DNA of 47,170 nt from Chrysophaeum taylorii (taxonomy: Eukaryota > Sar > Pelagophyceae > Pelagomonadales > Pelagomonadaceae): contig JAQMWT010000152.1 in the NCBI GenBank assembly GCA_029834535.1, forward strand, positions 1-47,170, in the 5' to 3' direction. Every line of letters starts with the position of its first letter. The first letter of the stretch is position 1. The position numbers were made by a program, and so were the translations under genes. Below the pieces are notes generated by a model, which searched no databases, was not told the origin of the DNA, and saw only the letters and a program-made list of their open reading frames with translations. Below, piece by piece: positions 1-47,170 of the stretch.

Positions 1-760
1 ATCGTTAACGTATTGCTAAACATGAAAGGTGAGATCGAGTTCCGGAATAAACTTGCGATTGTAGCAAAGCAATGTACTCCGCGAATTCGGGCCAGTCCGT
101 GATCTTGCGGTTTTGAAGACACGCACGGAGGAAAGCCTGATAAGTCGTTTGACCCTTCCGCAGGATTAGCCTGAGCATGACGCGGAATCGTGGTACTATA
201 CCGAACATTGAAGAGATGAAAACCTTCCATCAATTTGTTGACGAACTCTTTCCCATTGTCGGTCGAATCTCTGAGGTAGATTTTGAGTAATATATTCGCG
301 ACAAAGACTCGAGGATTGACTCAGCAGTCTTATGGTGCGCGTCAAGAATCAAGAAATGAGAAAATGGATCAAAAAGATGACATATGTCTCGGGACCAGCA
401 CTGGGCAAAGGTCCAAACAAATCCATACAAAGGACGACGCAATCACCATCATACACCGGTTGCTGAAGACACCTGCTTTCTTTGGTTCAGACGTACGAGC
501 TTTCTTGCACACTATGCAACCAGCAATATAAGCACCCACCTCATTAGACATGTGGGGCCACCAAAACGTTCAAGTATCGACTGCACTGTACTTTGACGAC
601 CCATGTGACCACCATTGAGAGGCGTGTCATGGTACAATCGGATGATGCGCGTCCGTGTTCGGGGTGCGACTATCATCGGGTGCAAGTCAGGTGCGGCACG
701 AGAACCCTTTCACCACTTGATAGCGATATTGGCTCCGTACCGACGAAGAGAATGGCCCTG
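1..760 (-). pseudogene. Gypsy-type integrase, frameshifted and cut by the window edge
   Basis: Minus-strand integrase fragment. A zinc-finger end (AGCIVCKKARTSEPKKAG, about 480-520) is followed by a core in which 'WICLDLCP' marks the first catalytic Asp and 'FDPFSHFLILDAHHKTAES' matches the strand after it. The second catalytic Asp is in the 'TDNGKEFVNKL' motif near 240, the usual D-N-G-x-E-F of gypsy integrases. These motifs fall in different frames, so several indels are present. The third catalytic residue and any chromodomain lie outside the window. The integrase would insert the element's cDNA into host DNA, but this copy is clearly broken. Confidence 0.75.
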
Positions 761-809
761 CATGCGATAACGAATGTCCTCGCAAGTAGCATCAGTGATC
801 TGCTTTTGG

Positions 810-1097
810 CTATCTCTTCAAAGTCAAATTATCCGGGATCTTGTCGATGTACTCTTGGTAATCATCGGCATCACGGAAAATACTAGGTTGGGTCTGCAGA
901 CGTTGCTTCTGACGTTGTTCGTAGCATGAGACGTGACCATTGCATCGGATCATCGAATCCTCTTCTTCTTCCTCCACAGTTAACTCAGTCGTAACAAACG
1001 TGCACACTAGATACGCGTGGTTCGAGGGTTCACCAAACTCGTCCGTCTCGATGACATGATCTATAGGATTGCGAGAGAGACAGTCAGGGATACTCAT
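810..1097 (-). pseudogene. RNase H to integrase linker of the gypsy-like element
   Basis: Minus-strand frame beginning 'MSIPDCLSRNP', which corresponds to the 'VADxLSR' stretch found at the end of gypsy RNase H domains just before the integrase. An acidic run (TVEEEEEDS) and a charged tail follow. It lies between the RNase H fragment and the integrase fragment, where the linker is expected. No catalytic residues are in this piece. Confidence 0.6.
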
Positions 1098-1347
1098 TCC
1101 CGGCGACTTTCTGGTTTGTAACCCAATTCAGGATCGAAGTTGGCGAGTCGCATCGCCCATCGAGCCAACTGCCCAGACGAGTGCTTCGCCTTTCGTAAAA
1201 ACGTCAAGTTGCGATGATCCGTTTGGCGATCGTCTTGTGACCTTCAATATAAGAGCGGAAATGCTAAAGAGAAAGAATAGCCGCCAGTAGCTCTAGCCGG
1301 CGAGGCTCATAGTTCCGCATCTCTTTCGGCACAGCTCGGCTCCAATA

Positions 1348-1895
1348 CTAACTACTCGTTCCTCTCGTGTCACCTTGCCGGTTTCGTCCTTGACTTCCAC
1401 GAGCTGAAAAAGATACGCGCCCAGACCATCCTGGAAGCATCCGAGCGGATCTGAAAAGGAAGATCGTAGTCAGGATGATAAACTGCGAGAGTCCACCAAA
1501 GCTTCGATGATCGTCCCATGCCTTTGGCACTCCGGCGTCCACTCAAACTTAGCGCCTTCAAGACACAATCGCCTCAGCGGCTCCACAATCTTCGAATAAT
1601 TCTTCACATATCGGCGGCAATAGCTGCTCCTGCCGATGAAAGATCGAATCTGGGTCTCGGACGTATTAGGCAACGTACCGGAATCGGCATCTGCAACGCT
1701 GCCTAACGTCTTGGGATTCGGCTTCAAGCCTTCCGGAGTCGATAGTGTCCCAAAACTCGATTTCATCCTGAGGAGGTGGAACTTCGAAGTTCGTCCACTA
1801 TATCCTGCTGCGCTAAATGGCACGCACTTCAATCGTTCTTGTAAATGTCGGAGTTCATCCGATCCCATCATAATATCGTCGACAAACGCGACCAA
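1348..1895 (-). pseudogene. RT palm/connection and start of RNase H, gypsy-like element
   Basis: The minus-strand frame starting near 1895 begins 'MVAFVDDIMMGS', the FVDD catalytic box of reverse transcriptase. It continues through a gypsy-like thumb/connection region ('RSFIGRSSYCRRYVKNYSK', 'EPLRRLCLEGAKFEWTPECQ'), matching the usual 'FLGLANYYRRFI...W..EC' pattern. In an overlapping frame, 'YHPDYDLPFQIRSDAS' carries the first RNase H Asp. It is separated from the RT N-terminal half (2064-3125) by about 170 bp with stops in every frame, so the polyprotein is broken here. Confidence 0.8.
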
Positions 1896-2063
1896 TCCTT
1901 ACATCCATGTGGACAAATCGCTAGCCATCTGCTTACAAGAAAGAGCTCCTGCTGTTTTTACTCCCAGAGGCAAGCGCAAGAAACCGGGCTCCAAGTGGAC
2001 TAACCATCGTAACGGCGTCCTGAGCGGCGGCGTCAAACGTAGGTTATGATAACCCATCGAATA

Positions 2064-3125
2064 TCAATGCACGTCCGCCAACGGCGCATGGCAAGAAAAG
2101 CCGCCATCATCTTGACGAATATTCGGCCAACTGTCATTGACCAGCTGATCATTGAGCTGACGCAAGTCAACTGCAGCACGAAAAGCATTCGACGTCCCGG
2201 CCTCTGCTCCCTTCTTAGGCAGCATCAGTACAGGGAATCCCCACGGAGAGTTCGCCGGTCGGATGACTCCATCGCGACACCACTCGGTGATCTGCTTTCT
2301 GAGACACTCGAGCTTTGCTGGCGTCAACCTATAAGGCGTCATCTTGATCGGTCGTGGGTTTGCGTCTTTAAATCGTAGAGAAACCGGTGGCGAGTCCACG
2401 GGTCTCATAATCGGATCAAAAAAGGCCCACGCGTATTGCACGCAGTGGCTCAACATCATCTTCGCATCCTCATCCAGATGCGGGTTGTCGGGAATTCCCA
2501 GTTCTCGAACAACCTTTTCGACTTCTTCCTTCGTCGGAGTTACGACTTTCATCGCCTCATTGTCCTTGACGTGCTCCGGAGTCTGCGGTAACGGTACACC
2601 GCCCGCGTCGCGCGGCGCATCCTTCCATGGCACATCGCACTTTTTTTCGTATTTGAACCTCACCTCAGGGTGGCTCTTATTGATCCTTTCACCTTTGACG
2701 CGCACATTCGGCTCGCTCCTCACTTTCGGCTCCTGTCCAGGTTCAGGATCCGGCGGAACGTCCACTTTTTTCGATTGTCGGGGGGGCCCAGCAGAAAAAG
2801 CATGAGCCGTCCCCGGCGCATCTGTTGGAAGCGGAAGCATAGGGACTTCTGGCGGTTCCCATTTAGTGGGATCCTGGAGATCATCTTTTGACACCCACTT
2901 AACGACACGAGTACGCGTATTTAACAGCGGAATCTGCACGTGACGAAGGGTGGTGTTGGTAATTCGCAAATACTGCTCGAAGGATCGATCTGTTGGGCTC
3001 AACGCGGTCGGCATGTCTTCGCCACTTTGGCGGAAACCTCTGGTCACGGAGTTGTGCGGATCGACTGCTAAAATCGCAAGAGTATCTGGAGGGACGACAG
3101 ACGCTAAATGTTTGAACGAACTGTC
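2064..3125 (-). pseudogene. Methyltransferase motif X, spacer and RT fingers/palm of the gypsy-like polyprotein
   Basis: This frame opens just after a TAA near 3125 and overlaps the end of the methyltransferase frame by about 20 nt, offset by -1. Its first residues, 'HLASVVPPDTLAILAVD', look like C5-methyltransferase motif X (the GNxVxPxxA helix), so the methyltransferase appears to continue into this frame. A hydrophilic spacer rich in Pro, Lys and Glu follows. Then comes RT: 'MTPYRLTPAKLECL', 'GVIRPANSPWGFPVLMLPKK' and 'RAAVDLRQLND' match gypsy RT blocks 1-2. The frame stops at 2064, before the FVDD box found in another frame at 1895. What precedes the RT is inference; the RT itself is clear. 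Confidence 0.8.
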
Positions 3126-5812
3126 TTAGACAAGCGAGCCCAATCATGGTCCAGCGGCATCGTGAGCAACTCGGCCGTCATCTCGAGAGTCAAAGGCGGA
3201 GTGTCCGAGCAATGCGGTCCCAGACGATGAGGAACTCGCGTAACGGTGTAAGCCGTATCTGTTGCTTCTCGGGACGAGCCGAGATTATTCAGCTGGAGCA
3301 GGCGGCGTTCATGATCGTAACCTAAAGCTGCAGCAAAATTTTGTTGCATATTCGCACATGTCTTCGGAGCCTCTTGCAAGTGCAGTGGGTGACTGGAAAC
3401 CAACAATCGTACGCGAGAGCTCATCAAAGTGGGCGTGATATCATGAAAATTGACGACGTACACGTAAGGGTGTAACCGCGCTATATAAGAAATAATGGAC
3501 GCCACCTGTTCAATCAGCCACATCATGAAGCCAGCCATTTTGCACCGCATCATCGTCCAATTAGTGGCCGTAACTCCCCTGCCAACATCTCTGGATGTCA
3601 AGTTGCAGCGTGCTGAATGAACACAGGGTGGAGACGCTATACACATCGACGATGACCATTCCGCTTCGGGCAAATAAGCCTTGATCAATCGGAGGGTCGA
3701 GTCATATCGTCCGCAGAGCGAGTGCTGAACCACAGGCATCTTCGGAAAATTCTTCCGATGAACCTTGTTGGCAGCTGTTGAAGAGCCAAGAGCAAGGACG
3801 ACTCGAAACGACGTCCCGCACAACTCATTCGCTCGTTGCAGTCCTAAAGTACTTCCTCCGGCGCCGCTAAAGAGCATCACAACCTTGCAGTACGTGATCG
3901 GCACCCAGTGGACCTTTTCAAACCTTCGGCGAATCTCGCCTTCTGTAACTTCTCGGCATTTCTTTTCCCCCTCGTCAGTTCGTCGGTCGAAATCATCGTT
4001 ACCGAGCGATTCTCGACGAGAATACTTCTTCTTATCGGCAGAAGGAGACGCCTTCTGCACCGAGCTCAAAAGCTTCGGTTCGGGAGCCGCATCGCCTTGA
4101 GTTAGATGGCTTGCGACCGAAAGAGAGAATGATAGGTTAGCCTTGTTAGATTCGGCTTCACCATCCTTCGTTAAATCGTCGACCGTTTCAACATTCAGCT
4201 CGTCATCAAAACGAACAATATCGCCCAAAGCGAGAACTTCACCTTGAGTAATCACGGTCGGCACATCCTGGGTAGAGGAGATCGCCACTCGAGCCGCGAA
4301 CTTGTCATGATCCTCAGGAGAAGAACACATTCCATCGACTACCCCGAGTTGCTCGTACCCAGAAGACGTAGCAACGAAAACCTGCCCGGTTTCCATGGGC
4401 TCTGAAAGAGCGACTGGCACGCAGTAGGTGCGCCCAGGCTCGACCTTCATCGTGCGCGCAGCATAGGGTATCACTTCATAGGCATCGCTGTTCGAACTTT
4501 GAGAAGGCGTAACTGGTGGGACTCCCCAAGTCGTCGAAGCTCCCGCTCGTTTCGGCGGTGGACGCTGGAGGTCTTCAATCTTGCACAAGCGAGCGTAGAC
4601 CCGGCTCTCAACTGTGCTCAGGCTCTTTTGCGTCGCATGGTGCTGTTGCCCATAAACCTGAACTACCACGGGGTTGCGCTCGTCATAAGTTGTTCTGAAC
4701 GTCAAAATCGGAGAATCGACTCGTCGATCCTGCACTTTTAACTTCTTGCGCCCATAAGCGACTTGTGTGCGGAGAAACGCAATACGATTTCGCGGATAGT
4801 CCACTATGGCTCCCAACACCCGAATATCGCGCGCTCCCAGCAAAAATAGATGACTAGTATCGGCCACAATGGCAACAACTGGAACGGCCACGTCGTCCGC
4901 GAGCGCAATTCGCAATGCGACCCATTTGTGGATAGTCGTCTTGTTCAATCCTGACCCGTACAGGGTGCGCTCGACTGGAAGATCGCCCCGAACAAGGATG
5001 ATACTATCCTTTGCCAGTTTTTCGACCATCCCACGACAAATATAGGAGACATCAGCCATTCCATCCACGCCCAAAGTCGTTGCGAACTTCGGCCCGTCTC
5101 GTCGTCTGTAAATATGACCAACTATAAACGTAAGTGTACCAGGATCCAAACAACCGATGGTGATGAGGTCTTGCTCGATCTTTTCCCCATCGCGCGGCGA
5201 AAGTGCAGTGTGATGACATCGTATCTCCGGTTTCGCATCGCCCGGCATTTGCATCGTCACCGCTGCCATATCTGGCGTCCCACATCTCGCCTCTGAATCT
5301 ATATTGGCGCTCGCCGCTTCGGCTGCTTCCTCATTCCCCATTTTCGCTGGCAACAAATTCTGACACTTCTCAATCGGAGGCACGTATAATTCCTCCTTTA
5401 TCTCCTCTGATAATTTTCGTTTCTCGTCCATCAAATCGGATATTCCCGTCCACTTCTCCTCCATCGGCGCCGCTGTGGTCTGCTCTGCTGCGACCAAAAC
5501 TGTATCGGCCAAAACATCGGCGAAAACAGTTTCGGGGGGCCCCGTAGGAAAAGAAGACGTCGTCCCCGACGTCAACTCAAAAGGTCTAACGTCATCATCG
5601 TGAACTGCCCTGCAAGACATGCACATTGAAGAATGGGGGGACACTGGAACCTGCGGCATGGGTTCGTCGGTCTCCGAGTCTGAGTCTCCCCAGTGGCGCG
5701 GAGAATCCAAAGTTGCATCTGATATTGCTTCCACATACGATGTAGAAGGCCACCGAACGATCCGAGCGTTGGTGGTATTTTGCTCCTGTTGCAAGCGATG
5801 GCTGCTCATCAC
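3104..5812 (-). CDS. Retropepsin-like plus C5 cytosine DNA methyltransferase polyprotein segment of a gypsy-like element
   Basis: Long intact frame of about 900 residues; the first ATG is at 5809 and the frame is open up to a TAG at 5879-5881 that ends gag in the same frame. Residues 1-220 are hydrophilic and acidic. Residues about 220-350 resemble a retropepsin: 'GVDGMADVSYI' at the active site (D-G-M-A instead of D-S/T-G-A) and 'LFLLGARDIRVLGAIVDYPR' as the second hydrophobic-hydrophobic-Gly element. Residues 641-895 resemble a C5 methyltransferase. Motif I is 'VMLFSGAGGSTLGLQ', motif IV is 'ASPPCVHSAR' with the catalytic Cys at residue 730 (3623-3625), and motif VI is 'LIEQV' (EQV for ENV). 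Motif VIII is represented by 'SSRVRLLV' and motif IX by 'PPLTLEMTAELLTMPLDHDW'. The product would transfer methyl from S-adenosylmethionine to cytosine C5. Target specificity is unknown. Confidence 0.85.
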   Translation of the reverse strand: MMSSHRLQQEQNTTNARIVRWPSTSYVEAISDATLDSPRHWGDSDSETDEPMPQVPVSPHSSMCMSCRAVHDDDVRPFELTSGTTSSFPTGPPETVFADVLADTVLVAAEQTTAAPMEEKWTGISDLMDEKRKLSEEIKEELYVPPIEKCQNLLPAKMGNEEAAEAASANIDSEARCGTPDMAAVTMQMPGDAKPEIRCHHTALSPRDGEKIEQDLITIGCLDPGTLTFIVGHIYRRRDGPKFATTLGVDGMADVSYICRGMVEKLAKDSIILVRGDLPVERTLYGSGLNKTTIHKWVALRIALADDVAVPVVAIVADTSHLFLLGARDIRVLGAIVDYPRNRIAFLRTQVAYGRKKLKVQDRRVDSPILTFRTTYDERNPVVVQVYGQQHHATQKSLSTVESRVYARLCKIEDLQRPPPKRAGASTTWGVPPVTPSQSSNSDAYEVIPYAARTMKVEPGRTYCVPVALSEPMETGQVFVATSSGYEQLGVVDGMCSSPEDHDKFAARVAISSTQDVPTVITQGEVLALGDIVRFDDELNVETVDDLTKDGEAESNKANLSFSLSVASHLTQGDAAPEPKLLSSVQKASPSADKKKYSRRESLGNDDFDRRTDEGEKKCREVTEGEIRRRFEKVHWVPITYCKVVMLFSGAGGSTLGLQRANELCGTSFRVVLALGSSTAANKVHRKNFPKMPVVQHSLCGRYDSTLRLIKAYLPEAEWSSSMCIASPPCVHSARCNLTSRDVGRGVTATNWTMMRCKMAGFMMWLIEQVASIISYIARLHPYVYVVNFHDITPTLMSSRVRLLVSSHPLHLQEAPKTCANMQQNFAAALGYDHERRLLQLNNLGSSREATDTAYTVTRVPHRLGPHCSDTPPLTLEMTAELLTMPLDHDWARLSKTVRSNI

Positions 5813-5878
5813 AGCGGCATCGGCAACATCATCGGAGACTCGGGCGGGGCGCGCCGTCGGGTAAAAAAGAACTCCCGA

Positions 5879-7948
5879 CTATGGCCGCGCTTCGCATAGA
5901 GATTGGAACGCGAAAGTTGCGCTCGAATGTCCCGAACTATCCTGATATCGGCCTCCGTCATATTCGTCATCGCGCTGTCGATGACGTCTGCGCCGGCGCG
6001 AATTGCGACTAGAGCTCCGGCTATGGCGGCGACGGCGGGGGCTCGGGCTTGATGTAAGACTATTGGCCTTTTGATCAAGGCTCTTACTTCGGTGTCGGCG
6101 CGACGATCGTCTAGAAGGTGATCGTCCGTCTCGCTGTCGTGTAGAAGACGACTTGCTATCTTTGATGCCTCTGACCTTGCTCACCATGGTCGCCATTGTG
6201 GTTCCAAGCTCGGTGAGGGCCGTTTGTATTTCATTAGTAGGTTCCGATCCGTGCGTGGCGTGCGTATTAGATGCATCGTCACGCTTCTCCCAATCGGAAC
6301 GCGATATGGGTTGCTTTTTATATTTCCGAATACGCTTCCACATCGCACAGTGACAACGGTCCGGATCGCGGTTGCAAACCACGCGATTTCCGTGTTCATC
6401 TTCATCATGGGTGGATCAGAAGTATCCGCACTTCTTGCACGTCTTCTTGTGCCACCAATAAGGATCTCGTAAGGTCAGCGGGACCGTATTCCCAGACGGT
6501 TTATCCGCATCTTGCTTAGCTTGTTGATCGGAAGTCATAGCTCAACCTCCCCGCCCTCGCGGCGGTTTATTTGGTTTCGGATTGGAAGCCCCTTGGTCCT
6601 TCTCCTCCTCCATCAACTTCCGAAAGTCGTTCTCGAGTCGCGTAATAAGCGCCACAATCGACTCAAAAGTCTCGTAACTATACGAGTGTCCGCTCCTCAT
6701 GGTCCGCACACGGGTCCGTAACTCCTTGGACGCCAAACCACTGATAAGCTGGTCGAGGATATCAACGTCATCCATCGTGCGGCTGGACTCGGTACAAAAG
6801 GCTAAAGCCTCTCTCTGAAATTTGGTACAATACGTTTGTACGTGCCGCTCCCCTGACTTCTTCGGAACTGAAGACCGAGTGACCTTCCGCAGCTTATCGG
6901 GCAGCTCCTGCTGCGTGCTCGGAGGTCGGCAGCTCGATCTAAAATAATCCAGAATTTTATCACAGTAAGTCTTGTTGAGACGACGGATGCGCCGAATCGA
7001 GGCTCCATGCTCTTCGTCGTCAGCATCCTATTTCAAATAAAATGACGGACCGTGCGGTAGCTCATCGCAGAGCTCCTCGTATTTCCGCAAATGCTCCTCA
7101 AAAATTGGTGCAACGGTAGCGCGTAAGTGCACCGGTAATAGGTAACGTAATTTCTCGACCGATTAATGGTCATTTGCCAAAGTATGCATCACCGCTGCCG
7201 AATCCAGATTGAAGTGCCGTTGATCTCGGCCGTCAATGACGAGTTTGAAGTTGTCAGGCTTCAAACTGGAAGTGGGGCAACGAGATCGGCTCAAGTTGGC
7301 CTTCTCGAAGGCGTCCGCAGCCGTCTGCGATAATCCCCGTGATAATCCCCGTAAAAATTTCGCACCTTCATCTTCAGTTTCCGCCCTACCCTCAGTCTCC
7401 GTATCGACTCGGGGCGGAGGTTCATCCCCCGTTTCAGTGTTCCTTTCCGGTTCAGGCCGCCTCACGGGCGTTTCCGGTTCGTGTCGACTCACGGGTCGTT
7501 CGCGGCTACTCTCACGACGCGTACGCTCGGCTAATAATTCATCTCGCTCACGACGAAATCGTTCAACCTCCTCACGTAGGGTCTTCGTTGTTTCGATCTC
7601 TTGCTGCAATGCGTCATTCAGCATATCGACTTCTCGTCGAGCCGCTTCTTCTTTAGCTTCAGTCCTTTCACGAGCTAATCGTTCATTTTCGCGACGTCTT
7701 TGCTCGAGGTCTTCACGAAGTCGACTTCGGGCTACGGATCCGCGCTCAATCGCAACACGCTCGCCACGGTCCGGGGTCGTTGGACTCAACGGCGAAAAAA
7801 TGGCGGTATCTGGAGGTACGTCAGGGGGCAAGTCAGCAACGTCGACTGCCTCGGCCTCTCGAAAATCACCTTCCTCGCGGCCTATCTCAGGGGCGGCGGG
7901 AAGCACTGGAGGAGATTCGTCCTCACGCACGTCTGCGTCTGTATCCAT
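5879..7948 (-). pseudogene. Gag of the gypsy-like element: one frame, five in-frame stops
   Basis: Gag reads in a single minus-strand frame from ATG 7948, interrupted by TAA (7163-7165), TAG (7028-7030), TGA (6542-6544), TGA (6416-6418) and TAG (5879-5881), with no frameshift. The first 260 residues are acidic and then strongly coiled-coil and Arg/Glu-rich (about 7700-7450). The stretch 6545-7160 looks like capsid, with helical segments such as 'DILDQLISGLASKELRTRVR' and 'ALITRLENDFRKLM'. The nucleocapsid-like part has Cys/His clusters ('KKTCKKCGYF', 'CNRDPDRCHCAMW') and a long Ser/Arg tail. The same frame continues into the protease-methyltransferase segment. Either the stops are decay or some are read through. 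Gag would form the particle that packages the RNA. Confidence 0.75.
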
Positions 7949-8019
7949 ATTGTATCAATGTCGATGAGGAATCTCGAAACAAGTCCGGATTCGATCACTC
8001 GAAGTAATGCACGTTGATC

Positions 8020-9107
8020 ACAACAACGCTATCTGTCGCTGTAAAAACAGCAATCTCGGAATTCCGATCCGCTGGCAATCCAAAAATGCCCGTGGGTAGC
8101 GATCCCACTCGCTAACAGCTTCCGCCGTTCAGCTATACCAAAATCAATTCCCGGGTGAGTGCGCTGCGATTTCCAACTCGCACGCGTGTTCGTCGTCTCT
8201 CGGGACGCACGAACAAAACAAAGTCCGCGTATATTCTCAACGCAAACCGGTCCACTGGAACTCCGCGTGCTTGATCAGGGCACACGTGCAAGTCCGGACC
8301 ACGTAATACAATACGTACGGCGGCACTCGTTCGTCGGCGACCGATATAGTCGCACGATCTCGCGTACTCCACCACGTATGGCGGCACAGAAAAATCACTC
8401 CCGACCCCCAGGTGACAAAGGGGGTACTCACCGACTCGCCCTAGACCTCACGGAACGAGGGAAACACGGACTCGGGGTCGGATATGCTCGCCACACACCT
8501 TGCTCACGCTCACCAAGCCTCTCAACAAGATGGAGAGATGGTATATGATAGCAATAATGCTACAAGAATGCTGGAAGAATGCTCCTCACGAGGGAGAGGT
8601 ATGATGTCACTAGGAAATTAGGAAAAGGCGTCCCGTTGAACGGGTATCAAGCCTCGAGAAGGGAGGGTAAGCCTTAGCGGTCAGGAGTTGCCGCCACAGG
8701 ATTGTCGCATATCCATATTGCCGCGAGACATCTTGGTCGATGATGATGACGTGGTTGGGATCTTGGCTTGACTTGAGTGGGGGGGGTGGCGTCGAAGTGA
8801 ACTTCGATAGCCTGTCGAGGTCGGGACTTCGAACTAGCGATTGTCTCCGAGTAGCGCGAGATGAAAGAACTCCGCGACTGTGAACAGGGCCCAAACCTAG
8901 AGACAGAAAATTTTATGTCACCTGGGCGGAGTCCTTGTCGCAGTGGTAGAATTGCCTGTCTTCTGTGCGTCCTGTCTCCTTCGACGCAGGGACAGCACTT
9001 GACAGTGTCAGGTGACGGGCTTCTTGAGCGTGTACGTAGTGTGCTAGCGATATAGAGAGGGGGTGGGGTGGTGAGGGGGGTCATGGCGAAAATGAAATTT
9101 TCTACCT
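8020..9107. other. Non-coding stretch, probable LTR/5' leader of the gypsy-like element
   Basis: No reading frame here looks coding. Position directly upstream of gag (minus orientation) makes this the expected place for leader and LTR. I see short direct repeats near 8565-8585 and a GGTG/GGGG-rich patch at 9058-9082. I could not identify LTR ends, a primer-binding site or a target duplication, and the partner LTR is outside the window. Confidence 0.4.
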
Positions 9108-9668
9108 CTAATCAGCTTGTTTCTTTGTAGCATCGCGCACTCGCTCGTGACTACGACGGTTGGCGTCGCGTTCCCGCTCACATTGCAAGATCGCAGCCTC
9201 GTCTCCAGCTCGTTTAGCTTCCGTGCGACTCTCGCGCCTTACGACGTGGCGCAGACGATCAGCCTCGCGTTCGTCCTCGAGCGCGCGCATCGCGTCCTCG
9301 TCGCCAGCTTGTGCTTCTTGTAAGCGCTTGTCGCGGCATACGGCGTGACGCAGACGATCAGCGTCGCGTTGCTCCTCGAGCGCGCGTACCGCGTCCTCGT
9401 CGCCACCTTGTGCTTCTTGTAAGCACTTGTCGCGGCATACGGCGTTGCGCAGACGACGAGCCTCGCGTTGGTCCTCGCGACGAGCGGCGCGCTTCCACGC
9501 ACGAACGGCGCGTGTGTATATTTTCTCGTCGCCATTCCACTCCTGGGCGAGAACAGTGGAATACCAGCTTCGTTTGAAAGCATCTTGCGCGTCTTTCTTC
9601 TTCCCGCGTAAATCCGGCGGCGGGCATCGCCCGGCGGTAAGCACGAAACCCGGCGTTTCGTGCACCAT
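9108..9668 (-). CDS. Basic coiled-coil repeat protein, function unknown
   Basis: A 186-residue minus-strand frame. From about residue 60 it is built of imperfect tandem repeats of roughly 33 residues, each carrying a variant of 'DADRLRHAVCRDKRLQEAQ' followed by 'GDEDAMRALE'; about three to four units are visible, the last more divergent. Repeats are rich in Arg, Glu, Asp and Ala with a recurring Cys, and are predicted helical and highly charged. I do not recognise the family. Arg-rich tandem repeat modules of this general look occur in DNA-binding repeat proteins and in some transposon-encoded proteins, but nothing here proves that. The N-terminus is Pro/Gly-containing without a signal peptide. 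It may be an exon, since the frame stops immediately beyond the last repeat. Confidence 0.45.
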   Translation of the reverse strand: MVHETPGFVLTAGRCPPPDLRGKKKDAQDAFKRSWYSTVLAQEWNGDEKIYTRAVRAWKRAARREDQREARRLRNAVCRDKCLQEAQGGDEDAVRALEEQRDADRLRHAVCRDKRLQEAQAGDEDAMRALEDEREADRLRHVVRRESRTEAKRAGDEAAILQCERERDANRRSHERVRDATKKQAD

Positions 9669-9689
9669 GAGATAGGCTCCGCCTTACGG

Positions 9690-10004
9690 CTTGTTCCCCG
9701 CACGTTTTGGCTTATCTCCCCCATCTTTTTTCTTGTTCCCTGCGTTTCGGCTTTTCCCCTGCATTACGGCTTGTTCTTCTTTATCTTCTTTCTTTATTTG
9801 AACTTAAAAGAAAATACGGAAGACTGACAGGACACACACAGACGGGACGCATATTGAACTTCCCGTTTTTTGCGATCCGTTTAGTATGCAAACATGGGGC
9901 GGATCTGCCCCGAGATGCAACATACTGATATACTGAGCTGGCGACGACGGTTTCGCGGGGAGGTGTCATAACGGCAATAAACTTGCATGTTAAAATATTG
10001 CATA
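9690..10004. other. Intergenic stretch with no recognised gene
   Basis: T-rich and then mixed-composition sequence between the repeat protein and the SINE-like copy. Repeated 'cggctt' phrases occur at 9685-9775. No convincing coding frame or RNA gene seen. Confidence 0.5.
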
Positions 10005-10366
10005 CTGATCGCCGACCGCATGGTTGCGATGGAGGACGGTGCCTCATGAATCCTGAGCCTTGCGAGGGCATCCGCCCTCCCGGCGCAGGTAGGCACCTAT
10101 TCGCCTCCCGGGCGGGCCGGTTGGCAGCCGGAACGTTCGCAGTGGGACGGGGTATGGCCGGGTGGCGCAGACGGAAGGTTATCGACGAGTTGGTTGTCAG
10201 TCACATCGCGGTCTCCTCGTCGCATGGCGACAAGCTTGATGATCACTCTCCGCCGACCCACCTTTCGGCGCCCCTCGTCTACAGGCCCGTGATTCCGGAC
10301 TGGCTCCTGTCGGTCCGGCCTGGCTCCCATGCTCGGGAGAGGTCTGAAGTTAGTTAAGTTAGTTAA
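10005..10366 (+). repeat. SINE-like repeat, copy 1, with GTTA-type 3' tail
   Basis: About 360 bp, nearly identical to the reverse complement of 28316-28684. Shared blocks include 'GCGATGGAGGACGGTGCCTC', 'CGGAAGGTTATCGACGAG' and 'GCTCGGGAGAGGTCTGAAG'. It ends in an irregular (GTTA)n tail, the kind of short tandem tail left by LINE-driven retroposition. The 5' boundary is set by comparison with copy 2, which has perfect target duplications. No coding frame is conserved between copies. A convincing pol III A/B box pair is not present, so 'SINE-like' is descriptive; a 5'-truncated LINE tail is an alternative. Confidence 0.75.
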
Positions 10367-10438
10367 TGCAACCAAAATGAGGATTATTCTCGCTTTATCG
10401 TGCTTGAACTTCACTTAGCTCGCAAAACGGACCGATAC

Positions 10439-10555
10439 TGACGTGACACAACATGCAGTAAACTTGATTGTTTACGTCACTTTCTTGAAGACGTGTTGTC
10501 TTTTCGATGACGTCTTTGATGACGCGTCGTCCGCGTCATAAACTTTGATGACGTA
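10439..10555 (+). promoter_or_regulatory. Cluster of TGACG/ACGTCA bZIP-type motifs upstream of the Pro/Gln-rich gene
   Basis: Six TGACG-core sites lie within 117 bp: TGACGTG (10439), ACGTCAC (10474), TGACGTC (10508), TGACGCG (10520), GCGTCAT (10533) and TGACGTA (10549). They sit immediately before the Pro/Gln-rich coding sequence starting near 10570. TGACGTCA-type elements are bound by CREB/ATF and TGA bZIP factors in other eukaryotes. A promoter role here is inferred from density and position only. Confidence 0.4.
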
Positions 10556-10569
10556 AGGAGGGGTTTACG

Positions 10570-11225
10570 CTTCCACAGCCGCAGCCGGTGCCGACGCAGC
10601 TTCCGAGGCCTGCGACCATGGCCCCGGCGTCGCACCAGCCGCCGCAGCCGGTGTCGATGCAGCCGCTGCTGTCGCAGCTGCCAGGGCCTGCGGCCATGGC
10701 CCCGGCGTCGCAGCAGCCGGTCCGCTGCCGCAGCAGCCGCAGACGGTGGTGATGCACCAGGCGTACCTGTGGCAGCCGACGCCTACACCGGGGCAGTGGC
10801 CGCAGGTCCCGGCGTCGCAGTACCAGCCGCAGCCGCTGCTGCACCCGGCGCCGATGCAGTCCGTGTGGCCGTCGCAGCCGCCGCCGCTTGGGCCATGGCC
10901 GCAGACGCAGCTGCACACGTCGACGCCTTCGCCTACAACGTCATCGACTGCTACGTGCTCGACGTCGACGGCGTACCCCTGGGGGCCAGCGTATCCAGGC
11001 GTCCACCCGGCGTGGACGCAAGGTGGGACGCCGCATGGGTCCGTCGTGCATCCCATCTTCCAGCCATTTTGGTTGCCGCCGGGATGGGTGGTGCACCCAG
11101 CGCAAAATCTGCATCCTCAACATCCGCAGATGCAGCATGCCACCCCCGCCGGACTGGGCGGCACGGCCAACGCACCTTTGCGGCGCGAGGCTGGTCTAGC
11201 CGCTGGCCCGCGTGGCGAAGTGTGA
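10570..11225 (+). CDS. Pro/Gln-rich low-complexity protein, first tandem copy
   Basis: Plus-strand coding sequence dominated by Pro, Gln, Met, His and Trp ('QPLLSQLPGPAAMAPASQQP', 'YLWQPTPTPGQWPQVPASQY'). It reads in one frame from about 10570, shifts frame near 10715, and continues from ATG 10746 to the stop at 11225. The C-terminal 60 residues ('GWVVHPAQNLHPQHPQMQHA' and then 'LRREAGLAAGPRGEV') match the second copy that ends at 11996, and the 3' flank is also conserved. That conservation supports a real gene, but the frameshift makes this copy possibly broken. No signal peptide, membrane segment or known domain is seen. Low-complexity Pro/Gln-rich proteins occur as transcription activators and as cell-wall or matrix proteins; the sequence does not choose between these. 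Confidence 0.45.
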
Positions 11226-12090
11226 CGCAGTGTCGCCTATTGCTTTTATTGTACTATGTGTCGTGTCGTTGTGTCCTGCTCGTTGCTCCCTGGTGTCTTG
11301 CGATGATGCTCTGGAGAGCAAGAGTGCACAACATCATGCGCCACCAACATTCGGAGGAGACCGCGGGCGAAGGACCTGATCTCGAACAGCACAACGCGGA
11401 GCTGCCGCCATCGCACCCGCTTTCGCAGCCATGGGCGCAGCCGCACCCATGGCCGGTACCGTCGCAGTACCCCGCAGCCGCTGCCACAGCCGGTGCCGAT
11501 GCAGTGCGCACAGCCGCCGGCGTCGCAGCAGCCGCAGCTGGCTACGCAGTTGCAGACTTTGACGTCTGCGGCTGCATCGACACTGGTTGCTGCATCGAAG
11601 TCGATGCAGTACCCCTGGAAGCCCGTTTACCCAGGGGAATTTAAAAGTCGACTGCCAGGAGGGGTGGTGCGACGGGGACGCGGTGGGTTGCGTGGGGACG
11701 TGAGGGATACGAGAAAAGCGGTGATATCCCGCTGAGGTGTGTGGGGGATATTTGTACGGAGGGTACTCCCGGCGTGGGTGCAAGAGGGGATGCATCCTTC
11801 CTTGATGCAACTGATGATGCACCCGATCATGCACGTGATGCACCCGGGATGGGGGGTGCACCCAACGCAGAATCCGCAGCTGCAATACCCACAGATGCAG
11901 CATGCATCCGCCACCCCCGCCGGACTGCGCGGTACGACCAACGCAGCTTTGCGGCGCGAGACTGGCCTGGCCGCTGCCCCGAAGAGCGTGGTGTGACGCA
12001 GTCCCGCCTATTCCCTTTTATTGTACTAAGTGTCGTGTCATTGCGTCCTGCGAGTTGCTCCCTGGCGTCTTGCGATGGTACTTCGGTTCT
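11026..12090 (+). repeat. Tandem duplication of gene 3' end plus 3' flank
   Basis: About 300 bp at 11026-11320 recur at 11790-12090: coding C-terminus, stop, the TTTTATTGTACTA box, and the downstream 'TCTTGCGATG' sequence. Divergence is clearly visible, so the duplication is not recent. Confidence 0.7.
11400..11996 (+). CDS. Pro/Gln-rich protein, second tandem copy
   Basis: Downstream duplicate of the preceding gene. The N-terminal Pro/Gln-rich part is visible at 11405-11630 ('PLSQPWAQPHPWPVPSQYPA'), then a divergent insert, then ATG 11739 to the stop at 11996. That last frame has a Met/His-rich stretch 'LMQLMMHPIMHVMHPGWGVH' and the shared C-terminus 'LRRETGLAAAPKSVV'. The 3' flank repeats too: 'CTTTTATTGTACTA' occurs after both copies (about 11240 and 12016), and 'GTTGCTCCCTGG' after that. 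The frame is not continuous from 11405 to 11996, so this copy is probably disrupted or spliced. Confidence 0.4.
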
Positions 12091-12530
12091 TAGGCGGGTC
12101 TCTTTGGGGCCAGCTGTCCTGCGAACTTGCGGGCAAGATACTTCGAGGCGGCCTCACGTTCGAGAATGCCTACGAGGCGTTTTGTGATCAGCCGTCCGCG
12201 AAGCACCCCCGGGGCCGAAGTGGTACACACTTCATACCAATGGTAGTCAATTTCGACACAGCAGCAGCAGTTAAGCTACGCGATAAGACGCTCGAATTCG
12301 TTTCCAAACTTCGCGTCGTCCGGAATGAATTAAGAAAGGGGGATGTGAGGGGCCTCGTCGAATTTCTGGCACTGAAGGAAAACGTCACGACGCTCGGCAC
12401 GATCTTCACCGGCGTCCCGGACGCGGTGTTGAAACTCCCATCGAATTCGCTGGTGTATGGGGGCCGGTGCACCGGCAGAATATCACCCGAGCAGGTGTCG
12501 CCTTGCAGTGCCGCGCTTGCCTGCCGTTGA
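12075..12530 (+). CDS. Hypothetical protein following the Pro/Gln-rich pair
   Basis: First ATG at 12075, stop at 12530, about 151 residues. The composition is that of a globular protein, unlike its neighbours: 'ELAGKILRGGLTFENAYEAF', 'AAAVKLRDKTLEFVSKLRVV', 'NELRKGDVRGLVEFLALKEN'. It has predicted helices and no membrane segment. The start overlaps the 3' flank shared by the duplicated genes, so the true start may differ or the sequence may be an exon. I do not recognise the family. Confidence 0.4.
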   Translation: MVLRFLGGSLWGQLSCELAGKILRGGLTFENAYEAFCDQPSAKHPRGRSGTHFIPMVVNFDTAAAVKLRDKTLEFVSKLRVVRNELRKGDVRGLVEFLALKENVTTLGTIFTGVPDAVLKLPSNSLVYGGRCTGRISPEQVSPCSAALACR

Positions 12531-12591
12531 CAAAATTGAGCTGGCTGCGGTGAGCTGGAATCACCCCAGCGCGGCGTGCGATATCAAGTTC

Positions 12592-12909
12592 TTAATCGGT
12601 GGTTTTGTGGTTATGTCTGACAACACAGCTCGTGTTTCTCATGACTTCACTTGAAATTTCTTCCTCAGAGATTCCCAGCCAACTCACGCACGGGCCCAAT
12701 ATCCATGCGCTTGGCATATGAAGGAGGCGATCTTTAGGAACAGGCCCAAGATCGACGGCGACGCCAAAACACGTTGCTCGCGACTTCATATCAGGCCTCC
12801 TAGAAACTTCCGGCAGCTCGCCCGTGGCCGAGGTATTGTCCGGCGCGAGGAGACGCCGCACGAAGTCGAGCTTGCTGTCGAGGTGCTCAAGTCCAAGTAC
12901 CGCTACCAT
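12592..12909 (-). other. Uncertain reading frames between the hypothetical gene and the hAT element
   Basis: A 105-residue minus-strand frame and a partly overlapping plus-strand frame (12718-12993) both exist. Neither shows domain features or clear codon bias. The plus frame runs across the hAT left end, which argues against it. Confidence 0.2.
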
Positions 12910-12923
12910 CCAAATTTCTTTTT

Positions 12924-13053
12924 CAGTGTTGGGAATTCACTTCAGCAAGTGAACGTGAACCACTTCACCAGACACGCAATATTGGTGAAGTGATTTGAAG
13001 TGAACACGTCACCCTACGTGGCCATCGTGAACCTTTGTGAAGTGAACGCCACT
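12924..13053 (+). repeat. Left TIR and GTGAA subterminal array of the hAT element
   Basis: TIR at 12924-12941, followed by at least six GTGAA/TTCAC words in both orientations. Subterminal short repeats of this kind are transposase-binding sites in studied hAT elements. The right end (15650-15775) has the counterpart, including five tandem AAGTG units near 15704-15725. Confidence 0.7.
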
Positions 13054-13206
13054 TTTTTTTTTTTTTTAGCGCCAGCGCCGGTCCCTGTCGCGCCACGTCA
13101 GTTCCGTGCCCCCCGCGCGCTATTGCCTAGGTCTGGTGCTCTTAGATTCTTTCGCGTTTCGGGGCGAAGGAGGAGTTACCGTGGATGGGGTTCAGTGTTT
13201 CTTACT

Positions 13207-15678
13207 CTAGGCGATGTGAACGACCTCGGTATCTTCGTTTGTTTCTTCCTCATCAGCCTCCACCTCCGAAGAGTCTTCGGGGATGGTGCTCTCGGCGTTT
13301 TTGAAAAACTCGGTCTCGTGTCCGAGGTCCCTGTACTTAATCCGGGCCGCCGCAATGAAATTCTTGTTCATGCGCAGTAGGACAACTCTGTCCGTCTCGT
13401 CCGCGCCGAGCAACGTATTTCCCTCGGTCAGGACAAGATTTCCAATGCTCATGTTTCCAATCTCTAGCAGCGCTCACCGTAGCTCTGCGCGCCATGCGTA
13501 CCAATTGAACCCTTAGAGGCTCTCGCCATGTCCGGAAGGAACCCATACTGCTCCATGGCGAGCGGTCGATACAGCTTTCCAACGTCGAGCACAGCCAGAT
13601 CTGTGAAGCCGACGTCATCCTTCTTCTCAAGTTGAGGATAATGCTCTTTCCAGTCGAGCGATCTCGACAGCCTGATCCATTGAGTGAAGACCTGTTCAAA
13701 CTCCGCATTTAAAGCGGGCATCTGGTTCTCAGGCATAGCAAAGACGGCACGTCGCCGCTAATGTCGTCCCAAGCGTCGGGTGCGTCGAGTGCCACCAAGA
13801 GACTGCGGGCAGGCGCAGGCTCGGAGGGCGGCGCAGACTCGGAGGAATTCTTTGCCTTTTCGTGGTGGAATGCAGTCCGTGCGTATATCACATATTCTTC
13901 CAAGAGCAAACTTCCTGGCCTGGGCTCTCTGATTGGACGACAGGTGCCGGCAGTTGATAGTCCGAAAGTCAAGAAGGAAGGCAATCAGCTCGCGATCGTC
14001 GAATTCGTAGTCGAAGTGACGCACGTAGTTTTCATTATTCCCGCAAAACCGACGCTCACATTCGAGAATAGCCCGCTCAAGACAGATTTTGCCGGTCTCG
14101 CTGAGGTCGTCAACATCGACAGTCTTACGTGGCATGGATTTCGCAGTTATGTTCGGGAGATAATGACTTCTAGCGTCCCAGCTCGCTGAGACTCGATCAT
14201 GTTGTGCTTGATCAATGCGGCGCACGCCCCCAGGTGTAAGTGTTCATGTTGCACGAAAACAACGGCCGCATCCGTTATAGCAAAAATCGCCTCGAATTCA
14301 GCCACGCCACCCATTGCTCATCACTGATTGTCCAGGGGAGTCCAATGTTGGTAGCCGCGTACAGTTTGAGCACGTGGCGCATACGCAGCAAGGAACGAAT
14401 AAGTTGGTATCGCGCCCGGAACCACGTCTTATTGAGGTCGAGCTTGAGCGTCGGCGATTTCTCCGGCTGTAATGGCAAAAGCGCATGCAGATCCTTCAGA
14501 CGTATGCCGTAAGAAAAGAACTTGGCTCCATCGTGGGCACTGTTCAGCAGCTCCTGGCCAGCTGGGAATGGATTGGTCACCTGCTTGCCTCTGGATCGTG
14601 TCAAGTCGCCACATGCCGTTGCCGAGATTTTTGAGATATCATGCATGCCACACGCTTCGACCTCAACAAAAAATTCTTCGGCGACGCCAAGTGCAGCCCG
14701 GTCTTGAATAATGGTTGCGGGCGCCAAATCGATGTCGATTCCCGCACGCTCCGCGACCACAGAACGGAGAAGAGAAGACGTGCCGGAATCGGTTCCGTCG
14801 TCAGCTGGAACGAGGCCCACGCACACCGTCTTAACGCCACTCCAACCGGGCCAGATGAAGGATAGACCAATGGCCTGTCACTTGAACTTATCCTTGTGTG
14901 TCCCGCCGTCATGCAGCACCTGGGCGAATGGATTGCCGAAAGCCGCCTCATAACACTTCGCAACGACGTGCTTCAAGATTCGAACAAAGCAACGATATTC
15001 AGCGTCCACCCATTCAAACAGCGCTTTTCGAGTTATGAACGGGCACTTGCTTTTCCCGCCACCGCCGCGGTAATACGCCTCAATTAGGTCGCGATGATCT
15101 TCGTCGTCGAAGGTGCGATTGGAAATCCGCTGCGACGTGTACACGTAGTGCCGAGCCGAGAACGCCATCAGGGAAGAGTGCTTTGCCTGGCTGGGCATGG
15201 CCATGAAGTATCTCGTAATATCCGTTTTACCCTTCGAGGCTGCCACAACGCCCACGGCCGTCATAACGCCCTCCTTTTCTTGGTCTGTCTTCTGTTTCTT
15301 GGTGAGCTGTTGACGTCCCAGGTCGTCCTCCGGATGCGCAGCCTTGAAGTGGGCAAGAGGCTTGGTCGTCTGCCATGTGCCTTTGTTGAAGTCTCTCGTC
15401 ACCTTCAGGCGCTCCCAGCACCGGGTACACACATGCGTCGCCTTCCCACTGACGCGGTCAGGATGATTTTCCTTCAGTCGACGCACGCAGTCCCACACCT
15501 TGGACCTGGTTGATCGTCCACTTTTGCCGGGTGTGTTCCACGTCAGCATCGACGTCGCAATCGGCTCGTTCTTGTGCTCCTCCTTCTGTTCCGCGTATTC
15601 CTCATCATCAACATTATCCTCCGCCTCTGGGGTCAGGGTCAGGCCGTCAGCCGAAGTGAATGAACGTGAAGTGAACAT
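13207..15678 (-). pseudogene. hAT transposase, BED zinc finger, frameshifted
   Basis: The N-terminal frame (14878-15678) starts with an acidic leader and then a BED-type finger: 'SKVWDCVRRL', 'THVCTRCWERLKV', 'TTKPLAHFKAAHPED' give the aromatic, C-x2-C and H-x4-H pattern. Central frames (14275-14826, 13758-14225) hold the catalytic region, in which I could not place the DDE residues with confidence. The C-terminal dimerisation domain is recognisable: 'YGFLPDMARASKGSIGTHGA' (13464-13736) and 'GNLVLTEGNTLLGADETDRV' (13207-13452). At least three frame changes show that this copy no longer makes transposase, although undetected introns could explain part of it. Confidence 0.75.
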
Positions 15679-15899
15679 TGGACTTCGGACGAAAATTTTC
15701 GGTGAAGTGAAGTGAAGTGAAGTGAACCAAATTCCGTGAACCTAGTGAAGTGAGCTCAGTGAATTCCCAACGCTGTTTCTTTTCATTTCTTTTCGTCAAT
15801 TACTTTATGACGGAGTTCACACATCAAGGGCTTTCTGCGTGCTGCTTGGCGCCAGCAGGTGTATGTAGGACAAGAACATGGCTCCGGCGGTGCGTCTCG

Positions 15900-18185
15900 A
15901 GATGATGCTCACTACATTCACAGGTTAAGGCGATTTTATTGTTGGGGCCCAGGCGTACAATAACATGCTGGAGGCGAGCATGCCCACCATTGGTCGCCTT
16001 GTACGGGCACAAGAGAACTTCAGTTAGCAAGGACATGGAGGACTTCATGTCCAAGATCATGAAGCACTTTTCAAGGGCTCCAGAGCACTCATTATTCTTT
16101 AACTGCGGCCTGTTCCTCTTCACCGAGAGAGCCGTGCTCAAGTCTTACTGCGCAATCCACAGCGGATGTTCATGCTCATAAGGTATGTCCGCATACGTAT
16201 CGCCCATCGCAGCTGAAGCACATCACTCTTCGCAGCATAGATCACGCCACCAACAACCTCAGAGGTTTGTCTCTGTTTATTTGTACTGAATTGATACGCG
16301 CACCTATGTTGTCGCACCGACGGATGATGATCACGAACGTTTTTTCCACAGACGCTGACAAGATCGACGGAATAGCCGGCGTCAGATCGTTGCCGACGGC
16401 GTCGTGTTTGGAAAAATGTGCGTGCAAACCCACAGCGACATGGCCAACTTCACCGTCGGCATGTTTAAGGAACATGCCATATCCTTTATGCTTCACGTTT
16501 CCGCGACATGGAGATAGACTTTGAGTGCCGGTGTGCACAGTCAGCCGTGGAACTCTTACGTACTCGTGTCATGACCGCAGGGTAATGAGGCACCTGTATG
16601 AATGCGAGGACCACGGTGCGAAAATCAATGAACGCCTCATCAAGCAGCTTCGGTCAATTTTCCCGACAGCAAACATGGCGCACGCTTATGCTTTTTCGTG
16701 TCAAGCAGGCAGTTTTGTAATACTGCTCAATCCAGAATCCAAACTTGGTGTTCGCACAAGAGCGCTTCTCGATCTCAGCGACCCGTGGGCGCGCTCTACC
16801 TTGGACATGGCGCCGTACATGCCCTTATTTCTTCGATCATATATTACTAGCGAATACCAGGGTTTCGCTCTGGCACATGACGGGCGCCCTTGCGACAACA
16901 CGCGCTCTTGCTTGCACATGAACGCAGCACTCTACCCCGCCGGCTATATCAATATCAGCAGGGCTCTTCAAGACCCAGGTCGCGAGTCTTCTCTGCCCGA
17001 CACGTTGGATGCACTTGTCAAAAGCACAGACATCGAGCTTTGGCTCTCCCTTGGCAATCTCAACAGTCCACCCAAGTTCGCGCCGTGCGACACGCTGCTG
17101 CCGAGCGAACAGGACTTCTGGGTTCTATGCATGCGAAGTGAAAGCCGAGAGATTTCCCTTCCAGCTCACTCCAAAGAGGAACGAGACGATCCCGAGGTGA
17201 GTGCACACGCTGTCCCCACTCCTCCAGTTGCCCCGTTATTCAATGATAGTTGTGGAAAAGTGCTGTCAAGGATGAGCAACATTAGTTCGACTCAATACCA
17301 ATGGGTCGCAGGTGCTGCCAGAGCCAGAGGCCCAGTTGAACTGGACATGTGGCTATGTCGACAGCAGCAACGACGACGACGATGGCGATTTACTCACAGA
17401 AGAAGAGATCCGAGGTGGGTTGTTCATTCAAGGAGACGAAATACAACGCTCGCCACCGAGAGCGCGCGTATTGCAAGATCAAGAAAGCCCATCTCCAGAG
17501 TCAGTGGGCAAGCAAAGGAGCATCGAAAGTCTCAGTTCACGTGTCGACCTTATCAAACATCTCCCGATCAGGTACGAAGCATGCTGCGACTCTGAGGGTC
17601 GCCTGCCTGGATAGACCACACGGCACGGCTGGAACGCAAGCAGAAGTCATCGACCTCTGCGACTCGCCCGCCACTCTACCTGCCACGCCGCGGCCTCAAA
17701 GCACAGCGTCGCATACGCCTGGATACTCCCAATTGGGGCGTGGTCACAGCCTTGGCGTCTAGCAGTTCTCACGCGGGGCTGGAAACGCCACCGACACTCG
17801 CGATAGAACGAGGCGCCCTGTGCGCCCTCCTCCGCCCGTGTTCCCAACATTCACACGGCGGAACACAAACTAGCGGTCTCGAGAGCGTGCGGCGAGCACC
17901 GGGTCGTCTTTCACCGTGTCGCCTTTCGTTCACGTTCCCGCATCTGCCTGGCCAAAGTTGGCCAGACACCTCCCAGGTTACAACGAGGCGACGTTCCCTA
18001 AACCGCGCTACTTTTACGGGGATATGCTTGGTCCATATCGAGCATCAAACACCCCGTTGGCCAACTACGGGCATTGGTTCTATGTGTGCCCCAAGAACGA
18101 AACCAGTGACGAGTGTGACCCTTGGATCGCGTGGTGCCAAGCGGTCCACGGTGACAAGTGGGAGTATGATCTCGACCTTTATTGA
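15900..18185 (+). CDS. Putative intron-containing gene, function unknown (exons approximate)
   Basis: Several plus-strand segments look coding and are joined by plausible GT-AG signals. Candidates: 'DMEDFMSKIMKHFSRAPEHS' (about 16030-16180, ending at AAG|GTATGT near 16182), 'GVVFGKMCVQTHSDMANFTV' (about 16400), a long frame 16525-17200, and a frame starting at 17312. A good intron is GAG|GTGAGT at 17198 to GTCGCAG| at 17311, joining two sensible frames; the second is acidic ('DSSNDDDDGDLLTEEEIRG'). The last segment, 17916-18185, contains 'CPKNETSDECDPWIAWCQAV' and ends in TGA. The long frame has paired Cys residues but no family I recognise. Exon limits need transcript evidence. Confidence 0.45.
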
Positions 18186-18189
18186 AGTG

Positions 18190-18680
18190 AAACCGCCTCG
18201 CGGCTTCGCGGGTCGGCACCTTGGACTCGCTTCCTTAAGCCAACTGAAACTTCCGTTTGGCATCGGGCTAGTCCTCGGTGTATCTACAATGGCGACGTCC
18301 AGCCTACATTTGCAAGGGGCTATCTGCGTTCTACACGCCTTTACTTTGCAATTCGATTAACTCAATCTTGCTGTGGTTTGTTCGGCGGTCATTCTTTGTG
18401 GTGCGTGCCTTATGCACCCTTTTCTCATTCTTTTAAGAGCGCTTCGTATTTGGTTCTTGTCCGGTCGCTCTCACGTCCTCACCTTCTTGTTCTTGCTTCT
18501 TCTTTTCTTATTTTCCTAAATGATCGCACCTTCATTCTAGCTCTTTGAAACACTAAGACGTGTTCCTTACGGTAGAACAAAAGTGAAATTGTGCCAAACA
18601 ATCAGGGCTGGGAATTTGACCAACATTTTCCAAACGCTCCCTACGATCACATAAAGTGAAAACGGTTTTTTGACTGCCTC
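18190..18680. other. T-rich non-coding stretch downstream of the putative gene
   Basis: Pyrimidine-rich sequence ('TTGTTCTTGCTTCTTCTTTT' near 18488). No coding frame or RNA gene recognised. Probably 3' UTR and intergenic sequence. Confidence 0.5.
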
Positions 18681-18689
18681 TGCGGTTTA

Positions 18690-18856
18690 AAGACTCTCTT
18701 AACAACGGACAATGTTGTACGGGTCGCGATGGTAACGTCGGTGATACGAGCGACTCCGAATCAGACAGCGGCGACGATGGTCGCACGGCCGTCATCGCCG
18801 CAGCTACTATGCTCGAGGTACTCCTCCGCAAGGAGGGACTTCGGCGCCCTCGGCGC
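18690..18856 (+). CDS. Possible exon of an unrecognised gene, ending at a consensus donor
   Basis: A plus-strand frame reads Asp/Ser-rich sequence ('GDTSDSESDSGDDGRTAVIA') followed by helical 'MLEVLLRKEGLRRPRR' and runs into CCG|GTAAGT at about 18857, a strong splice donor. The acidic-then-basic layout resembles nuclear proteins. The start and the partner exons are not identified. Confidence 0.25.
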
Positions 18857-18859
18857 CGG

Positions 18860-20660
18860 TAAGTATGACGAGAGCACTCTCCATCCCGGAGGAGGTGGCC
18901 GGTAGCAGCAGCGGGCCGTTTGATGTGGAGAGTGGAGGCGGAGGTGCTGAGGTACTGAGGTGCAGAGGAGGAACAAAAAAGGCGAGGGGGGGTCGTAGGT
19001 CTGCGAAAAACAGTGCGGCGGGTAAGATAAAGACCAACGGCTCCGTCGGGGATTTCCTTGGCTGCGCTGCTGCCGGCAAGAAACGGGCCATTGGGGCCGT
19101 CGCCGATGACTCCTGCTTCGTCCGAGGTATCCTCCTCCATCCACTCAGGAGGGCGCCTCGCGGCTGGGGGTGAGGGAGTGGAAGGATTTGCCGAGATGGT
19201 CTCGGGTCCCTTAAAAGGCAGGCGTCGCGCGTCTGGACGATGGCCATGATCATCCGCGATCGGCAGGGGTCCTTCGACCAGTACTCCTTCTGCGGCGCCG
19301 GCGGCGAGCTAGCTGTGTTCGATGCGGATTGCGCCGGCTCAGGGATGCCGACGCGGCTCCCGCCGCAGACGATGTGCCGGCTGATGGAGCCTGTGGCTCT
19401 GCGCCCTCCGGCACCGACTCGGCCGGGTCACTCGGTTTGGGACCGTGGCAAAGTACCGGCTCCACCTTCTCGAGCCAAGTCACAACCTCGACCCAGTTCC
19501 AGCCCTTTGACTTCGGCTCCGGCAAGCTTTGCTGTGCCGCCCGGCGCTTGATCTCCGCCACGAGGCGTTTGTTTTCTTGCCGCGAAACCGTCGAGGACTA
19601 GTTTTGCGTCGTCTTCGCAGCCGAGATGATCTTCAGCGTCGTCACCCGCCGCTGCGCTTTCTTCGTGGTCCTCACTGTCGTTACAATTTGAACAAGTTTT
19701 GAACACTTTGACGTCCTCGAGTGTTTCGAGCTAACCGAACTTTCGTTTCTTCAATGTGCTCCAAATTTCCTGCCATGAGTATTTGGCCAAATTGCTATTT
19801 GGGCCATTTTTACCGTGAGGCCTTGCCAAAACGGAAACAGCACGTGCAAATTCGATCCTATCATGCTCATTATCCGAACTTACATGGCAACACGCTACAT
19901 CGGGCCAGGAGGGGAACTCGATGGCACTTTGGACACCTGTCGCCACTCAGGGCGTCGACTCCAGCTCGGTGCTCGTGGCTTTCTTGCCGCCTTGCCCTGC
20001 GAGTGGATGACAACGTGGTTGGGTGTGCTCTAGGTATATCGCCGACGGCATGCGAGCTCACGAGTGTGCTGAGGTTATTAAATCGCCTTGCATGTGGCTA
20101 TGACCGAGTATAGCATTACATTCTATGCCTCCGACTGATGAGTCTGGGTTGCGCGGAGCGACCTGTCACTGTGGCGGGACTTGGTCTTCAAGGGCCTGTG
20201 GCGGTTACTACAGCTTTATGTAGCGAGAAGTGTATGGTCCAAATAGGCTAATCCGGAGAAGCCGCCCATACACACTTTTATACCGCTATAGGGCCTGCCA
20301 GTTATGGCATGTCCTTGAGGAGCTCGGGGGCTCGGACTGGGAACCGTGGCACCCCCTAAACTCAACCCCTCTCTCACGCCTAGTGTGGACGAGTATCGTG
20401 AACCCCGGCTCCTATTTTTATTATAGCGGACTCGGCTCTAATTATTTTCGGGCATTATTTTCTCTCGTGTCTGCGCGTTGACTAGAGACGCATCCGCCCC
20501 CCCCTCCTTAAAGGTGGCGGTCCCCACCAAGCAACCATGTACCAAGCAGCAATAGAACACTGCCAGAATGCATTTCACGAGTGCCAAGCATATTTATAGA
20601 CGACCGAACGTATCACCCGTGCGCGAAAATCGCTTAAAACAAGGGCGTTAAAAACACCAA
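18860..20660. other. Gene-poor stretch with short unassigned reading frames
   Basis: Open frames exist on both strands (for example minus 19428-19706, with 'FKTCSNCNDSEDHEESAAAG', and minus 19250-19561), but none has domain features, and the GC-rich composition at 18890-19560 produces long frames by chance. 19720-20660 holds no convincing gene. Confidence 0.35.
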
Positions 20661-20741
20661 TCTCATCAATCATTGTGCGGCACGACACGCCACAAGCCCC
20701 TTCAGCCCTCTCACCTCCTCCGCAAGTTCATTCACAAATGC

Positions 20742-20821
20742 TGCCTGGCCCCCTTGCTCGGGAGAGGTCTGAAGTGAGTGAGTGAGTGAGTGAGTGAGTG
20801 AGTGAGTGAGTGAATGAGTTA
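20742..20821 (+). repeat. 3' end of the SINE-like family with a (GTGA)n tail
   Basis: 'TTGCTCGGGAGAGGTCTGAAG' (split here as TTGCTCGGGAG + AGGTCTGAAG) matches the 3' end of the SINE-like copies at 10330 and 28340. It is followed by about ten GTGA units and then GTTAGGTAGTTGG. Upstream homology fades after about 30 bp, so this is a 5'-truncated or related element whose tail unit is GTGA rather than GTTA. Confidence 0.6.
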
Positions 20822-21184
20822 GGTAGTTGGTTAGTCCGCAAAGACACGCAGACACGAAATCGAAGAGGGTGGGGGATACCAGCTTGGCAGCAAGAGCATG
20901 CAACAGCAGCGCCCCATTGTCGTAGTCAACTAAGAGTACTGCCACAATGCGTGGGTCGAATTTCACAAAGCCAAAGTCGCCCCGCCCGCGCAACAAAAAA
21001 AAGGTCCACGCGTAAACACAAGAAGTCCACGCGCAAACAAAAATAAAAAGGCCCGCGCAACAAAAGAGGTTAACGACAAGAACCATCGTCGCGTCCGGTG
21101 GGACGAAACCAGTTAAGCGAAACCTACTCATTAGCGCGCGGATCAGTGAGTACAAAAACCCAAAAGCTCGAGATGACATACAAT

Positions 21185-21207
21185 ATCATGCAATAATATT
21201 GCATGAT
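21185..21207. repeat. Perfect 11-bp palindrome in a CAATAATAT repeat cluster
   Basis: ATCATGCAATA and its exact complement flank a single A. Related CAATAATA words recur at about 21230, 21265 and 21305. Could fold as a cruciform or hairpin. No function assigned. Confidence 0.6.
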
Positions 21208-21429
21208 TCTGTCACACGCAACAATAATATCACAGGACATGTCATAATATGGCATGAAAGCGCAATAATATAGCATGAGGTAACAATAAAATTTTTTCGG
21301 ACTGCAACAATAATACACATTATCGCGTGCGGGATGGCCAAAACCACAAAGGATGAGGGAAACAGAGGCGCAAACACACGAACAACACTCCACAATCAAC
21401 AGCACAGAGACGGTAGCAATGGGAATCTA

Positions 21430-21712
21430 ACATGACGGCAACCATCCCACATTTGAGCTCCATGAACAAGCCGAGCAACGTCGTAAGATACAGTCTCAAA
21501 AACACAGCGAAATTTTGGTCCAAAAAGACGACGGTAACGCACAACCAACAGGCAAAAGATGGAGCGATAGCGACAGCGACAGCGACGAAGCCGCGTATCC
21601 TCGACCGAGCGCCGAAAGCCCCGATCCACAGCACCACGAAGAGCTCGACCAACGCCTCTTGGAAGTACTGCAGCCGAGCCGCCTTTTCGACAAAGCACAG
21701 GCGACCCGTTAG
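21430..21712 (+). CDS. Short acidic coding fragment, unrecognised
   Basis: The plus-strand frame opens after a TAA at about 21428 and ends at the stop at 21710-21712. It reads hydrophilic sequence including 'EQAEQRRKIQSQKHSEILVQ', 'WSDSDSDSDEAAYPRPSAES' and 'EELDQRLLEVLQPSRLFDKA'. The amphipathic helix and acidic Ser/Asp run look like real protein rather than noise. No ATG is found near the beginning in this frame, so it may be an internal exon. A nearby Arg-rich 57-residue frame at 22036-22209, preceded by an A-run, is of doubtful reality. Confidence 0.3.
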
Positions 21713-22372
21713 CCGCAAACGCCGCGTCTTTCGGAAGAGGACGTAGGGCACACTGCCGGAGAGGACCTCGCACGCCCTACGGAGCCCTGCAGCACCGCCA
21801 TCTTGACGTTCCTCGTGCTGAAAGCATCACTTGCGAGTGCTGCGGCGCGGCGGACGGGTGGCCCTCGTGATGAGCCTGCGCGCGCGCTGAGCGACTCCCA
21901 CACAGAGCACGTACGCGGCTGGTGCGCCACGTCACCTGACGATTCAGGATGCCCATCCTGTGTAGTTCCCGTGGATGAACCGGCAGTGGTTGACCTACAG
22001 CACCTGAGGACATAAACGCTCGCGAAAAAAAAAAAATGAAGCAGCTTATGCGACGGGCGCGGCGTCTCCAGTACCGCAGACGCACCTTCACGAGCCGCTG
22101 CCGCATCTGCGCGTTCCATCGGCGGCAGCAACGGAGGAAGCGACGGTGGTTGAACGACGACGCCGCGTGCTCGAAAACGATTGGCATCGCTCAACATCCA
22201 AAGGATCGCTGAACGTAAAGGAAAGACGTTTTGGGTAAGAAGAGGCAAGACAAAAGGGTAACTGTCACATCAACAGGTTGATTAGGGTGAACTTCACGAG
22301 TACAAATTAAGGGTAACGATTATAATGAGCTACGTCACTGAACTTGAAGTTAAAAGTAAAACAAGTGCAGGC

Positions 22373-22720
22373 CAGTAAGTTCACCTAGTCCCAATCTCTA
22401 ACCCCAGCAAGTTCACCTGTTCCCGTTAAGTTCAGCTAGTCCCAATCTCTAACCCCAGTAAATTCGGCGTAAACCCAATCTCTAACCCCAGTAAGTTCGG
22501 CGTAAACCCGCACCCACTCACCCCACTCTCCTTCGAGCTTGTCGCTCTCACCCCCGCCAATCTAAGCTGCTTTGATCCGCACACGCCGCTAAGCTTTGAG
22601 TTTACTCTAAAAGCCCCAGTAAGTTCGCACTTGGTCTCAGTAAGTTCACCTGGTCACTAAGTTCACCTAGTCCCAATCTCTAACCCCAGTAAGTTCACCT
22701 GGTCCCAGCAAGTTAACCTA
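22373..22720. repeat. Degenerate tandem repeats built on AAGTTCACC...CCAATCTCTAACCCC
   Basis: CCAATCTCTAACCCC occurs four times (about 22391, 22442, 22477, 22672), interleaved with variants of AGTAAGTTCACCTGGTCCC and AAGTTCGGCGTAAACCC. Unit length is about 30-50 bp with clear divergence. A non-repeated insert lies at 22510-22610. The array directly borders the helicase remnant on its 3' side. Confidence 0.75.
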
Positions 22721-22739
22721 TAGTGCGCGTGTAGACGCT

Positions 22740-23309
22740 GGGAGGGGGCTTATCGGCATTGCGCAGCACGTGTGGAGTAGGGTGGAGTCGTCGACCAAGA
22801 AGAGGATATCCTCGGGGTTGCCGATCGACAGAGAGCCACGTAGAGCTGGACGTGGCAGAAGACGGGCTTCGCCAAGAGGACGCCGACCTCGCGGGGCGTC
22901 TGGCCCTGGCTCTTGGTGATCGTTCGGCGTCGGCGGGCCTTAAGGGATACAGGTTGGAGGAGCCTCGGTGACAACGACACGATCGATCATGTATCTGGTA
23001 CCGTTGCAGAGGCCGTGCGACGGGTCGAGGTTGCGAAGACTTTAAGCTCGCGATCAAAGTCAGCATGCCGCTGGTTGTCAGGGAGTTCAAAACTCGACTC
23101 TTGGGAGCGAGGCGTCGGCTTCCGACCCAACCTAGTCGGCCGAAAAGAACTCCGACGCCTCGTCTCCGGGGGAAAAAGGCCGCGGTCATGCGCACGTTGT
23201 CAGCATCGACAACATCGTTTCGACGGGGCGTGAGAATGGCGCGCTGAAAGAGCCGCCGCGGGTCGTGGAAATAGTCTGCGAGGTCGCCGTAGATGGCTTG
23301 GAGGATCAA
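22740..23309 (-). pseudogene. Helitron/Pif1-type helicase, C-terminal remnant
   Basis: On the minus strand, 'DPRRLFQRAILTPRRNDVVD' matches the 'erAILtpkN..v..iN' box of Pif1-like helicases, and 'RVLNSLTTSGM' matches the 'efLnsl..sGlP' stretch. In a second frame (22750-22980), 'TITKSQGQTPREVGVLLAKP' and 'VFCHVQLYVALCRSA' match the conserved 'TINKSQGQT...VgvyL..pvFsHGqLYVAlSR' motif VI. The two halves are in different frames and the N-terminal two thirds, including Walker A, are absent. In TEs this helicase tail belongs to Helitrons, though a Pif1 host gene remnant is possible. Confidence 0.75.
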
Positions 23310-23389
23310 TGTGTGGCTCGCGGGCCTACATGATCCTTACCCTAAATCGAGGGACAAACAAGCTCCCCACACACACCCCCCTCACACAC

Positions 23390-23620
23390 CCCCTCTTAGC
23401 AGTCGACATTTAAAGACAAACACACACCCCCCTCTTAGCAGTCGACATTTAAAGACAAACAAACAGACAGACAGACAGACACTCCCCACACACACCCCCC
23501 TCTTAGCAGTCGACATTTAAAGACAGACCCACAAACCCACCCACACCCTTCATGCTCCCCACACACACCCCCCTCTTAGCAGTCGACATTTAAAGACAGA
23601 CAGACAGACAAACATCTGTC
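23390..23620. repeat. Minisatellite with CTCTTAGCAGTCGACATTTAAAGACA unit
   Basis: Four copies of CTCTTAGCAGTCGACATTT plus AAAGACA at about 23393, 23432, 23502 and 23574. They are separated by variable CACACCCCCC and CAGA/CAAA microsatellite stretches. Spacing is irregular (39-72 bp). Confidence 0.8.
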
Positions 23621-23770
23621 GATTAGTAGTAAGGATACCGCTTCAACAAAAATCACTTGAAGTTCAACTGCAACATAGACATTGAAGCTTTGCTCCATCG
23701 ATTTGCAAAAATAACGACAAAAAGACGCCACTCCTTGCACGCCTTGATCACCCGAAGAGCTTTGGCAAAT

Positions 23771-23793
23771 AAGGCCTCTCTTCGAGAGGCCTT
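23771..23793. repeat. Perfect 10-bp hairpin, 3-nt loop
   Basis: AAGGCCTCTC, loop TTC, GAGAGGCCTT. A second imperfect GAGAGG/CCTCTC pair follows at 23840-23855, so the region may be a small foldback or MITE remnant. Terminal repeats and target duplication were not found. Confidence 0.6.
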
Positions 23794-23979
23794 GCTTTTC
23801 AACCGAAGGTTAATCTCCCGAAGAGATTCGGTCACCGGCCTCTCGAGAGGACTAGAATTCAACCAAAGGACACTTTTCAGCGTAGGATGAGGAAGACGGT
23901 CACTAAATCTAAATGCGCGCGACCAAAATTATAGATTAGAGGAGGGTACCGTACAGAAACGTCTCAACTCAACGTACAC

Positions 23980-24052
23980 TACTGATGGCAGGACTCGAAC
24001 CAGCAATCTTCGCCTTAGGAGGGCGACGCCTTGTCCATTAGGCCACACCAGC
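23980..24052 (-). tRNA. tRNA-Arg(CCU)
   Basis: The minus-strand sequence folds as a canonical cloverleaf. Acceptor GCTGGTG pairs with CATCAGT (G-U at 1-72 and 5-68). D arm is GCC/GGC around TAATGGACAA. Anticodon stem TCGCC/GGCGA surrounds loop CTCCTAA, with anticodon CCT at its centre. T arm is GCTGG-TTCGAGT-CCTGC (one T-T mismatch). The discriminator is A. No intron is present, and internal boxes A and B are intact (TGGCCTAATGG, GGTTCGAGTCC). It decodes AGG as arginine. It is the only RNA gene recognised in the window and appears functional. Confidence 0.93.
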
Positions 24053-24060
24053 ATACCTGC

Positions 24061-24548
24061 ATAGATCTGGCTCAATATGTATAAATTAAACAAGCTCTAT
24101 GCAAGCGGAATTTTGGTGAGAAAATTTTGGTAGATCCCTGTTCCGGTACCAACTTCACTTACCGGGGGAACCGTGTGGTGAGAAGGTCTGACGCTGGGGG
24201 CTCTTGATGGTCGGCTATGCGTTAAGAAAAATGTTGGGCTGTAGTATATACACATTCTGCGCACCCTGCCATCACGCATATGCGCGCATGCGCGTGCAGT
24301 TATTATCCGGTTTGCACGTAAGAACTTGCGTGTTAATTCTTGGTTGAAACGTGCGTTTTCACGACGTTTGAATGGAAGATGCAGAGTATTCCGCAAGGCA
24401 GTGACATAAATTCACTTTAGAACCATCCCGCCTCACCGTGTGAGTCTGGTCGGTTAGAGTTCAGGGAACAGGCTAGATCCCCTAGCCTCCGCGCACGACA
24501 GGCGACACGCAATTACTACACCTAGTTTAACATGTAAGTCTACGTACG
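24061..24548. other. Non-coding stretch between tRNA and retroelement
   Basis: A/T-rich mixed sequence with short inverted words (TATGCGCGCATGCGCGTG at 24278). No gene recognised. Confidence 0.5.
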
Positions 24549-24700
24549 CGCTAGACCATGATGATGAGCGTGAAGCAAATCAGGGGACTATTTGATTTGG
24601 TGAAAATGGAAGAAGAAGGGCCAAGGAAGAGATCGCGTTCTCGACGGACGGAATAACAGCAGGAGTCTGCGAATTTCTCTGCACCCCTCGAGATATCAAG
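24549..24700 (-). repeat. Terminal region shared by copia-like elements 1 and 3
   Basis: CGCTAGACCATGATGATGAG, then GGACTATTTGATT, AAGGAAGAGATC, GTTCTC and TTTCTCTGCACCCCTCGAG recur in order at 42509-42660. About 150 bp are alignable with indels. Both lie at the 3' end of minus-strand copia-like elements, so this is 3' UTR or LTR sequence of one family. Confidence 0.7.
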
Positions 24701-25187
24701 AGTACCAACACAAAGGAAGGTAGTCTTGATTGCTCAAGAGAAATTGCAGAAAGAAGATGATGATGGCGTGTGATTAAGGCGAAGATTGAAATGGAACTCG
24801 ACATAGAGACTTGCGTTGGGTCAACGCGGCTACATCTCATAAATTATTGACAAGTGAACAGGAAGGAATCTTACGCAGAAGGGTCGTCATTGGAGAGAGA
24901 AGAGAAGCAGACTTGGCCTCAAGCTGTTATAACTTGATTTCCTCCGACTGGATGATAGCTTGAACGTCGTCATCTCAATCACTTGGCGAATCATTTGTCA
25001 ATGCTGACGTGTTATGCTTGGCAGACCAATAATGAGCCGCCCATCGATAAGAAAGCGCGAGGAGGCGGTCTAGCACCTGGGGAATGAGATCTCCGAGTTG
25101 GAGTTCGTCTCGACAATCTTCAAAGAAACGCGGCGGGATGAAGGGATCGTGTAGAGTGTCTGCATCAGGTTGTAGAGAAGGATGTTG

Positions 25188-26042
25188 TTAGCTTTGACAC
25201 AACTCTCGCCGAAGTTGTAGAAGATGATCGTCGGTTATACGGTGCGTAAGTTGATGCTGAGCATCTAAAGACAAAGAAGGGCGACTCAGTAGCTCGCATA
25301 CCTTGATGAGCGTGACAAGCAAGACGTTTAGATTGCCCGTCGGAGGAAAGAGACGATCCTCTAGAGAGTGGACCAGCTCATGTGCTGCAGTAAGATCCGC
25401 ACGTAAGCTGTTGTTTTCCGTGGACAACTGTAATATTTTGCGAGCTTGCTTTTCGGTTTAGCCTTCGAGTGTGTTGGCGCTTTGCGCGAGGATTTCGACT
25501 TTCGCCGCAAGGACCTAAAAATCGAAGGTAGAAGGAGTAGATGGCGGTTGAGACATAACAGCAGTAGACGTTTCGTCTGGTCCGTCGTCTCTATAGTTTA
25601 GCGGCTTTTCGGTCGCATCAGTAAGTTCAGCGTAAAGCAGAGGGTACTTACTAGCAAGCAATTTAAGGAAGTCGCGCTTATCCTCATCTGAGAATTGAGT
25701 GGATTTCATTTCATCAGTGATAGTTGGAGAACTATTCTTATCAGATAAGGAGTTGTGATACGCGATGTGACGAAAGAGGGTTTGAGACAGAATGTCCATC
25801 ACTGTCGCATATGATCCGGGTTTGATAAAAGAATATCGTTTTGATTGCGCGCGAGCAACTGCCACTAGCAAAGGAAGATGTTCTAGGTGCATCCGTGTGA
25901 TGCGTTTAATGTTAAGACGAGTGTGATCTGGGTCGAATCGTTCGAAGCTGGTGATGATAAAATAATGTCGCCAGGAAGATCGGTATGTTGTGCGTCCAGA
26001 GAGCTGACCCATTTCGTATATGATTCTCTGGTACTCTAACAC
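25188..26042 (-). pseudogene. 3' accessory ORF of copia-like element 1 (coiled coil), broken
   Basis: Two frames downstream of RNase H. 25515-26042 encodes a helical protein ('YATVMDILSQTLFRHIAYHN', 'DEDKRDFLKLLASKYPLLYA'). 25188-25427 encodes a coiled coil and a hydrophobic tail ('NNSLRADLTAAHELVHSLED', 'LLVTLIKVCELLS'). A TAG separates them. Similar proteins occur at the same place in the other two copia-like elements: 41892-42480 shares the 'LL..L...F......LDT.SS' pattern and the FxxxLxxxYP spacing, and 42818-43306 shares 'ENRLF...TLYKITELLSR'. The function is unknown. The envelope position does not make it an envelope; no fusion peptide is seen. Confidence 0.5.
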
Positions 26043-26044
26043 AC

Positions 26045-27100
26045 CACACTCCTTACTCCTTTCTTATGCGGGTTTTCTCTCCGAAGTATTGCGGCTTTCC
26101 CTCATCCTTGCGCTTCCTTCTTCCTTCCGCTTTTCACTTTTCACTAAGACAACGAGATCGTCTGGTTCTTCCATCCGAACTTCGGAGCACTTCATCCTTG
26201 CGTGCCGTAAGGTCCAGAGTTCGCTGTTTATTACTTTGCTTTCGCTGCGTAAGGTCCAGAGTTCGCTGTTTATTTAGCAGTAGCTCGGTTCCTCGTTGTC
26301 AGTGTGAAAGCTTCTCCGGGATCTATTGTCCCTGGGAAGTGAGGAACGTACTCCCTACCTGTGTAGTAGCATGTGACATGCGGGATGAGCTAGTCACGCC
26401 TGAGACCGCACGCGGTCTCTACCACACACCCGGAGAGGGTCAAGCCTCTCTAGGTTATGGGCCCAGACGCATTGGTGTGTTAGTCCGATTGTTTTGTGTG
26501 CTGATCGATGCAACTTGTTACACGCCTTGTTGCTAGCACAAACGACAAGAGTTGGGCGCTTCGGTCACTGTACATATATCTCATGCCGACGGTGCGTGCC
26601 CGCCCATTATGTGGTATGCGAACGAACGGGGCCGTTTGCCGGACACGCACACTCATATGACTCCTTCAATAAAACTATTTTTTCCAGTGCTTTTTTTGTC
26701 GAGAACATGCAAGTGAAGGTTTTTCCCTTATTTCCCTGCTACGGATCGTCGGAGAAAGAATTAAATATTCCTTATCAGTCTCAGGTTACAGTGTTTATTT
26801 GGCATTGTGAACAGTTTGGTCCTGTACATGGAACTCACGCTCATATGAGCTCTCAAGTTCGCCGCGTACTGTACATATGATAAGTCGCACATGCGAGACC
26901 CCACTTTCTCACATATGTCGGCACGGTGTATAGAGAAAGTAATTTCAACTGTGTTACCCTTCAGCAGAGTGAGAGCAGTGGTAGTCCGCCCTCGTGTCTG
27001 TCTCTAACAACGAGGACAGCACGGTGTGAATAACACAGCGTTTTCTTAAAATAAAAGGTGCTAAAGTAAGAGAGCTAACCCTAGGATAGGGGGGTACTAA
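26045..27100. other. Unassigned stretch inside copia-like element 1, possible further insertion
   Basis: Separates RNase H from the 3' ORFs and has no counterpart between those genes in the plus-strand element, where the gap is under 100 bp. Contains a direct repeat 'GTAAGGTCCAGAGTTCGCTG' (26207 and 26250) and several ACTCATATGA/GCTCATATGAG words. No coding frame or terminal repeats recognised. Confidence 0.4.
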
Positions 27101-27367
27101 CCCTAAATCGAATTTTGTATCTCTACGCCCTCACCGATTGAACTCGGTGAGCGAAATCTGGATCGAACTAAGCAGGAAGCGACTTTCCATCGACAAGAAT
27201 GTAAAGAGTGTTCTGGACGGAGTTGTACGGTGGAAGAGTAGCAGAAAGAGCAACTTGATGAGATGGTGGTGAAGAAGATGTAGAGTGAACACCGTAGGCG
27301 TTCTTGAGCTTGTGGAATAAAGTGCGGGGGAGGAGTTTTGAAAAATGATCGGCGATCTGGTAGTGAG

Positions 27368-28297
27368 TCAGAGGGGACGAATGACCGAGCTGGCCTGGTA
27401 GTCACGAATGCGAAATTCTCGTAAATTGATATGACGAGAGGGAGCACTGACTTTAGGGTGATTAGCGACATGCAAGGCGCTGTTGTCAATAAGCAGGGGA
27501 ATAGCGTGAGCTTGATCACGCGAAAACACATGAGGGTGAGAGGAAAAGATCTTATGAAACCACTGGCATTCATCAGCAGCTGCGCTAGCGGCGATGAGTT
27601 CGGCTTCCATGGTGCTTTTGGCAGTAAGAGTATGGCGTTTGCTAGACCAGAATACGAGATTGCCAAATACGAAAATACATGCACCAGAATGAGATCTTAA
27701 GCGAGGATCAGAACGGTCAGCGAAACTGGCATCAGTAAAACAAATAATGGGCGAACGAAGATGATGCAGTTCGGGGTAGGTGCCGATCAGATGCTGAATA
27801 ACGGGCGTAATAGAGGGGCTGTCGGATGAATAGTCTGGAGAATCATTCGCGGTACCCTTCAAATAGCGGAGTGAAACATACAAATGTAGAAGATGGGTCT
27901 GCTCAGGGTTCATACCTTTGCAGCATTTGTTGCACAGAGTGGTGATGTCTGGACGACAAGTGACGGGCAAGTAAATACTAGTGCCACAGTAATGGGGAAA
28001 ATGCTTGCGTAAAATTTCTAAGGTAGGAGCCGAGTCGGAAAGAAACTTAGCAGAAGGTTCCTGAGAGAGAATGTCCGAGTAGGGGAAGTCAGTAGTACGG
28101 AGGTTGGTTTTATGCTCGGCGAGCATCTTGTTTATCTTTGCGGCTACATTCATAGTGAGGTGACCAGCGGAGACATTGTAGTGTACACCGATACCAAGAA
28201 AGGATCGGATGTTATCGTGCCATGTACCTTTGCCATATTCCTTCTCCAAAGCGGTGCGAAGAGATGTGATTTTGGCGGTGTTGGTACCAGTGATCAA
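27368..28297 (-). pseudogene. RT C-terminus and RNase H of copia-like element 1
   Basis: Begins immediately after the interrupted VDD box ('DDLLITGTNTAKITSL' spans the SINE-like junction). Copia connection motifs follow: 'YGKGTWHDNIRSFLGIGVHY' and 'LPVTCRPDITTLCNKCCKGM'. RNase H shows 'CFTDASFAD' (first Asp), 'KSTMEAELIAASAAADECQW' (Glu) and 'PLLIDNSALHVANHPK' (third Asp). The frame is open for 310 residues, so decay is slight apart from the insertions. The catalytic residues of RNase H are retained. In the intact element this would degrade RNA in RNA-DNA hybrids during reverse transcription. Confidence 0.88.
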
Positions 28298-28315
28298 GAG
28301 ATCATCGACAGAGAC

Positions 28316-28684
28316 TAACTAACTAACTAACTTCAGACCTCTCCCGAGCATGGGAGCCAGGCCGGACCGACAGGAGCCAGTCCGGAATCACGGGCCTGTA
28401 GACGAGGAGCGCCGAAAGGTCGGTCGGCGGAGAGTGACCATCAAGCTTGTCGCCATGCGACGAGGAGACCGCGATGTGACTGACAACCAACTCGTCGATA
28501 ACCTTCCGTCTTCGCCCCCGGCCATACCCCGTCCCACTGCGAACGTTCCGGCTGCCAACCGGCCCGCCCGGGAGGCGAATAGGTGCCAACCTACGCCGGG
28601 AGGGCGGATGCCCTCGCAAGGCTCAGGATTCATGAGGCACCGTCCTCCATCGCAACCGCAGTCGGCGATCAGGGTAAGGGTATA
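28316..28684 (-). mobile_element. SINE-like insertion, copy 2, with perfect 10-bp target duplication
   Basis: A 369-bp copy of the repeat at 10005-10366, in reverse orientation. It is flanked by identical CGACAGAGAC at 28306-28315 and 28685-28694. Its 3' end is (GTTA)4-5. The variable-length target duplication and short tandem tail are marks of LINE-type retroposition. It interrupts the RT of copia-like element 1 at the VDD catalytic motif. Confidence 0.9.
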
Positions 28685-28711
28685 CGACAGAGACGGATAG
28701 GAGAACCCGTC

Positions 28712-28807
28712 TGTTGCGAATGGTATGAGGCGTTAGACTAGCGATAAGAGAAAGACGTAAGGATACTGGATACGTGGTGCAGGGGTAAGTGTCATAGCTT
28801 CCTCACA
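28712..28807 (-). repeat. 3' LTR of the small copia element
   Basis: 96 bp, matching the copy at 32541-32636 as far as I can read. Two 50-bp tandem units (CACAGGTGCTGG...GGGGTAAGTGAGG) follow at 28806-28905, in the place where a polypurine tract is expected. Confidence 0.92.
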
Positions 28808-28978
28808 CAGGTGCTGGAAAAGAAGGAAAAGGATAAAGGGGTAAGTGAGGTCCTCACACAGGTGCTGGAAAAGAAGGAAAAGGAAAAAGGGGTAAGTGAG
28901 ACGCTCACAGAGGAGAGGCTTTGAGGAAGACGTCACAGAGGCATTGTGGCGAGAAAACAGCAGAGATCAGGGCGAAGA

Positions 28979-31423
28979 TCATGAAGTGAGGTAAAGAGCG
29001 CGAAGCCGGAGGAAGGAAGGAGCTTCCGTACTGCGGGTGAAAATGTCGCTAAGGTTGTGAAGGCGGGGTATGTGTTTGAGATCAATGATGTGGTTGCGAT
29101 GATATTCGGCGGTACTGTAAAAGCGAACGTCAATATGGCGGGTGCGCCGTGTGAGACATTGGAGACGAACTTGGGTGACGGTGGTGCTATTATCAACATA
29201 CATTGGGACCGTGTGACGAGGGAGATCAAAGTCATCAAAAAGTTTGAGAAGCCAAGAGAGCAACGAGCAAGTAAGTACTGCGAGCGGGAGCAGTAGGCTA
29301 TCATAGAGCCCGCAAGGAGAAAGCAAAAACCAGTTGCAGAGTGGCGGTCATCAGGGTCGTCGGCCCAGCTGGAGTCGGAAGAACCACAGAGATGAAGGGT
29401 AGAATCGCGACCAAGAATAAGGGCAAGATCCTGAGTACCGTTGAGATAACGCAGAGTGTGGGATAAAGCGTGCCAGTGGGGTTTATCAGGATTGTGGGGA
29501 AAACGCGCACACTGATTGACGGACCAAGTGATATCAGGGCGAGTCATGATGGAGATGAAGAGGACACAGCCAACAATGCGGCGAAAAGGGATGCGTGCCA
29601 TGAAGATGTGATCTGGCGAGACGGAGGACCACGGTAGAATTGAGCACGAGCTTGTAATGGCAAGTGTCACCAGATCCGCGGACGAAGCCACAATCATTGA
29701 GAAGGAAGCGTTCCAAATAAAGCCGCCAATTGCGACAAGCTTGTTTGCAACCATACCAAGAGCGACGGAGCTTGTAAACGATTTTGGAACCATCGGTGGG
29801 TTGGCGAGGAGCATAGCCTTCGGGTGGCCAGACATAGATGTCTTCGTCAATGGGAGCTTGAATAAAGGCGGAGCTGACATCCAACTTGTGCAAATCCCAG
29901 TCATGAACAGCGACAAAGGTTAGAAAGAAACGGATCGTGACGATGTTGGCAACCGGTGAGTAGGTGTCATGATAATCAATGCCGTGAACCTGGGTGTAAC
30001 CGCGGACGACAAGGCGAACCTTGTACGATTTGAAGCGGCCAGAGTCATACTTCTTGCGGAGGATCCACTTGAGGGTACAAATGTTGCCAGAAAAAGTCTC
30101 AGGGAGGCGAATCACATCCCAACAACCAATTTGACCAAGAGAGCTGTATTCTTTAGCGATGGCCTGCAACCAGCCAGGACGCTCAGGATTGGTCGGAGCT
30201 AAAGCTTCACGTAAATGGGTGGAAGTGATAGTAGTTTCGTCAAGGTCTGAATACTGGGACATTTCTTCGGAAGCAGAGTAATAAACCTGTGAATGAGGAT
30301 CAACAATAGTGTTAGCTAAACAAAGGGGAAGGAAGACATAATGAACTAACAAACGAAAGCTAACAGAAGAGACATACAAAGAGTTACAGGGGGAAACAGA
30401 AGCGACAGAGGAAACAGAATGGCCCGTATCGACATCAGAATGGCCCGTATCAACATTGGAATGGCCCGTATCAACATTGTGACAGGAAGAAACAGAATGG
30501 CCCGTAATGAAGTTTGTTGGTTGTTGTAACGCGCGTTGGTCGACTTTGCGCGGTCGGCCCCGTTTGGCACGACGTAATGGTGCACGTTTCGTATTGGCCG
30601 GTAACAGTGTAGGCAGTGACGTTTCTGGGGTGATCAGTCCCGATAAGGCCGGCTCCGGAGCATCAAAAACAGAAGATATTGGGGATACGGCCGAAGATAA
30701 ACGAGGGTCGTAATAAAACAAGTCAGGAAAACGAGAGTCCACTAGAGACGGAGGAAGGGTTTGAGTGGACAGTGACTTACGTAGAGCGAAATTTTCGTCA
30801 AAAACAACATCAATCGAGGTGTGGATGACAGGACCTGTGGGGCGTTGAAGCAATATGCGATATCCAGGGCCTGCAGAGGGATACCCAATGAAGATACCGG
30901 TTATAGCTTTGGTAGGCCATTTGTCGCCAGTAAGAATTGCAGCAGGACAGCCCCAAACACGAAGAAAATCGACACGCGGGAGTGTTTCATGTAGCATTTC
31001 ATATGGCGTCATATATCCAGGATTAGAGGCATTTGGCATACGCTCAGAAATGAAGTCAGCCGTTTCCATGGCCCAACGCCAAAAATCAGGTGGACGCGAG
31101 CTTCGCTCGTCATACTCGAATAGACTGCGGTAGAAGTTGGCGACAGTGGCAAAACAGTTGTGGCACGTAAGAACGTTGCAGATAGCTTGCAGATAGCGTC
31201 GCAGTGGCACGTAAGAACATTGCAGATAGCGTCGCGGGTGCTGAGCACGGAATTCACGTCGATAGCAAAACCGAATTTTAAAGGTCAGAAAAGGCGGCGA
31301 AAAAGTGCGTGAAGGAGAACCACAAATCACACAGCAAAGAAGCGTCTGTCCAGGATCCCGAAGATGAGCGATCCAACCACATAGGTAGCACGAAAACTGC
31401 GCACGCGAAAAATTGACAGGCAC
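28979..31423 (-). pseudogene. Small copia pol: integrase tail, RT, RNase H, frameshifted
   Basis: The main frame 29534-31423 carries the integrase C-terminus ('YMTPYEMLHETLPRVDFLRV', 'WGCPAAI', 'GIFIGYPSAGPGYRI'). RT follows: 'LGQIGCWDVIRLPETFSGNI', 'LKWILRKKYD', 'DYHDTYSPVANIVTIRFFLT', 'LHKLDVSSAFIQAPIDEDIY', 'RRSWYGCKQACRNW'. The YVDD box falls at a frameshift. RNase H is in two other frames (28933-29916 with 'CRSQYLLARC', 'WADDPDDRHSATGF'; 28979-29326 with 'MYVDNSTTVTQVR' and 'RHIDVRFY'). The integrase zinc finger and DDE core are absent, replaced by a short direct repeat around 31140-31250. Confidence 0.85.
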
Positions 31424-31489
31424 AGCTTAGTTGTGGCAGGTGAAATGCGCGATGGAACGTGATTCGCTGGTTTTACCAAAGCCGACAAG

Positions 31490-31680
31490 CACAACGAGGA
31501 GTGGATCAACGAATAGCTGAAAATGCACAACGGGGAGTGGAGCAACGAATAGGCGAAATACAGAACGAGGAGGGGAGCAACGACGAGGTGAAAAGACAGA
31601 ACGAGGAGAGGAGCAACGACGAGGGGAAAATACAGAACGAGGGGTGGAGCAACGAATAGCGGAAAATACAGAACGAGGCA
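31490..31680. repeat. Tandem repeat of about 33-36 bp inside the small copia element
   Basis: Five to six units of GGAGCAACGAATAGCG/GAAAATACAGAACGAG with variation (ACGAGGTGAAAAGACAG, ACGAATAGGCGAAATAC). It lies between the gag fragment and pol and probably marks the internal deletion site. Confidence 0.75.
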
Positions 31681-31979
31681 CCTGTGCAATGGGAGCTAAA
31701 AACAAAAAAACGAGGGGCTTCCGTGGGATGGGGTTGTTGATATGCTTGCATCAGCTTGGAAGAGTCTGGTGGCTGACGACGCGGCGGATAGCGCGGCGGA
31801 AGTAGTTGTGCATGCCATCGAAATTGGTTGTTGTTGAACTTCTCAAGGGTACAACCACATTCATCGGTACGAAACGCGAGACGATAAAACAAAGCCAGTA
31901 AGGCTTGAAGCACGATGCACGTAGTCAAATGCGAGGACACACTCGAGGGTGCGTCGGATCAGGTACAATGCCGAGCAAC

Positions 31980-32430
31980 TTGAACTGCGGTGATTGGTAC
32001 AGTGCCGAGCAACTTGAACGCCGGTGATATGTACAATGCTGAGCAACTTGTATACTCCGATGATGATGAACTTGTTGAGGAAGTTCGCTACGCGATCCCC
32101 ACGGCCCATGTAGACATCGGTAGTGCGCTTGTAAAGTCGCGTGAAGTTCATATCGCGGTTTTCACGGATATCCGCACGATCAGTATCATGCATTGGTAGC
32201 GCCGTGAAGAGTGCACTGTACCAGCGTTGCTGCTTGAGACCAAATTCTTCTTCAGAGCAGCCAGAAGCGGAAATGCTAGTCCAAGTGTCAGTGGTCAAGA
32301 TAATGCGATCACCGGTGGAAATGATCATGTTTTCCAGGCGCCGGGTCCATTGGTGAAAAAGATGTCGCTCACCACTGAAAGCATCGAGTTTTTGCGAAAG
32401 CTTGCTATCCTTAATTTCGATCGAGGACAT
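31980..32430 (-). pseudogene. Gag N-terminus of the small copia element
   Basis: ATG at 32430. 'KLDAFSGERHLFHQWTRRLE' and 'WYSALFTALPMHD' match the 'L.G..NF..W......L' and 'a....I..al' helices of copia gag (UBN2-like). The frame loses similarity near 31980 and no zinc knuckle is found, so gag is truncated. Confidence 0.65.
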
Positions 32431-32540
32431 GATAAACGATAACGAACCGAACACGTAGCAATGAACTGAAGCCGAGGAGGAGTCGCCGTGAAGTCAAGCG
32501 CAGGTTCGATCGAAACGAACGAATGCTGCACCTGCTACCA

Positions 32541-32636
32541 TGTTGCGAATGGTATGAGGCGTTAGACTAGCGATAAGAGAAAGACGTAAGGATACTGGAT
32601 ACGTGGTGCAGGGGTAAGTGTCATAGCTTCCTCACA
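32541..32636 (-). repeat. 5' LTR of the small copia element
   Basis: 96-bp partner of 28712-28807, adjacent to the primer-binding site at 32531-32540 and to the CCGTC duplication at 32637-32641. Confidence 0.92.
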
Positions 32637-33475
32637 CCGTCTGTTAATAGGTCGATCCCAACTGATATAGAGGCAGGTGTCGACTTGTGAGCGTTCGAAC
32701 TCAGGTTGTCGAAGAAACGAGTCGAGCTTAATGTTCCACAACAAAGCTGACTGTTTGAGACCATAGAGAGCCTTGACGAGTCGGAGAGCTAGCTTGGACT
32801 CTGGGTGGTTCTTCTGTATCTGCTGGACAAGGTTTGCAAGACACGAGTCCCTCGAGGTAAGTCTATCCATACCGGGCGATCAAGTGCCGATTGGATGAAG
32901 GCCTGGGGAATGTCCGCGAGCGCGACGGGAAGCTTGTGCTTCACCGCGATGGCGAGCAGTAACCGGTTAGTGGCGAGCATCGCGGTCGGTAAAGATGTGG
33001 CATAAAAGTCGATGCCGACGCGTGCCAAGAAGCCTCGGGCAACTAGACGAGCTTTATAACGGTCTGGGGTGCCGTCAGCAAAATACTTGATCTTCAGCAC
33101 GAGTTTCGTCGAGCTAGACGAACGGTCTGGCGGTAAAGGTTCAAGCTTGAAGACGCCGTTGGAGCACAAGCCTTCAATTTCCTTGCGAATCGAAGCAATA
33201 TGCCTAAGCTTGTCTTCTTCGCTGAGTCCTTTGAGCTCGACAATCTTCTCGGGCTCATAGACATTGCCATCAGCAGTCACGAGTTGTAACACGACATGGT
33301 CGATGTGCTGCAAGTCATAGTCCATGACTTCCTGGAGAATGTCTTGATTCGGATCACTTTGACTTAGAAAGAGGTGTCCGAGTTCGCCAGAATCATGCAT
33401 GAAGGCGTGTCTGTGACGAGAGGCTGGGTGGTAGTGCTGGTGCGCTGAGATGTCCCATAAGAGAGAGGAACTCAT
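32562..33475 (-). pseudogene. RT N-terminal two thirds of copia-like element 1
   Basis: Frame 32789-33475 holds a linker and then RT: 'EEDKLRHIASIRKEIEGLCS', 'GVFKLEPLP', 'KLVLKIKYFADGTPDRYKAR', 'LVARGFLARVGIDFYATSLP', 'ALADIPQAFIQSALDRPVWI' (the first catalytic Asp in ADIPQAF). A second frame carries on with 'LVKALYGLKQSALLWNIKLD' and 'SQVDTCLYISWDRPINR'. The sequence is then cut by the small copia LTR at 32636. The remainder, with the VDD box, is at 28297-28711. Domain order (integrase before RT) is Ty1/copia. Confidence 0.88.
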
Positions 33476-33484
33476 ACAACAGAA

Positions 33485-35347
33485 CTATTGGTTCCATTGA
33501 CGCGCATCGTACTCTGCCGGTGACAATTCGTCATGGCATACATGGTTCTCGAGAACAGAATTGTCGTTGTCCAGGTGGTCGACCAAGACAGGCGAATGGT
33601 GCGGCTTCCGTGGGAAGTCAACGTACAAGAGTTCTGCGTCGGTTTCTCTCTGCATATCCAGTGCAGTGCCGCCCATGATACCATTGTCTTGAGTGGTATT
33701 TGCGAGGAAGCATCCTGTCGGGACATCATCTGGCGGCTTAGCGTCCCTTCTAATGTTGAGATCAGATGCGAAGCTGGCGGCTTGGCCCTGGTGCAGAGCG
33801 CTGACACTGATGAGAAACATCAATGTGCTGGACATGTTGGCTGTGGCGCGAGCCGTGGGTTGCTCCTGCTGGTATTTCCAGTTGCGACCATACTCTGATG
33901 CGATGATGCGTCTGGTGAAAAGTTGTCCATCGTCGACGCGTTTTGCGATATAGAGCTGATCTTTGGGAAGGCGTAATCCGCGCTCGTCCTTAAGATCAGC
34001 CTTGAGTTTGTCACTCTGGTTGCGATGCTCGAGGACTGGAGTAAAACCTGAATCGTCGAGAACAACCTCTAGGCGATCCTTTCGCTTGGGCATCGGAATG
34101 CTACCATCCGGCGGAGGTGGCCGGTTGAGGAACGAAAAATCCTGTTCAGGTGTCTCGTCGCTGACGGGACTTGGATCAGTAGCAGAGGCTTGATCTGGTT
34201 CTTTATTCTTGTCTTCATCATCGGGTTCGTCATCCTGGTTGTTATCATGAGTCTCGCCCTCATTTTGCGATTCCTGTCTAATTTCCGGCATTGGCTGCTC
34301 GCTTATAGCTGGGAGCGGGTCCTCTTGCCGTGCCTCTGCTGGGATCTGTGCCTGTGCTTTGATCCGTTCGATTTCCTTGTTGCGATTGACTGACATGTCC
34401 GCATCAACGTGGAAGTCGTTCGAGGTGACGATTTTTCCATATCGCCCTTGATGTACAAGCAGGATAGAGCTGTGAACATCACGGATAAATCGGTCCGTGC
34501 CGGGGAGGTTCGGGAGATAGTTTTTACTGTGGAAATAAGTGGCGGAGACGCTGGAGGGCTCCAGTTTGTGACTTTGAGGATAGACAAAGGTGACAGGTTC
34601 GCCAAAGGGGAGGAGCTTCAAGAGTGGTGCCGTGGGTGACATGATGCGTCGGGGAACGGTGCAGGTCATGTTAGTGCGCGAGGGCAGTCCATGAGAGCGC
34701 TGATTGTCTGCTTGGGTCTTATGCAGTAGAGCAAACGGGTGGTAATACTCGGCGCCAATAGGCTTTCCTTCGATGCGGACGCTGCGCAGGTTAAGAAGGC
34801 GAACGACAGTGCCTCGAGTATTTTCTTTGATGATGTTTTCCGCGAAGTTCCGCTGGTGTAGGTGGCGACCAATGATTTGAAACTGGATACCGAGTTGCAC
34901 CTTGAGCGGGTGGAAAGCTTCGGATCGGAATGTGGAAAAGGCATCATGTGAGATGATTTTCACACTTACATCGAATTCGACCTTAATCACATTGGCCACG
35001 TAGAGGATGCCAGCCAGCACGTCCTGCGCGTCCAGTTTCCTCAGGAAGTATACCCATTTGGGTGCCGAAATAACACGCACGAAGTGCATGATGTATCGGA
35101 ATCCGCCATAGCATTTGCTGATGCTTGGGTAGGACACATCCATGTGGAGATGTTGGCCAGGGGCGTAAGCCAGTTCATCCTGTGACCATGAAGTGTTCTT
35201 GTGGCTGAAGCTGACATGCGGTTGGCAGCGCTTGCATTCGCTGCAGTCTTGCAGATACCGATCATCACCTGGGCGGAGATTCGTTACATTAGCGGCAATT
35301 GTGCGGCGAAGAATCTCGGGTTCATGACACAGTACGTGTTTGGTCAA
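33485..35347 (-). CDS. Integrase of copia-like element 1, 5'-truncated
   Basis: A 620-residue open frame. It starts within the HHCC finger ('CHEPEILRRTIAANVTNLRP', 'QDCSECKRCQ'). The catalytic core follows: 'GQHLHMDVSYPSISKCYGGF' (first Asp), 'VKIISHDAFSTFRSEAF' (second Asp) and 'HQRNFAENIIKENTRGTV' (Glu). After the core comes a long acidic linker of about 250 residues rich in Asp, Glu, Pro and Gln, leading to RT in the next frame. Sequence upstream of residue 1 is lost at a head-to-head junction with the plus-strand element near 35340. Whether this family carried a methyltransferase upstream therefore cannot be seen here. Confidence 0.82.
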   Translation of the reverse strand: MTKHVLCHEPEILRRTIAANVTNLRPGDDRYLQDCSECKRCQPHVSFSHKNTSWSQDELAYAPGQHLHMDVSYPSISKCYGGFRYIMHFVRVISAPKWVYFLRKLDAQDVLAGILYVANVIKVEFDVSVKIISHDAFSTFRSEAFHPLKVQLGIQFQIIGRHLHQRNFAENIIKENTRGTVVRLLNLRSVRIEGKPIGAEYYHPFALLHKTQADNQRSHGLPSRTNMTCTVPRRIMSPTAPLLKLLPFGEPVTFVYPQSHKLEPSSVSATYFHSKNYLPNLPGTDRFIRDVHSSILLVHQGRYGKIVTSNDFHVDADMSVNRNKEIERIKAQAQIPAEARQEDPLPAISEQPMPEIRQESQNEGETHDNNQDDEPDDEDKNKEPDQASATDPSPVSDETPEQDFSFLNRPPPPDGSIPMPKRKDRLEVVLDDSGFTPVLEHRNQSDKLKADLKDERGLRLPKDQLYIAKRVDDGQLFTRRIIASEYGRNWKYQQEQPTARATANMSSTLMFLISVSALHQGQAASFASDLNIRRDAKPPDDVPTGCFLANTTQDNGIMGGTALDMQRETDAELLYVDFPRKPHHSPVLVDHLDNDNSVLENHVCHDELSPAEYDARQWNQ

Positions 35348-35884
35348 AGCTCAACACATGCCTGTTATGCAACAATGCTTAAACTGTATAACGAGTACAA
35401 GTTGCCGCTAATAACTACGCCAGGATATGCTGACACATGTGCTTCTCAACATGTAATTAACTTTAAACGTTATGCTGATCCTATCCACATCGTAAAGCTA
35501 CCCGAGTCCTTATCACCTGCTATCCAGACTGCTACGGATACGCAGAGAATCCCACATGCTATGATTATAAGGACCGTCATTCCCGCTCTCCCGAAGCATC
35601 CAAATGTAGGATATGTAAAGCTAGACGTTGCGCTTTTCCTACCCAAGCAAAAGCGCGTAAAATGGAACTTCGCTCACTACAGTTCAGACTATGTGCTTAT
35701 AATGAACAACGCGAAATGCTCAAACTATATTCCACCCTCATGGTACGCGCAATTTACGTCCCATGGCTCAAAACCATCTCGGAGTCAATGCATTCGCAGC
35801 TGCCTTACATACGCAAGCATTTCCCACCTCCCGTATGATGCAAGGTTACCACACGTTGCTTCACACAGTAACTACGTCTCCTAG
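35330..35884 (+). pseudogene. Retropepsin-like protease of copia-like element 2
   Basis: 'GYADTCASQHV' with Asp at 35432 aligns to the 'xxDTGASxH' active site of copia proteases; the Gly is replaced by Cys (GGT to TGT would do it). 'HYSSDYVLIMNNAKCSNYIP' may be the second Ile-Leu-Gly region, also altered. The frame continues to a TAG at 35882-35884. An overlapping frame (35763-35954) carries the residues leading into methyltransferase motif I, so a frameshift precedes the methyltransferase. The upstream 40 residues of the open frame belong to the other element across the junction. The altered catalytic triad suggests an inactive enzyme or an unusual variant. Confidence 0.55.
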
Positions 35885-37755
35885 CTCACGAACACCTACT
35901 GTAACTCTACTACTCTGGGATGCCCACTCCCGCCTTCTTGGCTTGCGCTTCTAATGACTTGCAAATCAACATCAACGTTAAAGTTCTTGTTGAGAGCGAC
36001 GACAATCTCACGCACATGCTACGAAGACGTTTTGGTAATTCCATCGAAGTTTTCCCATCCCTACCCAAGTTTCTGACATATCTCCATCGAGCATCGGACG
36101 CTGAACGTGCACGATATTACACCGATATAGTGGAACTGACATCACCATGCACAAATCGCAACATAATCAATGGGAGATCCATTTCCACCTTCGAGCGTGA
36201 TATGGACGATTCCTCGTTTCCAAGTGCTCTAAGTGTACTTGAGCTTTTAAAGCCGCTTGTTCTTTTCATTGAAATGACACCACCACACTCCGCATCGTAT
36301 GAAGACCATATACGAGTTGCTAATCTCATCTTCTCAACGATGCACTATACGGTGGATATATGTGACCGATTTCCATGCTATCTGTGTGGAGATTATCAAG
36401 CCAGAGAAAGATGGATCCTCGTTGCACGCACATATAACACCGGCCATCTTGATCTGCTTTCCTGGCCTAACAAACGAGTTACTTCCTTTCTGGACATTGC
36501 AGACCACGATAATTCCATTAGTCGCAAGTTAATAGTCGACGAAACTTGGACGCTGGTCTTTCCCGACATACCATTCGTGTCCACACCTAAAACCTACAAT
36601 ATCTTTAGTCGTACAGGATCCGTGCGCTTAACTGTGACTGAGCTTGAAACCTTAACCATGCTGTTCCTTCGTCTGCACTCTAACAAAACAGTCGAACATC
36701 CCAGTCAAGATGAAATGGGGGGCATTTCTAACTTTCGCCTGGGATTCTTGACTAATTCAAGAAAACCACTTGCCTGCATGAGATCTCCTATTGAACTCAA
36801 AGCTTTTGTGCTCCTCTATAATATTATGGGACGTTTATTCCCTAAGTCTATCACATTACCTGTGTCCTTTCGTATTACAACTATCGAATCTAACCAACCA
36901 TCTCACAGGTTATTCTTGAATAAATCCTCTACTTCCTCCATCATTTACATCACCGGTGGAAGACACACAGGCGGAGACACAACAGTTTCTAACTCCTCTT
37001 CTAAATACCAGGCACATATAAATGCTTTTGGCGAAACCTATACCTTCCTAACACGTGATGCCGGAATCGATAAGGCTGCTTCTCTCAAACCTGTTACTGG
37101 TATTCTTTGGCTTTGCCAAGCATACCATCATAATAATGAAAATCAAGACGCGCGTCGTCTAGTACAAGCACTGGTTCCCTATACTTCTCCTGTATTTCAC
37201 GATTCTTTTGTCTTCTACCCCCAGGAAAATCGTCTCGAATTTATCGATAAAATGTTTTCTTTAAGTGACATGCATCTGTCCCAAAGCAGATACCTGGGCT
37301 TTATTACGTCACGCGATAGGAAGATGGGTGCCAAAGTTCATTCTATGTACACTCCTACTCCTACCATTCGTGGATTTGCTAATATGCTCGTGTACGATCC
37401 ACGACTCGATCGCATTCGACACTACTCAACTCGCGATTTGGCTCGCGCCAATAACTTCACAGCGCACCAAATCAATTTTCTTTTGTCTTTGTCCCCGGAC
37501 CTATGCTGTGACATAATCGTTAATGCTATTCCGGCTGGAACATATCACTTAATTTATAAACATTTGTGTCAGATTGTCTATGACTTGCGTAAATTAACGC
37601 TATCACCATCGTTTGACCCTGATCATGCTTCTCTAACCAAAAACTATAGGTCAACCTTCTTCACAAATATATTCCCAACAGACACATCCTCAATATTACA
37701 CCAGAGTTCCATTACAATGTTATACATCTCCAATAAAAAAACTCTCATGTTGTGA
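35880..37755 (+). CDS. C5 cytosine DNA methyltransferase domain of copia-like element 2
   Basis: Open frame of 611 residues from ATG 35920; the same frame runs back to a TAA at 35902. Motif I is split: 'TPTVTLLL' in the upstream frame and 'YYSGMPTPAFLACASND' in this one. Motif II is 'VKVLVESDD'. Motif IV is 'TDIVELTSPCTNRN' with catalytic Cys77 (36148-36150). Motif VI is 'KPLVLFIEMTPPH' (Glu118, EMT for ENV). Motif VIII is 'CGDYQARERWILVAR' with an exact QxRxR. A target-recognition region of about 300 residues follows, then 'TPTPTIRG' and 'RIRHYSTRDLARANNF' (motif IX) and 'IVNAIPAGTYHLIYKHL' (motif X, residues 534-550). All main catalytic and AdoMet-binding motifs are kept, so selection on the enzyme is likely to have been recent. 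It would methylate cytosine C5 using AdoMet; specificity is unknown. Confidence 0.85.
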
Positions 37756-39280
37756 TGATCTTGCTTCTAACCACGAACTTCCATCTTTTCATCTCGATTC
37801 AGTAGCTTATGTCTTCCTCTCTAACACCTCATCCGCAGATATATCATCTCTTTCTAAAGAAAGACAAATTCCTCTTATAACGCCAAGACATCTCCATGAG
37901 AAGCATGCGCCCTTCGATAAGAAAGTTCATGCCAGGGGCACCCTCGCATTTCGAGATGCGCAACAACGAGCTACCAATTTTCACAACATCCACCATTCTG
38001 GTGATTCTCAAGCTATAAAAGCTGTACAGGTTATTGCCAGTCCTGGACACCACCCATCTGACGTACCCTACCGTAAGTTCTGTGTGGATTGTACGATTCA
38101 TAAAAAACGCTTTCCTCATCCACATCACCTTACCAAGCAACCATCATTCGAACAAAAATTTCAACCTGGTGAAGCCTGGGCATGTGACGGTGGTTACGTA
38201 TCCGTTCTCTCGGAATGGGGATCCTTTCGACATATCATTGTTTTTAAGTGTCTCATTTCTAAATTTTTGTTAATGTACTTTTGTCGTAGCACTAACTCCA
38301 GCGAATTTTGTAACGCCCTTGAGTTTGTCCGCAATTATTGTTCTACTTATGTTCATGTACAACTCAAACAAATCTATTGTGATTCCTTTAAACCCTATTT
38401 ATCTCATCATGTTACAACCCCCTTCCGTGTGGAACATGGTATTAACATGTCCGCGTCCCCCCCTTACTTACATGTCTTTAATCATGAAGTAGAAGCCGCT
38501 GTTGGTCACATAGCCACGGCCGCGTCTACACGACTCCGGCATATGCTTAATGTATCCTATAAAGGTCACCCCCTAACAGACCCGGTACCACACTACCCGT
38601 GGGCTGTTATACATGCCACCCAATCGTATAATCTCCTCCCTAACGTTTCCCTCGAACGTAATTATAATAAAGTCCTAAGCCCCCAACAAGTTTTGTTAGA
38701 CCAATGTAATGTTCCCCAACAGGACTACCTCGAACCTTTTCGTTCTGTTCGTTATCTGCATTCGGAACCTAACGAATGTCATAAATATGAGCCTCGACGT
38801 CGTCCTTACATCTACTTATGTGGTGCTAATGTTATAAACCCTTTAATCACACCCCATGTTAATCATGTAGTCGATGTTGTCCTTAATCCTGAAAACGGCC
38901 AAGTCCGTGTTTCCTCTAAACTGACTTTTCCTCATCTTATTTCTAAATCTCCTCCTGATAATGAACAGCATCCACCTCCCGCACCTTCACCCGACATTCC
39001 CTTCTCTGTTCACAGCACCCCCAATGATGCGGCGCAGAGGGGGAATGTTGTGCCTACCGACACTGACCACGAGAGGGGGACTCCTTCTTCTCCTCTCAAT
39101 GCTCCCTCTCCCGTTCCCGCATGTGCTCCAGCTGCTTCTGCACCCGCTACTTCCGCCACCACACCTACATCTGAAGTGTCCTCCAACACTTTGCCACTTT
39201 TACCATCTTATCGGTCTCTCTATTCCCAGGATGTCCTACGTCTCACCCGTGGTCCTCATCACCCTCAACCTCGTCGCTAA
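37745..39280 (+). CDS. Integrase of copia-like element 2
   Basis: The frame is open from at least 37700, overlapping the methyltransferase end in the +1 frame, and continues to 39280. The HHCC finger is visible as 'NFHNIHHSGDSQAIKAVQ' plus 'KFCVDCTIHKKRF' (37970-38110). The DDE core has Asp in 'GEAWACDGGYVSV' (38186), Asp in 'LKQIYCDSFKPY' (38381) and Glu in 'VFNHEVEAAVG' (38486); the last two are 35 residues apart, the spacing of retroviral-type integrases. A Pro/Ser/Ala-rich linker follows and ends in a stop at 39280, after which the frame changes. The protein joins element cDNA to host DNA. Confidence 0.87.
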   Translation, partial: SCCDDLASNHELPSFHLDSVAYVFLSNTSSADISSLSKERQIPLITPRHLHEKHAPFDKKVHARGTLAFRDAQQRATNFHNIHHSGDSQAIKAVQVIASPGHHPSDVPYRKFCVDCTIHKKRFPHPHHLTKQPSFEQKFQPGEAWACDGGYVSVLSEWGSFRHIIVFKCLISKFLLMYFCRSTNSSEFCNALEFVRNYCSTYVHVQLKQIYCDSFKPYLSHHVTTPFRVEHGINMSASPPYLHVFNHEVEAAVGHIATAASTRLRHMLNVSYKGHPLTDPVPHYPWAVIHATQSYNLLPNVSLERNYNKVLSPQQVLLDQCNVPQQDYLEPFRSVRYLHSEPNECHKYEPRRRPYIYLCGANVINPLITPHVNHVVDVVLNPENGQVRVSSKLTFPHLISKSPPDNEQHPPPAPSPDIPFSVHSTPNDAAQRGNVVPTDTDHERGTPSSPLNAPSPVPACAPAASAPATSATTPTSEVSSNTLPLLPSYRSLYSQDVLRLTRGPHHPQPRR

Positions 39281-41811
39281 ACCAATCTCTAGGATGTTCT
39301 TGCTCGTATTGCCTCGCCTACTGTTGCCGCTTATAAACAAGCCGGTGGTACGCTTGCCGACTTCAAGTATGACCTCTCCAAGCAGTACATAACTTTCTGC
39401 GACCCCACCCTCCACTCCCTTCATCTTGCTCATGGCATCCACTGGACGGCTATACCTCCAGAGGGGGAATTTACACCATCACTTCATCACCATGTGCACC
39501 AAGCGCTTTCACAGTCCTCTTCAGTTATGTGTCATAAGTGCCATAGCCACCCATCGCCTGATGCTCCTCACATTCATTTCGGCGACGACGTCAACCTTGC
39601 AGACTTTCACCTTCCTCGAGCTCACGTTCATCTAATTTCTGAACATGCTCACGCCTTTCAAGTTCCTCCCGCTCAATATGTTTATGCTTTGTTCACACCC
39701 CACTCCATTTTGGATCATAATGACGCTTCTTATGGTGCCTCCGAGCCTCACCTCTCCGCCATCGAAGACTATATCACCGTGCAATCGCATTACATTGAGA
39801 CCCACCTTGGTGATGCTCCTCTACTAGTTGTTCAACTCGTCGAAGATCCCGATCACGCTCACACTCACGATAATGTCGCTTCTTGCGCAATTACTCATCT
39901 TACGACGACTCATGACCCCAGCACTGTTGGTTCGGACGAATACAAGATTCAAGCCAAAGATATCAAAATTGATGAATATGAGTTGAACTGCCTCAAAGGT
40001 CTATCAGACGCTGATCGCAAAGCATATGTCGCCGCCATCTCCAACGAGATTTTTGATATTGTTAAGTTTGGCTGCTTTAAACTAGCGCTGCCAATGGTCA
40101 ACTCAAAGCCAACTGACACCCGCCTCGTCCTATGTATAAAAACCAACGCTGCTGGTCAGTACATTAAACATAAAGCACGCACGTCTGGTCCTACGTGGCT
40201 TCTTAGCCTCGTTGGGCACCGATTTTTTCAACACATTCAGCCCTATGGCACAGCTTACTGGCATCCGTTATGTTCTGGCGCTAGCAGCTCATCTGCGGCT
40301 TCCCGTCTACCATGTCGACGTCCCTAACGCTTTTGTTCAAGCTCCCATCGACTCTCATGTCGATGTTAAACTGCCACAAGGTATTTACCTTCTCGATCCC
40401 GAAGATACTAAATATCAAGGTCGTCGTCTCCCAAAGCTACTTAAATCTCTCTATGGATTACGTCAGAGCCCCGCCCTTTGGAATCAAACCACAAACGGCT
40501 TCTTTTGTTCTTTAGGCTATACACGATTTCGAACAGTCACCTGCATTTACGCTAAAGTCCAAGCTGACGCTACATTTCTAATTTGCACGCTCCCAGTAGA
40601 CGACGTCGTCATTACTTGTACTTCGGAAACTCTACGTCGTGAATTCCAGCAAGCCCTGAAAAAGGAATACTCAGTCGACACCTTCGAGGAAGTCCATACT
40701 CTCTTAGGCATGCGCATAACGCGTACAACTGATGGTTGTATATCACTGGACTGTCAGGCTAAACTTGGATGCATTGTTCGAAGAGTACCCCATTTTAATG
40801 CAGTTACGTCCCACTTTCACACCGATGTCACCATCAACCACATATAAAACTGGAGAGCCATCTTCTGATATGGACAAGTTTATTCTTCATACCTTCTCCA
40901 CCCTACTCGGCAAGCTCACGTTTGTCCAATTGGCTTGTCGCCCTGATATATCCCAAAGTCATAGTCGTTGCTCTCGAGGAATGCATAATCCAGCATTTCT
41001 ACAAGTTCAAGTACTAACAGGAACGCTCCGCTACTTGCGCAAGCCCGAAAATCGCAATCTTCGACTCTGGTACTACTCTGGCTCTTCCGCTCTAATGGAC
41101 CATCTTCGACTTCTTATCGGTAATCGCACTGACATGGCCACCATGTTGGATTACACTAAAGAACAAGTCAATTCAGGTAATTTTGATCCATTGGTCGCGT
41201 TCGTTGATGCCGATAATGCACCCTCTTATGAACAAGACCGCAAGTCTACAACCGGTTACGCCATCTTTTTGTTTGGTTCTCTCATCACTTGGAAGTCTAA
41301 GTTACAGCCTATCACGGCTACTTCTACGCATGAGAGTGAACTTATCGCCCTTAATATGTGTGCCGATGATGTGGTCTGGTTACGCAAATTGTTAACGGAA
41401 ATGGCATTCGCTATAAATCCTCACTTCTATCTTCGCCAACCTTCAGGGAAAGACTTGCTACTAGATTATGATGCTCACGACAATCCCCTCCCATCGGACA
41501 TGTCGTTCATACGTAACAGTCCTATACTTGGAGACTCTGCCTCTGCTATTCATCTATCTAATAATCCCGACAGTGCGACTAAGGCCAAAGCTATCAGCAC
41601 ACGCTGGTTCCGTATTCGCGACTACGTACAGTTAAAACGTATACGTCTACATCATGTTTCCGGTACCCATAATATCGCCGATGGATTTACTAAACCCTGT
41701 GGAGCTCCGCTCTTCAGCAGATTTCGCACGTTACTTGGCTTACAACAGCTCATAGCTCAACAAGATGGTCAATCCTTACCCTTCACTATGTCCGAAATGA
41801 CTTTAAACTAA
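39281..41811 (+). pseudogene. RT and RNase H of copia-like element 2, three frames
   Basis: 39281-40327 holds the linker ('SPTVAAYKQAGGTLADFKYD', shared with element 3) and the RT start ('YELNCLKGLSDADRKAYVAA'). 40212-40847 holds RT: 'GTDFFNTFSPMAQLTGIRYV', 'VYHVDVPNAFVQAPIDSHVD', 'KSLYGLRQSPALWN', 'TLPVDDVVITCTS' (PVDD for YVDD) and 'HTLLGMRITRT'. 40732-41811 holds the connection and RNase H: 'FVQLACRPDISQSHSRCSRG', 'AFVDADNAPSYEQDRKSTTG', 'ATSTHESELIALNMCADDVV', 'LGDSASAIHLSNNPDS' and 'HNIADGFTKP'. RNase H acidic residues are retained. Two single frameshifts break an otherwise well-kept polyprotein. Confidence 0.9.
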
Positions 41812-41859
41812 CCCTCCTATGTAACCCGCTCTTACTTCAGCTGCCCTTCATTTCGAGTG

Positions 41860-42480
41860 TAAATCTTGAGATCCTTGTAGCAGCTTGGTCTTTGTTACAG
41901 TCCGTTGAAGATAAAACCTGTGTAGTCACCAATCCTGATGAGTTACTTAATGTGCTCATCGAACGCTTTGTTAACGATGTTTCTCATCAACTTGACACGG
42001 CTTCTTCCGAGACGGTACCGCCAATGCTTAACTTCTTTCGCCAACTTCCACCTGATCAACAAATGGCATTTAAAAACGTGTTAGTCCAAGTTGGCTACCC
42101 TTCCCAAATAATTGACACCTTCTCTGATAATACCTCTTCTGAAGATGTGTCACCAGCGCCGATCGATAATCCACACGCTGAACCAACGCCAGATCAAGCT
42201 AACGACAATATGGCACCAATCAAAAGAAGAGATTCGGTCTTTATCCTTACGTCTCACTAACACCGAACAGCAATTGATGGCACGAGAACATCAAATATCG
42301 CTTGCACTAACTTCTCTCACACAGATTGCAGAGCATTTAGCAAGCAGTGGTAAGTCACCTGGGAAACCATCCCGTCTCATCATGAACGTCTGGAAGTATT
42401 TTATTCCGGGAATGAAAAGATATGTTCCCTATATCCTCAGAACACGACAGGCGGCATCTAGAACTACACGAGAAAGGTAA
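41860..42480 (+). pseudogene. 3' accessory coiled-coil ORF of copia-like element 2
   Basis: Starts 60-80 bp after the RNase H stop. The first frame (41892-42260) has 'NPDELLNVLIERFVNDVSHQ' and 'QQMAFKNVLVQVGYPSQIID'. A second frame to 42480 has a coiled coil ('LTNTEQQLMAREHQISLALT') and the tail 'NVWKYFIPGMKRYVPYILRT'. The frames overlap with one shift near 42230. It is related by position and pattern to 25188-26042 and 42818-43306. No known domain. A third gene after RNase H is not part of standard copia elements. Confidence 0.5.
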
Positions 42481-42508
42481 AGTGTATAGTGCTACATACC
42501 TCGGGACG

Positions 42509-42660
42509 CGCTAGACCATGATGATGAGCGTAGGCACACATCAGAGGACTATTTGATTGTGTAGAAAAAAGAAAAAAGGGTAAGGAAGAGATCACGTTCT
42601 CAACGGCGGATAAGGGTAGAGGCAGCAGTTTCTCTGCACCCCTCGAGATGTCTTAAGCGG
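42509..42660 (-). repeat. Terminal region of copia-like element 3
   Basis: Counterpart of 24549-24700: CGCTAGACCATGATGATGAG, GGACTATTTGATT, AAGGAAGAGATCACGTTCTC and CTCTGCACCCCTCGAGATGT in the same order. Junction with the 3' end of element 2 lies just to its left. Confidence 0.7.
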
Positions 42661-42817
42661 GTGCGACTGTAGAGCATCTCTTGAGAAAGTGATGATGAAG
42701 AAAAAGGAGTACAGTCTTGATGGTCAGAGGTCACATACGAAGCATCAAGGTATATGGGTCTTAGGACTTGGACTTGGACTTGGTGGAGCTGAGAGTCGAT
42801 TTGACCCTTTTGAACCA

Positions 42818-44011
42818 TTAATAAAACACAGAACAACAGACAGGTGTGGTAGGATTATCAATATCGTCAGCTGCTGTAAGGTGGTGAACACCAATAGCTG
42901 AATGATGTGGTGCCAAGAGAAGGGTGAGTGCAAGTAGAGCATTCATTATGGATGGCGCAGAGTGATAGTTGAAAGGTGTCCAGTTGGTTTTCAACAAAGG
43001 TTGGACTTGGCGAACGAAGATAGAAGAGTCTTCAGATTCATGAGAGCGGACGGAATGCTTTGAAGCATGAGAGCAACTTGTCACGTAGATGAAGGAGGTG
43101 ATCGTCCGGGGAGGAGTGGTTGGTAGCATGTTGATCATAGCGGTGAGTGTTAAGCGAGACAACAGCTCTGTGATCTTGTACAGTGTATAAGTAACACGTG
43201 GTGTTGGCTGTAGGAGGAAGAGCCGGTTCTCAGGGGAGGTGATTGAAGCAATGGCAGCCTCAATATATAGTTGAAGAGTTTCCTGGAGTTGGTCGACTTG
43301 TTGCACAAAGTCGGAATCAGCAAGCGAAGCAGAAGGCGTAGGTAACGATGGCGAAGTATCTCAGAGTAGCGTCTAGCGTGGAGTGTAGTAGTTTAACGAC
43401 GTTTCGGTCAACGTTAAAAAGGGGTGCAGGAAGCCTTAATTCTGCCTGAACATAAGTGTGGCCGAACATTACATCAGGTGATAGCGGTTCTGTATCATCA
43501 GAGGATGATGCGTAGTTGTTAGATGTTTACACGCGATCGAGCAACAGTAGTAATCAAATGCTGAATGGATGGCTTGTATAGCCTGAGCTGTGCGACTCTG
43601 TGTTCGAACACGAGTCACAAGTAAACTGATCGGTGTTGTGATAATGGGGATGTGACCATTCTTCTTATGGTCGTCCGTGTTGAGGTGACTCGGCACTTCA
43701 GTGGGGAGTTCACGAGGTGTTTGTGCCTTGGAACTGCACGTGGTCGAGACTAGGAAAGTCGGTTGTCCACGATCGTTGAGGCACTGCGTCAAAGAGAAGC
43801 GACAAAATGAAACGTTCGCGTTTGGGGCATCTGTAGCAGCCAATAGACGCAATAGCAGGAGCAGCTTCCCAAAGTATAGTAATGGGTAGCGCATGGATAT
43901 GAATGTGGTCAGGTCTACAAACAATGAAAAGTCAGTAGACTCATAGGTCAGTGCGAGTTCCACTCGCATAAGAAGAGAGAAATGGGGTGACAGGGACACG
44001 GAAGTTCTCAA
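42818..44011 (-). pseudogene. 3' ORFs of copia-like element 3
   Basis: The first frame (43469-44011) has a hydrophobic stretch preceded by Arg ('RYPLLYFGKLLLLLRLLAAT') that could serve as signal peptide or membrane anchor, then Cys residues. The second (42818-43306) opens with a coiled coil ('QQVDQLQETLQLYIEAAIAS') and 'TYTLYKITELLSRLTLTAMI', homologous to the tail of the element 1 accessory ORF. About 160 bp without an open frame separates them. The hydrophobic segment leaves an envelope-like role open, but no glycoprotein features are recognised. Confidence 0.4.
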
Positions 44012-44027
44012 GGAGAGAATTTCTCGC

Positions 44028-46913
44028 TTAAGGCAGCATAGTCAATACTGAGGCCGTCCTGGAACGTCGTCGGCAGGTAGGTGAGATATGCGCTGGTGTC
44101 GGTGCAAACGCAGCAGCCAGTGTGGTTGCAGTTGTAGCAGTCATGGTTCGTTGCTTTTGCGACAACCTGGGGAAAGTTCGGCCGTGGAGAGCGAAAGGAC
44201 TGTCCTTCAAACGACTAGTGAGATGCCGCGGCCACGGGAGTGTCAAGAAAAGACATGAACAACACTCGCCCGCGTACAAAAAAATTGTGGTAAAAGAAGG
44301 TAAGGCCAGGGCTAGTTTAACGACGTTGCGGTCACTAGAGTTAGGCATCTTCAATCCTGTAAAGGATTGTCGTGAGAGCATGATGCATACCGAGTAGAGA
44401 ACGAAAGTGGAGAACTCAGCAAGTGGCTTTGTAAAACCATCCGCCACGTTCAGCTTGCCGGGAACATGATGGACTCGTATTTTCTGTAGCGATATGTACT
44501 CACGGATTTTAAACCATCTGGTCGACAGTGCCTTGGATCGAGAGGACCCATCTGGGTTATTAGAGGTGTGAACAGCGGCAGCATTGTCAGACAAGAGAGG
44601 TAGGCTTCTGATGAAGCGCATATCAGCAATTGGGTTGTCATTGTCATCGAAGTCAACAGGGTCAGCGGTGTTCTCACCATTAGCATTGTTGACGTAGAAG
44701 GTGGGGTTGACGACAAAGGAGAGTTCCAACAGCAGCTTGCGTAGCCAAACAGCTTCATCAGCACAAATACTGAGGGCAATCAACTCAGCTTCGTGAGTTG
44801 AGCAGGAGACAATCGGTTGAAGTTTGCTTTTCCAACCAATAAGGCAGTTGAAAAGATAGAAGACAAACCCGGTGGTAGATTTCCTATCTTCCTGTGCTAA
44901 GGAAGGGGCATTGTCAGCGTCGACCATATGGCTACTAAGGGATCGGACTGTCCAGTAGATACATCCTGCGGTTGGAAGTCGACCACAGTGGATAGATCAA
45001 TTCGATTAGCGGAGACAGTGCGAAGGTGAGCTTCAATGGCATTGCCTTTAGGTGGAACCAGAGGCGAAGTGAGCGGTTTTCCGGCTTCTTGAGGTAGCGA
45101 AGCAAATGCTCTAGCATTTGGACGTGAACATACGTGGGTGCATGCATACCACGCGAACATCTGCCCAAGGCTTGCGAGAAGTCAGGTCTGCAGGCAACTT
45201 GCATGAACACCAGCTTGCCAAGGAGGGTGGCAAAGTGCGAATTGATGTACAACTCTGTTTCAGTGCTGGGAGTGCCATCTTTATACTTGAAGGACGATGA
45301 CATAGGATATTTAAGCGGGGTCAGTTGCTGCAAGACTGGGTGATCAGCGAAGAGTTCATCCAGCTTGGCTTGCACATCCAGAGAAATGGAACCGTCAGAT
45401 GTGCGACACACACGCATGCCTAGGAGGGTATGGACAGGTTCAAACTGCTCTACAGCATACCGTTTGTAGGGCATCCTGTAATTCAGTACGAAGAGGGTCG
45501 TCATTGGACACAATAACAATGTCGTCTACAGACAGACTGCATACGACGAACTTAGCATGTGCGGATACTCGAGCATAGGCAAGAGTCCGAATGCAGGCGT
45601 TTGTAGCCAAGGCTACGGAAGAAGCCGTCTATCTCTTTGTTCCAAAGGGATGGTGATTGCCGAAGTCCATAAAGTGACTTCAGCAGTTTCGGTAGACGTC
45701 GGCCCTTGTACTTAGCGTCATCGGGGTCGATAAGCGATGCCGTCTGGTAACTGAACATAGACATTGGCATCGATGTCAGACTGAACGAAGGCGTTCGGGA
45801 CGTCTGCATGGTAGACAGGCAATTGCTTGTATGCTGCAATAGCTAGTAGTACCCGGATTGCGGTCATGGTGGCCATGGGGCTGAAGGTACCAAAGAAATC
45901 GGCGCCAAGAGATGCTAGGAAGCCACGTAGTAAGAGGCGAGCCTTGTGCTTAACGTATTTGCCTGCAGAGTCTGTTTTAATCTTCAGCACCATCTTGCTG
46001 TCAATAGGACGAGAGACACCGTCGGGTAAGGAAAGTTTGAAGCAGCCAAAGCGGATAATGTCGTGGAGTTCCTTGGCGATGGCCTTTAGGCGTGCCTGTT
46101 TTCAGGCGACAAACCGTGGAGGCACTTAAGTTTATATTCGTCAATGGAAACGTCCGCTTCTTGGACCTTATATTCGTCAGGACCAACAATGGCTGGTGAA
46201 TTATAGTTTAGCGACGTTGCGGTCGAGGCAGTGTGCACAACTTCGGGATAAGCGGAAACAGCGTTAGTAGGAGTAGTAGGGGCAGATTCCAGTTGGATAT
46301 GGATAGTAGGGTCGGTACGTAAGACCTGGGTGATAAACTCTGTAGAGACCAGAAGGTATTCCTCCAAGTCAGCCAGAGATGCAGAAGTAGCGCCAAACTC
46401 GGATGAGTTGTGATCAATAAAGCTGGTCGGCGCCAGGTACGTAAGTGCATATTTTAAGGAAGAAGTGCCGAAGGCAGCAGCGTGTTCGGTGAACGCAGAA
46501 AAAGGGGGCTGAGGAATAGGGCACGCAGGTGAACCATCAGCAGTTAAAAGGGTTGCAGCTGGGATGCTGGATGTGCACTTGGCGTGGGCGAAGTAACCAT
46601 CGACGAGCGGGTAGCGGGCAAGTAAGTCAGTGCGCAACGGGAGAAGAAGACGAGCTAACAACGCATGTTCCCCCTCTGAGCAGATAGCAGACCGGAGGAT
46701 ACCACCACAGAGATGAAGTGCGGAGAGGGCGGGAGACTTGAACGTACGAAAGTGGTGGCGAAGATCCCAGCGGAAATCGGCGAGCTTGCCACCAGCGGCT
46801 TTGTAAGCACCAATAGTAGACGCTTGTAACCGGGCTCGGATAGTTTTCATAGAAGTGGCCTTGCGGGTGTTAGGCTGTTTGGAACCTGGGACAAGTGAGG
46901 TCATCTTGTGCAA
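44028..46913 (-). pseudogene. Linker, RT and RNase H of copia-like element 3, frameshifted
   Basis: 46086-46913 is the integrase-RT linker. 45718-45993 has 'MVLKIKTDSAGKYVKHKARL', 'GADFFGTFSPMATMTAIRVL' and 'VYHADVPNAFVQSDIDANVY'. 45552-45839 has 'RRLPKLLKSLYGLRQSPSLW'. SVDDIVIVS, the catalytic box, is near 45515-45540. 44935-45519 has 'VHTLLGMRVCRT' and 'KLVFMQVACRPDFSQALGRC'. RNase H is in 44028-44927: 'MVDADNAPSLAQEDRKSTTG', 'SCSTHEAELIALSICADEAV', 'LLSDNAAAVHTSNNPDGSSR', 'LNVADGFTKP'. Four or more frame changes. Residues are close to element 2 throughout, showing common family descent. Confidence 0.88.
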
Positions 46914-47170
46914 AGGTCTTTGTAAGAAGGAAGCAAGGGCGGCGGTGACATAGAGCCAGATTCGTCGGCGAGAGCGTCAGAAGAGGAGAAGAGGCAGGAG
47001 TAGGGGACGAAGAAGCTGAAGGAGGTGGGAAGTGCCCCCTCTGATGATGAGGAGTCCCTGTCCCCCTCTGAATGACATGGTCTTGGATAGTGGTGTGGGT
47101 GTGAGCGAGAAGGCGCGGGAGGAGCGTGAGGCGGAGGAGCTAGTTCAGGATCAGGGTAGGATGCTGCAAC
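46914..47170 (-). other. Linker region upstream of the element 3 RT, at the window edge
   Basis: Pro/Ser-rich low-complexity coding-type sequence on the minus strand, corresponding to the Pro/Ser/Ala-rich integrase tail at 38950-39230 of element 2. CCCCCTCTGA phrases at 47034 and 47061 echo the GAGGGGGA phrases at 39046 and 39071 in element 2. Confidence 0.4.

Follow-up and report, generated by a model that had tools for sequence, protein, structure and literature searches.

The window analysed here, 47,170 nucleotides of Chrysophaeum taylorii contig JAQMWT010000152.1, carries on its forward strand a Ty1/copia element that we refer to as family A (35321..42326). The element is 5'-truncated, and neither gag nor a 5' LTR was seen. 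Its left end was placed where homology to the sibling loci L053 and L056 begins, and there it abuts a truncated minus-strand copia element of a second family, B (35321/35322). On the right, homology to L054 ends at 41816, another repeat, common to L055 and L057, starts at 42327, and the interval 41817-42326 is assigned to family A by position only. DTCAS, a protease active-site-like motif judged by motif and position, lies at 35432..35446; no Pfam protease match was obtained for the 35192-35881 frame. A UGA stop conserved among copies ends the Gag-protease frame (35836..35838). It is followed by the frame of a C5 cytosine methyltransferase (MTase) domain (35905..37755; 616 aa from stop to stop) and by an integrase frame (37637..39277), which matched rve at E 0.0056, below the Pfam cut-off, and contains an HHCC-like zinc region recognised by eye. 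Further downstream are a copia reverse transcriptase (RT; 40140..40844, RVT_2 E 5.5e-35) and a region read as RNase H by eye in the translation (40720..41808), for which no Pfam RNase H match was detected. The presence of RVT_2 and the position of the integrase upstream of RT place the element in Ty1/copia, the rve matches being below cut-off. No LTR pair was found in window positions 30000-47170 nor in loci L053-L056, which are too short.

The preliminary description had located the MTase inside a Ty1/copia element, in the protease-to-integrase interval. The frame indeed sits between DTCAS and the integrase frame, with RVT_2 downstream, and as read in the window it is real and open. It is not pristine, however: motif I reads YSGMP in the window copy, against CSGMS in all 29 remaining copies among the best-scoring 30. 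Comparison with a sibling reveals small changes in length ahead of motif I and at it, which indicate a slightly damaged member, and a dN/dS of 0.41 against its nearest sibling among the compared rows fits a relaxed copy.

Neighbouring and related retroelements

The family B element (29537..35322, minus strand) retains its RT and integrase side and is truncated at 35322. In locus L057 the side that is missing from the window encodes an MTase recognised by Pfam. The order in L057 (3330-6698) and L058 (4786-7818) is a gag-like frame, a protease-like DGGAS, MTase and integrase. A family B copy without internal stop on contig C96 lies in an open frame of 1952 aa. Compared with A, B is 34-44% identical in RT pieces, 26% in integrase and about 16% in the MTase core, which would fit vertical descent from a single MTase-bearing copia element. 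No relative of the B MTase was found at E <= 0.001 among 8000 candidates scored. A short tandem array with a spacing of about 36 bases was observed at 31490-31701.

The beginning of the window is occupied by a gypsy element, family G (1..6415, minus strand), which L059 matches over 44-861 and 1015-3919 at 74-78%. The window G frame (3107..5878, minus strand) contains a protease-like part, seen by eye, and an MTase with FSGAGGSTLGL and ASPPC that matched PF00145 at E 0.0035, below cut-off. The sibling L059 contains RVT_1, RT_RNaseH, Integrase_H2C2 and rve, and the family order is MTase (FSGAGGSTLGL, ASPPC, EQE, VRLLV), RVT_1, RNase H, H2C2 and rve. In the gypsy copies L044, L045, L047-L052 and L059 the MTase lies between the protease-like part and RT; L045-like and L049/L050-like subgroups are about 36% identical. 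Since hhalign gave no significant match of either A or B with G, the gypsy MTase may represent a separate capture. Between about 9000 and 13000 the window contains an island of 59-63% G+C, against 42-56% in the other 2-kb steps; an ORF inside it (10523-11641) had no Pfam match.

A third copia element (42327..47170, minus strand) has an RT 50-71% identical to that of A, in four pieces; the contig does not include its protease-MTase side, if it has one. A repeat terminus at 42327 adjoins family A, and the same terminus occurs at L057:8928 directly after family B sequence; it is perhaps an LTR end of the third copia.

Identity of the methyltransferase domain

The MTase frame consists of a catalytic core, a region of about 300 aa between motifs VIII and IX, and motifs IX and X; the motifs are numbered as in other C5 MTases. 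All motif strings named in the preliminary description were found once each in the frame translation, in the same order. Conservation was scored in the best-scoring 30 rows of the genome search with the window frame. Motif I is only partly canonical, without the usual glycines. Motif IV, TSPC (36139..36150), contains the presumed catalytic Cys (30/30 copies, the Pro in 29/30), and motif VI, EMT (36271..36279), the presumed catalytic Glu, with the pattern present in 29/30 copies and the Glu invariant across the 10 rows of alignment A6. The patterns of motif VIII, QARERWILVA (36397..36426), and of TPTPTIRG, ahead of motif IX (37351..37374), were each found in 29/30 copies; motif IX, YSTRDLAR (37423..37446), was read in the frame translation, and motif X, NAIPAGT (37522..37542), is present in 30/30. 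The Pro-Cys, the Glu and the second Arg of motif VIII are retained in subfamily A2 and in family B too, motif IV reading TPPC in the A2 copies L060 and L061. Motifs I, IV (Pro-Cys), VI (Glu), VIII (Arg), IX and X thus occur in the order typical of C5 MTases, with the exception of the Pro-Cys in P0001, a related protein.

Profile searches gave graded results. The window MTase frame had no Pfam match, so that the comparison with the DNA_methylase profile proposed in the preliminary description was negative for this copy. Among family rows, 22 of 25 matched a DNA-methyltransferase profile at E <= 1, the best at 1.8e-4; these were siblings, the window copy not being among them. PF00145 (gathering score 22 bits) gave 10.9 bits (E 0.3) with the L053 core of family A, short of the gathering score, no match with A2, 35.5 bits with B and 25.9-34.9 bits with G in three of three rows; NCBIfam dcm matched neither A nor A2. 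The A profile aligned with that of the Pfam-recognised B MTase from motif IV to X, motifs I-II falling outside the alignment. When the PDB was searched by sequence, A as a query returned nothing and the A profile a single chance match (E 1.4); B returned bacterial C5 MTases at E 0.015-0.065, with chance matches alongside, and G returned C5 MTases at E 0.12-0.66.

A structure predicted for the core from a 10-row alignment, four rows of which are family B, suggests a class I MTase fold that resembles C5 MTases most. All 50 VIA matches listed were C5 MTases (10-16% identity), as were 47 of the 50 Foldseek matches listed, with moderate TM-scores of 0.43-0.57 by query length. Among the VIA matches listed, DNMT1, DIM2, MET1 and HhaI outrank DNMT2 by Z; DNMT2 structures are nevertheless among the matches listed, one of them at Foldseek rank 2. 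In this model the stretch 88-108, from the motif IV Cys onward, has a pLDDT below 50, and a full-length A fold (pLDDT 34.9) was too poor for use. The preliminary description had named lack of a structural match as grounds for abandoning its claim, and the core model does match. Taken together, the ordered catalytic residues, the profile and profile-profile matches and the predicted structure support the assignment of frame 35905-37755 as a C5 MTase domain.

Protein searching yielded one relative of the A MTase, P0001, a product of MMETSP transcripts with 22 member sequences, which is 29% identical over 90% of the A frame and at most 33% identical to this genome among the matches listed. Its alignment runs past the MTase into the region preceding the integrase, so the element seems to be present in another organism. 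At motif IV P0001 lacks the Pro-Cys, and it has no clear motif I, but it keeps motif VIII and the C-terminal half. It is, from its sequence, a candidate for a natural dead MTase in a retroelement, and it indicates that the catalytic step is not universal across the wider family. Four scans of viral contigs, with two to six short patterns each, gave no relatives.

Copies, selection and the UGA junction

Copies were surveyed in the assembly from which the window comes, which comprises 697 contigs and 70.8 Mb. The window MTase frame found at least 77 matching stretches (71 of 1538 candidates scored), 46 of which had no internal stop by hand count. P0001 as a query gave at least 69 places (69 of 1046 candidates scored), some of them new relative to the window-frame query; L061, one of these new places, gave at least 81 stretches of subfamily A2 (77 of 1582 candidates scored), which is 48% identical to A; and family B gave at least 87 (78 of 797 candidates scored). 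These figures are inflated place counts and not insertion counts because of duplication: C10 and C297 have matching copies in almost the same places, with scores that are equal or nearly so, and these two contigs probably duplicate each other as unmerged haplotypes. The genome thus holds at least dozens of copies each of A, A2 and B, plus gypsy G, with the MTase downstream of the protease in each. Such numbers make the MTase frame a shared component of the element, contrary to the idea of a host exon captured once, which the preliminary description had set out as a finding that would overturn it.

Selection was estimated by pairwise NG86. Within family A the median dN/dS was 0.11 over 253 pairs, that is 23 of 25 rows, the most diverged, L054 and L061, being left out. 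Segments were then compared in pairs that share copies and are therefore non-independent. The catalytic core gave 0.026-0.065 at dS 0.9-1.9 (five pairs among four copies, including the diverged L054 and L055), the VIII-IX region 0.068-0.092 (four unsaturated pairs), IX-X 0.044-0.068 (five pairs), motif X to integrase 0.084-0.121 (five pairs) and integrase 0.144 and 0.213 (two unsaturated pairs). The core was the lowest of the MTase and integrase segments in four of the five pairs, IX-X being slightly lower in one. By comparison, the 22 codons from the UGA to motif I are weakly constrained (0.23-0.45, four unsaturated pairs). With RT at 0.034 (one pair), the MTase core is constrained about as much as the polymerase. 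The low dN/dS of the core demonstrates that the MTase is a selected part of element A, and the comparison across copies that had been suggested at the outset revealed strong purifying selection. Family A shares with the DNMT-bearing retrotransposons of PMC5890265 a DNMT in the coding region, many copies and a Ka/Ks below 0.2.

In the sibling L055, MTase, integrase and the start of RT share one 1464-aa frame (rve 778-874, SH3_retrovirus 962-996 and RVT_2 from 1419, each below cut-off), and the next frame matched RVT_2 at E 5e-32. The upstream stop in siblings is in the same frame as the MTase. A pattern search for the junction stop retrieved 28 loci, corresponding to 26 distinct copies, with TGA in all. 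Six copies missed by the pattern were read individually; five have TGA, and in L002 the frame is shifted by a small length change. Altogether 32 distinct copies were examined, namely the best-scoring 30 together with L054 and L055, and TGA stands at the protease-MTase junction in 31 of them. Most of these are close relatives, and L054, at dS 1.8 and 2.3 from two others, is the most telling. The base after the UGA is C in 30 copies and U in the window copy, and the sibling translations that were examined have no Met from the UGA to motif I. UGA-C is a leaky stop context. The simplest reading of these sequences is a programmed UGA-C readthrough, with the MTase as first domain of the putative readthrough product. 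RNA folded 3' of the UGA was no better than the shuffle mean in four of four folds, and so lends readthrough no support. At the junction of the A2 copy L060, one damaged copy, the frames overlap, and in L057, from family B, a single frame spans protease and MTase; because of these differences, readthrough may be restricted to A.

Two host-type PF00145 genes were found, L031 (E 4e-19) and L032 (E 8e-18). L031 reads as DNMT2-like in its sequence. Among the relatives of L032 are proteins that combine MTase and SNF2 domains as DNMT5 does; no SNF2 was seen within the portion of L032 covered. A tree of 27 rows groups L032 and protein P0002 with a record from Aureococcus anophagefferens, which is named as a retinol reductase (support 100/99). 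No sequence fitted the spliced-leader pattern of dinoflagellates at up to 2 mismatches; this result and the placement of L032 speak against a dinoflagellate host without proving the point, and a pelagophyte-like ochrophyte is the most probable host. The suggestion that the locus might represent another lineage or subclass of retroelement MTases holds as far as tested, with two copia families and a gypsy family, and a host DNMT5-like gene that groups with the pelagophyte Aureococcus.

Over 30 copies the MTase region had a CpG observed/expected of 0.93-1.04; the ratio was 0.89-0.97 for four longer A loci and 0.95-1.29 for G stretches, and two host-gene loci rich in G+C reached 1.26 and 1.46. TpG lay at 1.1-1.2 in A, compared with 0.8-0.9 for these host loci. 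With a ratio of about 1.0, A shows no clear CpG depletion, and its lower CpG relative to host genes may be an effect of G+C content. As evidence on self-methylation, CpG content points clearly in neither direction. The A MTase may target another context, leave a transient mark or act on RNA.

Proposed mechanism and comparison with known systems

These results show that a C5-MTase-like domain opens the copia Pol frame, in the order (gag-protease)-UGA-MTase-integrase-RT, that it is under strong purifying selection, and that it extends over the deep lineages A, A2, B and the MMETSP homologue. As a whole, the explanation that we favour, with a probability of about 60%, combines a selected MTase domain in Pol, UGA readthrough and cDNA methylation in the particle. 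Most ribosomes would likely halt at the UGA and release Gag-protease, and occasional readthrough would likely supply Gag-PR-MTase-INT-RT-RH at a low level, from which the protease would probably free the MTase within the virus-like particle. The enzyme might there methylate cytosines of the new cDNA, or of the RNA-DNA hybrid, before integration. A new copy could thus enter the genome bearing the host's own chromatin mark, which might act as a shield from defence against naked foreign DNA or as a tolerated, low-harm state that host DNMT5 could maintain. A wider reading, to which we give slightly less than an even chance, is that copia Pol of this algal lineage has had a C5-MTase as a standard domain since ancient times, before A, A2, B and the MMETSP homologue split. 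Gypsy would have gained one too, cDNA methylation would be a regular step of the life cycle, in A via UGA readthrough, and the enzyme class would be too diverged for domain databases, its long VIII-IX region perhaps reading a non-CpG target.

Several observations would fit a former C5-MTase kept as a dead enzyme, a nucleic-acid-binding or structural part of Pol involved in packaging, annealing or integration-site choice: P0001 aligns over most of the frame without Pro-Cys or clear motif I, both A and B have a degenerate motif I, and CpG depletion is not clear. We nevertheless consider it unlikely, since the best-scoring A copies keep the Cys without exception and the motif VI and VIII patterns in all but one copy each, A2 and B keep the Pro-Cys, the Glu and the second Arg of motif VIII, and the core has the lowest dN/dS in most pairs. 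A less probable alternative is that the substrate is RNA, either the tRNA primer or the genomic RNA, methylated in the manner of DNMT2. RNA is the template inside the particle, and DNMT2 is found among the structural matches listed, but below DNMT1, DIM2, MET1 and HhaI in Z. DNMT2 is compact, unlike A with its long VIII-IX region. RNA methylation is raised for LINE enzymes in the accessible text of PMC5890265.

The presence of three MTase-bearing LTR groups (A/A2, B and G) in one genome makes competition or self-limitation plausible, and the MTase could act in trans, on DNA of the host or of rivals, and hold back competitors or its own element; its location after the protease in Pol points to a role inside the particle instead, and we rate this possibility marginally lower again. 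Chance resemblance of the motifs, or a host gene captured once, can practically be dismissed. The missing Pfam match of the window frame would agree with either, but chance is ruled out by the copies and by the profile, profile-profile and core model matches, a single capture by the copy survey, and dN/dS contradicts both.

Retrotransposons bearing the enzyme normally used to silence them are a paradox with few published cases. Several MTase-bearing LTR groups, deep subfamilies, long-lasting selection on the core and a Cys-less relative make the gain from methylating testable. Retroelement MTases can also escape Pfam and be undercounted.

Compared with HhaI, HaeIII (Dcm-type) and DNMT1/DNMT2, A has the predicted motif I-VIII fold, the Cys (IV), Glu (VI) and Arg (VIII), and motifs IX and X, and it differs in its reduced glycine loop, the some 300 residues between VIII and IX and the fusion to integrase-RT. 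PMC5890265 reports DNMTs from Symbiodinium (LINE and DIRS elements) and from Klebsormidium (gypsy elements), and states that the Copia elements of Symbiodinium have no DNMT domain; A and B, as copia, lie outside these backbones, and G is gypsy. KnitGypsy-Dnmt3 of Klebsormidium nitens, as presented there, is an LTR element with a C5-MTase in the Pol polyprotein, like A, B and G, with Ka/Ks below 0.2, and is nearest in kind to G. It is a Ty3/gypsy element of the DNMT3 clade, whereas A and B are copia with the MTase between protease and integrase, and A is too diverged for Pfam. SymbioDIRS-Dnmt3 and SymbioLINE-Dnmt resemble A, in the same text, in their many copies and in a DNMT under purifying selection like RT. 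Their backbone is DIRS or LINE rather than copia, the DNMT lies in Pol in SymbioDIRS and mostly in an ORF upstream of RT in SymbioLINE, and CpG depletion is reported for SymbioLINE and not for SymbioDIRS; for A it is not clear. The Ectocarpus Sola1 ParB-MTase (PMC12477816, available portions) is likewise a DNA methyltransferase of an algal transposon, thought there to mark its own element, but it belongs to a DNA transposon, is a separate opposite-strand gene and is of N4mC or N6mA type.

A passage of PMC12344493 places DNMT3 members in 'LTR Copia and DIRS', citing PMC5890265, where the streptophyte element is Gypsy; 'Copia' there is either a mistake for Gypsy or refers to a case that has not been described. 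No copia capture of a DNMT appears in the accessible parts of PMC9998398, PMC3145265 and PMC11453091. Apart from the PMC12344493 sentence, the papers listed by the literature searches, mostly outside subscription journals and judged by title, opening of the abstract and accessible passages, held no described copia element with a C5-MTase. Families A and B extend the known capture of DNMTs, in LINE, DIRS and gypsy elements, to copia.
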